The notes below the pieces were generated by a model, which worked only from the letters and a program-made list of their open reading frames with translations, did no database searches and was not told the origin of the DNA. Position numbers and translations under genes: made by a program. Of a DNA stretch of 64,000 bases, positions 1-64,000 are shown one piece after another; the first letter of the stretch is position 1, and each line of letters begins with the position of its first letter. The stretch comes from Dysidea avara. Lineage: Eukaryota > Porifera > Demospongiae > Dictyoceratida > Dysideidae. The DNA is taken from contig NC_089273.1 of NCBI RefSeq assembly GCF_963678975.1, forward strand, positions 10,230,614 to 10,294,613, read 5' to 3'.

Positions 1-285
1 TTCAATTTGATTTGAGTTGGGCAGGACTTAAGATTTCTCTGTAGGAATGCTTTGACTGATAGAGCTTTGGATGTGATGTTAGTAATGTGTGCGGACCAAG
101 ACAAGTCTTGTTGTAGCTCAAGTAATCGCGTTCGATTGATTTTGGAGCCCGTCCGATATTAGGTGCGTTACTCTATAAGCTTATGGCTATTCTCTGAACG
201 AATACTTACAATGCACTTTCACACATTCCAATTATTCTACCGAGCCCAATTCCGATCCGTAGCTAGCTAGTTATACGTTTATATC
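1..285. other. Upstream flank / possible promoter and 5' UTR
   Basis: This region precedes the candidate start codon. I see no clear TATA box or other promoter element. From about 260 to 560 the sequence is rich in TAGCTA/GCTAGC palindromic words, a composition seen elsewhere in the window. Confidence 0.25.
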
Positions 286-353
286 ATGGTTGGATTAGCT
301 ATTCATCTTTCGATAATACTTGGGTTTGTCAAAATTGGCAGTGCTACAACCGG
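286..353 (+). CDS. Candidate exon 1: start codon and signal peptide
   Basis: ATG at 286 opens a 22-codon reading frame with a hydrophobic core (residues MVGLAIHLSIILGF, then VKIGSATT), typical of a secretory signal peptide ending at a small-residue GSA cleavage motif. The frame runs into a strong donor, GG|GTGAGT, at 354 and leaves two bases in phase 2. The next convincing exon (8811) needs exactly phase 2: its first base completes a Gly codon. This agreement, plus the expectation that an EMI protein has its signal peptide just before the EMI domain, is why I chose it. The intron would be 8.46 kb and filled with transposons. The exon is too short for similarity searching, so another first exon remains possible. 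Confidence 0.58.
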
Positions 354-594
354 GTGAGTCAGTTAATAAACTGTTAGCTAGATGGTTATAGCTAGCTATT
401 ACTATTATAAATGCATGTAGCTAGTGCTATAATCGTTAGAGAAATGATCTCCGTAGCTATAGCTGTAGCCTATAGCTAGCAATAGTCGTTTTAGGATTAT
501 TTTTAGTCACCCACTTTGACAATGTTAGCTAACTATAGCTAGCTACATCGGCGGATTCGAGTGTCTTAATTCGCTCGCCCCGTCCAACAATGGA

Positions 595-945
595 TCCAGC
601 CTTCACTCTTGTTATCGACTGCATGTAACTAGTGAAAAGAAGGCTTTCATGTGGAGTCACGCATTAAATTTGGGAAAGTCAATAATAAGTTTCTTTTTTC
701 ATTGACGTTCTCTGCTATCACGAGCAATGGAACGATGGATCAGACTATAGCTAGCCTGTTGATTTAGAAGTCCAGCCTTCACTCTTGTTATCGACTGCAT
801 GTAACTAGTGAAAAGAAGGCTTTCATGTCGAGTCACGCATTAAATTTGGAAAATCAATAATAAGTTTCTTTTTTCATTGACGTTCTCTGCTATCACGAGC
901 AATGGAACGATGGATCAGACTATAGCTAGCCTGTTGATTTAGAAG
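595..945. repeat. Tandem duplication, two copies of ~176 bp
   Basis: The block 595-770 is repeated at 771-945 with a single-base length difference and a few substitutions. Both copies begin TCCAGCCTTCACTC and end GTTGATTTAGAAG. Each includes an inverted pair, GCCTTCACT and AGTGAAAAGAAGGC. It lies in intron 1. Confidence 0.9.
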
Positions 946-1293
946 TTGAAGGAACCTTATTCTCTATTTGGATGGGTCAAGTACTGATTATCCTTTTCTT
1001 TTCGATGGGCGATACCGAGGGCGATACAGTGTGTACTGTCCTCACTAATTACATAACCAAATACGTAATTTAGCTTAAAAGTTCCGTCATTATACGTCAT
1101 GAATAACGCCGAAACCACTAGGTATAGAAATGCGTACTCAGCGGTATTTTGTTCAGCAGTACAATTAATGAAGGAAAAACTAAAAACTGGAATTTTTATT
1201 ATTATTATTATTATTAGGCTCCTATTTGGTGATTATTAGTTTCTCATCCAGCCTTTCTAATTATTATGATGCGGGCTGGAGGGTATTACCATT

Positions 1294-1521
1294 ATGCCAT
1301 TATTTTATAATATTAACACACTGATTTACAGACCTTGTCCAAATTGTCTTTCTTTCTTATTACAAACATTTCCTTCACCAGCTGATTCTACTTTTCGTGA
1401 TCGCCAACTGTTTTTCGACAGTCAACTGAAAGCCTGCTTTGATGAAGTCGATAGAGCACGATTGCAACTGGCACTGCAGCAATTTGTTAAGGAAAACAAC
1501 AGTTCTCCTGGCGATATATAG
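1294..1521 (+). pseudogene. Unidentified coding-like fragment inside Harbinger-like element
   Basis: After an acceptor-like TTTACAG at about 1332 the frame reads PCPNCLSFLLQTF, then FRDRQLFFDSQLKACFDEVD and LALQQFVKENN up to a stop at 1519. The amino-acid composition looks protein-like (amphipathic, few rare residues), but I do not recognise it. It does not fit the phase of the giant gene. It may be a captured host exon or a remnant of a transposon protein. Confidence 0.25.
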
Positions 1522-1640
1522 CGCAGTGTACCGTTCATCAACAAAAATTATAACAGTTTGGTATCACGTGTTCTTCTGAGCATGCGCAGAGTAAATAATG
1601 GCTTACCATGCGGTAGCTTAAGAAGGATGCGGGCGGTGGA

Positions 1641-4060
1641 GGTGGGGACTATTCTACGGAACGGAACGGAACGGAATGGAACGGAATGATGGACTAAACC
1701 ACGGAACGGAACGGAACGCTTTCTCAAATTGAAGCTCGCAACTTACCATTGCTGAAACTTCCCTTATAAGTTAGCAGTGGCATCTCCAGTGGGTGATTAA
1801 ACATAAGACAAAAAGAATTAACGGATCGATTGTAGGTTTTTGTTGGTTGTCATTAGTAACGAAGTATTATTGTGGGATGAGCTGTATCAGTGATGTTCAT
1901 CCATACGGAAGGGAACTTTATGTGAGCTGTTTTTCTTATTTAGACTTTAGAAAACAGTCTGGGCCGGTCTTTCAAGTCATAAGTCAGTGTATAAATAAAG
2001 CAAGCAGGAAGATACTGGTAACAGGAAAGAGCCAGCTGAATTAAAACTTGAAGAATTTTGTGCAGTGTGTGAGGAGCAAATATTTTGGCAGACCGCAAGG
2101 AGGGTATATTCTGCAAACATCACTGAAGTGTATGCATGGAGTTATTTATATATTAACAGCTGGTGCAGTGGACTAATGCCGTATTCAATAGTGAGCTGAT
2201 TTTATCTGTTGCACAATTCAAGGATGTGTCTGACTGCTAGCCTTGAATCAGGCTAAATGCCAAAACTCCAAGATCAGCCAAATCTCTATTATAAGCCGCA
2301 TGTGAAACCATGCCAGTAGCCACCAGGCAAACGTGATTTGGACCAGGATGTGTGTGTAATTTCAATGTATCTAGTCAGACCTGAAATGGAACACACATTA
2401 ATTACATACCACCTAAGAATCCTAGGATTTCTTAAGTGTAATATTTCACATGCTTCACTTCAAACAAAACAGGTTAAATTTGTTCGTCTATTTTCAAGTG
2501 ATTCCCAGTCCAGCTGGTCCATGAAATTACAATGGGATCACATGTATTTGTTACAGTGCGGGCTGTCCTGTGTTGGATCTACTCTAGAGTTGAAATTTCA
2601 AGGTAGACTCACTGCCAATGTACTGACACTAGTACTGTTGTAGCATGTTTAAGTGGAGGACAAATGAAATAGTAATGCTAGATTATTTATGTATACAAAT
2701 TTTTCATAATGAAATTGATATCCCATTTTGATTTGTACTTCCACTTTGCAACATATTCAAGAACAAGAAGCTACCACACTTAATCTCCAACCACTGTCAT
2801 TAATTAACCAAGATCTCACTAGTCTGTAATTCACCTTACTGTAGTGATTTTATTGATTCATCTGTATGTTTTCTTCATTTTCCTTTGAAGTTGTACCAAG
2901 AGTTCATAATAAGGTGGAGAGTGTCTAACTTGAATGCATTCACCAAACACCCTGCTTAAAGTAACACCTCGGCCTTATTTCAGAACAAAGGCTTTACCTT
3001 CTTCAGCAACACTAATCAACAGTTTTCTACCCCCCAGTAAAGGTGTTGATTTGATGAAAGGTGAACTTTACGCAGGGTGTTTGTACAGGCCATACTGAGA
3101 GTTAGACATTCTCCCCCATACAAATCAGTATTACGAACTCTTGGTTGTACAGTATAGGTAAACAAAGATAAGTTTCTCTCCCATCTTATTCTAGGATTTA
3201 ATTTCTATTGACAAGGAAAATTCAATTATTTGTATACAGGCTCAAAATTGAGAAAATATAAAGAAAGTGAATTAATATTATATAGTCAGTTTGCTTTTGG
3301 ATATTTAATGTCTCCAACCACAACAAAAATTCGATGAATCCATGCATCTCATCACTGGTCGTCTGAACTTTCTGAAAGTGATACCTCACTCAATCAACCA
3401 TATATTCTGTTTATTAGACTGAATAAAGTCATGATTACCTAAACAATCACTTAATCAATCAATGTTTTATAATTATCCTATTCCATTTTCCTGGAGGTTC
3501 CACTGATAAAATGCAATTTCAGCAATGATAGCAGCTAGCCAAGCTGCAAGTTGATTCAGAAAGCATTCCATTCTGTAAAATAGACCCCATCCAGAATTCA
3601 ACTCAGTACTCAGGCTGAGATATCTGACAATAGTCCACTACTCTGTTAATGAATCATTGATGTTCACAAAATATAGCCCCCTTGAGGTATCTGAATGTTT
3701 GCTCCTCACACACTGCACAAAATTCCTTTAGATTCTGCTTAGACTGAGTTGATTCAGCTTGTCACCATACTTGTTTCCTTTGTAGTGTAGCTATACACAT
3801 ACTGAGATGAACACACTGAGTCAGCTATTCCCACAATTAGTACTTCGTTACTAATGACAACCAACAAGAACCCACAATCGATCCTTAAATTCGTTTTATC
3901 TTTCTTGGGGTACGTTTGATTACCTGCTGGAAGTGCCACTGATAACTTGTACAGCAATGGTAAGCTGCAAGCTTCAATCTGAGAAAGCATTCCGTTCCGC
4001 AGTTTAGTCCATCATTCCGTTCCGTTCCGTTCCGTTCCGTTCCGTAGAATAGTCCCCACC
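1641..4060. mobile_element. Mutator-like foldback element with 9-bp target duplication
   Basis: Two long imperfect inverted arms (about 1641-2200 and 4060-3610) begin GGTGGGGACTATTCTACGGA and carry ACGGA pentamer runs. The 9-bp direct repeat GGCGGTGGA flanks the element (1632-1640, 4061-4069). Long terminal inverted repeats with a 9-bp duplication match Mutator-like elements. A third, more diverged copy of the arm start lies at 3600-3480 (minus). An inner inverted pair occupies 2887-2970 and 3060-3155. No transposase frame is visible; the short ORFs here differ in frame between arms. Confidence 0.65.
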
Positions 4061-4139
4061 GGCGGTGGATGAGAAACTAATAATCACCAAATAGGGGCCT
4101 TAAGTTTAATATGCAAAACCTCCGATTAAGGAGTATGAC

Positions 4140-4890
4140 GCATATATCTTATATCTTACAAAATTATTCAAGAGTTTCTGATCAAGTTCATCACAGTACT
4201 TGCTTGAGACACTGCATCGCTAAAATCTGTTCTGTAGCTACAGATGTATTTTGATCTTGATATTATATGGCTTGATATGATGGAGTTGGAAGCTTCTCTT
4301 AGAACTATTTTACCATTCTTAATCCGATACAATTTATCCTGCTTGTTGAGCTCACTTAGCCTGGCACGTAGTTGTTTGTTCCGTATTTGCTTTTGTGGGG
4401 TTAAGTCAGGTGTTATAAATACTTTAGTGACATGAGTCGGGTGCTCCTTCTTACGCAAGTTCAACCTGTTGTGGAGAATTTTAAACTTTTCCTCTCTTGT
4501 TGACAAAGTAACTTTCGTGAGTCTGGGCCTTCCAGTCTGTTTACCAATCCGTGTTACATTACTGATGTGAGCATTAACTCCAATGTATTTATTAATCAAG
4601 GATGTGACATTCTGAGTATCTTCGTTCTTCCGAATACTGGCTTCCGCTGATGTGGATTCTGGAAGGTTGTGCACAATCAAATTCAGTTTCCGTTTCTCCT
4701 GTTCCTTTTCTTCAGATATGATCGCTGCAGTCATTGATGCTATTGATTCAACAGTTACCTCCTTGCTATGGATCACTTGTTCAGATGGCTCAGTGTTTTC
4801 TACTACCATAGCGGTATCAGGCCCTTGTTCACTGTAACTAACTAAATTATTTACTTTCTCTGTCAAGTCCTCAAATCTGTTTAATAGCTA
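4140..4890 (-). mobile_element. Non-LTR retrotransposon ORF1 remnant
   Basis: A minus-strand frame (4168-4866) encodes about 230 residues of the ORF1 type found in CR1/jockey-like non-LTR elements. It has an acidic and charged N-terminal stretch, then KRKLNLIVHNLPEST (an RNP2-like strand of an RNA-binding fold), later RPRLTKVTLSTREEKFKIL, and VFITPDLTPQKQIRNKQLR near the end. The track start is a TTG codon; the frame continues five or more codons upstream to a stop near 4889, so the true N-terminus is lost. No reverse transcriptase ORF follows on the left, where the Harbinger/Mutator composite begins. ORF1 proteins bind the element's RNA during retrotransposition; this copy is dead. Confidence 0.7.
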
Positions 4891-6824
4891 GGTAGCCTTG
4901 AATATTGAAGATTTTCCAAATAATTCCTGCCAATGCCTTGGGTACAATTAACAAGGAGGCTAACAGTAAGCCTAAAGCAGGGAGTCAGAAACCTGTAACT
5001 GAAAACTATGCTAAATGTAGAAAAAAATCCTAGGTCAGGCGGTGACTTGCAATTGATCTCAAACATTGCTAAGCAACTAGTACAGGTGTAGATGAAATGC
5101 GGTGCACGCGACCTTGCCACGGTATGCTGCAAGAATGGTTGCTTGTGTAAACAACATGGTTCGCTTACTTCAGTCACTTGGAAGTTATTATGTAGTGTAC
5201 TCCAACCATTACTTTCTTCATGTATAGCCATTTCAGTATTAAAAGTGCAAAAATATTATACCCTTTTTTGGTGGATTTGGTGGGTCCAAGTTATTAAGGC
5301 CCTTTCCATGTTTATTTAGACCCTTTTCATGTTTATTACATAGAATAGCTACACTTAGGTGGTTTTAATCTATACTGAGTAGAGGCAGAGTCATGTTATT
5401 GCACTGTTTTAATGTTTTGCCTTGTACTGTGTTGTAGTTGTTTATATACAACTAGTTAACACAGAGTAATAATGACTACAACGGCAGTGCTAATGCAGAG
5501 GTGTAGATACAATGACTTCACTGGTATGATTCAGTTTGCGAGATGGTAGCCTTGCTATGTAATAGTACACATGTTAAGATTCCATTGTATAAAGTATTCT
5601 GTTATACAATGTATACGTACCTTACAATGAGTGACTGTTGTATAGTAACGAAATCATACAAATGATTTACACTGTATTGTATATTAGGGATCATGAAGAT
5701 CTAGCCAAAAATATCACCCCAAAAACCAACCTCACAATAACTACCTTCATGGTAGAGATGCACCAAATTGAAATTTACTACTATACTGATAACCAATATA
5801 TTAGCTACAAAATAAATACTGATTCTTATATCGATACTTCTTTAGTATTGGGTTGCATCTGAACATTAGTATGGACACTACCTTACTAATGTTAAAACAT
5901 TATGACAAGAAAGCTAAAAATGTGGGACCAAAATATTTTTGTAAAAAAAAATGTATATACTGGCCTTCACCACCTTGTTGTGCATAGCCTCACTTCTTGC
6001 ATCTTCAAAGACATCTCACACTAACAAGTAAACAATCCACTTAAAACATAATAAATTTAATTCGAATTGTTGCAATTTCCAGTAAAATCCCCGTTCCTAT
6101 GTATGACTGTATGTGTATTATTTCCACTGATACACACACTGCTGCTTCTGGCAATAGTGCTGTTTGGACATGCCCTATTGGTACAGCTGTACAACATTTA
6201 TTATGTGTGCACACGTATGTGTTTGTGTGCATACATGTGTGTGTGCATACAACATTAGCTACTATGTTTACTCATTATGATTATCATAACAACTGTGACT
6301 GGCTCACATGGTTCGCTGGACTACAGAACCTTATCTAAAATTTAACCATCTCTTGTATCTGTGAGATATCTTGCCAGTTACCTAGCTCTCATCTAGTCTG
6401 CCACTTTTTCTTTTGTGTTGGGGTTCCTACCTCAATACAAAAGAAAAAAGGTGGTTGGCCACTCACGATTAGCTCAAATCATGGTCACACAGCTTGTATC
6501 TTGCAACATCATTTATTAGCAAACCCATCACAATTTTATGCTCTCCAAGTACCCTTTTAAAGTTCCAGTACAACTTCAAACACAGCTTGTTTTCCATGTA
6601 CAACCTTTGCAGTTGTTGTCCAAGTTCCATCAGAGTTCTAACCTCCATCAGCTTTATGTCTTCCATATTGGGGTAATCAAGAGAACATAACAGCCCCTCA
6701 GAATTCATACTGACTGTATTGCCTCACTCATATGCATGTTAACATGCCACTATACATTAATCCCTCTAGAATTGTGTTATTACATAATATGTATATCTTT
6801 TCCACACGCATGCACGCATGCACG

Positions 6825-6828
<4 letters not shown>
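4891..6828. other. Intron 1 stretch without recognised features
   Basis: AT-rich sequence. The short ORFs on both strands show no domain character. A GT/CA-rich patch lies at 6200-6250. Confidence 0.5.

Positions 6829-6861
<33 letters not shown>
6829..6861. repeat. CA microsatellite with GCATGCACGCACGC lead
   Basis: Simple repeat at the 3' end of the minus-strand SINE described next, possibly grown from its tail. Confidence 0.9.
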
Positions 6862-6864
<3 letters not shown>

Positions 6865-7314
6865 CAAAGCCTTCAGCTGCCGCTAAGCGGTCACGCTGCC
6901 CAGTGGCCAGCACTGGGGCACCTGTGCGCTACTCAGATGCTATGAGTCAGCACAGGCATGCCCTCCTGGGGCAGGACTAGTAACCCGCAGGAGGCTGTAC
7001 CATGTCTCACAGTTGAAGGTGTGGGCACCCAAAGTCCCACTTGGACCTTCAACTACTATATGAAACATGGACATTTGAGCATTTGCTTCCCCAGTTTACA
7101 CCAGGTACCCATTGATGTTACAGCTGGGTGGGCTGCTTCCCCAGTTGGCACCAGGCCACCAGTCTCCATTTTAACAGCTTGATAGACTGGAGCAATGTGA
7201 GTAAAGTTTCTTGCTCAAGGAAACAACAACAACAACACCAAAGTGGCCCAGCTGGGAATCGAACCTGGAACCATTCGATTACCAGGCGGACGCCCTAACC
7301 ACTTGGCTATGCTG

Positions 7315-7317
<3 letters not shown>
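6862..7317 (-). mobile_element. tRNA-derived SINE
   Basis: The minus strand starts with a tRNA-like head (7317-7243) carrying RNA polymerase III boxes: TAGCCAAGTGG (A box) and GGTTCGATTCC (B box). It continues after a GTT-repeat linker into CCTTGAGCAAGAAACTTTAC and CATTGCTCCAGTC, which resembles the central conserved domain of widespread metazoan SINEs (I think the MetaSINE type). Body length is about 455 bp. CA/TG microsatellites abut both ends. Confidence 0.75.
7243..7317 (-). tRNA. tRNA-Thr-like SINE head (pseudo-tRNA)
   Basis: The 75 nt fold roughly as a tRNA: acceptor ends TGGCAGC and GCTGGGCCA, a T arm with GGTTCGATTCC, and an anticodon loop CTGGTAA giving anticodon GGT (Thr). The anticodon stem has mismatches and the copy is fused to a SINE body, so it is unlikely to be a working tRNA. 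Confidence 0.55.

Positions 7318-7396
<79 letters not shown>
7317..7396. repeat. (CA)n microsatellite, about 40 units
   Basis: Uninterrupted CA dinucleotides immediately 5' of the SINE head; expected to be highly polymorphic. Confidence 0.97.
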
Positions 7397-7398
<2 letters not shown>

Positions 7399-7399
7399 T

Positions 7400-8810
7400 G
7401 CTGACTATACACTGTGGGTACATGCCCTATTGGTAGGTTGTCCCATTGGTGATTGTACTTGCATTGTTTGTGTGTGCCCCGCGCCTATATTGATAATAAT
7501 AACAATATTGATATTACTGTAAGGTTACTGTATTATATCAAACAGTAAAATGACATCCTTAATCTTGAAGTTATTAATGAAGCTTCAACTAATGTACATT
7601 GGGCGAGGCGTAGCTAAACTGTTCCATCTGATTGCTTACTTATAAAATATCTTCTAGCATCCAATCTTGTCAGAGAGCCTGCTAGCCAAGATAACTATTT
7701 ATGTAAAGAAAACAGCTGTGCTTTACAAAAACCATTCAAAAATATAATAATATTATTGTAGATACATTCAGTATTGCAGTTACAAACTTGTTGTTAAATT
7801 AAATATTAATTAGCTTACAGAATCCTTAATGTTTCTGTTAACTACAATGCCTGGGGCTGGTCCCACTAGCTACCAGATTCCAATGTCCACACACAACACA
7901 CACACACACACATCTACATAATACCACACGCCTCTAAACATTCTTTTATAACAGTGCTAAGGCATTGCAGATCATAAAAATGTAATTATGCATCCCCTAT
8001 TACTTAAATAACTTCAGCCCTCTTATTGTGAAATTGAAAATAGTTCTGCTTCAATGTAGTGTATGTATTTTTGAAAAATATGTGTCATAAATATGTGAAA
8101 TGAAATCCGAACAAGAAGCATGGGAAGACAGTCAGAATCACCTCTAATAATTGTGGTTATAGGCTTATAGGAGTAACACCCTTTATCGAAGTTGACAGCT
8201 AAAAGGAAAAACTCTGGTGGCAGATCCAGATTTTAAAAGAGAGTTCCACTCTGAGCCATGGTAATTTAGCTAAACTGTACCTATATAACTGTACAAATTG
8301 ATTGCAAATTTGAATAATAATAAAATTAAAATAGACTCAATGTTAATGAATCTTATCAATCAGACCTTTTCTGTAGTTACTAAAAGTATAACTGCAAAAC
8401 ACCTAGCATTAACAATATGATAATTAAATTCATTGAATTCAAAACATTTTAATCAGACCAACAAGTAACTATGCTCTTTCAAAGGAGATCTTCATGGAAT
8501 CATTGGGACCAGAAAGAGAAGGTTGTTACTAATACAGTAACACTAGATTTTCATAATCAAGTTATTAGCAAGTTAATATTTTCACTTCTGGTTCAAGTGA
8601 CCCCATTTTTTTGCCAGTTTTGTAAAATTAAGGATTCCGCAAAAAAAATCATAGGTACTATTTTGAAGGATTTCACAATGTATATATAGCATATTATGCA
8701 CTTTTTGGTCAGCCAAAACTTTTATTTGTCGCTAGGTAGAAACCGTACAACAGATTAGATTATATTACGTATGTAGCATTAATTTAATATTATGTATATT
8801 CCTTTTTCAG
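7400..8810. other. End of intron 1, no recognised features
   Basis: AT-rich DNA. A short (CA)n lies at 7890-7912. The final 50 bp supply the polypyrimidine tract of exon 2. Confidence 0.5.
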
Positions 8811-8936
8811 AATCTGTTACTCCTCACGAAGTTATACTGCATATTACACAGTGTATGGAGTAGCTTATGAATCTTATTCACAACAATATACAAGTGCTTG
8901 TGGATGGTGGTCATTAGATAGATGTACGAGACATAG
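8811..8936 (+). CDS. Exon 2: N-terminal half of EMI domain
   Basis: The exon follows a polypyrimidine acceptor (CCTTTTTCAG at 8801-8810) and ends at AG|GTAAGG. Read from its second base it encodes 41 codons with a cysteine-start EMI pattern: ICYSSRSYTAYYTVYG, then SYSQQYTSACGWW and DRCTRHR. The CGWW...CxRxR block is the hallmark centre of EMI domains in multimerin/emilin, MEGF10-like and related proteins. It starts and ends in phase 2. The conceptual frame contains no stop, whereas the other plus-strand frame has a stop in this interval. A MITE begins about 25 bp after the donor. EMI domains sit at the N-termini of secreted or membrane proteins and often mediate multimerisation. Confidence 0.85.
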
Positions 8937-8960
8937 GTAAGGATTATAGTATAATGTATA

Positions 8961-9594
8961 TGTGAAAAGGGGTCTTCCAAATACAGCCATTTTACCAAAT
9001 TTCACGATTCATAACTTAAGATTGAAAAATGGCTATTGCCTTGAAATTTGCTTTACAGTATACACCAATACAGCTTAGAAAATTTCGTCAAGTTTTTGTA
9101 TTTCTAGAAAACTAAGTTATGGTCTTCTAAGTTCATGGAATTGGATATAAGTGGAAGACCCCTTTTCATAAATCCGGTTAGGCAGGAGTCTATTATGCTT
9201 TTCATTCTTCTAATTATTCTTTCTGGCAATTCTTTTTAAATTGACCTATTATTCCCAAAATTATTCCTGGAATTTGTGCAAAAGAAAACATATTAGTTAG
9301 AGTTTTACATAAGTGACTGCTACATTAGAATTATGGACTCGAAGTTGACTGCTCTATTAGAGTATAAGTGAGTGCTCTATTAGAGTATCTCGATCTTTTC
9401 AACTGTTTTTTGCTGCACTGTTTCAGTGGTGTATTCAAAAGATTTTTGTATCACACTACAACAAAAACTTATAACTTTGCACTAATTATTCCTAGAACTC
9501 ATCCGATTATTCCGGAATATTCCCTAATTCTTTTCACTACCTATTATTCCCGAAATTATTCCGGCATAATAAACGCGTCCCTAAATCCGGTCAC
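8961..9594. mobile_element. MITE with GTGAAAAGGGGTCTTCC termini, interrupted
   Basis: The left end TGTGAAAAGGGGTCTTCC (8961) is mirrored by GGAAGACCCCTTTTCATAAA (9153-9172). The right end then continues after a nested hAT-like element (9179-9583). A second copy of the family lies at 19104-19433. The arms flank AT-rich filler with no ORF. Confidence 0.6.
9179..9583. mobile_element. hAT-like MITE with 8-bp target duplication AATCCGGT
   Basis: Ends TAGGCAGGAGTCTATTATGC and, on the reverse strand, TAGGGACGCGTTTATTATGC. Perfect 8-bp direct repeats AATCCGGT flank it (9171-9178 and 9584-9591). It is the same family as 14780-15190. It carries two copies of the dispersed CTCTAATAGA motif in its centre (9335-9395). 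No transposase. Confidence 0.8.
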
Positions 9595-10104
9595 ATAATT
9601 ATTTTAGAATTTATATTACCTCTAAGAAAATGCCTTTAGCATAATTAATATACAGCTTTTGCAGTAAATTACCAAATATTTGATGAGAGAAAAATTTGAT
9701 AAATTGGACATTAAGCATTTTTATTAGTAAAACTTTGACAAAAAATAATGCTCCAATCAAATGCATTATGTGGAAAATTTTGAGAGCATCATGTCAGGCT
9801 GTACCTTTGGGCTAGCAGCTAACGAATTAAATTATATGTCTTGTCATTTAATTTTTTCCTGAGACTTGTTTCTATTTAGCTACAGATCACTTAAACACTT
9901 ATTTCTCAAGGGTGTAGCCAGGAAATCTTAGAAGGTGACACAAATCAACTGTAGCTAAATCTAGGTGATCATTCTATTAGAGTATTTTGATTTTTGTACT
10001 AAATTCTTTTCATTTTGTTGAGGTGGTTTCTTTGGTTGCCTCAATGGCAAGTATTTGTTGCATGAATCACTGCTTTAGACAGATCACAGTATTGAAACCT
10101 ATTA

Positions 10105-10297
10105 CAGTGGAATTTCTCTTAAAAGACCCTGCTGTAAAGGACACTGTACTGATTGGATAACTCCTGAAGTCCCCTATAAACCTTTACCAATGCTTTTTTA
10201 CCTCTGAGAAAAACAGTATTCTTGTATATATAGGTACCAAAAAAATTTCACCAAAATCTGTTGGTCCCAAAGTAGCTGCTAAATAGAAGTTCCACTG
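10105..10297. mobile_element. pogo/Tigger-like MITE
   Basis: CAGTGGAATTTCTCTTAAAA at the left and AAATAGAAGTTCCACTG at the right form terminal inverted repeats flanked by TA (10103-10104 and 10298-10299). The size is 193 bp with no ORF. It lies 60 bp before exon 3. Confidence 0.75.
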
Positions 10298-10356
10298 TAA
10301 TACATTTTAACTAACAGTATTGCAGCATTAAGAATATCTTTACATGATCTCAACAG

Positions 10357-10466
10357 GTATTTCCAACGTTCATACCAACGTTCCACTGGTGTTGCAGCAG
10401 TACCTCGATATACACAAACAATAGTTTGCTGCAGTGGTTATACAGGATCACCTCCAAATTGTATAG
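10357..10466 (+). CDS. Exon 3: C-terminal half of EMI domain
   Basis: The acceptor is CTCAACAG at 10349-10356; the first base completes the Arg codon split by the previous intron. The 36 codons read YFQRSYQRSTGV, then RYTQTIVCCSGYTGSPPNC. The double-cysteine CCxGYxG motif is the conserved end of the EMI domain. Its joining to CTRHR in exon 2 reproduces the usual CxRxR-Y...T..CC spacing. The donor is ATAG|GTCAGT and the phase changes from 2 to 1, from which point all introns are phase 1. Only 81 bp separate it from the EGF exon downstream, the shortest intron of the gene. Confidence 0.86.
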
Positions 10467-10547
10467 GTCAGTAGTATAGTGTACTGTACTATTGTTTAGC
10501 TCACATACAGTTCAGATTTATAATGCAGTATACTATCATTTTTACAG

Positions 10548-10646
10548 CCCACTGTCCTGGTGGTTGTTTTAATGGTGGCACTTGTACCTCTCCTGCAACT
10601 TGCACCTGCTCTAATGGTTGGACTGGTAATGGCTGCACTATAAGAG
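10548..10646 (+). CDS. Exon 4: single EGF-like domain
   Basis: This is a 99-bp phase 1-1 exon between TTTTTACAG and G|GTAACA. It encodes AHCPGGCFNGGTC, SPATCTCSNGW and TGNGCTIR: six cysteines in the short EGF spacing seen immediately after EMI domains in MEGF/multimerin-like proteins. It lacks the D-x-D-E calcium ligands and the Asx-hydroxylation signature, so unlike the long array it is not a calcium-binding EGF. The open frame runs past the donor for about 40 codons of intron without domain character, so the exon end rests on the donor and phase. Confidence 0.9.
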
Positions 10647-12884
10647 GTAACAAAAAAAGTGAATCACAGTTACTTTTATTGTATGATGCTTACAAATTGA
10701 ACAAAAATTGCCATTCAATTAACTATGATACTGACTTTTGTTCCTCTGAAGTTTCATTCATTTTGAAATTGGGCCCATAAACACATGTTGGCTCAATTAA
10801 CTATATAGTCCAGCATTGGCCGGACCACTTTTCAGCTACTTGTATTTGTAAAAAGATTGATATATTCAGTCATCATAATGTACTCTAATAGAACAGTCAT
10901 CATGATACTCTAACAGAGCATTCAGTACAGAGTACAGCCACCACTGTTCTAATTGTACTGCTTGGTCTAAGCCATTACATTTACCGGTATGTTAATTTAC
11001 TTATCAAAAGTCATATTGGCCTAATTGATCATGCATAACATGCATTAGCAATTACAATATAATTTGCTTCCGTGTTTCAAAAAATATAACTCGCTTTCAC
11101 AATTCTTTTGTATCATGATATGAAATTACTGTAATTGGCACTGTAACACAAAATTACCAAGATATATCTTTGATGTTAACAAAAAGCTGAAAGATATTTT
11201 GTATGTAAAATAGTCTCCAGATACTATGTCAGAATGCTTATTTTCAAAAATGTCCCTGCAGGAGCATGCCGCCTAGCTTGGCAAACTGCACATGCTTAGT
11301 ACATGCAGATGAGTATCACATAATGTCTGATTTAAAAGTAAATAAATGAAAAGTAGTGTGCATAACTATGCAATCCATGGATGGCCTGACTGCTCAAAAT
11401 CTCTGAGCTTCAGCCCTGGTTTTTTGAAATGCTCTTTTTCCTTCAGCCAGTTCTATGGTATTTTCCCAATGTACATAACATGACTGTGGTACAAATAATG
11501 TATAAAGGTGCAATCACGTGATTACAAACTGGTGGGAATTGTGACAGTTCCTGAACAAGGATAATGCATTAGCCTCGGACTTTCTACTTAATGCTATAGT
11601 GTATTGGACCTAAAGTCAAACCTATGATCAGAGTGAGGCTAAAGCGCTTGGTACACATGTAGATGTGTGTTGCATGCTTGCAGGTTCCCTACCTGCCCAG
11701 GCTGTCTCTGCCTTTAATAACTTGCTGATATAGCAGTATATTCTGCACATCAATACAGAATCTTAAGTTTCCTAGGTTTGCAGGCTTGCAGAAAAAACAT
11801 CTACTACCCTGTAGGGACCAGGGTAGAGCTAGCCTTCCCTCACCAACAGCAACATCAATGGCAGGGAGATTCCTTGAGACAGGACTGCCGAGAGGATTTA
11901 GGGATCCAGGACAAATTTAGATTGTGGGGCCCCTATGACCCATAATTTGAATAAGGAAAAACAGACAGAAGAACTAGAGCTGGGCAATAGTAAAAAAATA
12001 TCGATACTTCAAATTGTATCATGATATTTAGCCTCTACACTATTGTGATGGATGTAACACTTCTAAATGACTACTAAGTAGTTCTATTCATGAACCATAT
12101 TCTTGCCTTTTCACAAGAAATGAGCAATGATTAGGTGTAAACAATGTATAAATTAGCAAGTTTGTTCACAAAATTCTCAATTGTACAAGCAGCTAACTAC
12201 TGATCTGTCATATCATGATACATATCGTTATCATGATATTTTCATTACTATCAATTGTCTTGTGAAAATTTTGCTATTGTCCACCACCAAGAAGAACATT
12301 ACAAGAAAAAGCTTAGCTAACTACTGTAGCTGCTAGACTACAACTAAAAGCAAACTAGCTATGTACTGTAGTTACTAACCGATAAGCTTTAGCAGTTTTA
12401 GCATGCAAAGTATGCCAAGCTAGGGGGTCTGGGGACATGCCTCCAGAAATTTTTTGAAAATGAGACTATCTGAGATTGAATATAATTATATGAGAGTGAT
12501 TTGCAAGAACAAACTTATAGCTAACTAACTACTAGACTAACTAAATATTTGGACTGCTGTAATAGGGTGACTGTTCTATTAGAGTATCTTGATCTTAACT
12601 AAAAGTCATCGTGTCTATATACAGTAAGTGCCTTTTAAGACAATGGTGTTGCTGCCACTACTACACTGCATTGCTATGGATCTTATTGAGCTTGCTGGTT
12701 ATAGAAGGCATCTCTTACTGAGGCTTCTGTATCTTTGAGTCTACAGGGAAGATTTACACTGTTGTACATTCATTTTATTGCCATAGATTTGTGGGCAGCT
12801 ACTACTGAATGGGGCCTCTGGAGACCCCCTTGGGGCCCTTTACAAAGTGGGGCCCAGGGCCCAGAGCAAAATTTCCCAGTTGCC

Positions 12885-12915
<31 letters not shown>

Positions 12916-13734
12916 ACACACACTGTAGAGAGTTCAGCTGTTAGCTGAGCTCTCTGCAGGGTGCCTTGTTTTGCAGTTGAACTCTTTACAGAGTAACATG
13001 AGAAATGTCTACATGATGGCTTGTACTGCAGTTGAACTTTTTACAGGATAACTTGTTTGTAGGTGAACTGAACTCTCTACAAGGTCACTTGATTCCCTAC
13101 AGCTGCTTTCTGAATGTTGTAATAAGGTGACTGCACTATTAAATTACCTTGATCAAGCATCAAGCACTTTTAATCCACTGATTTTCAGCTCATTCCAATA
13201 AGCATATTACCTGGTAGGTGTGGATTTTTATAAACAAACCCCAATCGTGTGATTGTTACACACTGTTAGCTTTTGCATTTTATATTCATGGTCTTACCTT
13301 CAAACCACCAAAAGGCATTCCTATTATGGTTACTCTAACTACAGAATAATTTTCAACTGATTCCTCGAAGCAGTTTACCCTTTAGTTATGACAAACGTTT
13401 GAACTATTTTACACAAATAATTAATTTTATTACGAATCTTGATTGAATTTCCTACAAAATCAGTAAGAGAGTAATGGTCCCTTCAAGTGTGCCAAGTTTC
13501 AGCTTGATTGTATTATGGGTTTGTGTGTCTATGGCAGATTTTGTACAGTATGTGAAAAAGTAGAAGAACCCTGAATGTTTGGCTAGCCTGAATGTCAGGC
13601 TTTTAACCCTGAATATCTTGGAAATGAGTGTGGTGATTTCTTTCAAATTTAGTATATGGACTTCTCTACCTGGCAGGTGTGTCTACAGCAAATTTAGTTC
13701 TAATCATGATCAGTTTAGGGATCACGTAGCTATA
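10647..13734. other. Intron 4, first part
   Basis: No exon recognised. It holds copies of the CTCTAATAGA motif near 10883, 10905 and 12568; a poly-C/CA tract at 12883-12922 next to a GGGGCCC-rich fragment (12800-12880) that resembles, inverted, the hAT-like element at 62171; and degenerate copies of the GAGAGTTCAGCT minisatellite unit at 12930-13110. Confidence 0.5.
12883..12922. repeat. Poly-C followed by CA microsatellite
   Basis: About 18 cytosines run straight into (CA)n, at the edge of a GGGGCC-rich transposon fragment. Confidence 0.9.
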
Positions 13735-14470
13735 GTGCAAGACATCCAATCATCTCTCAGTATACCATCCAAAACACAGATACCCAGTGTGTTCCTCATG
13801 TCACGTATCTAGGTGTAACTATAGACCAGCACCTCACCTGGAATCAACACACTACTAATATCTCAAATAAAGCCAACTCAATCAGAGGCTTTCTTCAGCG
13901 AAACATAAGTTCATGCCCAATAACAGTCAAAGAAGCATGCTATAAGACAATGGTAAGACCTATTCTTGAGTATGCCTCACCAGTATGGTCTCCTTTTACT
14001 GAACTCAATATCCTGAAACTAGAAATGGTTCAAAGAAGAGCTGTTAGATTTATAATGAATGACTTTTCTAGATATTCATCGGTCACAAGTATGATAGAAC
14101 AACTAGGGTTGCCAATGCTCAAACAACGAAGAAATGAAGCAAAAGTGATAATGATGTACAAGATACCGGACCATTCTTTACTTATAGACCATAGCCTAGA
14201 ATACAACACTAACCATACTCGAGGGCACCCCTTCAAACTAGTTACATTGCCAACCAGAATTAATGCTTACCACGATTCCTTTTTTCCTTCAACTGTCATG
14301 TTATGGAACAATCTGTCGGTGGAGGTTGTTACTTCTAGTAACTTAGAACATTTTAAAAAGAGTTGTAACAGTTATTTTTATAACTGACTATATTATTTTC
14401 TTATCAAAATATGTACATTTTTCCTCTTATAGAGGTTGCACATTAATCAAATATATATCTATATATAAAG
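13735..14470 (+). mobile_element. 5'-truncated non-LTR retrotransposon, reverse transcriptase C-terminus
   Basis: The plus-strand frame from about 13743 (VTYLGVTIDQHLTW) runs through the 145-residue ORF at 13950-14387 (MVRPILEYASPVW, LEMVQRRAVRF, then LPTRINAYHDSFFPSTVMLWN). These are the standard thumb and post-thumb motifs of CR1/L2/jockey-type reverse transcriptases. Only the last roughly 210 residues remain. The stop is at 14385, followed by a short AT-rich 3' tail. It sits in intron 4 in the same orientation as the host gene. Five-prime truncation is the normal fate of such insertions. Confidence 0.85.
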
Positions 14471-14779
14471 TTACAAAATCGGTTTAAAAATCATGAAATT
14501 TAAAAAATTCAAATTTTTTAAGTTACTAATTTAGATACTGTACATGTAAAATTGCCCATATAAGGAAAATGACTGAGATATCATGAATTTGGTTGTACTT
14601 GGGTGTTCTTGCAAATGGAAGCTGGCAACAAATTGCATCATTAATCCCTCTCAATTTAGAAATTAAAAATCTACACGGGTCTTTGTTTCTAATAGGTTTG
14701 ATGGTGGATGTTACCACTGGGTCTGGGATTATTTCTGCATTCTTCACATTTTACTTCCATTTTTCTGACTCCCTGCATT

Positions 14780-15190
14780 TAGGCCCCGGCCGATTATGCC
14801 GGCATAATTAAAAGCATAATAGGTGACCAAAAGCATCAAGCATAATGCCAGCATAATAGGGAAAACATTTGAAAATTTAATTAAATGCGCCGTACGTGCG
14901 CCTGAAACAAAGCAAATAATCACTGCCAATAGTATTATTAGTGCATTTCGTATTTAAAAACATGTAATATAACTGATTAAACCGTTTCTTTGTTGGTTAT
15001 TCATACTTTGCAGAAATAAGATCGAGATACTCTAATAGAGCAGTCACTCACTGATATACTCTAATAAAACAGTCAGTTCTAGAGCTTAATCTTGATTTTG
15101 AAAGCATAATTTTGAGCATAATAAGCTTAATTTTTGAGTAATGCTCAAAAGCATAATAGGTAAGATTTTGGGCATAATAGGCTGGGCCTA
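14780..15190. mobile_element. hAT-like MITE with 8-bp target duplication CCTGCATT
   Basis: Ends TAGGCCCCGGCCGATTATGCC-type and, reversed, TAGGCCCAGCCTATTATGCC. CCTGCATT is repeated directly at 14772-14779 and 15191-15198. Several GCATAATAGG words occur as subterminal repeats. Two copies of the dispersed GATACTCTAATAGA motif lie inside (15020-15075). Confidence 0.8.
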
Positions 15191-15844
15191 CCTGCATTGA
15201 CAGACTTAAAACTTCTCACCGAATAGCATTAACAGAATGTTCTATTACTGGAGTAGTTAACTGTCTTATTGGAGTATTTCAATTTTTAGCAATTTCACCC
15301 CGGAAATATAATATTAATTGACCCCCTCTTGTTGATTCCTAGAAGAGATTAGCTTCTCACTCTTTCCATCTTTTCATTGCTCATGCATGCCTGATATGCA
15401 ATTGCATCTGTACTGTAGCTTCTCTGTAGCTATATAGCACATAGTAAAATTCTGAGGGAAGGTGCTTCACCACCTCATGTACCCCCTAAATCTACCCTGG
15501 CTGTATCCTATTATAGTAGTATCTAAAAACTTGAGTTTGCTAAAACGTTAGTTCTGTACATGTAGCTATCTCAAACATTCACAAACCACCCAAATATTAG
15601 GTATATACAGCTGTATACGTACCTGAATCTATTTCTTTGAAAATAGTCATAAGCTATCCGCAGTACTGTATAGAATACTAGTAGGAAAATGATGTCAGTG
15701 TCAATTGCAAAACTGGATGTGTGTGGTGATCCTAGCCCTTTCTGGGATATAGCTAATAGTTTATTTTCTACAGTATTCATGACTGCATTATGATTCTAGT
15801 ATTAGATATGAAAGGATGTGATTTACATATCTATAATACTATAG
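15191..15844. other. End of intron 4
   Basis: AT-rich; one further degenerate copy of the dispersed motif near 15250. The acceptor for exon 5 ends at 15844. Confidence 0.5.
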
Positions 15845-16033
15845 TTCCCTGTCCATCACTGACTGATCCTGTTAAGGGAATAATCACATGTTCACTGGGA
15901 GATGATGGAGTTCCTTCCTATGCAGACACTTGTAGTTTCACATGTAACACTGGCTATGAGCTAACTGGTAGTGATACTAGGACTTGTCTAAGTGATGGGA
16001 GCTGGAGTGGTGATGTGACAATGTGCAAAAAAG
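15845..16033 (+). CDS. Exon 5: sushi/CCP domain 1
   Basis: This is a 189-bp phase 1-1 exon (acceptor ending ACTATAG, donor AAAG|GTATGT). It encodes one complete complement-control-protein module of the six-cysteine type: VPCPSLTDPVKG at the start, DTCSFTCNTGYELTG in the middle and CLSDGSWSG near the end, with the invariant Trp of the module. Six-cysteine sushi domains are common in invertebrate adhesion and recognition proteins. The following exon (19709) encodes an almost identical module with the same length and phase, so the pair arose by recent exon duplication. Confidence 0.93.
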
Positions 16034-16685
16034 GTATGTTGTGTGCTAGTGACTAAGATAAAAAGACATATGTCTATACAGTATGTGTGCATCATAATTC
16101 TTTCAATATCACACTCAAAATTTGTCAGCTTTTGCACCTACAAGATATGTAGAATTTTTAAACCAAGCATCAAGATCAAAGTTGTCAAAGGAATACATGT
16201 ACATAGGTTCTAAAACAGTAAGTTCTTGTGTGGAAACAAATTTAAAGCAGAAGTCCAAGAGCTACTAGAATCTGTGTATGTATGTTTCAATGTCTGTCAA
16301 TTGGTCGTGTACATGAACAAAATGTTTCGGTGTCTGTCCATTTTCCATGCATGTTAGCAAAATGTTTTATCCTAAAAGAATCTAGTACTCACGAAATGAA
16401 GGCTAAGTAACTCCAGTGTTAAACTTCCGATACAGTAAGCTTTGCTCTGAGGTAATGTGCTGGTTTGAAGTACAGGTGTAACTGGTTTCTGAAGGTGCTC
16501 TGTACACCTTTCTCAACCAGATATATGGACATTAATTTTGATGACTGTAAAACAGCCTAGCTAGTGTTCTAACCAGGAATAGTGTATCCCTTTGAAATAA
16601 AAGGTGTGTGCTCCTTTTTACATGCATGAAAAATAAAGAGCAGCATTGAGGCTTTTTCTAGAGGGTTTGCATCTGAAAAAAACAT

Positions 16686-17296
16686 GATATCAGGACACAT
16701 GATAGTGTGTCGTGCAGCCAAGTACAGCTAGTGCAGACAGGCGACAGACAAGTGTGTATTTTACAGGAACCAAGAAAATGCTGTTTTCATGCATTTGTAG
16801 CTCAATAGTTCCAGAATGGAAATTAACCAGTTTTGCTATGGAAACTTCCTCAGGGTAGGTCACCCCCTATTCCAAGTTTGAGTTTAATACGCCCAGCCAT
16901 TACTGAGATATGCTCTTTAAAGTTCATCATTTTTATTCATATTTTCTACTTCTCTTTTCTTCTATTCGTTTCATGCGCTATAACTCGTGCATGCTTTAGT
17001 TAATTGACTTCAAATTCGGAGGGTAGTAAGAGCATAATGCAGCAGATTTACAGTCCAATTTTCATACAGATCAAACTAAGAATAACGGAATTATGCACGA
17101 TTTGGTAAAGTACAAAAGCAATTTGTGGTCACGCCTACAGGGTAATCTGCTTCACAGAATAACTAGAAAGTCAGTCTGTACATGAAGTTACTATCATAGT
17201 GCAAACCTTTTGTAGTTTGAAAGTACTGAGAATATTAGCTAAAAACACATAAAGCAAAATCAAACATGTGATCGAGATACTCTAATAGAACAGTCC
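16686..17296 (+). repeat. Dispersed 600-800-bp repeat, copy C
   Basis: Starts with a GACACAT/GTGTGTC hairpin and GTGCAGCC, and ends GATCGAGATACTCTAATAGA plus ACAGTC. It shares order and scattered blocks (CGCTATAACTCGTGCATGC, CACGCCTACAGGGTAA) with copies at 41586 and 44309. A partial copy follows at 17555-17760. No ORF. Confidence 0.65.
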
Positions 17297-17889
17297 CTGA
17301 GATGTACAAAAATGTGTGCAAAAAAATCTGAAAGGTTCTCCATATTTCAACCAGGGATTTCCACACCTATATACCCAACTCTGCCACCACTGTCAGTTGC
17401 TCACCTCACTTAATTTCTACCTTATAAATGAAAGTTCTGGTTTATTACATGAACTCGTAGATCTGCCAGTGGAAATTCTAGAACATTCTACATGTGTTGT
17501 ATTGAAGTGCTCAGAAAAAATGTGTGCTCTATTAGAGTACCACAAAAAGTATGAAAATAGTGTGTGTCATGCAGCCAAGTACAGCCGGTGTGGGTGGGTG
17601 ACATACTTGTTTTACGGAACCAAGAAAATGCTATTTTCAGGTATCAGTAGCTCGATAGTGCTTGAAGGGTAAATAATCATTTCTGCTGTGGAAACTTCCT
17701 CAGGATAGGACATTTTCCGTGAGTTGAACATCTCCCACGAGTCAAATCTGCCCAGCTATCTTCGTGCCTTCAAAATTCAGTTCTTTGCAGTCTTTGACGA
17801 TTCCTGTATTAAAGGGGAACAGTACAAAAGAAAGTTTCAAGGATAACCATAGGCTGGCTTTGGAACTTGCAATTACAAAAAGAAGTGAT

Positions 17890-18128
17890 ATCTGTAAAAA
17901 AAAAGCCAAGCTGTGAAAAAGGTGTGGCCTTAAAAAACCTGGGTAAAAAATGTTGTAAAATCAAAGCTGCAATGATGTTAATGCTAATACATTTTAACAA
18001 TATAATTATATTAGCATTAACATCATTGCAGCCATTTCTTGGCCGCTACTTTAGATTTAATTCACAACATTATTTTACCCAGGCTTTTAAGACCACATCT
18101 TTTTTCACAGCTTGGCTGTTTTTGTGCA
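17890..18128. mobile_element. Foldback element, AGCCAAGCTGT family
   Basis: The left arm (from AAAGCCAAGCTGTGAAAAAG at about 17901) is the reverse complement of the right arm ending CACAGCTTGGCTGTTTTT near 18127, folding around an AT-rich loop at about 18000. Related elements occur at 42541, 47805 and 58261. The flanking sequence CCATAGGCTGGCTTTGG (17848) is shared with the copy at 58261. Confidence 0.75.
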
Positions 18129-19103
18129 GATACAAACTACAAAACAGTTCAGAAGATACTTTTGTGGTTTAAGGTGGTTTGTAGGAGTTATGCTTTCTTA
18201 GCAGTGCATAGCAATGTAATTATCATGATTAATTTATCAAACAATTAATGAATTACAAATCATGATAACTAAACTAGTTGATAATGTTGTATATACATTG
18301 TTACAAAACAAAAATTTCAATTAGCTAAAAATAATGAAGAATATATAACATCAAGACTCATGGTAGCGAGTCACATAGCCAAGAAACTATGAAGCAAGCA
18401 CCCATAATAATACAGGGTACATACATAGTTTGTTAATTCCCCATTTAGTAATTAAGGGCTATATAGACAGTATTAACTAGGGCCTGGTTTTTTTTTGAAG
18501 TACTGTAGCACAGCATCTACTTGTTTCATGCATAACATAACACTCATTCTATATTTCATATTTTGACTTTTGCAAGTATGTAAGATCTGTCACAGTAATC
18601 CACTGCAAACATACTGTATTTTCAGCTACTAGTTATGTATATAATATGCAGTATATTATATGTGCGAAATATACTGTACAATAGTGTACATGTGAAACAG
18701 GTCAAGTAGATGTGTTGTGCAGTACATACATATATAACAGCAAAGAGGAAAAAACATAGACAGCAGATTTGGGGTAGTTCCTCCTTTTAGGTCAATCCTT
18801 CTAACAAGATACTCTAATAGTTTAGTCTACCTGCTGTGTCACATTTTAATATGTCGCTTTAAAAAGTTGTAAGAAAATATATTTCTTGTATCAGTTGTAT
18901 GCAGTATACACATTGTCAAAATAGTGAAAATAGTCTAAAATATTTCTTGGAGAATGCCACAGACTAACGTTCATGTGCTCCATTGTTTTGTTTTACGTAT
19001 TTGCCAAAATTGCCTATGCTATCACCCATGCAAGCACATGTACTGTATTCAATGCACTTGGTGCAAATGTGTATGCATAGGTACTGTAGTTGGGCTGCAA
19101 TTG

Positions 19104-19433
19104 TGTCTGGATTTGTGAAAAGGAATCCTCCAAACTCAAACATTTGACAATTCCTAACTTCAGGTAAAAAAGGCTATTGACTTGAAATTTAGTCAGAGGC
19201 GAGTACCAAGTGCAACAGATGGGGGAAATATTCAGGTTTATAATTAAGATTTTTGAACAAACATCAAGTCATGGTCTTCCAATTGGATGGAACTCTATAA
19301 CTGTAATCTTTGTAACTACGTAGCTAAATTCATTTTATGATTGCTTTTTTTCCCTGAGCATATCAGCTGTGCTGTCTGCTCAGTAACAATAATAATAATA
19401 ATAAAAAAGACCCCTTTTCACAAATGTGGTCAC
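19104..19433. mobile_element. MITE with GTGAAAAGG/CCCCTTTTCAC termini, copy 2
   Basis: Left end GTCTGGATTTGTGAAAAGG; right end GACCCCTTTTCACAAATGTG then GTCAC. It is the same family as 8961-9594 and shows what that copy looked like before its nested insertion. Subterminal text (GGCTATTGACTTGAAATTT) is also shared. Confidence 0.65.
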
Positions 19434-19708
19434 AAATATGGGTCTTCCTCACCACACATCAAATTTACGAACTTTATAATTTATTGACTTGAAATTTGGT
19501 AGAAGTGAGCAACAAGCTAGATAGCTCAATTTCAAGTTCCCCATCAAGACTTCTGTCCCATAGAGGAACATTGAGCTACTGTAGCTATATGCACACACGA
19601 ATGTTAAGTTTAAAGTCAGTTGAAGAATTGAATTTTAATAGCAGGTTATGCTAAAACTGCACTTTGAATGAATCTTATAACTTTAACATGTATATGTATT
19701 TCTACTAG

Positions 19709-19897
19709 TTCCCTGTCCATCACTTACTGGTCCTAATAATGGAATAATCACTTGCTCACTGGGAGATGATGGAGTTCCTTCCTATGAAGATACTTGTAGT
19801 TTCACATGTAACACTGGTTATGAGCTAACTGGTAGTGACAATATGACCTGTCAAAGTGATGGGAGCTGGAGTGGTAATGTGACAATGTGTACAAGAG
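19709..19897 (+). CDS. Exon 6: sushi/CCP domain 2
   Basis: This 189-bp phase 1-1 exon (TTTCTACTAG acceptor, AGAG|GTGTGT donor) encodes VPCPSLTGPNNG, DTCSFTCNTGYELTG and CQSDGSWSG. It is a near copy of exon 5, with changes at only a minority of positions and six cysteines kept. It joins in frame to the giant EGF exon, giving MCTR followed by DDCDPNPC. The first EGF repeat therefore has TR in place of the NI that precedes every later repeat and lacks the first calcium ligand position. Confidence 0.93.
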
Positions 19898-22800
19898 GTG
19901 TGTTGCATTCTTCTTTGTAAATTTATTTCTCTGAAAGAATTGCATAACCACGAAAGCAATAATGCTGGCTGTTCACTTAATATAATATTATACTAACTGC
20001 TAAAATATTTGTGCTCAGTTAGTAATCAATGCTAAAAACAGCCAAGCTGTATAAAAGGGTAAAGTCTTCAAATCACCTAAATTTAAAATGTGGTGGCTGA
20101 AAATTGGCTACAATTATGTTATAGGAATTTCTAATCCAAGCAGGGATCATACGTAGAAATCGAAAAAAATTAAACAATGAAGACAGTCTACATCTCCAGT
20201 TACAGTAGTGCAGATTTATTTTCCCTTTAGTAACTTTGCCTATAGTATACCCATAACTGATTGAAGTAGAGATTAAATGTTCACTAGTATAATATAGCTA
20301 CAGATGCATTGTTTCAGTACTTCTAATTTCTATCACGCACTAATGGGATTTGAAATTCCTAAGTTTTCCTTGTACTTGTTTTTTGATAACTTCTTTGGTG
20401 AACCATTGCATACCACATCAAAGGAAAGGACAGAATCAGACATGTCATAAAATTTAATTCACATCTCCTGCTTACTGACTTTCAATTACTAAAAAAAGCT
20501 GTATAGCCGTTATGCTTTGTTTTCAACTATGTTCTACCCATTACATATGTAGCAATACAAACTATGGACAGCACAAGAAGTGCCTCTGCAGTTACACATT
20601 TGGATATGGTTAACCAATACTGCCAAGTAGTCGTGAAGTAAAAGTGAGACTGTTTTGGATGATATGAAAATGCGAACACTAACCACAGTACTACCATACT
20701 GTGTGAGTAATAATGCACAGCCATTATTAACCTTCAACATTAACATCGTTGCAGCCCATTTCTTGGCAGTGACTTTTGACTTCACAACTATTTACTGCAG
20801 GTGTTAGTCGCATTAGCTGTTATCAAGTTATGGTTGACTGAAGGCATCAGTTAGTTAGTCAGTAGCAAATTTGGTTGAATATTTTTTTCCATATAAATTT
20901 GTTGAAGACGTTTAGTGTCGCTCTAAAGACACTTATTATAATTATGATGAACCAATACTGTCATTAAGTAATAGTGAGGCAGGTTTTGGATGATATTTTA
21001 AAGTGCAAATCTTAACAACTACACACTACTATTGTGTACCGCACAGCCATTATTAAAATTTAACATCATTGCAGCCTATTTCTTGGCTGCCACCTTTGGT
21101 TCACAACTTGCAGGTGTTTTGAAGGTTGCACCATTTTTGCAGCTTGTATGTTTTTGCATGGATTATACTTTTTTCATATTTCTTATTATTATTAATTCAG
21201 CCACAAAGCCAGCCCATAACCAAGTTTTGGGGTTTGTTTTACCCATATTTATTCTTAACTGCAGATACATAAAATTATATAAAAATCAATAATGTATTAT
21301 ATTGAAGATAGAATTTACAACTGTACTGTATTGCAAATAGAGTTCACATTTTTGAAGACTTCTAATACAATGCGCATAAATGTTCTAGAGCAATTGGCAC
21401 TGTTGGTAATGACGTCAGCATTTCGGTAAAAATAATGCGGGCCAGATGTTGGCGTCACTTCCCTCCGCACGTGCCATCCACACTGCGCTGTCTGCTTTCA
21501 GCAAAAATAAAGCAAAACAGAAAACACAACTAAAGCAATTTTCATTGCTAGATATATCAAATCATTATCAAGACACATACACTGTAGTATAGTGTGTCAT
21601 GTGGCCCAAGAAGCTGGAACACCACATATTCAAGTGTGTTAAGTGATTCATAGCTCCATCATCCCTCATCTGAATGGAACAATTTCTATGGTGGAGTTGC
21701 TTGCTACAAGAGGAAACCATAACCAAATTGAAGGAAATTGCCTCAGCTATTCCTAAGATATTTGTTTATTTTTCTTCTTTCATTGTTTCACACGTTTTAC
21801 AAAAATTGCTATAAAAACAAATGCACTATCTAGTTTACTGTACTTCATCCATGACTCCTAAATCATAATAGTTACTTATTATAAATATTGCTTCAGGGCC
21901 TACCTGGGGCATAGGTGCTAATTATGTACATAAACTTAATAGTGATTGTGTAATGATTGTTTGGTTTGAAACTGTCAATAGTTGGTTGGTTGACTATGCA
22001 TAGGTGGCTTCAGGATTTTGGGTGACTGGTTTCTGATCAAGAGCATAGCTAGAATTTTGGCGAAGACCAAAAAAAAAGGTAACCGCCTGCTGAGAATAAC
22101 TGCCCTCCACTAACTATATAATTATTAATATCACTGATAAAGAGTACATAAACTCCTTATTTATAGCTACTGTACATAGCTTGCTACACCGCTTCTCTGA
22201 ATAGTGTGACTACTTTATTAGAGTGATTGACTGCTCTGTTACTCAATCTTAACGTGACCGGTTTCCGGAAACCTCAGAACCCCCCCCTCTACAGCCACCC
22301 CTGCTAAGTCTAGTGGTAGTCCATTCCATTCAGTTGAAAAAATAGTTGTCTATTGATATAATTATTATGATAGTGTAGGAATTTTTGGTCATGATTAGAT
22401 CTTGTTGTGGTGACAGGTGACAAAGTTGGTAAGTAGCTGTCAGGTATTTCAGTGAATAAACTTGTATAACTGAGTTATTAATTTAGAAAATTTTCTATTT
22501 AATTAGAGTGGACCAGATAGCTGTTATACTGTAATTTGCTTTTTTGTTGTAAAGTACAGTAATTTTTACATGCAAAATTTTATACAAAAATTTCTTACAC
22601 AAGATCAAACTACACTAATAGAGCAGTCATTCTCATAAATCATACGATAGTATTTTACATGAAAAAATTTTGCACGAAAATAAGCAAATTATGGTATGTG
22701 ACTGGATTTAAGAAAACCAATCCAAATAGCACATTAGAAGTTCTGAGATAAATGTTTTTACAGATTTTAAGCCATTATAACTTGCCAAGGAAAGTGACCA

Positions 22801-23794
22801 TGCATATGATAATTACACAAGAGATGCATCAATTTATTATGAAACCCAGACATGAGCTTACAGGATTGTGCTGGTTCCTTAGTGGCTGATATGCTGCAAA
22901 AGCCACACAGAAAATGTTTGTCCAGCTATATGAGTCCATCCACCTGTGCACTATTGATTCTTGTAAAGCCAGGGCCAGAAACTGCCATTCGAACTTGCTA
23001 CACCACCAAAAAAGATGTCTGTTAAAAAAACCAGCCTAGAGTAGTCTGAGTAATGGTGAGGGTCAAAATCAATAGACTGGTAGTGTAGCTATCCACTGGT
23101 GGTGTTAGATTGATTTTGCCAGAAGTGCTGGATTTGTAAAATCCGATAACATTTGTAAACTGTTTTTGCTTGCATTTTGTGGCTTTATGGGAAATGTTAT
23201 GTGGTTAAAATTATCGGGAAAAATAGTTAAGTAGGTGCAGTATAAGGCTAGGAAAGGTGTGTATGGCTATAGAAAACTACTAAATACACATATAATCTTT
23301 CTGTACGTATGAAATTCATGAAAGTGGAGATCGCACCATGGAGGTGTGCACTGCTTAAACCTACCGAGTGCACACCACCCAGGGTGTTACCACACCAATC
23401 ATCACGTTACGAGATGACTCGAGGAGAATAGCAGTAATTAGAACTATCAAATGGCACAAAATTGTGAACCATTCACTATGCTCTACACTTGAGCTAGCTA
23501 CTGATCAAGGCAACCATACTTTTTGAAAGAACCGAGGGACATAATACAGTTTGTCCCTTTGTCCATTCCTCCATACCAAGTGAGCAAAAAAAAACTCCAA
23601 CCCAATAACCTGCTACAGCAGATGAGCTACTAACAAAGTGAATGGTCCTTATTAACCCTAAGCTATATAACTAACTGCGTTTATATAGCATTAATGTTTA
23701 CTTGTTCGATTGATTATGTAAAGTAGTATCAAAACTGTGTAGAATACGTAAAGTAAGTGTAAAATTATGTATCTCAATCATTTAACATGCACAG
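19898..23794. other. Intron 6
   Basis: Contains foldback half-arms (20037-21150), a partial dispersed repeat with its hairpin (21567-21830) and motif copies near 22215 and 22612. The rest, including 22640-23794, shows no gene or repeat I can name. The acceptor of the giant exon is at 23793-23794. Confidence 0.5.
20611..21150. repeat. Diverged tandem duplication carrying foldback half-arms
   Basis: The block from AACCAATACTGCC (20612) to about 20790 recurs from AACCAATACTGTC (20950) to about 21110. Each ends in the right arm of the AGCCAAGCTGT foldback family (CATTGCAGCC, then CATTTCTTGGC or TATTTCTTGGC). A lone left arm lies at 20037. Confidence 0.6.
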
Positions 23795-26700
23795 ATGATT
23801 GTGATCCTAATCCTTGTATGAATGGTGGCAATTGCACTGATGGAGTTGACTCTTTCACATGTAATTGTTCAAATGGATTTACTGGAGATACTTGTGAAAC
23901 TAACATAGATGATTGTGATCCTAATCCTTGTATGAACGGTGCTAATTGCACTGATGGAGTTGACTCTTTCACATGTAATTGTTCGAATGGATTTACTGGA
24001 GATACTTGTGAAACTAACATAGATGATTGTGATCCTAATCCTTGTATGAATGGTGGTAATTGCACTGATGAAGTTGACTCTTTCACATGTAATTGTTCAA
24101 ATGGATTTACTGGAGATACTTGTGAAACTAACATAGATGATTGTGATCCTAATCCTTGTATGAATGGTGGTAATTGCACTGATGAAGTTGACTCTTTCAC
24201 ATGTAATTGTTCAAATGGATTTACTGGAGATACTTGTGAAACTAACATAGATGATTGTGATCCTAATCCTTGTATGAATGGTGGTAATTGCACTGATGAA
24301 GTTGACTCTTTCACATGTAATTGTTCAAATGGATTTACTGGAGATACTTGTGAAACTAACATAGATGATTGTGATCCTAATCCTTGTATGAATGGTGGTA
24401 ATTGCACTGATGAAGTTGACTCTTTCACATGTAATTGTTCAAATGGATTTAATGGAGATACTTGTGAAACTAACATAGATGATTGTGATCCTAATCCTTG
24501 TATGAATGGTGGTAATTGCACTGATGAAGTTGACTCTTTCACATGTAATTGTTCAGATGGATTTACTGGAGATACTTGTGAAACTAACATAGATGAATGT
24601 GATACTAATCCTTGTTTTAATGGTGGTAATTGCACTGATGGAGTTAACTCTTTCACATGTAATTGTTCAAATGGATTTACTGGCAAAAGCTGTGAAATTA
24701 ACATAGACGATTGTGATCCTAATCCTTGTATGAATGGTGGTAAATGCACTGATGGAGTTGACTCTTCCAGATGTAATTGTTCAAATGGATTTACTGGAGA
24801 TACTTGTGAAATTAACATAGATGATTGTGATCCTAATCCTTGTATGAATGGTGGTAATTGCACAGATGGAGTTGACTCTTTCACATGTCATTGTTCAAAT
24901 GGATTTACTGGCAAAAGCTGTGAAATTAACATAGACGATTGTGATCCTAATCCTTGTTTTAATGGTGATAATTGCACTGATGGAGTTGAGTCTTTCATAT
25001 GTAATTGTTCAAATGGATTTACTGGAGATACTTGTGAAACTAACATAGATGAATGTGATCCTAATCCTTGTATGAATGGTGGTAATTGCACTGATGGAGT
25101 TGACTCTTTCACATGTAATTGTTCAAATGGATTTACTAGCAAAAGCTGTGAAATTAACATAGACGATTGTGATCCTAATCCTTGTTTTAATGGTGGTAAT
25201 TGCACTGATGGAGTTGAGTCTTTCATATGTAATTGTTCAAATGGATTTACTGGAGATACTTGTGAAACTAACATAGATGATTGTGATCCTAATCCTTGTT
25301 TTAATGGTGGTAATTGCACTGATGGAGTTGACTCTTTCAAATGTAATTGTTCAAATGGATTTACTGGAGATACTTGTGAAACTAACATAGATGATTGTGA
25401 TCCCACTCCTTGTATGAATGGTGGTAATTGCACTGATGAAGTTGACTCTTTCACATGTAATTGTTCAAATGGATTTACTGGAGATACTTGTGAAACTAAC
25501 ATAGATGATTGTGATCCTAATCCTTGTATGAATGGTGGTAATTGCACTGATGGAGTTGACTCTTTCACATGTAATTGTTCAAATGGATTTACTGGCAAAA
25601 GCTGTGAAATTAACATAGACGATTGTGATCCTAATCCTTGTTTTAATAGTGGAAAATGCACTGATGGAGTTAATTCTTTCACATGTAATTGTTCAAATGG
25701 ATTTACTGGCAAAAGCTGTGAAATTAACATAGACGATTGTGATCCTAATCCTTGTATGAATGGTGGTAATTGTACTGATGGAGTTGACTCTTTCACATGT
25801 AATTGTTCAAATGAATTTACTGGAGATACTTGTGAAACTAACATAGATGATTGTGATCCTAATCCTTGTATTAATGGTGGTAATTGCACTGATGGAGTTG
25901 ACTCTTTCACATGTAATTGTTCAAATGGATTTACTGGAGATATTTGTGAAACTAACATAGATGAATGTGATCCTAATCCTTGTTTTAATGGGGGTAATTG
26001 TACTGATGGAGTTGACTCTTTCACATGTAATTGCTCAAATGGATTTACTGGAGATATTTGTGAAACTAACATAGATGATTGTGATCCCAATCCTTGTATG
26101 AATGGTGGTAATTGCACAGATGGAGTTGACTCTTTCACATGTCATTGTTCAAATGGATTTACTGGCAAAAGCTGTGAAATTAACATAGACGATTGTGATC
26201 CTAATCCTTGTTTTAATGGTGATAATTGCACTGATGGAGTTGAGTCTTTCATATGTAATTGTTCAAATGGATTTACTGGAGATACTTGTGAAACTAACAT
26301 AGATGAATGTGATCCGAATCCTTGTTTTAATGGTGGTAATTGCACTGATGAAGTTGACTCTTTCACATGTAATTGTTCAAATGGATTTACTGGAGATATT
26401 TGTGAAACTAACATAGATGAATGTGATCCTAATCCTTGTTTTAATGGGGGTAATTGTACTGATGGAGTTGACTCTTTCACATGTAATTGCTCAAATGGAT
26501 TTACTGGAGATACTTGTGAAACTAACATAGATGATTGTGATCCCAATCCTTGTATGAATGGTGGTAATTGCACTGATGAAGTTGACTCTTTCACATGTAA
26601 TTGTTCAAATGGATTTACTGGAGATACTTGTGAAACTAACATAGATGAATGTTATCCTAATCCTTGTTTAAATGGGGGTAATTGTACTGATGGAGTTGAC

Positions 26701-29700
26701 TCTTTCACATGTAATTGTTCGAATGGATTTACTGGAGATACTTGTGAAACTAACATAGATGATTGTGATCCTAATCCTTGTATGAATGGTGGTAATTGCA
26801 CTGATGAAGTTGACTCTTTCACATGTAATTGTTCAAATGGATTTACTGGAGATACTTGTGAAACTAACATAGATGATTGTGATCCTAATCCTTGTTTTAA
26901 TGGTGGTAATTGCACTGATGAAGTTGACTCTTTCACATGTAATTGTTCAAATGGATTTACTGGAGATACTTGTGAAACTAACATAGATGATTGTGATCCC
27001 AATCCTTGTTTTAATGGGGGTAATTGTGCTGATAAAGTTGACTCTTTCACATGTAATTGTTCAAATGGATTTACTGGAGATACTTGTGAAACTAACATAG
27101 ATGAATGTTATCCTAATCCTTGTTTTAATGGGGGTAATTGTACTGATGGAGTTGACTCTTTCACATGTAATTGTTCGAATGGATTTACTGGAGATACTTG
27201 TGAAACTAACATAGATGATTGTGATCCTAATCCTTGTATGAATGGTGGTAATTGCACTGATGAAGTTGACTCTTTCACATGTAATTGTTCAAATGGATTT
27301 ACTGGAGATACTTGTGAAACTAACATAGATGATTGTGATCCCAATCCTTGTATGAATGGTGGTAATTGCACTGATGAAGTTGACTCTTTCACATGTAATT
27401 GTTCAAATGGATTTACTGGACATACTTGTGAAACTAACATAGATGAATGTTATCCTAATCCTTGTTTTAATGGGGGTAATTGTACTGATGGAGTTGACTC
27501 TTTCACATGTAATTGTTCGAATGGATTTACTGGAGATACTTGTGAAACTAACATAGATGATTGTGATCCTAATCCTTGTATGAATGGTGGTAATTGCACT
27601 GATGGAGTTGACTCTTTCACATGTAAGTGTTCAAATGGATTTACTGGAGATACTTGTGAAACTAACATAGATGAATGTGATCCGAATCCTTGTTTTAATG
27701 GTGGTAATTGCACTGATGAAGTTGACTCTTTCACATGTAATTGTTCAAATGGATTTACTGGAGATACTTGTGAAACTAACATAGATGAATGTGATCCTAA
27801 TCCTTGTTTTAACGGTGGTAATTGCACTGATGAAGTTGACTCTTTCACATGTAATTGTTCAAATGGATTTACTGGAGATACTTGTGAAACTAACATAGAT
27901 GATTGTGATCCTAATCCTTGTATTAATGGTGGTAATTGCACTGATGGAGTTGACTCTTTCACATGTAATTGTTCAAATGGATTTACTGGAGATATTTGTG
28001 AAACTAACATAGATGAATGTGATCCTAATCCTTGTTTTAATGGGAATAATTGTACTGATGGAGTTGACTCTTTCACATGTAATTGCTCAAATGGATTTAC
28101 TGGAGATACTTGTGAAACTAACATAGATGATTGTGATCCCAATCCTTGTATGAATGGTGGTAATTGCACTGATGAAGTTGACTCTTTCACATGTAATTGT
28201 TCAAATGGATTTACTGGAGATACTTGTGAAACTAACATAGATGAATGTTATCCTAATCCTTGTTTTAATGGGGGTAATTGTACTGATGGAGTTGACTCTT
28301 TCACATGTAATTGTTCGAATGGATTTACTGGAGATACTTGTGAAACTAACATAGATGATTGTGATCCTAATCCTTGTATGAATGGTGGTAATTGCACTGA
28401 TGAAGTTGACTCTTTCACATGTAATTGTTCAAATGGATTTACTGGAGATACTTGTGAAACTAACATAGATGATTGTGATCCCAATCCTTGTATGAATGGT
28501 GGTAATTGCACTGATGAAGTTGACTCTTTCACATGTAATTGTTCAAATGGATTTACTGGACATACTTGTGAAACTAACATAGATGAATGTTATCCTAATC
28601 CTTGTTTTAATGGGGGTAATTGTACTGATGGAGTTGACTCTTTCACATGTAATTGTTCGAATGGATTTACTGGAGATACTTGTGAAACTAACATAGATGA
28701 TTGTGATCCTAATCCTTGTATGAATGGTGGTAATTGCACTGATGGAGTTGACTCTTTCACATGTAAGTGTTCAAATGGATTTACTGGAGATACTTGTGAA
28801 ACTAACATAGATGAATGTGATCCGAATCCTTGTTTTAATGGTGGTAATTGCACTGATGAAGTTGACTCTTTCACATGTAATTGTTCAAATGGATTTACTG
28901 GAGATATTTGTGAAACTAACATAGATGAATGTTATCCTAATCCTTGTTTTAATGGGGGTAATTGTACTGATGGAGTTGATTCTTTCACATGTAATTGTTC
29001 GAATGGATTTACTGGAGATACTTGTGAAACTAACATAGATGATTGTGATCCAAATCCTTGTTTTAATGGTGGTAATTGCACTGATGGAGTTGACTCTTTC
29101 ACATGTAATTGTTCAAATGGATTTACTGGAGATACTTGTGAAACTAACATAGATGATTGTGATCCCAATCCTTGTATGAATGGTGGTAATTGCACTGATG
29201 AAGTTGACTCTTTCACATGTAATTGTTCAAATGGATTTACTGGAGATACTTGTGAAACTAACATAGATGAATGTGATCCTAATCCTTGTTTTAATGGTGG
29301 TAATTGCACTGATGAAGTTGACTCTTTCACATGTAATTGTTCAAATGGATTTACTGGAGATACTTGTGAAACTAACATAGATGATTGTGATCCCAATCCT
29401 TGTATGAATGGTGGTAATTGCACTGATGAAGTTGACTCTTTCACATGTAATTGTTCAAATGGATTTACTGGACATACTTGTGAAACTAACATAGATGAAT
29501 GTGATCCTAATCCTTGTTTTAATGGGGGTAATTGTACTGATGGAGTTGACTCTTTCACATGTAATTGTTCGAATGGATTTACTGGAGATACTTGTGAAAC
29601 TAACATAGATGATTGTGATCCTAATCCTTGTATGAATGGTGGTAATTGCACTGATGAAGTTGACTCTTCCACATGTAATTGTTCAAATGGATTTACTGGA

Positions 29701-32700
29701 GATACTTGTGAAACTAACATAGATGATTGTGATCCTAATCCTTGTTTTAATAGTGGAAAATGCACTGATGGAGTTAACTGTTTCACATGTAATTGTTCAA
29801 ATGGATTTACTGGCAAAATCTGCGAAATTAACATAGACGATTGTGATCCTAATCCTTGTATGAATGGTGGTAAATGCACTGATGGAGTTAACTCTTTCAC
29901 ATGTAATTGTTCAAATGGATTTACTGGAGATACTTGTGAAACTAACATAGATGATTGTGATCCCAATCCTTGTATGAATGGTGGTAATTGCACTGATGAA
30001 GTTGACTCTTTCACATGTAATTGTTCAAATGGATTTACTGGAGATACTTGTGAAACTAACATAGATGATTGTGATCCCAATCCTTGTATGAATGGTGGTA
30101 ATTGCACTGATGAAGTTGACTCTTTCACATGTAATTGTTCAAATGGATTTACTGGACATACTTGTGAAACTAACATAGATGAATGTTATCCTAATCCTTG
30201 TTTTAATGGGGGTAATTGTACTGATGGAGTTGACTCTTTCACATGTAATTGTTCGAATGGATTTACTGGAGATACTTGTGAAACTAACATAGATGATTGT
30301 GATCCAAATCCTTGTTTTAATGGTGGTAATTGCACTGATGGAGTTGACTCTTTCACATGTAATTGTTCAAATGGATTTACTGGAGATACTTGTGAAACTA
30401 ACATAGATGATTGTGATCCCAATCCTTGTATGAATGGTGGTAATTGCACTGATGAAGTTGACTCTTTCACATGTAATTGTTCAAATGGATTTACTGGAGA
30501 TACTTGTGAAACTAACATAGATGAATGTGATCCTAATCCTTGTTTTAATGGTGGTAATTGCACTGATGAAGTTGACTCTTTCACATGTAATTGTTCAAAT
30601 GGATTTACTGGAGATACTTGTGAAACTAACATAGATGATTGTGATCCCAATCCTTGTATGAATGGTGGTAATTGCACTGATGAAGTTGACTCTTTCACAT
30701 GTAATTGTTCAAATGGATTTACTGGACATACTTGTGAAACTAACATAGATGAATGTGATCCTAATCCTTGTTTTAATGGGGGTAATTGTACTGATGGAGT
30801 TGACTCTTTCACATGTAATTGTTCGAATGGATTTACTGGAGATACTTGTGAAACTAACATAGATGATTGTGATCCTAATCCTTGTATGAATGGTGGTAAT
30901 TGCACTGATGAAGTTGACTCTTCCACATGTAATTGTTCAAATGGATTTACTGGAGATACTTGTGAAACTAACATAGATGATTGTGATCCTAATCCTTGTT
31001 TTAATAGTGGAAAATGCACTGATGGAGTTAACTGTTTCACATGTAATTGTTCAAATGGATTTACTGGCAAAATCTGCGAAATTAACATAGACGATTGTGA
31101 TCCTAATCCTTGTATGAATGGTGGTAAATGCACTGATGGAGTTACCTCTTTCACATGTAATTGTTCAAATGGATTTACTGGAGATACTTGTGAAACTAAC
31201 ATAGATGATTGTGATCCCAATCCTTGTATGAATGGTGGTAATTGCACTGATGAAGTTGACTCTTTCACATGTAATTGTTCAAATGGATTTACTGGACATA
31301 CTTGTGAAACTAACATAGATGAATGTGATCCTAATCCTTGTTTTAATGGGGGTAATTGTACTGATGGAGTTGACTCTTTCACATGTAATTGTTCGAATGG
31401 ATTTACTGGAGATACTTGTGAAACTAACATAGATGATTGTGATCCTAATCCTTGTATGAATGGTGGTAATTGCACTGATGAAGTTGACTCTTCCACATGT
31501 AATTGTTCAAATGGATTTACTGGAGATACTTGTGAAACTAACATAGATGATTGTGATCCTAATCCTTGTTTTAATAGTGGAAAATGCACTGATGGAGTTA
31601 ACTCTTTCACATGTAATTGTTCAAATGGATTTACTGGCAAAATCTGCGAAATTAACATAGACGATTGTGATCCTAATCCTTGTATGAATGGTGGTAAATG
31701 CACTGATGGAGTTAACTCTTTCACATGTAATTGTTCAAATGGATTTACTGGAGATACTTGTGAAATTAACATAGATGATTGTGATCCTAATCCTTGTATG
31801 AATGGTGGTAATTGCACTGATGGAGCTGACTCTTTCACATGTCATTGTTCAAATGGATTTACTGGCAAAAGCTGTGAAATTAACATAGACGATTGTGATC
31901 CTAATCCTTGTTTTAATAGTGGAAAATGCACTGATGGAGTTAATTCTTTCACATGTAATTGTTCAAATGGATTTACTGGCAAAAGCTGTGAAATTAACAT
32001 AGACGATTGTGATCCTAATCCTTGTATGAATGGTGGTAATTGTACTGATGGAGTTGACTCTTTCACATGTAATTGTTCGAATGGATTTACTGGAGATACT
32101 TGTGAAACTAACATAGATGATTGTGATCCCAATCCTTGTATGAATGGTGGTAATTGCACTGATGAAGTTGACTCTTTCACATGTAATTGTTCAAATGGAT
32201 TTACTGGAGATACTTGTGAAACTAACATAGATGAATGTGATCCTAATTCTTGTTTTAATGGTGGTAATTGCACTGATGAAGTTGACTCTTTCACATGTAA
32301 TTGTTCAAATGGATTTACTGGAGATACTTGTGAAACTAACATAGATGATTGTGATCCTAATCCTTGTATTAATGGTGGTAATTGCACTGATGGAGTTGAC
32401 TCTTTCACATGTAATTGTTCAAATGGATTTACTGGAGATATTTGTGAAACTAACATAGATGAATGTGATCCTAATCCTTGTTTTAATGGGGGTAATTGTA
32501 CTGATGGAGTTGACTCTTTCACATGTAATTGTTCGAATGGATTTACTGGAGATACTTGTGAAACTAACATAGATGATTGTGATCCTAATCCTTGTATGAA
32601 TGGTGGTAATTGCACTGATGAAGTTGACTCTTTCACATGTAATTGTTCAAATGGATTTACGGGAGATACTTGTGAAACTAACATAGATGATTGTGATCCT

Positions 32701-35700
32701 AATCCTTGTTTTAATGGTGGTAATTGCACTGATGAAGTTGACTCTTTCACATGTAATTGTTCAAATGGATTTAATGGAGATACTTGTGAAACTAACATAG
32801 ATGATTGTGATCCCAATCCTTGTATGAATCGTGGTAATTGCACTGATGAAGTTGACTCTTTCACATGTAATTGTTCAAATGGATTTACTGGAGATACTTG
32901 TGAAACTAACATAGATGAATGTTATCCTAATCCTTGTTTTAATGGGGGTAATTGTACTGATGGAGTTGACTCTTTCACATGTAATTGTTCGAATGGATTT
33001 ACTGGAGATACTTGTGAAACTAACATAGATGATTGTGATCCAAATCCTTGTTTTAATGGTGGTAATTGCACTGATGGAGTTGACTCTTTCACATGTAATT
33101 GTTCAAATGGATTTACTGGAGATACTTGTGAAACTAACATAGATGATTGTGATCCCAATCCTTGTTTTAATGGGGGTAATTGTACTGATAAAGTTGACTC
33201 TTTCACATGTAATTGTTCAAATGGATTTACTGGAGATACTTGTGAAACTAACATAGATGAATGTGATCCTAATCCTTGTTTTAATGGTGGTAATTGCACT
33301 GATGAAGTTGACTCTTTCACATGTAATTGTTCAAATGGATTTACTGGAGATACTTGTGAAACTAACATAGATGAATGTGATCCTAATCCTTGTTTTAATG
33401 GTGGTAATTGCACTGATGAAGTTGACTCTTTCACATGTAATTGTTCAAATGGATTTACTGGAGATACTTGTGAAACTAACATAGATGATTGTGATCCCAA
33501 TCCTTGTATGAATGGTGGTAATTGCACTGATGAAGTTGACTCTTTCACATGTAATTGTTCAAATGGATTTACTGGAGATACTTGTGAAACTAACATAGAT
33601 GAATGTGATCCTAATCCTTGTTTTAATGGTGGTAATTGCACTGATGAAGTTGACTCTTTCACATGTAATTGTTCAAATGGATTTACTGGCAAAAGCTGTG
33701 AAGTTAACATAGACGATTGTGATCCTAATCCTTGTTTTAATAGTGGAAAATGCACTGATGGAGTTAACTCTTTCACATGTAATTGTTCAAATGGATTTAC
33801 TGGCAAAATCTGCGAAATTAACATAGACGATTGTGATCCTAATCCTTGTATGAATGGTGGTAAATGCACTGATGGAGTTAACTCTTTCACATGTAATTGT
33901 TCAAATGGATTTACTGGAGATACTTGTGAAATTAACATAGATGATTGTGATCCTAATCCTTGTATGAATGGTGGTAATTGCACTGATGGAGCTGACTCTT
34001 TCACATGTCATTGTTCAAATGGATTTACTGGCAAAAGCTGTGAAATTAACATAGACGATTGTAATCCTAATCCTTGTTTTAATAGTGGAAAATGCACTGA
34101 TGGAGTTAATTCTTTCACATGTAATTGTTCAAATGGATTTACTGGCAAAAGCTGTGAAATTAACATAGACGATTGTGATCCTAATCCTTGTATGAATGGT
34201 GGTAATTGTACTGATGGAGTTGACTCTTTCACATGTAATTGTTCGAATGGATTTACTGGAGATACTTGTGAAACTAACATAGATGATTGTGATCCCAATC
34301 CTTGTATGAATGGTGGTAATTGCACTGATGAAGTTGACTCTTTCACATGTAATTGTTCAAATGGATTTACTGGAGATACTTGTGAAACTAACATAGATGA
34401 ATGTGATCCTAATCCTTGTTTTAATGGTGGTAATTGCACTGATGAAGTTGACTCTTTCACATGTAATTGTTCAAATGGATTTACTGGAGATACTTGTGAA
34501 ACTAACATAGATGATTGTGATCCTAATCCTTGTATTAATGGTGGTAATTGCACTGATGGAGTTGACTCTTTCACATGTAATTGTTCAAATGGATTTACTG
34601 GAGATATTTGTGAAACTAACATAGATGAATGTGATCCTAATCCTTGTTTTAATGGGGGTAATTGTACTGATGGAGTTGACTCTTTCACATGTAATTGTTC
34701 GAATGGATTTACTGGAGATACTTGTGAAACTAACATAGATGATTGTGATCCTAATCCTTGTATGAATGGTGGTAATTGCACTGATGAAGTTGACTCTTTC
34801 ACATGTAATTGCTCAAATGGATTTACTGGAGATACTTGTGAAACTAACATAGATGATTGTGATCCCAATCCTTGTATGAATGGTGGTAATTGCACTGATG
34901 AAGTTGACTCTTTCACATGTAATTGTTCGAATGGATTTACTGGAGATACTTGTGAAACTAACATAGATGATTGTGATCCTAATCCTTGTTTTAATGGGGG
35001 TAATTGTACTGATGGAGTTGACTCTTTCACATGTAATTGCTCAAATGGATTTACTGGAGATACTTGTGAAACTAACATAGATGATTGTGATCCCAATCCT
35101 TGTATGAATGGTGGTAATTGCACTGATGAAGTTGACTCTTTCACATGTAATTGTTCAAATGGATTTACTGGAGATACTTGTGAAACTAACATAGATGAAT
35201 GTTATCCTAATCCTTGTTTAAATGGGGGTAATTGTACTGATGGAGTTGACTCTTTCACATGTAATTGTTCGAATGGATTTACTGGAGATACTTGTGAAAC
35301 TAACATAGATGATTGTGATCCTAATCCTTGTATGAATGGTGGTAATTGCACTGATGAAGTTGACTCTTTCACATGTAATTGTTCAAATGGATTTACTGGA
35401 GATACTTGTGAAACTAACATAGATGATTGTGATCCTAATCCTTGTTTTAATGGTGGTAATTGCACTGATGAAGTTGACTCTTTCACATGTAATTGTTCAA
35501 ATGGATTTACTGGAGATACTTGTGAAACTAACATAGATGATTGTGATCCCAATCCTTGTTTTAATGGGGGTAATTGTACTGATAAAGTTGACTCTTTCAC
35601 ATGTAATTGTTCAAATGGATTTACTGGAGATACTTGTGAAACTAACATAGATGAATGTTATCCTAATCCTTGTTTTAATGGGGGTAATTGTACTGATGGA

Positions 35701-38700
35701 GTTGACTCTTTCACATGTAATTGTTCGAATGGATTTACTGGAGATACTTGTGAAACTAACATAGATGATTGTGATCCTAATCCTTGTATGAATGGTGGTA
35801 ATTGCACTGATGAAGTTGACTCTTTCACATGTAATTGTTCAAATGGATTTACGGGAGATACTTGTGAAACTAACATAGATGATTGTGATCCTAATCCTTG
35901 TTTTAATGGTGGTAATTGCACTGATGAAGTTGACTCTTTCACATGTAATTGTTCGAATGGATTTACTGGAGATACTTGTGAAACTAACATAGATGATTGT
36001 GATCCAAATCCTTGTTTTAATGGTGGTAATTGCACTGATGGAGTTGACTCTTTCACATGTAATTGTTCGAATGGATTTACTGGAGATACTTGTGAAACTA
36101 ACATAGATGATTGTGATCCCAATCCTTGTATGAATGGTGGTAATTGCACTGATGAAGTTGACTCTTTCACATGTAATTGTTCAAATGGATTTACTGGAGA
36201 TACTTGTGAAACTAACATAGATGAATGTAATCCTAATCCTTGTTTTAATGGGGGTAATTGTACTGATGGAGTTGACTCTTTCACATGTAATTGTTCAAAT
36301 GGATTTACTGGACATACTTGTGAAACTAACATAGATGATTGTGATCCCAATCCTTGTATGAATGGTGGTAATTGCACTGATGAAGTTGACTCTTTCACAT
36401 GTAATTGTTCAAATGGATTTACTGGAGATACTTGTGAAACTAACATAGATGAATGTGATCCTAATCCTTGTTTTAATGGTGGTAATTGCACTAATGAAGT
36501 TGACTCTTTCACATGTAATTGTTCAAATGGATTTACTGGAGATACTTGTGAAACTAACATAGATGATTGTGATCCCAATCGTTGTATGAATGGTGGTAAT
36601 TGCACTGATGAAGTTGACTCTTTCACATGTAATTGTTCAAATGGATTTACTGGACATACTTGTGAAACTAACATAGATGAATGTGATCCTAATCCTTGTT
36701 TTAATGGGGGTAATTGTACTGATGGAGTTGACTCTTTCACATGTAATTGTTCGAATGGATTTACTGGAGATACTTGTGAAACTAACATAGATGATTGTGA
36801 TCCTAATCCTTGTATGAATGGTGGTAATTGCACTGATGGAGTTGACTCTTTCACATGTAATTGTTCAAATGAATTTACGGGCAAAAGCTGTGAAATTAAC
36901 ATAGACGATTGTGATCCTAATCCTTGTTTTAATAGTGGAAAATGCACTGATGGAGATAACTCTTTCACATGTAATTGTTCAAATGGATTTACTGGCAAAA
37001 GCTGTGAAATTAACATAGACGATTGTGATCATAATCCTTGTTTTAATAGTGGAAAATGCACTGATGGAGTTAACTCTTTCACATGTAATTGTTCAAATGG
37101 ATTTACTGGCAAAAGCTGTGAAATTAACATAGACGATTGTGATCCTAATCCTTGTTTTAATGGTGGTAATTGCACCGATGGAGTTGAGTCTTTCATATGT
37201 AATTGTTCAAATGGATTTACTGGAGATACTTGTGAAACTAACATAGATGATTGTGATCCAAATCCTTGTTTTAATGGTGGTAATTGCACTGATGGAGTTG
37301 ACTCTTTCACATGTAATTGTTCAAATGGATTTACTGGAGATACTTGTGAAACTAACATAGATGATTGTGATCCCACTCCTTGTATGAATGGTGATAATTG
37401 CACTGATGAAGTTGACTCTTTCACATGTAATTGTTCAAATGGATTTACTGGACATACTTGTGAAACTAACATAGATGAATGTGATCCTAATCCTTGTTTT
37501 AATGGTGGTAATTGCACTGATGGAGTTGACTCTTTCACATGTAATTGTTCAAATGGATTTACTGGAGATACTTGTGAAACTAACATAGATGATTGTGATC
37601 CTAATCCTTGTATGAATGGTGGTAATTGCACTGATGAAGTTGACTCTTCCAGATGTAATTGTTCAAATGGATTTACTGGAGATACTTGTGAAACTAACAT
37701 AGATGATTGTGATCCTAATCCTTGTATGAATGGTGGTAATTGCACTGATGGAGTTGACTCTTTCACATGTAATTGTTCAAATGGATTTACTGGCAAAAGC
37801 TGTGAAATTAACATAGACGATTGTGATCCTAATCCTTGTTTTAATAGTGGAAAATGCACTGATGGAGTTAACTCTTTCACATGTAATTGTTCAAGTGGAT
37901 TTACTGGCAAAAGCTGTGAAATTAACATAGACGATTGTGATCCTAATCCTTGTTTTAATAGTGGAAAATGCACTGATGGAGTTAACTCTTTCACATGTAA
38001 TTGTTCAAATGGATTTACTGGCAAAAGCTGTGAAATTAACATAGACGATTGTGATCCTAATCCTTGTATGAATGGTGGTAATTGTACTGATGGAGTTGAC
38101 TCTTTCACATGTAATTGTTCGAATGGATTTACTGGAGATACTTGTGAAACTAACATAGATGATTGTGATCCTAATCCTTGTATGAATGGTGGTAATTGCA
38201 CTGATGAAGTTGACTCTTTCACATGTAATTGTTCAAATGGATTTACTGGAGATACTTGTGAAACTAACATAGATGAATGTGATCCTAATCCTTGTTTTAA
38301 TGGTGGTAATTGCACTGATGAAGTTGACTCTTTCACATGTAATTGTTCAAATGGATTTACTGGCAAAAGCTGTGAAATTAACATAGACGATTGTGATCCT
38401 AATCCTTGTTTTAATAGTGGAAAATGCACTGATGGAGTTAACTCTTTCACATGTAATTGTTCAAATGGATTTACTGGAGATACTTGTGAAACTAACATAG
38501 ATGATTGTGATCCCAATCCTTGTATGAATGGTGGTAATTGCACTGATGAAGTTGACTCTTTCACATGTAATTGTTCAAATGGATTTACTGGAGATACTTG
38601 TGAAACTAACATAGATGAATGTAATCCTAATCCTTGTTTTAATGGGGGTAATTGTACTGATGGAGTTGACTCTTTCACATGTAATTGTTCAAATGGATTT

Positions 38701-41572
38701 ACTGGACATACTTGTGAAACTAACATAGATGATTGTGATCCCAATCCTTGTATGAATGGTGGTAATTGCACTGATGAAGTTGACTCTTTCACATGTAATT
38801 GTTCAAATGGATTTACTGGAGATACTTGTGAAACTAACATAGATGAATGTGATCCTAATCCTTGTTTTAATGGTGGTAATTGCACTAATGAAGTTGACTC
38901 TTTCACATGTAATTGTTCAAATGGATTTACTGGAGATACTTGTGAAACTAACATAGATGATTGTGATCCCAATCGTTGTATGAATGGTGGTAATTGCACT
39001 GATGAAGTTGACTCTTTCACATGTAATTGTTCAAATGGATTTACTGGACATACTTGTGAAACTAACATAGATGAATGTGATCCTAATCCTTGTTTTAATG
39101 GGGGTAATTGTACTGATGGAGTTGACTCTTTCACATGTAATTGTTCGAATGGATTTACTGGAGATACTTGTGAAACTAACATAGATGATTGTGATCCTAA
39201 TCCTTGTATGAATGGTGGTAATTGCACTGATGGAGTTGACTCTTTCACATGTAATTGTTCAAATGAATTTACGGGCAAAAGCTGTGAAATTAACATAGAC
39301 GATTGTGATCCTAATCCTTGTTTTAATAGTGGAAAATGCACTGATGGAGATAACTCTTTCACATGTAATTGTTCAAATGGATTTACTGGCAAAAGCTGTG
39401 AAATTAACATAGACGATTGTGATCATAATCCTTGTTTTAATAGTGGAAAATGCACTGATGGAGTTAACTCTTTCACATGTAATTGTTCAAATGGATTTAC
39501 TGGCAAAAGCTGTGAAATTAACATAGACGATTGTGATCCTAATCCTTGTTTTAATGGTGGTAATTGCACCGATGGAGTTGAGTCTTTCATATGTAATTGT
39601 TCAAATGGATTTACTGGAGATACTTGTGAAACTAACATAGATGATTGTGATCCAAATCCTTGTTTTAATGGTGGTAATTGCACTGATGGAGTTGACTCTT
39701 TCACATGTAATTGTTCAAATGGATTTACTGGAGATACTTGTGAAACTAACATAGATGATTGTGATCCCACTCCTTGTATGAATGGTGATAATTGCACTGA
39801 TGAAGTTGACTCTTTCACATGTAATTGTTCAAATGGATTTACTGGACATACTTGTGAAACTAACATAGATGAATGTGATCCTAATCCTTGTTTTAATGGT
39901 GGTAATTGCACTGATGGAGTTGACTCTTTCACATGTAATTGTTCAAATGGATTTACTGGAGATACTTGTGAAACTAACATAGATGATTGTGATCCTAATC
40001 CTTGTATGAATGGTGGTAATTGCACTGATGAAGTTGACTCTTCCAGATGTAATTGTTCAAATGGATTTACTGGAGATACTTGTGAAACTAACATAGATGA
40101 TTGTGATCCTAATCCTTGTATGAATGGTGGTAATTGCACTGATGGAGTTGACTCTTTCACATGTAATTGTTCAAATGGAATTACTGGCAAAAGCTGTGAA
40201 ATTAACATAGACGATTGTGATCCTAATCCTTGTTTTAATAGTGGAAAATGCACTGATGGAGTTAACTCTTTCACATGTAATTGTTCAAGTGGATTTACTG
40301 GCAAAAGCTGTGAAATTAACATAGACGATTGTGATCCTAATCCTTGTTTTAATAGTGGAAAATGCACTGATGGAGTTAACTCTTTCACATGTAATTGTTC
40401 AAATGGATTTACTGGCAAAAGCTGTGAAATTAACATAGACGATTGTGATCCTAATCCTTGTATGAATGGTGATAATTGTACTGATGGAGTTGACTCTTTC
40501 ACATGTAATTGTTCGAATGGATTTACTGGAGATACTTGTGAAACTAACATAGATGATTGTGATCCTAATCCTTGTATGAATGGTGGTAATTGCACTGATG
40601 AAGTTGACTCTTTCACATGTAATTGTTCAAATGGATTTACTGGAGATACTTGTGAAACTAACATAGATGAATGTGATCCTAATCCTTGTTTTAATGGTGG
40701 TAATTGCACTGATGAAGTTGACTCTTTCACATGTAATTGTTCAAATGGATTTACTGGCAAAAGCTGTGAAATTAACATAGACGATTGTGATCCTAATCCT
40801 TGTTTTAATAGTGGAAAATGCACTGATGGAGTTAACTCTTTCACATGTAATTGTTCAAATGGATTTACTGGCAAAATCTGTGAAATTAACATAGACGATT
40901 GTGATCCTAATCCTTGTATGAATGGTGGTAAATGCACTGATGGAGTTAACTCTTTCACATGTAATTGTTCGAATGGATTTACTGGAGATACTTGTGAAAC
41001 TAACATAGATGATTGTGATCCTAATCCTTGTTTTAATGGTGGTAATTGCACTGATGGAGTTGAGTCTTTCATATGTAATTGTTCAAATGGATTTACTGGA
41101 GATACTTGTGAAACTAACATAGATGATTGTGATCCAAATCCTTGTTATAATGGTGGTAATTGCACTGATGGAGTTGACTCTTTCACATGTAATTGTTCAA
41201 ATGGATTTACTGGAGATACTTGTGAAACTAACATAGATGATTGTGATCCTAATCCTTGTATGAATGGTGGTAATTGCACTGATGGAGTTGACTCTTTCAC
41301 ATGTAATTGTTCAAATGGGTTTACTGGAGATACTTGTAAAACTAACATAGACGATTGTAATTCTAATCCTTGTATAAATGGTGGTAATTGCACAGATGGA
41401 ATTGATTCATTCACATGTAATTGTTCAAATGGATTTACTGGAGATACTTGTGAAACTAACATAGATGATTGTTACCCTAATCCTTGTATGAATGGTGGTA
41501 ACTGCACTGATGGAGTTGATTCTTTTAGTTGCAGTTGCCATGTTCAATTTGGTGGGTCTAAATGTGAAGTGG
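23795..41572 (+). CDS. Exon 7: single 17.8-kb exon encoding 156 tandem calcium-binding EGF repeats
   Basis: The frame is open from 23767 to 41580; exon borders are set by ACAG|AT (23794/23795) and GTGG|GTAAGT (41572/41573), giving a symmetric phase 1-1 exon. From 23794 the protein is 155 repeats of exactly 38 residues plus a last one of 36, with no insertion or deletion. The typical unit is DDCDPNPCMNGGNC, TDGVDSFTCNC, SNGFTGDTCETNI. Each unit has six cysteines, the N-I-D-D/E-C calcium ligands and the C-x-D-x4-F-x-C-x-C signature of Asp/Asn beta-hydroxylation. Recurring variants are DEC for DDC, FN for MN, NSGK for NGGN, DEV or GVN for GVD, and GKSCEI for GDTCET. Most repeats carry two N-glycosylation sequons with Cys in the middle position (NCT, NCS). 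The O-fucose and O-glucose sites of Notch-type repeats are absent. Such arrays form stiff rods when calcium is bound. The last three repeats are the most divergent. Assembly collapse or expansion could alter the true count. Confidence 0.96.
28932..31440 (+). repeat. 1,254-bp (11-repeat) higher-order duplication in the EGF array
   Basis: Units at 28932-30176 recur at 30186-31430. The marker variant GVNCFTC, which has an extra cysteine, lies at 29779 and 31033, exactly 1,254 bp apart. Further order-preserving offsets exist: 1,140 bp (10 repeats; about 27.1 and 28.2 kb), 2,166 bp (19 repeats; about 31.7 and 33.9 kb) and 8,550 bp (75 repeats; 26.65 and 35.2 kb). Confidence 0.75.
36080..40870 (+). 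repeat. 2,394-bp tandem duplication (21 EGF repeats) within the array
   Basis: Rare variants recur exactly 2,394 bp apart: DECNPNPC at 36223 and 38617, then CTNEV, CDPNRC, SNEFTG, GDNSF, CDHNPC, CDPTPC and DSSRC in the same order. The copies part at about 36069/38463 on the left and 38476/40870 on the right. I saw two substitutions between them (Phe to Ile near 40176, Gly to Asp near 40470). 2,394 is 21 x 114. This is very recent unequal exchange, or an assembly duplication. Confidence 0.85.
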
Positions 41573-41585
41573 GTAAGTAATATTT

Positions 41586-42391
41586 GATCAAGACACACGG
41601 TAGTGTGTCGTGCGGCCCAAGAAGCCGGCGCGCTACACCGCGAGGATATTAACAGGAAGTAAGTAAACGTGATTTTCACACCTTTGTATCTCCGTGTTCT
41701 CTTATCCGATTGCAACCACATTTGCTGCAGAAATTCCCGTGCGGTAGGGAAGTCTACATACAAAATTTGAAGAAAAGCACCCAAGTCATTTCCAAGATAC
41801 GAACGACCAAAGTTTCATGGTTTTTTTCTTCTTCTACTTCTTCTTTTCGCACACTTTGCAAAATTCGCCATAAAACACGAATCCGTGCTCCAACTGGGCT
41901 ACAATTTGGCACACTTAAAGGGCTCATTACAGCGGATTTCAGTACCACGTTTTGTAGGAATCCTATGAACAGTCACGGAGTTATGACTGATTATTCGCGT
42001 AAAATAAGGTCGAAAGTCTGTCAAGCCCACAGGGTAAACCCCTAGAAGGAATGAGCTGAAAATTACTATGTAGATGGAGTAACAATCGTAGGAGTGCCTT
42101 TTGTGGTTTGCAAGGAATCCAGAGAAAAGCCATGGAGATATGACACAAAACCCAACCTGTGTCACAATTACGCGATCGATTTTTATGAATAAAAAAACTA
42201 TTAGTTTTCACACCTACCAGGCAAACCGCTTAGAGCAATGAGCTGAAAATCGGTGTGTTGCTGGAATAATCATCATAGAAAGTGCTTGCAGTAGTACAGA
42301 AGAATTGGATTACTAACCACTGGGTTATGATTCGAAAGCCAACTACGTGTAGCATATGCGATATCGTGATACTCTAATAGAACAGTCACCC
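41586..42391 (+). repeat. Dispersed 600-800-bp repeat, copy A
   Basis: Begins GATCAAGACACACGGTAGTG with hairpin GACACAC-GGTA-GTGTGTC, then CGTGCGGCCCAAGAAGC. It ends in GATACTCTAATAGAACAGTC. It starts 13 bp after the giant exon's donor. It is close in sequence to copy B (44309) over its whole length. Confidence 0.8.
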
Positions 42392-42540
42392 TAATAGAGC
42401 ATTCAGCTACGTTTATAACTTACTCCATTATAGAACTATATTACATTGCATATTATTCTGTAGGGAGTTTAGATACATACAGTTGATCTTATAAATAATT
42501 CAGCTACAACAAGTCACCCCGTAGAGAGTTTAGCTACAAA

Positions 42541-42878
42541 TATCTAATCCAAAACAGCCAAGCTGTAAAAAAAGAGTGCGGCCCTCAAAAAGGCCAGGAT
42601 GAAAAAAGATGTGAAATCCAAGGTGGCGGCCAAGAAATGGCTGTGATGGTAGGTTATTGGCAAAAGTTTTAATTACAACAATTCAGGTGAATTTGCGTTG
42701 CTTCCTCCGCTAGGATTCGGCACCAAATTCACCTGAACTGTCGTAATTAAATTTTTTGCCATTAACCTACCATCACAGCCATTTCTTGGTCGCCACCTTG
42801 GATTTCACATCTTTTTTCATCCTGGCCTTTTTTAGGGCCACACTCTTTTTTTACAGCTTGACTGTTTTGGTTTAGATA
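42541..42878. mobile_element. Foldback element, AGCCAAGCTGT family
   Basis: Arms TATCTAATCCAAAACAGCCA (left) and its complement TTTTGGTTTAGATA (right) close a 338-bp hairpin. The stem includes CACCTGAA/TTCAGGTG near the apex. It is about 90 percent alike to 58261-58580 by eye. It lies in intron 7 upstream of the FN3 exon. Confidence 0.8.
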
Positions 42879-43076
42879 CTCTTTACATCTGTCTTTTACT
42901 AAATTTTATTCTTTGTGCTCAGTGCTTAATGCATAAGTATTTTAGATGTGCTTGTTTCTTATCAAGGATATTGTTTACTGTTTATTCATAAAAAAATGTG
43001 TGAAGCTAAATGTTAAGATTATTCTACATTGATATACAGTATGTGTTGATTGCTTTATGTTTTGGTGTATTTTTAG

Positions 43077-43379
43077 AATTTACACCACCAAAACAACCAA
43101 TTTTGAATAAAGTTTTGATATCGCCATACTCAGTAAACATCTCATGGGTAGTTGGCAATGTTTCTCTTCATCATTTCAATTATACAATTCAGTATGGCAC
43201 TGATGCATTGTTGCTCGATTCTAGTGTCATGGTGGAAACAAGTGGTGATATCAACAATGTTTTATCAGTAAACATTTCTGGTCTAACAGCATTTACCAAA
43301 TACTATTTTGTAATAGTGGCCAGTAATTCAATAGGGAGTACTACAACAACAGTGATGACTTTTAGTACAGATGAAACAG
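43077..43379 (+). CDS. Exon 8: fibronectin type III domain
   Basis: This is a 303-bp phase 1-1 exon (acceptor TATTTTTAG, donor CAG|GTATGT). The roughly 100 codons have the FN3 landmarks in order: P-x-x-P near the start (EFTPPKQP), the B-strand Trp in VNISWVVG, the C-strand YTIQYG, the L-x-A-F-T-K-Y-Y-F tyrosine-corner block, and SNSIGSTT before the end. It follows the EGF array after a 1.5-kb intron containing a long repeat and a foldback element. In surface receptors FN3 domains commonly lie next to the membrane, which fits the transmembrane exon proposed downstream. Confidence 0.92.
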
Positions 43380-44054
43380 GTATGTAAGAACACGTTGTGT
43401 CATTATCAATAAGATACGTTTTAGCCAAATTGATTACTCTGTTAGAATATTTGATCTATTACAACATAATAGTAGGAGTTTTGTGACCCGCTAGCAAAAA
43501 TCTGAGTAGATTGCAGAATTTTGAGATTAAATACAGTAAATTGTATTGGGTAAAAATAGCACGCTATAAAAATAAATTCATGTAGTATTTTTAATCGATT
43601 CTGAATCAGTGAGGCCTTTCTGAGGCTGACCCGTGCAGTAAAGTGACTGCCATGGAGAAACGTTACCAGCAGTAGATTTAGGGTGGGACCAGTCCCTCCA
43701 TCCCACCCCCTTCAGATAATTTTCATAGTGTAGCTCACAGCGCATTGCTAAAAATAATTCAAATTTTTGGTGCACTTTCTGTCTGCATATATATAATTAA
43801 TATATCTAAATCTGTCTCCAGCAAATTGGTGCCTTATGTGGCATAGCAGTAGGGGAGCTTGTCTCTCTACTTTATATATAGAGATACTCTAATATTGCAG
43901 TCATGTACTCTAATAAAACAGTTAAATGTAATAAAGAGCCATTTAACTGTATATCAGTTCAAAATACTGAAATATCTGTATTATAATTAATACCAGCAGT
44001 TGACTTTATCCACATGCACTAGATATTTCTTGGAGATGAAAGATCATAATTATA

Positions 44055-44257
44055 CCGTACGCAAGGAAATTTTGACATCAAAAAATTTGACGAATTTGAC
44101 GAATCAGTTTAATTCGTCAAATTTAAATTCGTCAAGCGCCCTTAAAAGTACAGGTTTTGCCTACAATTTCTTGATTTTCGTCAACATTTTATTTGTCAAA
44201 TCTGCTGAAGCCTGAGTTCGTTAAATTTTTCTTACGTCAAAATTTCCTTGCGTACGG
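44055..44257. mobile_element. MITE with perfect 22-bp terminal inverted repeats
   Basis: CCGTACGCAAGGAAATTTTG (44055) is exactly mirrored at 44236-44257 (CAAAATTTCCTTGCGTACGG). The 203-bp interior repeats TTGACGAATT/AATTCGTCAA words. Target duplication is unclear (TA or AA). Confidence 0.8.
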
Positions 44258-44308
44258 AACAGCACTTGCATACCACAAACTGGCAGTGTAAATATTTTTA
44301 TATGCATA

Positions 44309-45953
44309 ATCAAGATACACAATAGTGTGTCATGCGGCAGAGGCGTAGCCAAGGGGGGGCAAGGGAGGCATTTCCCTCCCATCACCATAGGATTTTTTTT
44401 TTAAAAACCTCCGTCACAAGCTTACCAGTATTAAACTGACACGCAAATGACAATAAATTATGTGTGCTACTACGCGGAGGGGTTGCTAGTGAACGCGCAC
44501 ACACAACATTCAACTCGCTCGCGAATCCACCGAACGAAAATATTAGAGACACACTTCTATATTTAACCTAGATTACTCACGTGATAGAGCATTTTCGAAT
44601 CTAAAGAGTGGCCCGCTCTAAGGACCTCGCCGCGGTAGGAGTCGCAACTCACAAGTGACAAAGGAGACCAGATGGCACTACGAACCTACTGCCTACGAGG
44701 TGATAAGGTGTTAAATGTATCAAGTTTATTTTCTCGAGTCGATCACACTAGGTCTTTGTACAGAAGTGCAGTCTATTTTTTTACTTTATCAGTCAGTCAG
44801 TCACAAGCTTACAAGTTCTACCAGCAAGGAAGACAGGTAGGATTTCATGCAATACGTGGCATTTGAATTTCACCAAGTGAAATGAGTGAACATGTCATCC
44901 TGTCAGCAGTGTCCTAGGACTGCAGCACAAGCTGTGGCTAACATAAAGGAACTTCAGTGTATTAGCACTAAAATATTAACTATAGCTCTACCGGACTGTG
45001 GATGAATTTGTTGGAGTACAGTTGTGGCACGTGCGATGATGCTCGACGAATATACCTCCATTGAACTATTGATAAGTGATAAGCAATCAGTACTGAAATA
45101 GTTACGTAGCTAGTTGTGTAAGCTGTAATACAACACCGTATGTTGGCTAGCCCACTATTGGGTCATTAGCCCTTTTTGCAATCGTGAATGATTTTGAGCA
45201 TTTCGTGGGGGTGCTTGCCCCTCCATCACCTTTTGGCTAGCTACGTCGCTGTCGTGCGGCCCAAGAAGCTGGCGCGCCACACCGTGGGTATATTGACAGG
45301 AAGAAAGAAAACGTAATTTTCACACCTTTGTAACTCGGTGATCCCTTATCCGATTGTAACCAATTTTACTGCAGAGTTGCTTCGTTTTTTTTTGTTTTTT
45401 TTTCCTTCGTCTTTTCGCACACTTGCAAAAATTGCTATAAAACGCAAATGCGTACTCTGATCGCCTTGAAATGTGGCTCACAGAAAGGGAGTCCAAAGGT
45501 GAATCCTAGCATCAAGTTTGGTGTACATCCGATGAGCGGTTAAGGATTTATGACCGATTATTCGCGTAAAACAAGATCGATTTGTTGTCACACCTACAGG
45601 GTAAACCGCTTCATGGAATGAGCTGATAATCGGTTTGTGGATAGAACAACTACTGTAGAGTACCTTTTGGTGGTTTGAAAGGAATTGAAATAAAGATCAC
45701 GGAGATATGATACGAAACCGAAGGTGTGTAACACTTTCGCGATCGAGATTCGTGAATAAAAATACCAATAATTTGCACGTCTACCAAGCAAACCGCTTAG
45801 AGCAGTGAGCTGAAAATCAGTCTGTAGCTGAAATACTTATCCTAGACAGTCATTGCAGTAGTACAGAAGAATCGGATTACAAACCACTGAGGTATGATTC
45901 GAAAGCCAACTCCATGTAGCAAATGCGAGATCGAGATACTCTAATAGAACGAT
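44309..45953 (+). repeat. Dispersed 600-800-bp repeat, copy B, split by a hAT-like element
   Basis: Starts with CAAGATACACAATAGTGTGT at 44311, is broken at 44338 and resumes at 45252 with TCGTGCGGCCCAAGAAGC. It ends GATCGAGATACTCTAATAGA at 45931-45950. The resumed part tracks copy A (41600-42390) throughout. Confidence 0.8.
44338..45251. mobile_element. hAT-like non-autonomous element, 914 bp
   Basis: Left end CAGAGGCGTAGCCAAGGGGG and right end complement CAGCGACGTAGCTAGCC are typical hAT termini (CAGNGGCGTAGC). The 8-bp target duplication is TCATGCGG (44330-44337) and TCGTGCGG (45252-45259), one mismatch. The interior has no transposase; the short ORF at 44672 is not recognisable. Confidence 0.8.
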
Positions 45954-45959
45954 TCAGAA

Positions 45960-46792
45960 CATTACAAGTCACACTGAAGAGAGTTCAGCTATAAACAAGT
46001 CATGCACCCTGTAGAGAGTTCAGCTACAAACAAATTACCCTTCCGAGAGATCAGCTGCAAACAAAACACTTTGTAGAGAGTTCAGCTACAAACAAATCAA
46101 CCTGTAGAGCGATCAGCAACAAACAAATCAACATGTAGAGAGATCAAACAAATCCCCCTGTAGAGACATCAGCTAGAAACTAGACACAATGTAAGGAGTT
46201 CAGCTACAAGCAAATCACCCTGTAGAGAGTTCAGCTAAAACAAATCATTGACAACCTGCAGGGAGATCAGCTACACACAAATCACCTTGTAGGGAGTTCA
46301 GCTACAAACAAATTACCCTGTGGAGAGATCAGCTACACACAAATCAACTTGTAGAGAGATCAGTTACAAATCACCCTGTAGAGAGATCAGCTAGAAACTA
46401 AACACAATGTATAAGGAGTTCAGCTACAAGCAAATCACCCTTTAGAGAGTTCAGCTACAAACAAATCAACCTGCAGAGAGATCAACTAGAAGGATCACCT
46501 TGTAGAGAGTTCAGTTACAAATCACCCTGCAGATAGTTCAGCTACAAACAAGTCATCCTGTAGAGAGATCAGCTAGAAGGATCACCTTGTAGAGAGTTCA
46601 GATATGAACAAATCACCTTGCAGATAGTTCAGACAAGTAACCCTGTAGAGAGATCAGATAGAAACAAATCACCCTGTGGAGTGTTCAACTACGAACAGAT
46701 AACCCTGCAAAGAGTTCAGCTAGAAAAAAAGTCACTCTGTAGAGAGAATCCTGTAGAGAGTTCATCTACAAGCAAATCACTCTGTAGAGACC
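45960..46792. repeat. Minisatellite, ~31-bp unit, about 25 copies
   Basis: Degenerate tandem units of the form CACCCTGTAGAGAGTTCAG then CTACAAACAAAT. It starts where dispersed repeat copy B ends. Single units or short runs of the same sequence follow the dispersed repeat at 42460-42540 and lie near 12930-13110, so the minisatellite may have grown from the end of that family. Confidence 0.85.
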
Positions 46793-47485
46793 GGGTTGCT
46801 ACTGCTGACCCGGATAGCAATCCGGGTCAGACCCGGATTAATTAAAGCCGAGGCGTGCGATAAGAAATATGTTTCAGGTAGTCTCGAGCGAGCGAGAATG
46901 TTCGATTCGTGTTGAGTATAAACGAGTAGTTATGTGATAACTAAGCCGGTAAGTTTATGATTTAAAATCAGTCAGTAGGTTTGGTTCCACGTGAGTTTAC
47001 AGACAGCAATTGGGTGTGGCTTCGTGCATATCTAGTATTACAATTTCCCGATATATTAAAGTGGGTGTGGCTCACAAAAGTACTTATCCTGCTGCAATAC
47101 CAGACTATATACGATTAGTGGGCGTGGCTCCACGTAAGTACTTATCCTGCTCCTATACGATTAGTGGGCGTGGCTCCAATAATCGATTAGTGGGCGTGGC
47201 TCCACGTAAGCTTGCAGTCAGCAACGGACACAGTTTCGTGCTACAGACTGCACTTACTAATAAATGGGTGTGGCTGAGCGTGTGTTTGCAACGCGATAAG
47301 TGGGCGTGGTTCACGAAAGAGCTACGCGATTATGGTTTATAAGTTTCCACGACGTCAAACGACCAATTTCGTTTCTCACGTGATCCAATCCCGGCCAGAC
47401 CCGGATAATTTGTAAACCGAGTCGGACCCGAATGACCCGGAGAAAATGTGACCGGGTTGGCCAGACCCGTTTTCAACGCTGACTT
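46793..47485. other. Insertion in the minisatellite with GGGCGTGGC boxes and CCCGGATT words
   Basis: Minisatellite units stop at about 46792 and resume at about 47485 (TTCAGCTAC). The insert begins and ends with clusters of GACCCGG/CCGGGT. At 47010-47320 it has about seven copies of GTGGG(C/T)GTGGCT, several followed by CCACGTAAG. The 110-codon ORF there follows from this repetition and is not a credible gene. Confidence 0.5.
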
Positions 47486-47539
47486 CAGCTACATTTCAAG
47501 TCACCCAGTAGAGAGATCTGCAAACAAGTTATCTGCAGG

Positions 47540-47803
47540 GAATAATTGACATGTAATAATTGTAATTCTAGCACTTATTGTAACTTACCACTTACTGTAA
47601 TTTAGCACTAGTTGTAACCTAGCACCTATTGTAACTTAGCACTTATTGTAACTTAGTACTAATCATTATTGTAACCTAAATTATAGGCACTTATGTTATT
47701 GTAACTTAAACTAGGCACTTATGTGTACGTACCTTGTACATTAGCGTAAAAACCCTGTTGGGTGTTTGCTAATCAATAAATAAATAAATAAATAATAATA
47801 AAT
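47540..47803 (+). mobile_element. Probable non-LTR retrotransposon 3' tail
   Basis: Repeated ATTGTAACTTAGCACTT words, then CCTGTTGGGTGTTTGCTAATC and an (AATA)n tail at 47774-47803. AATA-type simple tails are typical of CR1-like elements. No coding part remains. Confidence 0.45.
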
Positions 47804-47804
47804 A

Positions 47805-48440
47805 CCTGTGCCAAAAACAGCCCAGCTGTAAAAAAAGGCGAGGCCAAGAATGCACAAGTACATGTTCATGGAGTAACTACAGCCAAAAGACATGATATCA
47901 ATATCTGGCCAAGAACTACACTGAAGCATTTACAGTATAGGCATTTTTATGCATTCGTTTTCTATATGCTTCACATTATCACATCCAGCTAGTTGTACAT
48001 GTGTGCTTGCAATATAAACAATACTACTGAGACGATAAAAGATGATTACACTGCATTGTTACCAAAATTAATTTAACTAAAAATTTACAATTGGTTTCTA
48101 CTTGGCCATCTTTTCATTTTAATATACAGTGCAAAAAGATGGCCAAGTAGAAACCAATTGTAAATTTTTAGTTAAATTAATTTTGGTAACAATGCAGTGT
48201 AATCATCTTTTATCATCTCAGTAGTATTGTTTATATTGCAAGCACACATGTACAACTAGCCGGATGTGATAATGTGAAGCATATAGAAAACGAATGCATA
48301 AAAATGACTATACTGTAAATGCTTCAGTGTAGTTCTTGGCCAGATATTGATATCATGTCTTGGCTGTAGTTACTCCATGAACATGTACTTGTGCATTCTT
48401 GGCCTAGCCTTTTTTACAGTTGGGCTGTTTTTGGCACAGG
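47805..48440. mobile_element. 636-bp near-perfect palindromic foldback
   Basis: Left arm 47805-48114 and right arm 48133-48440 are reverse complements with only scattered mismatches, separated by an ~18-nt loop. Termini CCTGTGCCAAAAACAGCCC and AGCTGTAAAAAAAGG relate it to the AGCCAAGCTGT foldbacks, but the interior is different. A transcript would form a stem of about 300 bp. Confidence 0.9.
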
Positions 48441-48789
48441 ATATCACTACTTTTTGTTGAATGGAGAACATACAGTTACTGAAAATTGGCTATTATATTA
48501 CATAGGAGACACTACATGCATTATAACAGCTTCAGTATCAGATTAGCTAGCTAAATCAGTAGCAAAAGCTTCAAGTTCAGTGTTTAGAAGCACTACTAAA
48601 AGTGGCTTGCTAAGAGAAAATTCGTTCAAACCGTTCAAATTTCCCTCAAGGACTCATGTGATATTTTGCGTGATGTTTCACGTGAAAATAAGAACCGGGG
48701 ATAGATCTTAATGGTTCTTCCTGAAGCGGTGGGTTGGTGATATAACTAGTCTCTGTGTGTAACAAGTGGAGGCGAATCGGCTGAGAGTT

Positions 48790-51116
48790 TTATTTATTTA
48801 TTTATCGATTTATTATTACTTTATGGCAAGTATGCCAAGGGTCTGCAAGCAACTGGTGCTTGCAGCCTAAAACACAAGTTATACATACATTATAATTACT
48901 TTAACTAATCATAACTTAGCTATAGTGTTTGAAAGTTTGATGGTGGCGAGAGATCGTGACATTTGCTGCACGGACATAGATAATGGTAGGTACAGTGATT
49001 GTCATCGTCAAAATGAGTTACAAAATGATTCCACATAAATTTCTTTAGTTTAGCCTTGATGGTTGCAATTGATAAATTGGTATTGATTACAGGAAGAGCA
49101 TTCCACAAACGAGGAAGGCGATGGAAATAAGAGTTTCTATTTAAGTTATTACTATGGAGACGATGTTTGAGTTTATTATGTGTAGAGGATCTGGTGTGAC
49201 CCTGAGTAAATGTAATGTACCTATTAATGTCAAAGTTTCTTGTGGGTGACTTAAGTGACTTGATCGCAAACAAAACATCCTGAATCTCGAGGATATACAT
49301 GAATGGTAGAAGATGAAGTTCTAATAACCTGGATTTGTAGCTGATATTATAATTATTCAAGATGTGTTTGGTTGCTCGACGTTGAAAATGCTCAAACATA
49401 AGATGTCCTTGATTAAGTACGGTCACCATAACTGAGAGCAATAGGTAAGATGAGGACGAACTAAAGTAATATACAGATGTAGCTTGACTGATGGGTAGTG
49501 ATTGGAACAAAAAGTACGTCGTATCAGAGCCAACGATTTATATGCTTTAGATATTATAGAATTGTAGTGATTTGACCTCTTCAGGTCACTGGAGACAATC
49601 ACTCCCAGGTCTTTTTGAGTCTCCTGACAATTGATTTCTGTGCTGGAAATAAGGTATCTGGTATTGGACGTCGATTTTAAGGGAACATGTACACACTTGG
49701 TAAAGTTGATAGTTAGATTGGAAAGGAATGTTTGGTGAATAATAGAGTCAACATCTTGCTGGAGCTTGATGCGGTCCTCATCACACGAGATGGTCATAAA
49801 ACATTTCATGTCATCAGCAAACTTCAATACTTGACTAACTTCTATACTGGAAGAGATATTGTTCATATAAACTAGAAATAACAGGGGACCTAAAATACTT
49901 CCCTGGGGGACACCAGATATAACTGGTAGTACACTGTCAGATAAAGTATTGTTGATAGATACCTGCTGTACTCGGTCAGTGATGTAGCATTTAAACCACG
50001 ACCATAGGGTACCAGTAATGCCAAAAGACCAGAGGTGATTTAGTAGGATTCCATGTGAAACAGTGTCGAAGGCTTTACGTATATAGTATCAATTTACGTT
50101 GGGCTGTTGGTCAAGAAGTCAAAGAATGTTAAAAGCTGTTGTAAGGTGGAAGCTCCTTTTATAAAGCCAAACTGGCAGGGATTAATTTGAGTTACCAGAT
50201 GATTTACTATTTTATTATACACTTATCGCTCAAGTACCTTTGATGTGCTGGAAAGCAATGAGATGGGTCTGTAGTTCTTTACCGAAGTTTTATCACCAGC
50301 CTTGAAGATAGGTACAATCTTATGGATCTTCCAACTCGAGGGGATGTATGCATATTGGAGAGACATAGAAAAAAGATGGTGCAACGGCTGGCACAAAATT
50401 GGAGCACATGTCTGAAGAATTTTTGGAGAAATAAGGTCAATGCCTGGTGCTTTGGTAGGGTCCAAAGATACAAGGGCGTCATATACTTCTTCTATTGTGA
50501 TTGAAATAAAATCAATGTGATCAGTAGGCTCTAAACGGTTATCAACATTGGATAGATCAGATGAGTCTGAGAAAACTGAATGAAAGTAGCGATTGAACAT
50601 GTTAACAGAATCAGTGTCAGATTCGGCGATTTCGTTGTCAAACTGTAAAACAGAAGGAAAGTTCTTGGATTGGGTAAGGTTCCTGATATACTTGAAAATG
50701 TTGTTGTTGCGGTGAGATGCATACTCTCTGATGAGGCATGTCTCATAGTTAGTTTTACTGTTAGCAATTTCCTCTTGGAGTGACTCTTGAGATAATTTGA
50801 TCTTCTCTTCGAGATGTCTAGTAGGATGTTGCTTATACCTGCGGCGAAGAGTGCGCAGGCACTTGATGTGATGTCTAATATTGGCAGTGAGCCGGGAGGG
50901 TTGGTTATTACAGTGAATTTTGGTAAAAGGAATGAATAGTCTCATAGCATTGGATATAATCAGCTCTAATGTTTCCCAAATGAATTCAACATCGTGTGAC
51001 AGAAAACAGCTACTCAAGTTGTGATATGACAAATGTTCATAGAGTCCTTGGTAGTCTCCTTTATTTGTTGCTGAATGTATGCCTCGGAATGGACATGAAG
51101 GCGCTGAATGCGTCAC
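48790..51116 (-). mobile_element. Decayed non-LTR retrotransposon with reverse transcriptase
   Basis: Minus strand, 5'-truncated. The ORF at 51116-50223 covers the pre-RT linker and first RT motifs (LDPTKAPGIDLISPKIL, SSWKIHKIVPIFKAGD, NYRPISLLSSTSKVLE). After an in-frame stop at about 50221 and a deletion near 50090, a frame resumes with SGVPQGSILGPLLFLVYMNN and the catalytic FADD box (49821-49810), then DLGVIVSSDLK. A frameshift at 49510-49423 leads to the C-terminal part (HFQRRATKHILNNYN, LPRLWNALP). It ends in a (TAAA)n tail at about 48790-48805. Motifs place it among jockey/CR1-like elements. The several breaks make it non-functional. Confidence 0.88.
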
Positions 51117-51119
51117 ACT

Positions 51120-52189
51120 ATTCTCCCAGCGAATTGCCGAGTAAGTTCATGTATAAGTCATTGTAAACGGATATATAACTATATACCGTCATAATTTTAG
51201 ACAGGAATCCCCCACGCCATAGTAGCTTCCTGGGATTATATATCTATGCTTTTGTAGGCCAGATCCTTGAAGCTGGCTTGTTCTAGCAACTTTGTGGGTC
51301 AGACCGTGAACAAGTTGAGCTGAACCCTAGTGAGAAAACAGCTAAAAATGAAAGAAGATTTTTTCTCAACATTTCAACCAACCAGATGGAAGAGCAGACA
51401 AATGCTTCCATCAACAGTTCAGGAAAGGCTATAAGGCTATATACTTTTATGGCTTCCTCTAATGTATGGTGAAATCTTTGGCTATAAATAATGTGTCAGG
51501 CATTTGAATGATTAGCAAGTAAGTCAATACTACAAAACTAATAAGTTAATGATGTGATGATAATATGTGCAGATCTGAGACAACCATGGACCCTACTATA
51601 TAGTAACTGGGCAGATATATAGAGTTATGTATACTCTGATATAATTGTTGAGTGTTGCAGTTTGCCAATGGTCAAAGCTAAATTAACCATTTTAGATAGC
51701 TTTTTGTGTTGTTGAAGGTGTCAGGCAAACTCCAGTTAGGGCCAGGCAATAAAATATTATTTTTCAAAACAGGAGAGGAACATGCTTAGGCCCGCAAGGT
51801 ACAGGCTTAATCTATTTACCCCTGTAATGCATCTATTAATGTATTGCCCCACTACCCCTCCCTTCGGGAATATATGGGGCTATAGTGGGCACAACTGAAT
51901 GTTAAATGCCCCATGGTAGGGCAAACCTATTGTGTCAAATCCCCACCCATTGGTTCCAGTTGCAACGTGGGATTTACTCTGGATTTGACATAGCATAGAA
52001 AAAATACTTGGGTGCTTAATGAATGATTGTCCCCCATAGTGGGGCAGCAGTTTCATGTCAATTCCCCTTGTAAAGCCCCACTTACATCCAAGGGGGTGGT
52101 GGGGCAACATATTGGTAGGTGCATAATGAGTTTGCATCATAAACCTTGTGTTAAAATTTACATCACAGCCAGAATAAGCATTTGCTGTA
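51120..52189. other. Stretch between two retroelements
   Basis: No gene recognised. From 51840 to 52110 there are repeated GGGGC/GCCCC words (GCCCCACTACCCC, CATAGTGGGGCAGC), probably the untranslated 3' region of the minus-strand retroelement that ends near 52190. Confidence 0.4.
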
Positions 52190-52371
52190 ATTAATGCTGC
52201 GCTTCTCAGCCAACATTGAAGCAAGCTTCCTAAAAACTGTTGTAGCAGAGGGCTCCATGCCACCAGTAGTTGCAAACACCAATGGTGAAAAGCAAGCTCT
52301 CTCAACCTTTCTAACACACTCATCATAATCTCGTCTTTTTCACTTTCATGAAGCTGGTAACATAATTTTAT

Positions 52372-53103
52372 GTGACTGAATTTTGGAAAACCGTCGATAT
52401 ACGCACAATAGTACTTTTGTAATTAAATTAAGTTTAACTTATAGCTAGAGATCGGGGAGGATGGGAATGCCATTAGGGTCGGAATTAAAAGAACAAAAAA
52501 AAATCTGTAATAAAACGCATTTAAAAACTATGGGTAAAAAACGCAAGCTCTAGAAAAAAAATTACGCAAGTCTTATCACTTCACTGGTGGGCGAATTAAG
52601 CCTCCAATGGATATATCCTGGGAACTATCGTGTTCGCCTGTTTATAGGAAGTACAAAAATCTTTGTTTGATCTCCATACACGAATGGATTTCAAAGTTAC
52701 AGACGTTTGTTTACGTTGCTGTGACGAAAGAAGTTACCAACGATCGTTTTTCAGTGAATTTTCCTTCCTCTAGAACACAGAAGCATGCCTGGGGAAAATC
52801 CTATACCTTGATGGATGCACAAAAACATGGCGAACACAATGAGCGAAGATTCAATTCCGTACGCCGTTGTATCAGTAAGTTATGATGGTTTATGTAAGCG
52901 CCTGTAGATGTTTTTCTCGATAGCTTCTGTACATATCCATTTATTATCTCGTCAGGCTGTCTAGTGCTGTATTTCCAACACTACTTAACTTATGAAGCTG
53001 AACCTTTGCTAGTCAATTCCTCTGTCCAAGTCGAAAACAAAGAACAAATAAACAACATTTTGAAAATTGTGCGGATATCGACGGTTTTCTAAAATTAGGT
53101 CAC
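52372..53103. mobile_element. DNA element with ~38-bp inverted ends nested in the retroelement
   Basis: GTGACTGAATTTTGGAAAAC then CGTCGATATACGCACAAT at the left is mirrored by ATTGTGCGGATATCGACGG and TTTTCTAAAATTAGGTCAC at the right. It separates the endonuclease block from the protein's C-terminus. A 92-codon ORF (52607) inside is not recognisable. Another copy of the right end lies at 54832-54889, where the retroelement is truncated. Confidence 0.65.
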
Positions 53104-53445
53104 ATGTGACCAATTGGGAGTGAAAATAAGAGCGCGCAAAAGGGTTGAAAACCCTGACATTGAAAAACAAACGCTGCCTATTTAGACCCCAAAAATCCCT
53201 GGCAACAACATCAAGACGGGCACCATCTTCACTAATAGCAGTAGCAAATTGCAATGGCTCACCATCAAGAGGCTGGAGAGTAGGTTCAACACCAACATCA
53301 CTTCACACTTCACTCAATAGACTAGCAGTTAAATCCCTGACTTCATCGTGGCGGATAGGTGGAAACCCACCACAGGGACAAGTAAAGGCATGCTCTTCAT
53401 AAAAGGGTTTACCACAAACACATGTCTGAGGCAATTTAACAGGTT

Positions 53446-53598
53446 CACTGTAAATTCAGAAGTGTGAAGTTCATGCTGATGGTATGACTCCTGCGGTCAT
53501 TTAGTGTGGTTCTCATACTTCTTAAGTATGAGCATCACACTAAGCGACCGCAGGAGCCATACCATCAGTATGAACATCACACTTTTGAATTTACAGTG
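53446..53598. mobile_element. 153-bp hairpin MITE in retroelement coding sequence
   Basis: Arms of about 73 nt, from CACTGTAAATTCAGAAGTGT to its complement ending TTTACAGTG, fold around CTTAAG. TT flanks both sides. It interrupts the retroelement just before its zinc-knuckle cysteines. Confidence 0.85.
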
Positions 53599-54539
53599 TT
53601 GCTATCCAAATATTAAACACATTGCATCATGAAACTCCCAATTGCGTAAGGCAAACCCATGTTCAGCAATAGGTAGCGTTTTTAACCAACACGATGCGCC
53701 TCGCTCTGATGCAGCTTCAAAGGCACATTACAATTGTGGAGACAGTTGACCACAAAGTAAGTCCACTTGAGCAGATAGATCATTTTGGCGTGAGACCCGT
53801 AAATCAAGCTTGCGCTGGTACATTTGCTGATATATATCCAAGGAACAATAGGTACATTTTGTTAAAAGATGGCCACCTAGAGGAGCTGCAACACTGCTAG
53901 AAAACAAAAACGATGGGGAAAAGTGAACGGTTGGAATAATGACACCAAGCCCTCCAAGGCGGGCAAGCAATGAAAGAAGCTCTCGTTTGATGGAACCAAA
54001 TGCTGGTCAGCCAGTCATTGCAGGAAGAAAACGAAGGCTCAGGACATGATCAAGTGGATGGTAAAGCTCAGGAGTGAAAGGCACTGTCCAAGCAATATAT
54101 AATCAACGGTGCAGAAACACATGTGTAAAGGCCGTATATGCTACTTGTGGTTGGATGATAGCAACTTCAGAAAGTTTCTCCATTCCACCCACCCATGTAG
54201 AAACCTTGTTTTGAACATAACTGTTAAGAAATTGATCAGTGCCCAATGCGGAGCAAAGATGACGCTTACCAGCATCAGTGATTACCACACCAGTGCCCCG
54301 AAAAACAGCCCTAGCCTTACGTAGATGTTGCGGCTTCACAATAAGGCAAGCCTTAACGGCATTCTGAAAATATCCAAAATCATGTCCCAGACAAATCAAG
54401 TTATCCCACCAACAACGGAGACTCTGCAGGGAGCCAACTATACTGAGGCATCATCAGCATACCACTTCTGTGAGACATCAATGTTAGCTAGTTTCTAGAT
54501 TAGAGGCACTACACCCAGAGCATACATTGGCATTGCCAA

Positions 54540-54692
54540 AGGATCTCCCTAGGTCCTGCCCTCTTGGGCAGGACCTAAAGGAGATCCTCTCGATAGGTAT
54601 TACTCAAAATAGGAGATCCTCTCGATAGGTATTACTTTAGGTCTCTTGGGCAGGACCTAAAGTTTGGAATCCTCTCGATAGGTATTACTCAA
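54540..54692. repeat. Local hairpin and triplicated 21-mer within the RT gene
   Basis: TAGGTCCTGCCC-TCTT-GGGCAGGACCTA is a perfect hairpin (about 54551-54578). ATCCTCTCGATAGGTATTAC occurs three times within 54583-54690. The rearrangement falls between the first-motif region and GDPLAMP of the retroelement. Confidence 0.8.
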
Positions 54693-54936
54693 AATTCTAG
54701 CAAAAGACGGACAGAGGACTGAAATTTTACTAAGAGCTGCTTGATGATTTAAGTAGTTAAAAGCATTAGTGGCATCAACTTGAAGGACAGCTTCTGCCTC
54801 AGACGAATCAAAAACCTTGTTTTTGAATGCGCTTTATTACAAAAGTACTATATTGTGCGTATATCGACGGTTTTCTAAAATTAGGTCACTGTTGAAGGTG
54901 AAGAAGAAACCAAAGCCTAATACTAAAACTACTTTT

Positions 54937-55095
54937 CGCGTCCCCTAAAGTTGAATGCACGGGGTAACCTACTAGACGCGTCCGCTTAAGTTGAATGCTC
55001 GGAACAACCTACTAGACGCGTTCCCTTAAGTCGAATGCTGGGGGAACCTACTAGACGCGTGCCCTAAAGTTGAATACTCGGGGCCTAGCATACAA
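54937..55095. repeat. Minisatellite, four 40-bp units
   Basis: CGCGTCC-type starts at 54937, 54977, 55017 and 55056. Each unit contains CTAAAGTTGAATGC (or CTTAAG) and AACCTACTAGACGCGT. Confidence 0.85.
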
Positions 55096-57018
55096 CTAGT
55101 GTGCTTGATAGGGAGAAATCTAGTGGACTGTAGGAACAGTAGCCCTGACAAAATATTTCCGGATTACGGAACAATAGCAACTTCGAAGAATATAATATAA
55201 CACAAATAAATTGATGACTCACCAAGTAATAATCGGTACCCCATTCTTCTAGCAGAACTTCACACGTCGCTAGCAAAGAATCGTTAACGAAGAATAACAA
55301 CTCAACTTCTTAGCCAGCTGGGTGTGGAAGTAGTTACAGTTGTAACGGAGCGAGAAAGCACACGAAAAATCCGGTTTGTTTATAGCAGGGCGTAACAAAT
55401 TGTGGCATGAAGGCGGGTCGGCGGGAAGCTGAACACAAACCGCATATTTGACCGCCTTTTGTAAGCAATCCAACCGTTGTCTTCACCTGTTGTCTCTTGT
55501 AACCTGTAAGCAATCATTTTTTGTATTTTTTCGTTGCAACCATTAAATTTTAATTCGCACTGTTCGGATATTTATTTATTTATTTTCATTTATTTTTTAG
55601 TAAAAACAATTTTTTACAACTTATGCCTGTACATCCATAAAAAATTGTGAGAAAGAACCAATGATGATGAAAATAATGCATGCATATATTATATGGTAAC
55701 TGAAAATGTAGTGTGTACTCGGGCACGCGCGACCACAATATGGAAGACCATAATATGGTGGGCGTTGCAAGGAGTGAAATTACAACAAAACAAATAAAAC
55801 AATAAACAAAAAATTACAGCGAATAAACAATAGTCCTATGTTTCTACCGACCTCTCAGCACAGTTCAGTGCTAGAAAAATTCTTCTAGATGCAGAAATAG
55901 ATAATCCAGCAGCTTCATCCAGTGGCGTAACTAGACTTGCACCGACACCAGGGCCCAGTGCAAATAGTTGAAATTGCATTCGCAAGTAACACTATTAAAG
56001 TAGTTGCATTTTCGAAACGATAACTATTTATAGAGGTACTTATTTCACCAACCTGTCAGCTTGAAGCGATTTCACAATAACCAGTGGCGGATCTAGGATT
56101 TTTAGAAGAGGGTTTCCTAAAGTTGATATAGCTGAATAAGACATCTGATGACATTTCTCCAGAAAGTTTTGAGATTTTAGAAACTCTGAGATTGGATTTT
56201 AGGCTACTTTTAGTTAGCAATTACAATAAATCCTATGCTAGAGTCCGCAACGTGAAATTTCTACTTCCGAGAATCAACTACCAAACCACTCACAAATGCT
56301 AGGTTAGGTACCACTTTGAAAATGCCAGATTGGTTTTATTATTCATTAACGTCTTGTCGTGAAAATCGGCGAATATGCTTACAAATTACAAGATTTTTTG
56401 CTATATCTTCAAGGAAATATCTTTTAAAGCTACAATACGCACCCTCAACCTTTCTTACTAACTGTACTCTAAACTGAAACCATCAGTGGCTGCATTATCT
56501 GGAGTAATTTCCAGCCGCTGCATCGCGAAAATGAAATTTCGGACTCGAAAAACGTTTTGATGCCACTGAAGCACACAGTAGCGATGCCAAAGTAACCCTC
56601 CCAGGTCAAACTGGTCTGGCATGAGTCCAACTACTACCACACCAAATATCATCGAATTCCAAAATTGTTTACCATCTGGCTGAGCTCAACGGCTGTCAAA
56701 AATTTGTCAAAAATGCCGATTTTATTCACTGACGGAAACCTTTGCTAGCCAGATGTGCTAGTTTACTTCTCAAAAGCTTATTAGACCCATAGCCAGTAGC
56801 TTTCATTCATAGGGTTGGTCTGGCAGCCCTTCTAGTGACCTCAAAACCGCCAAATGATTGCCATATCCACGAATTTTGCCGATAGCGACCAATTTACAAC
56901 CTGTTAAATAAATCTTGCAAATCAAACGTGATGCTTTGCGTCTCTAAAGTCATGCTGCATCCTTGTTTAGTTATATTCGTTCATAAAGTCATGCTGCATC
57001 CTTGTTTAGTTATATTCG

Positions 57019-57097
57019 GTTTGTCCAGCACAGGCCATTTATGTGCTGGGGGTGGTAGGCAAGGGCAGTCCATCAAGCCCGGGTAAAAAAAAAAAAA
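57019..57097 (+). mobile_element. Short poly(A)-tailed retroposed insert
   Basis: A ~65-bp GC-rich sequence (GTTTGTCCAGCACAGGCC... AAGCCCGGGT) ends in A14 and is flanked by AGTTATATTCG at 57008-57018 and 57098-57108. The left flank is itself a 38-bp tandem duplicate (56947-57018), which complicates reading the flank as a target duplication. Confidence 0.6.
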
Positions 57098-57505
57098 AGT
57101 TATATTCGTTCATAGGGTGGCAGTAGCGGCTCTCTTATCGAGACCGAAATCCATCAAAATGCTCATCTCACCATTTGTCATCAGTTTTAGGAAGTTTTAC
57201 AAGTCAAACATGCTGGTTTGCCTCTCTAAATCTTTACTGGACATTTCAATCACTTTCGTTTGTGTGTGCACCTTTCTTCTGTCTATTGAAAATGCCAATT
57301 TTGCGCAACCTTCAACGCCACTTACTGCTTATTTTGTTTCATTTATTCCACGAAAATCCAGCAGAAATATTACATAACCCAACTTTAGTTAGTCTAGTTT
57401 TAAATATCCACCCCTCGGAACTCTACACGAATAGAAATTTCGATTGTGGTTTTTGATAATCAGAGTTTGCATTTAATTTAATTTAATTTAATAATTGCTT
57501 TACAG

Positions 57506-57699
57506 TTTTGGAATTACATACAGTAGAGGCTATAGTGATTACAGAGACATACTATTCTTTAGGCTGTCTTGCTTTTGTTGTGCTTATAGCAGCTAATGTG
57601 CTTATTCTCAAACAAGGGCTGGAGAAACTACAAACTGTCTTCTACCTTTATCTATCAACTAGATCACTGCTGGTTATAAAATTTCCTTTGCTGTTGTAA
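57506..57699 (+). CDS. Candidate last exon: transmembrane segment and short tail
   Basis: After a good acceptor (TTGCTTTACAG), and in the phase 1 needed to follow exon 8, the frame reads VLELHTVEAIVITETYYS, then the hydrophobic run LGCLAFVVLIAANVLIL, then the positive stop-transfer-like KQGLEK and about 20 further residues before TAA at 57697. AATAAA follows 102 bp later. A stalk, one membrane span and a short cytoplasmic tail is what a type I receptor should end with. Weaknesses: the intron to exon 8 is 14.1 kb and full of transposons, the tail is itself hydrophobic and unfamiliar, and no sequence family is recognised. It could belong to another transcript or be chance. Confidence 0.45.
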
Positions 57700-57800
57700 C
57701 TTGTTTACCATTATGCTATAATCGTTAGTCCCTCCTAGTTTATATGTCTCCTAGCAAAAAGAACGACGAAGAAAATGAAAAAAAGAACAATGCACATTTG

Positions 57801-57806
57801 AATAAA
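57801..57806 (+). terminator. Candidate polyadenylation signal AATAAA
   Basis: A canonical hexamer lies 102 bp after the proposed stop codon at 57697-57699, in an AT-rich stretch. It supports but does not prove that the gene ends here. Confidence 0.4.
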
Positions 57807-57809
57807 TAA

Positions 57810-60800
57810 TTTAATTAATGCATTGTAAATGGGTGGGCGATGGAACAAACTACTCCAACAATTCGCCTGAATTTTTGTGTGGTAGTTACTCATTATACAA
57901 AGGTTACATTCCCACTGGTTTCGAGGTGGAATCTTTTAGTGAGACTGAGATTTCGCCATGCGGATTTTAAAAGATTGCATAATCGATCTCTCATGTAAAT
58001 GACTCACAGTAGTGGTTGCGTGATTATTATTGTGGGCACGTGCTTTGTGCTTCTTGGCCTCATGACTCACTACCATGAGTCTTGATATGTATTATATATA
58101 TAATTTGTACATTTAGTGATGAAATCAGAATTAGTTTAAGTATTTAAAATCTGCTTCATCTTTTTCTTCATCCTGTGGTAGAGAAAAAAAGATAGGTTAA
58201 GAAGCCCCAAAGCCGGCCATAGGCTAGCTTTGGGGTATACAAATACAAAAAGAAGTGAAATCTAATCCAAAACAGCCAAGCTGTAAAAAAAGAGTGTGGC
58301 TCTCAAAAAGGCTATGGTGAAAAAAGATGTGAAATCCAAGGTGGTAGCCAAGAAATTGCTGTGATGGTAGGTTAATGGTAAAAATTTTAATAACGACAAT
58401 TCAGGTGAATTTGGTGCCGCTTGGTCTTGGCAGAAAATTCACCTGAGTTATTAAAATCTTTACCATTAACCTACCATCACAGCCATTTCTTGGCTGCCAC
58501 CTTGGATTTCACATCTGTTTTCACCATAGCCTTTTTGAGGGCTGCACTCTTTTTTTACAGCTTGGCTGTTTTGGATTAGATTACATATAAACTGACAGAA
58601 GGTCTATAGATATGCGTGTGTTTTATTATAGCCTAGACTGTTGTTTCTGTTTTATTTTTTTTATTCAGCAGCATTCATCTTTCTAGGTTGCAATAAACAG
58701 TTGTAAATTGTAGTGAGAAGTTTCTACCTAATGTAATCCATGAGAGTTAGTATTCTGGGGGAGTATAGCATTGACTTTATACTATGATATCTCTGCTTTC
58801 GATCAACACACTGTAGCTTTAGAGTTCATACTCCCACTGTTGTACTATCAATAAACACTGAGTAAACCTTGCCACCAATCTTAGAATGATAATACCTGGC
58901 CCCGATTCCCCTAGTAAGCTTCATATTTTACAGAGTGTGTTTCGCGGACACTTCTACCAGTGTGCTCCCCCTTAGCATAATCCTAGGTCTGCCCTTGATG
59001 AATGTAATAAGGAGAATGACAGTCTGCTATGAAAAAAGGAGATCACAACATTGTATTGTTGGCTCTGCTTTGTGGCAAGGAATGAAGCTAGGTTTTTTTG
59101 TACATAAGTGATTTCTGTAGGTCTGCTAGAACTCAGAGGTGTGAATACTTCCCTGTCTCTGCATGTTGCTCATAAGTCCTTAGCCTTTCTTGCTCCCTTT
59201 TTCACTGCATACAAAGGCGAAATTCGTGAAGAAAAATCGATTGCATAAGATTGCTTCGACGTGCAAGGCCGGCTCTGGAGGGGGTGAGTAGGCCATGACC
59301 CACCCAACATTTTCACAACTACAGTCAACTTGACTAGTAGCTATTATGAATATCATAGTAGTCAGTACAAGAAGCCATACAATTACGCGTGCAAGTCTGC
59401 TGCTTCTTTTAGTAAAACTCACTCGAAAACTTCTTGTAAACTATAGCAGCATAAAACACTAGTCTGTACTGCATGAAATAGGTTAGAGGGCTTGGATACC
59501 GTGCTACAACAGTCTAAACCAGTCTCTCAAACACGGAATATTATGGAAAAGTTTTGGCAGGAGAATGAATCAAAATATTTGTGGGTACCTTGTGTATGTG
59601 GTGTAATTGAGGCCACACCACTGATACAGTAACAGTACTGTGGTCATTATTCATCTAGCAACTGGCCAATAAGCTTAGATTGAATGCTTTCACGTGCAGC
59701 TGTTATCAAATGAATTCAGTGTAATTATTGATAAATTTATCTAAGGATAATTACGTCCAACTAAAATTAGGATAAATATGCTTCTGGATGGTATTTCCTA
59801 GGTGATAATTTAAAATTTTTCCTGAGGGAGCATACCCCCAGACCTCCCTAGCAGGAGCATACTATACATGCTGAGTGTGCTTTGCACACTATCTATCACC
59901 CCCCACGCAAGGCCGGAGGAGACAGTCCGGTTGGTCAGGCTTGAGCCAGATCAATAATCTGGAGCTGAACCATCTAAATGACCAGCTCGAACTGTGTTAC
60001 TCTCATGCAATCTTTGGATGATCATATCTACTCGTAGCTACGTACATTTTACAGATGTTATTGAAAATGCATGACACGAGTAGTTATCTAGTTTCTCAGC
60101 CTAACAACTACATGTATAGTACTTCTAATTACCTTACAGTATAGCATAGCATTCATATCATTTTGTACAGAAATGATTGTGGGTTCTATGTACAGTATCA
60201 CGTGTGCTGACAGTTGGCATTTATCACTTGTAAGATAGGTGCCTTCTTTGATTCTAAACCAGCACACTTATATCACAATTCAATCTTCATAAAATAATCA
60301 TTAGCATTTCTTGGCTTGTCTCTCTTGGCTTATTTTACTGGACGAAGGGCTGCCGGGCAGTGACAAACCAGGTGACTCGTTGCACAGCAAGAAGCTGTAC
60401 ACCCATGCATTACATGGCGGCCATCTGGATGAGATTTTGAGGAGAAATCACTCCTCTTCAACTACCCACTCGTCCTGTCGAGATACTGAGCAAACTTTCA
60501 GTCTCACCCACATCGCGCCATTTTCGAATACTGATTGGTCTCGTGACTGTCCACCAGTATAATTTACGTGATGATCCATTCACTTCATTGCATACAAACC
60601 AGTATAGCAGTATACTGCATTTTTGTAGCTGTGTAGCCTTTTATTGTAGCTGTGTGAATTCACTGCATACAGCTATAAACTGTCTAGTCGATTAATTCAT
60701 ATAGACTAGCTATAAGGGGGCCATGCTGCATGGGTTCCCTGTGAAATTTGGGGGGAAAGTTGCAAGTTGCTAGCTAGTTTTACTTTATAATTTAGCATCA

Positions 60801-61490
60801 ATTTTAAATTTTAAGGCATTTTCAAGCCTTTAAATTGCAAAAATCCTTCATGAGCTCCTGGGGGTTGCACCCACAGACCCCCCTTGAACTTCTAATGGCT
60901 ATAACTAAATGAACACTAGCCATACAGCAAGTTTCATGCTGTGTCTCCTGTATGTCAGGTCTACAATTACTACCTATTATACATAGCATAGAAAATCTGA
61001 AGAACAACAGATAGGCTTGAGCATATTTATATAGCTAGCTAGCAGTGAAATATCACTAAAGTTGCATATCTGAGTGTCTAATTTTCAAAAATTTCCTGTG
61101 GGGGCATGCCCCCAGACCCCCCCTAGAATGCTTGTGCTTCACACTTCGCAGAGTGTGCTTTGCACATGGTGCAGCAACTCCTCTCTCATTGGCAAGTATA
61201 TAGTAACAATCTCAACATTATAGCCAATGGCCTGACCAACTCAATTTTCCCTCCCCTGGGCCTGCCACGGATGGCCCACCCAACCCAGTTTGGCCACAGC
61301 CAGCCCTGACACAAATGCTCATACCTTCTGTATCCTTGGGTCTACTTCAACTAAACAAAGATTTTCCAACTCCTCTTGAGCAGGTGAATAAGATGATATC
61401 CAAGGGTTTATTGTTAGTCCCTTCTTTCACTAAGAAAGAGGCATTCAAAAATTTACGGATTTTTTTGCAATAATATTATACACAGGTACG
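57810..61490. other. 3' flank without recognised genes
   Basis: Apart from the foldback at 58261 and an inverted dispersed-repeat hairpin near 58060-58088, I see only remnants: GGGGGCATGCCCCCAGACCCC-like palindromic blocks near 59830, 60850 and 61100, and a GGCCGGCTCTGGAGGGGG hAT-like piece at 59265. The ORF-like stretches at 59180-59422 (minus) and 60311-60562 (plus) are discussed in the findings. Confidence 0.45.
58261..58580. mobile_element. Foldback element, AGCCAAGCTGT family
   Basis: TCTAATCCAAAACAGCCAAG at the left and its complement CTTGGCTGTTTTGGATTAGA at the right; 320 bp with an almost complete stem. It is the best preserved copy of the family in this window. Confidence 0.85.
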
Positions 61491-61492
61491 TA

Positions 61493-62568
61493 CAGTGGAA
61501 CCCCACTTAACGGACACTCCTGAATGGCAGACAGCCTCTTTATAATGGACAATTAATAAAGTCCCAAATGCAATTTCCAATACCTGTGTGTATTAATACC
61601 CCCTCAATAGCGTACATCTCTCTATTCCGTAAACTGGACACTGCACGATTCCCAGATATGGCAAGCACTACAGTACAACACCTTGCTAATCGCGGACACA
61701 AGTAATGAAGGTTCATTGCCAGTTACAACAAAAGTGTGACTGTGTAACAAAGTGATGAAATTACGAGAAGCCATATAAATGCGTATACAAGTACTGTTAA
61801 TCTTCTTACCCAGGTCTTCTTAAAATAGTAACTGGTAGACATTAAGAATAAACTGCACTACAGGATAATCTACATAATCTTTATAACCAACCATCTTGAT
61901 AACTAATCAAAATACGGAGTAATCCAGACAAGTCTTTATTGAGCATGTATAAAATTTTTGTGGTGCCTAATTGTCTGGCTAGTGTAGTAGAGGCCACACA
62001 CCATAGGTAACCCATGCTCAATAACATCACTTCTGTTGCTATTCTGGTTCACATGGTACCATAAACCATCTTGTTCCACAACTTTGTTGTGCATTAAAAC
62101 TGATTATTTAAAAATTTTAGAAAACCGCTTATTATAAGGACACCTTCATATAAAGAACATATGTCATTTCCAGGGCCGCCCATGGGGGGGCAACTGGAGC
62201 ATTTTGCCCTGGGCCCCAGCCTGAAAGGGGCCCCGGGAGGCCCCATCAAGGGCCCCTTGAATACCTGTTGAAAAGATCGATATACTCTAATGGAGCAGTC
62301 AGATCTAGCATTCACAGTATTCTTCAGAGGAGCAGTGTAGCAAACCTATAAATAAGGAGATATGGTTGGTGAAGGGTAGCTATTGTCATTGTCAGCATGT
62401 AATGACCTTTTTTCTTGGTCTTTGACTTGCAGCTTGGGTGAATTGTGATTCAGAGTGGAAACCTCCTTGCCCCAGGGCCCCACTTAAACTCTTTGCTCTG
62501 GGCCTTTAATTTCTCTGGGCGGCCTTGGTCATTTCCCCAACGGTGTCCGTCTTAGAGGGCTTCCACTG
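61493..62568. mobile_element. pogo/Tigger-like non-autonomous element with nested hAT-like insertion
   Basis: CAGTGGAACCCCACTTAACG at the left and the complement CAGTGGAAGCCCTCTAAGAC at the right, flanked by TA on both sides (61491-61492, 62569-62570). Without the nested 62171-62527 element it is about 710 bp. No transposase frame is visible. Confidence 0.8.
62171..62527. mobile_element. hAT-like MITE, perfect 8-bp target duplication GTCATTTC
   Basis: CAGGGCCGCCCATGGGGGGG at the left and the complement CAAGGCCGCCCAGAG at the right. GTCATTTC is repeated at 62163-62170 and 62528-62535. It contains GGGCCCC-rich text and one copy of the dispersed motif (62280). Removing it restores the pogo-like host element. 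Confidence 0.88.
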
Positions 62569-62734
62569 TATTTCACCCAATGCATTCAATGCTTTATACT
62601 GTAAATTTAGGCTAGCGCGATTGCATCGGGTTTTCATTATAGTCTCGTGCCCTGCTATAAGTGCAAACACTGTTGCTTGAATTTTTTGGACACGGAAGTG
62701 TGATACATGCAAAATACTGAGTGTACAGTCAAAT

Positions 62735-63128
62735 GGACCTTATCCGCAATGATGTCAGACACCTAAAAATGGCCGCGATAGTTGTGAGACTTTCATAAAA
62801 TTTGTATGGGCAACTATGGGAGGAAAATTTTTGAATGATGATATCTCAGCCAAGATAGATAATATCGAACTCTAACCTGCAGGTATGGTTATAAGGTAAC
62901 AGAATGAATAACAGTCTAGTGTTACTTTGAAAACCACCCGAAAATTGCTTCTAAGTATTTATTGTAATGTCTTATAGCCATACCTGAGGGTTAGAGATCG
63001 ATATCTTCTTTCTTGGCTGAGATGATTGTTTTAAAAAATCTTCCTATAGTCGTCCATACAAATTATTACAAAAGTCCCACAACTACCGCCGCCATTTTAT
63101 GACTGTGACATCATTGCAGATAAGATCC
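62735..63128. mobile_element. 394-bp foldback element
   Basis: GGACCTTATCCGCAATGATG and the complement of CATCATTGCAGATAAGATCC are the ends. The arms match imperfectly through to the centre near 62940, including AAAATGG(C)CGCG/CGCCGCCATTTT and CTCAGCCAAGA/TCTTGGCTGAG. Confidence 0.8.
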
Positions 63129-63216
63129 AATGCGGAGTTATGCAATTGTTTTTAGAACAGTGGATAACCATTCAAAAGCACCTAACACTTAAAATAAGGC
63201 AATGGACTACATAATA

Positions 63217-63359
63217 GTTAGACACTAAGACCAAGGGAACTAAGCGATTTAGTAACCCTGATGGCCTTAGGCTGTAGTGTCCTGAGCACAGCGAGGGTGC
63301 TACTAAGGGCTTAAGGGGTTACTAAATCGCTTAGTTCCTGTTGGTCGCACTGTCTAACT
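63217..63359. mobile_element. 143-bp foldback MITE
   Basis: GTTAGACACTAAGACCAAGG then GAACTAAGCGATTTAGTAAC is mirrored by GTTACTAAATCGCTTAGTTC and GTCTAAC. A related single arm is at 63665-63705 (GTGACTAAGTGATTTAGTAA). Confidence 0.75.
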
Positions 63360-64000
63360 CATTTAGACTATGGTTTAAAGTACATACCTTTATAGCCAGA
63401 GCATGAGTGTGGGTTGAAAGAGTATTGAAGAGCAGTGGAACGGTTCCTTCCTGAAGTCCTTACAGCGCCCACAAAAAAAAAATTATTTGACCGGTAGCCA
63501 CAGTAATGGCTAGAGCTACAGTACATATGCCGCTTAGTCTACTATTTGTCCAGAATTATTTGTGTGACTCAGAGAAGAAGAGTATTACAGTATTATCAAC
63601 CACTGCAGTGTGCCTTTCATGTTATAATTATTTATCATGTACAAAATTGCTTGAGGGCGGGTTACTAAGTGACATGTCAGGTGACTAAGTGATTTAGTAA
63701 ACCTGTATATTATGAGCCATACCATAGTCTACAGAAAATCTGTTCTGGACACTTCTAGTGAAAAACCCTGTCACATTAGTTAGGGTTTCCAATGTAAAAA
63801 TTCGACATCTTCAAAATAATTAGCTAACTACTGTTTCATGTTGGACTAACTCTCACTTGAATACAGCCGCAGTGGCGATAAATTCCATTGCCTTCTTGGG
63901 GTAGAAATCGATCGAAATATCTGCAAAATCCGAGATTATGAGCTGTAACTCTTAGAAGCCATGATCCTTTATCACAATACTGGAGTTCAACCTTCCTCTG
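63360..64000. other. Terminal stretch, nothing recognised
   Basis: AT-rich sequence with the half-arm near 63665. No coding or RNA feature supported. Confidence 0.45.

Follow-up and report, generated by a model that had tools for sequence, protein, structure and literature searches.

What kind of gene holds a 17.8-kb run of EGF modules in one uninterrupted reading frame, and how has such a run kept a constant period? These questions are raised by a locus of the sponge Dysidea avara, which we analysed in a window of 64,000 nucleotides (the whole stretch of DNA under study), along with downstream sequence and related loci of the same genome.

Extent and edges of the EGF array

Tandem Repeats Finder (TRF) reported a period of 114 with 155.6 copies, 93% matches and 0% indels at 23793-41525, inside a stop-to-stop frame of 5942 codons (23752-41580). 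Tiling from 23794 divided the array into 156 units of 38 residues, and the six-cysteine EGF spacing was present in 156/156, which rules out a chance or low-complexity repeat; two units (53 and 64) have an additional, seventh cysteine. The preliminary description had seen here a single uninterrupted stretch of 17.8 kb with 156 EGF repeats, no indels and 155 internal periods of exactly 114 bp, and the tiling, the unbroken frame and the TRF output confirm each of these points. The first five units, the sole units given to the Pfam scan, matched EGF (PF00008) at 133.7 bits. Scores of a four-unit AlphaFold model were low (mean pLDDT 68.8, pTM 0.29), so that hairpins are the only features taken from it.

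The edges of the array (AG/A at 23795 and G/GTAAGT after 41572, the slash marking the junction) are in phase 1 on both sides and fit the splice consensus, and the coordinates first given for the array are therefore exact to the base (Table 1). Inside it are two donor-like GTAAG sites (27623 and 28763) and 18 AG sites preceded by pyrimidines; both the single exon and the count of 156 are read from the assembly and from splice consensus.

Table 1. Features of the window, in window positions (1 to 64,000)
Feature	Position	Strand	Evidence
Sushi (CCP) exon 1, phase 1-1 edges by eye (AG/TT, G/GTATGT)	15845..16033	+	Pfam PF00084
Sushi (CCP) exon 2, phase 1-1 edges by eye	19709..19897	+	Pfam PF00084
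EGF array exon, 156 units x 38 residues, 17778 bp, phase 1-1	23795..41572	+	TRF, frame, tiling, Pfam, splice edges
Recent block duplication in the array: 36031-38477 again at +2394 bp (21 units), 4 mismatches/2447	36031..40871	+	Block comparison
Final EGF unit of the array (34 differences to the consensus), donor at its end	41464..41572	+	Tiling, consensus comparison, splice edge
Fibronectin type III-like exon 3' of the array, phase 1-1	43077..43379	+	Sub-cut-off Pfam
Reverse-transcriptase remnant in the long stretch past the FN3 exon	49672..51146	-	RVT_1 E 3e-16; open frame 50226-51146

The copy number could be an artefact, the assembler having inflated or shrunk the array so that its true length differs by at least one block (21 units, for example). 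The near-identical block is the easiest place for such an error, with 2447 bp repeated at 4 mismatches. We nevertheless consider this unlikely, because frame and period are perfect across every block edge, because the six other block pairs measured differ by 6-39 mismatches over 720-1635 bp and are separable by reads, and because more long arrays exist elsewhere in the genome.

Growth by whole units and the reach of selection

Enlargement of the window array by block duplication, and its homogenisation, are supported by comparison of its units. The youngest duplicated block spans 21 units at 0.16% divergence, and a run of 20 units at no more than 2 nt each stands out from 200 shuffled orders, in none of which a run exceeded 7. 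Identity between units is 92.7% within the array, as against 71-80% when its units are compared with those of six other arrays. The suggestion that a phase 1-1 EGF exon had expanded internally is borne out by the relatives: EGF-array exons are phase 1-1 in all four cases in which edges were read, and one relative in the same genome has open EGF stretches with 1, 2 and 4 units. On this model, one phase 1-1 EGF exon would expand through many rounds of unequal exchange or of block duplication, always by whole 114-bp units, a process that would also keep the units alike, and frame breaks and cysteine losses would be purged by selection.

To what extent codons are constrained was assessed on 70 distinct site variants in 155 units, the divergent last unit being left out. 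Cysteine replacements numbered 0 against 9.2 expected, and cysteines are never replaced in three arrays, the window array among them (p 5.5e-5, 5.8e-6 and 6.3e-6). The overall replacement:silent ratio in the window array was 0.77 (p 0.32, not significant), and it was 0.39-0.40, a significant silent excess, in two sister arrays. Strong selection or constant homogenisation had been put forward for the unbroken array; homogenisation holds, and strong selection is partly supported, being visible in the window array on the frame and the cysteines only and not at other codons. Nor is the exact 38-residue spacing general, since the more diverged arrays on contigs C5 and C7 depart from it with 37- or 39-residue units (1 of 72 periods and 4 of 67, respectively). 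The codon ratio and these sister-array periods led us to reject strict purifying selection as the sole cause of the exact period, which fits recency plus whole-unit exchange.

A non-functional origin, in which the array is decaying satellite-like sequence that is open merely through youth, would accommodate the non-significant codon ratio and the lack of stops, which is unsurprising on 70 distinct variants (0 observed, 1.8 expected, P 0.16). It is made very improbable by the invariant cysteines, by the silent excess in both sister arrays, and by the phase-1 edges shared by the array, the Sushi exons and the first FN3 exon.

Receptor exons downstream and in paralogues

We judge that the array probably codes, as one exon, for part of an animal adhesion-type G-protein-coupled receptor, a reading drawn from domain content and gene order. 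Upstream, the Sushi frame matched PF00084 in two stretches (E 2.6e-15). Downstream on the same strand lie, in order, FN3, FN3, Ig, two HRM, a weak GPS and open seven-helix exons, most of these receptor exons falling outside the window. The first FN3-like exon scored below cut-off with fn3 (E 0.0052, 17.4 bits, cut-off 25) and with PF16656 (E 2.2e-4, 22.2 bits, cut-off 30). The second FN3 exon reached E 7.1e-6 and the Ig exon E 8.3e-6, the latter under cut-off. The first HRM was above cut-off (PF02793, E 1.3e-6, 29.1 bits, cut-off 26.2) and the second was under it (E 1.5e-4, 22.5 bits). A stop codon interrupts the matches of the second FN3 and the second HRM, a simple search found no donor there, and these two are either intron-split or damaged. 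The GPS, which ends in HLT, is weak (PF01825, E 7e-4, 20.5 bits, cut-off 22.5), and by eye it lacks two cysteines of the canonical pattern. GAIN models gave no match in the scanned receptor stretches, and one 36-column GAIN piece was aligned by tblastn (E 0.18).

Three-frame reading showed that the exons from TM1 to TM6/7 are open with GT/AG edges. When six exon translations were joined manually, they matched 7tm_2 (PF00002) at 2.4e-42 (145.3 bits, cut-off 20.6); no 7tm_2 match came from unspliced frames of the 10 kb that hold these exons, and the listed 7tm_2 and GPS genome matches do not include the window gene. A broken receptor, suspected when TM1 was absent from the open-frame list, is rejected on the three-frame reading.

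The genome (550.8 Mb, 108 contigs) contains 11 or more open frames, of 224-5942 residues, with such EGF units. Among the loci read, arrays span 4 to 156 units, that of the window being the longest. A paralogue at C2:6.07-6.10 Mb, 4.2 Mb away, is 83% identical to the window gene in GPS, 68% in TM1, 89% in TM2, 92% in TM3 and 82% in TM4; it has an array frame of its own (1721 residues), from which the GPS and TM exons are 22-24 kb downstream, and its 7tm_2 match scored 54.3 bits. Another, at C4:26.86-26.89 Mb, combines VWA (4.6e-37), Sushi, 87 EGF units, GPS (5.3e-9, 36.9 bits) and 7tm_2 (36.5 bits), with 9 kb between array and GPS. A same-strand GPS exon occurs at most 41 kb downstream in five of the seven arrays read, the limit having been chosen after the array-GPS distance in the window gene was known. 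With listed GPS matches only, the count is 3/11 arrays (2.4e-5, a uniform-density bound); contig C4 is rich in GPS matches, with a chance of 0.176 per point, and 2/3 arrays there give p 0.08. The C5 and C7 arrays have no listed GPS within 41 kb, and tblastn with 7TM queries found no 7TM across 24 kb downstream of the C5 array. The GPS list omits those of the window and of C2:6.1 Mb, so that absence from it is weak evidence.

The linkage of array to receptor rests on order, strand and these paralogues. The repeat-filled gaps that follow the first FN3 exon, 25 kb to the second FN3 and 29 kb to the first HRM, leave room for two adjacent genes: one, for a secreted or matrix-type protein of EGF, Sushi and FN3 modules (in the manner of fibropellin, fibrillin or dumpy), would contain the array and stop short of the receptor exons, and the adhesion GPCR would be a separate neighbour. 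This arrangement gains from the lack of any Pfam match on the sense strand at 43.4-60.9 kb of the window, from the C5 and C2:34.27 Mb relatives, whose EGF arrays are followed by at least five Sushi exons with no 7TM in the stretch fetched, and from the many matrix-type or unnamed EGF proteins among the 120 listed database matches. We regard it as improbable, since order and strand recur in the C2:6.1 Mb and C4 paralogues, and since no ZP, hyalin or LNR match was found on the sense strand of nearly all of 3801-60977 (minus most of the array) and of two further stretches. Within the gap, the reverse-transcriptase remnant, for which ENA protein matches reach 97% identity, is a mobile element outside the receptor.

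As a receptor, the gene would start in or before the window, run through Sushi, Sushi, EGF x156, FN3, the long repeat-filled stretch, FN3, Ig, HRM, HRM, GPS and the seven-helix domain, and end about 20 kb past the right edge of the window. EGF spacing is about 2.7 nm in Notch and fibrillin structures; at that spacing, the 156 units of the predicted cell-surface product would form a rod roughly 0.4 micrometre long, which would keep the Sushi domains at its outer end well away from the membrane. The receptor would probably be cut at the GPS, and force or binding might be relayed to the seven-helix part. If formed from one transcript, it would rank with the largest EGF receptors of animals.

Known EGF proteins and modification motifs

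EGF-7TM adhesion GPCRs, which include ADGRE/CD97 and ADGRL4, carry EGF modules N-terminal to a GPS and a class B-type 7TM, as here; their EGFs usually occupy one exon each, whereas those of the window share one exon-like stretch. CD97 has 3 to 5 EGF domains according to PMC8191316, against 156 here. According to PMC4302439, Amphimedon has at least eight adhesion GPCRs with HRM, and GPS is present in 28 of 40; sponge N-termini with HRM (frequent, not obligatory), EGF, fn3 and Ig resemble that of the window gene. A 4247-residue 'fibrillin-2-like' protein of Sycon ciliatum joins an EGF array and 7tm_2 in one predicted chain, like the proposed product, but by pattern count it has 39 EGFs, 22 of them consecutive, with a longest constant-period run of 7. 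Its tail matched the window locus by tblastn at E 0.003, 0.18 and 0.33 only.

Drosophila dumpy is likewise a giant EGF protein. Its more than 300 EGFs are mostly interspersed with DPY modules over 78 coding exons, it has a ZP domain, and its concerted region is the 102-residue PIGSFEAST repeat rather than EGF; membership is rejected, as the window units lack spacers and no ZP was matched in the scanned sense-strand stretches. Notch has 36 divergent EGFs, and Notch1 EGFs (9b3n, 1.3e-63) are the closest solved chains, sharing the 38-residue period and the beta-hydroxylation consensus with the window array; Notch membership is rejected on LNR and ankyrin, neither of which was found in the scanned stretches. 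The best phmmer match listed, Acanthaster planci LOC110981781, is one of the echinoderm EGF and fn3 proteins that resemble the window gene in domains. It has 79 EGFs by pattern count and 46% identity, with constant-period runs of at most 7 and no 7tm_2 among its listed domains.

Among the best 120 of 689 matches (proteins of 3.3-10.4 thousand residues) none exceeds 63% identity, and the EGF maximum by pattern count is 86, with at most 45 consecutive, which makes the window array the longest uninterrupted EGF run found. With a 12-unit query, the best 120 of 1558 matches (7968 candidates of about 250-800 residues) are all at or below 65% identity. The portions of the open-licence PMC literature consulted (including PMC2930355, PMC6208332, PMC12909245, PMC4302439 and PMC12716839) report no such array.

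Also unlike Notch, the window array has the O-fucose consensus in 0/156 units; six other arrays have it in 78/87, 62/73, 61/63, 25/25, 24/24 and 19/19. Asn in place of the O-fucose Ser/Thr creates an N-glycan sequon in 132/156 window-array units. The C4 and C5 arrays, with 2 and 1 N-x-S/T sequons, first suggested a simple swap of O-fucose for N-glycan, which fails for C7 (19 sequons across 63 units) and for three small arrays (48 in 25, 47 in 24 and 36 in 19 units, alongside the O-fucose consensus). Of these changes, the loss of the O-fucose consensus alone is special to the window array among the seven arrays read, and it illustrates how homogenisation can fix or erase a glycosylation motif across an entire array.

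A genome in which related arrays range from 4 to 156 units offers a direct system for domain-number evolution, in which one can ask why introns are missing and how arm length acts on an adhesion GPCR. It is a speculative and improbable extension that these genes form a mega-receptor family with adjustable arms, in which single-exon arrays that grow and shrink by modules make arm length differ among individuals and serve as mechanosensory tethers or individual-specific adhesion rulers and a whole array can switch its sugar code at once.

The calcium-binding EGF consensus is [DN]x[DN][EQ]...[DN]xxxx[FY]. Its strict form occurs in 41/155 units, and in 149/155 with Asp permitted at the fourth place; the corresponding model, PF07645, scored 17.3 bits, under its cut-off of 27. 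The beta-hydroxylation consensus is present in 150 of the 156 units.

The single-exon EGF array and its regularity

The open frame at 23752-41580 of the plus strand comprises 5942 codons, and tiling from position 23794 resolves it into 156 EGF units of 38 residues with a constant period. Tandem Repeats Finder gave a period of 114 bp, 155.6 copies, 93% matches and 0% indels, compared with 9% indels in a 31-bp minisatellite 4.4 kb downstream. The exon is in phase 1 at both ends. With the frame open, the period unchanged, and acceptor and donor consensus at the exon edges, the preliminary description of one 17.8-kb exon with 156 EGF repeats and no indels is borne out in the assembly, as is its statement that all 155 internal periods are exactly 114 bp. 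A seventh cysteine, which may be unpaired, is present in units 53 (29722) and 64 (30976), whose spacing of 11 units equals one of the lags of block duplication. The minisatellite (45964-46746, about 9% indels) has related translated stretches at C2:34284748-34284962 and C2:10191073-10193436, on the contig that carries the window.

The window corresponds to C2:10230614-10294613 in a 550.8-Mb assembly of 108 contigs, in which EGF-unit-matched open frames of 5942 (the window), 3344, 2825, 2597, 1721, 1096, 989, 506, 479, 228 and 224 residues were found, a tally that is a lower bound (150 candidates scored out of 1328, and 150 out of 1373). Seven frames were resolved into arrays, leaving aside those of 506, 479 and 228 residues. 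Unit length is not strictly fixed, as deviating periods occur in the C5 and C7 arrays. The C4:27.8 frame terminates in a broken unit. The antisense strand of the C4 array (G000:C4:26867879-26877859) is also open, over 3327 codons, probably as a by-product of repeated codons.

EGF arrays resolved in the genome (consensus patterns by standard definitions)
Array	Position	Units	Periods other than 38 residues	Units with O-fucose consensus	N-x-S/T
Window	C2; window 23795-41572 (+)	156	0/155	0/156	281 in total
C4	C4:26.86-26.89 Mb	87	0/86 as tiled	78/87	2
C5	C5	73, plus one different first EGF	1/72	62/73	1
C7	C7	68	4/67	61/63	19
C2:6.1	C2:6.07-6.10 Mb	at least 26	0/25 (array runs past the sequence compared)	25/25	about 2 per unit
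C2:8.0	C2, 8.0 Mb	25	0/24	24/24	about 2 per unit
C4:27.8	C4, 27.8 Mb	at least 20	0/19 (array runs past the sequence compared)	19/19	about 2 per unit

By the same kind of definition, the EOGT-type O-GlcNAc consensus is present in 148 of the 156 window units and the beta-hydroxylation consensus in 150.

Homogenisation and selection

The window array contains 79 distinct units. Their order recurs in blocks: a run of 20 units at lag 21 with two differences, and further runs of 10 units at lag 19, 10 at lag 11 and 8 at lag 75, whereas shuffling the units 200 times gave runs of 7 at most. The longest runs in the C4 and C5 arrays were 15 and 7, against 4 and 3 after shuffling. At the base level, the youngest window block spans 2447 bp with 4 mismatches, and six other block pairs have 6-39. 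The first and last units diverge more than the core in C4 (matched by no permutation of 10,000) and in C5 (p 1e-4); the window shows a trend only (p 0.06), due mostly to its last unit. Units resemble those of their own array (0.84-0.97) more than those of other arrays (0.65-0.80), except that the three small arrays (C2:6.1, C2:8.0 and C4:27.8) resemble one another at 0.92-0.93. Taken together, block recurrence, divergent ends and own-array likeness form the pattern that unequal exchange and block duplication leave behind.

An internal expansion of one phase 1-1 EGF exon, as originally proposed, accords with the recurring blocks and with the 224-residue frame, a single phase 1-1 exon of four near-identical EGFs adjoining open stretches that bear two and one EGF. 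This four-EGF exon is perhaps the starting state of the arrays.

Selection was assessed by counting every distinct variant once, with last units left out. The window array showed 20 silent changes and 50 replacements (ratio 0.77, p 0.32), none of the latter affecting a cysteine, where 9.2 were expected (p 5.5e-5); a pairwise estimate of the ratio was 0.50, from pairs that are not independent. For C4 and C5, the ratios were 0.40 and 0.39 (p 2.8e-5 and 2e-5), again with no cysteine replaced. Selection so guards the frame and the disulfides, while other positions are loosely held. Of the two causes first suggested for the regularity, strong selection or constant homogenisation, the latter is supported by a mean pairwise identity of 92.7% among window units versus a likeness of 0.71-0.80 to other arrays; the former stands for frame and cysteines but not for the other codons of this array.

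The candidate adhesion GPCR and its paralogues

Two Sushi exons upstream of the array and an FN3 exon downstream are all phase 1-1. Beyond the window, the same strand holds FN3, Ig, two HRM matches and one weak match to GPS; a stop codon interrupts this FN3 match, the second of the gene, and also the later HRM match, and a search for a donor site at these two found none. The GPS stretch ends HLT-SF, TM6 contains LGLTWVFGLL, and the frame stays open through the seven-helix exons, whose edges are canonical. Unspliced frames of this region gave no 7tm_2 match, and the joined translations of six TM exons matched 7tm_2 at 2.4e-42, which strengthens the seven-helix identification, not the link of array to receptor. 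The tail of a predicted Sycon ciliatum protein (39 EGFs and 7tm_2 in one chain) matched the receptor locus with a best E of only 0.003. The Sycon match, the receptors with HRM and the way the gene is laid out suggest a sponge as the source of the DNA. A lone EGF-like stretch at 10475-10777, upstream of the Sushi exons, is perhaps a further exon, its Pfam matches all being below cut-offs (EGF 16.5 bits, EGF_Teneurin 20.0).

For five of the seven arrays read (window, C4, C2:6.1, C2:8.0 and C4:27.8), a GPS exon follows downstream on the array's strand at no more than 41 kb, a limit set after the window distance was known. Three of these came from 143 genome-wide GPS matches, and those of the window and C2:6.1 from reading the DNA. 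The C5 and C7 arrays had no GPS within 41 kb downstream among the 143, which is weak evidence because the window and C2:6.1 GPS are also missing there. Three genome-wide matches beside 11 arrays have a chance of 2.4e-5 under uniform density; contig C4 is GPS-rich (two of three arrays there linked, p 0.08), which weakens the count for two of the three. The C2:6.1 paralogue is a stronger argument than this count. Its array frame of 1721 residues is followed on the same strand, at a distance of 22-24 kb, by GPS/TM exons with identities to the window gene of 83% (GPS), 68% (TM1), 89% (TM2), 92% (TM3) and 82% (TM4); at base level, aligned GPS/TM pieces are 78-86% and array consensuses 81.6% identical. 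The C4 gene combines VWA, Sushi, 87 EGFs, GPS and 7tm_2 within 27 kb. Exon-level matches number at least 143 for GPS (150 of 181 candidates scored) and at least 153 for 7tm_2 (150 of 528), many on C1, C4, C5, C7 and C8, a large adhesion-GPCR expansion.

Adhesion GPCRs are described as often cut at the GPS, with a tethered agonist (PMC13062082, PMC11697300). In such a receptor, an extended EGF rod would determine how far away the outer Sushi modules encounter a ligand, and could transmit force to the GPS site. EGF-7TM receptors are already known. HRM-bearing sponge adhesion GPCRs have been reported (PMC4302439), as has a sponge adhesion GPCR gene responsive to microbial patterns (PMC6208332); by analogy, a role of the window receptor in microbe recognition is possible. 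Concerted evolution of a giant EGF protein is described for dumpy (PMC2930355). In the literature searched, no report appeared of a single-exon 156-unit array on an adhesion GPCR or of several such arrays per genome, and no comparable array occurred among the 120 relatives listed by either of two protein searches (proteins up to 10.4 thousand residues). What appears new is a single exon of 156 units on a probable receptor of EGF-7TM type, along with the presence of several arrays of this kind in the same genome.

Mobile-element-like sequences and other repeats

Between array and receptor, a reverse transcriptase on the opposite strand is the sole match of the minus-strand profile scan, which covered 43.4-63.4 kb; plus-strand scans within the window ran to 61.0 kb. 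This element, at 49672-51146 (-), matches RVT_1, and another reverse-transcriptase-like piece in the receptor locus, at 13719-14384 (+), resembles frames at the C2:34.28 and C4 loci. Past the array, 42550-42870 is by eye a palindromic, mobile-element-like inverted repeat; related pieces lie close to the C4 locus and to that at C2:34.28 Mb. At 595-946 there is a tandem duplication of 175 bp with 98% matches and no indels.
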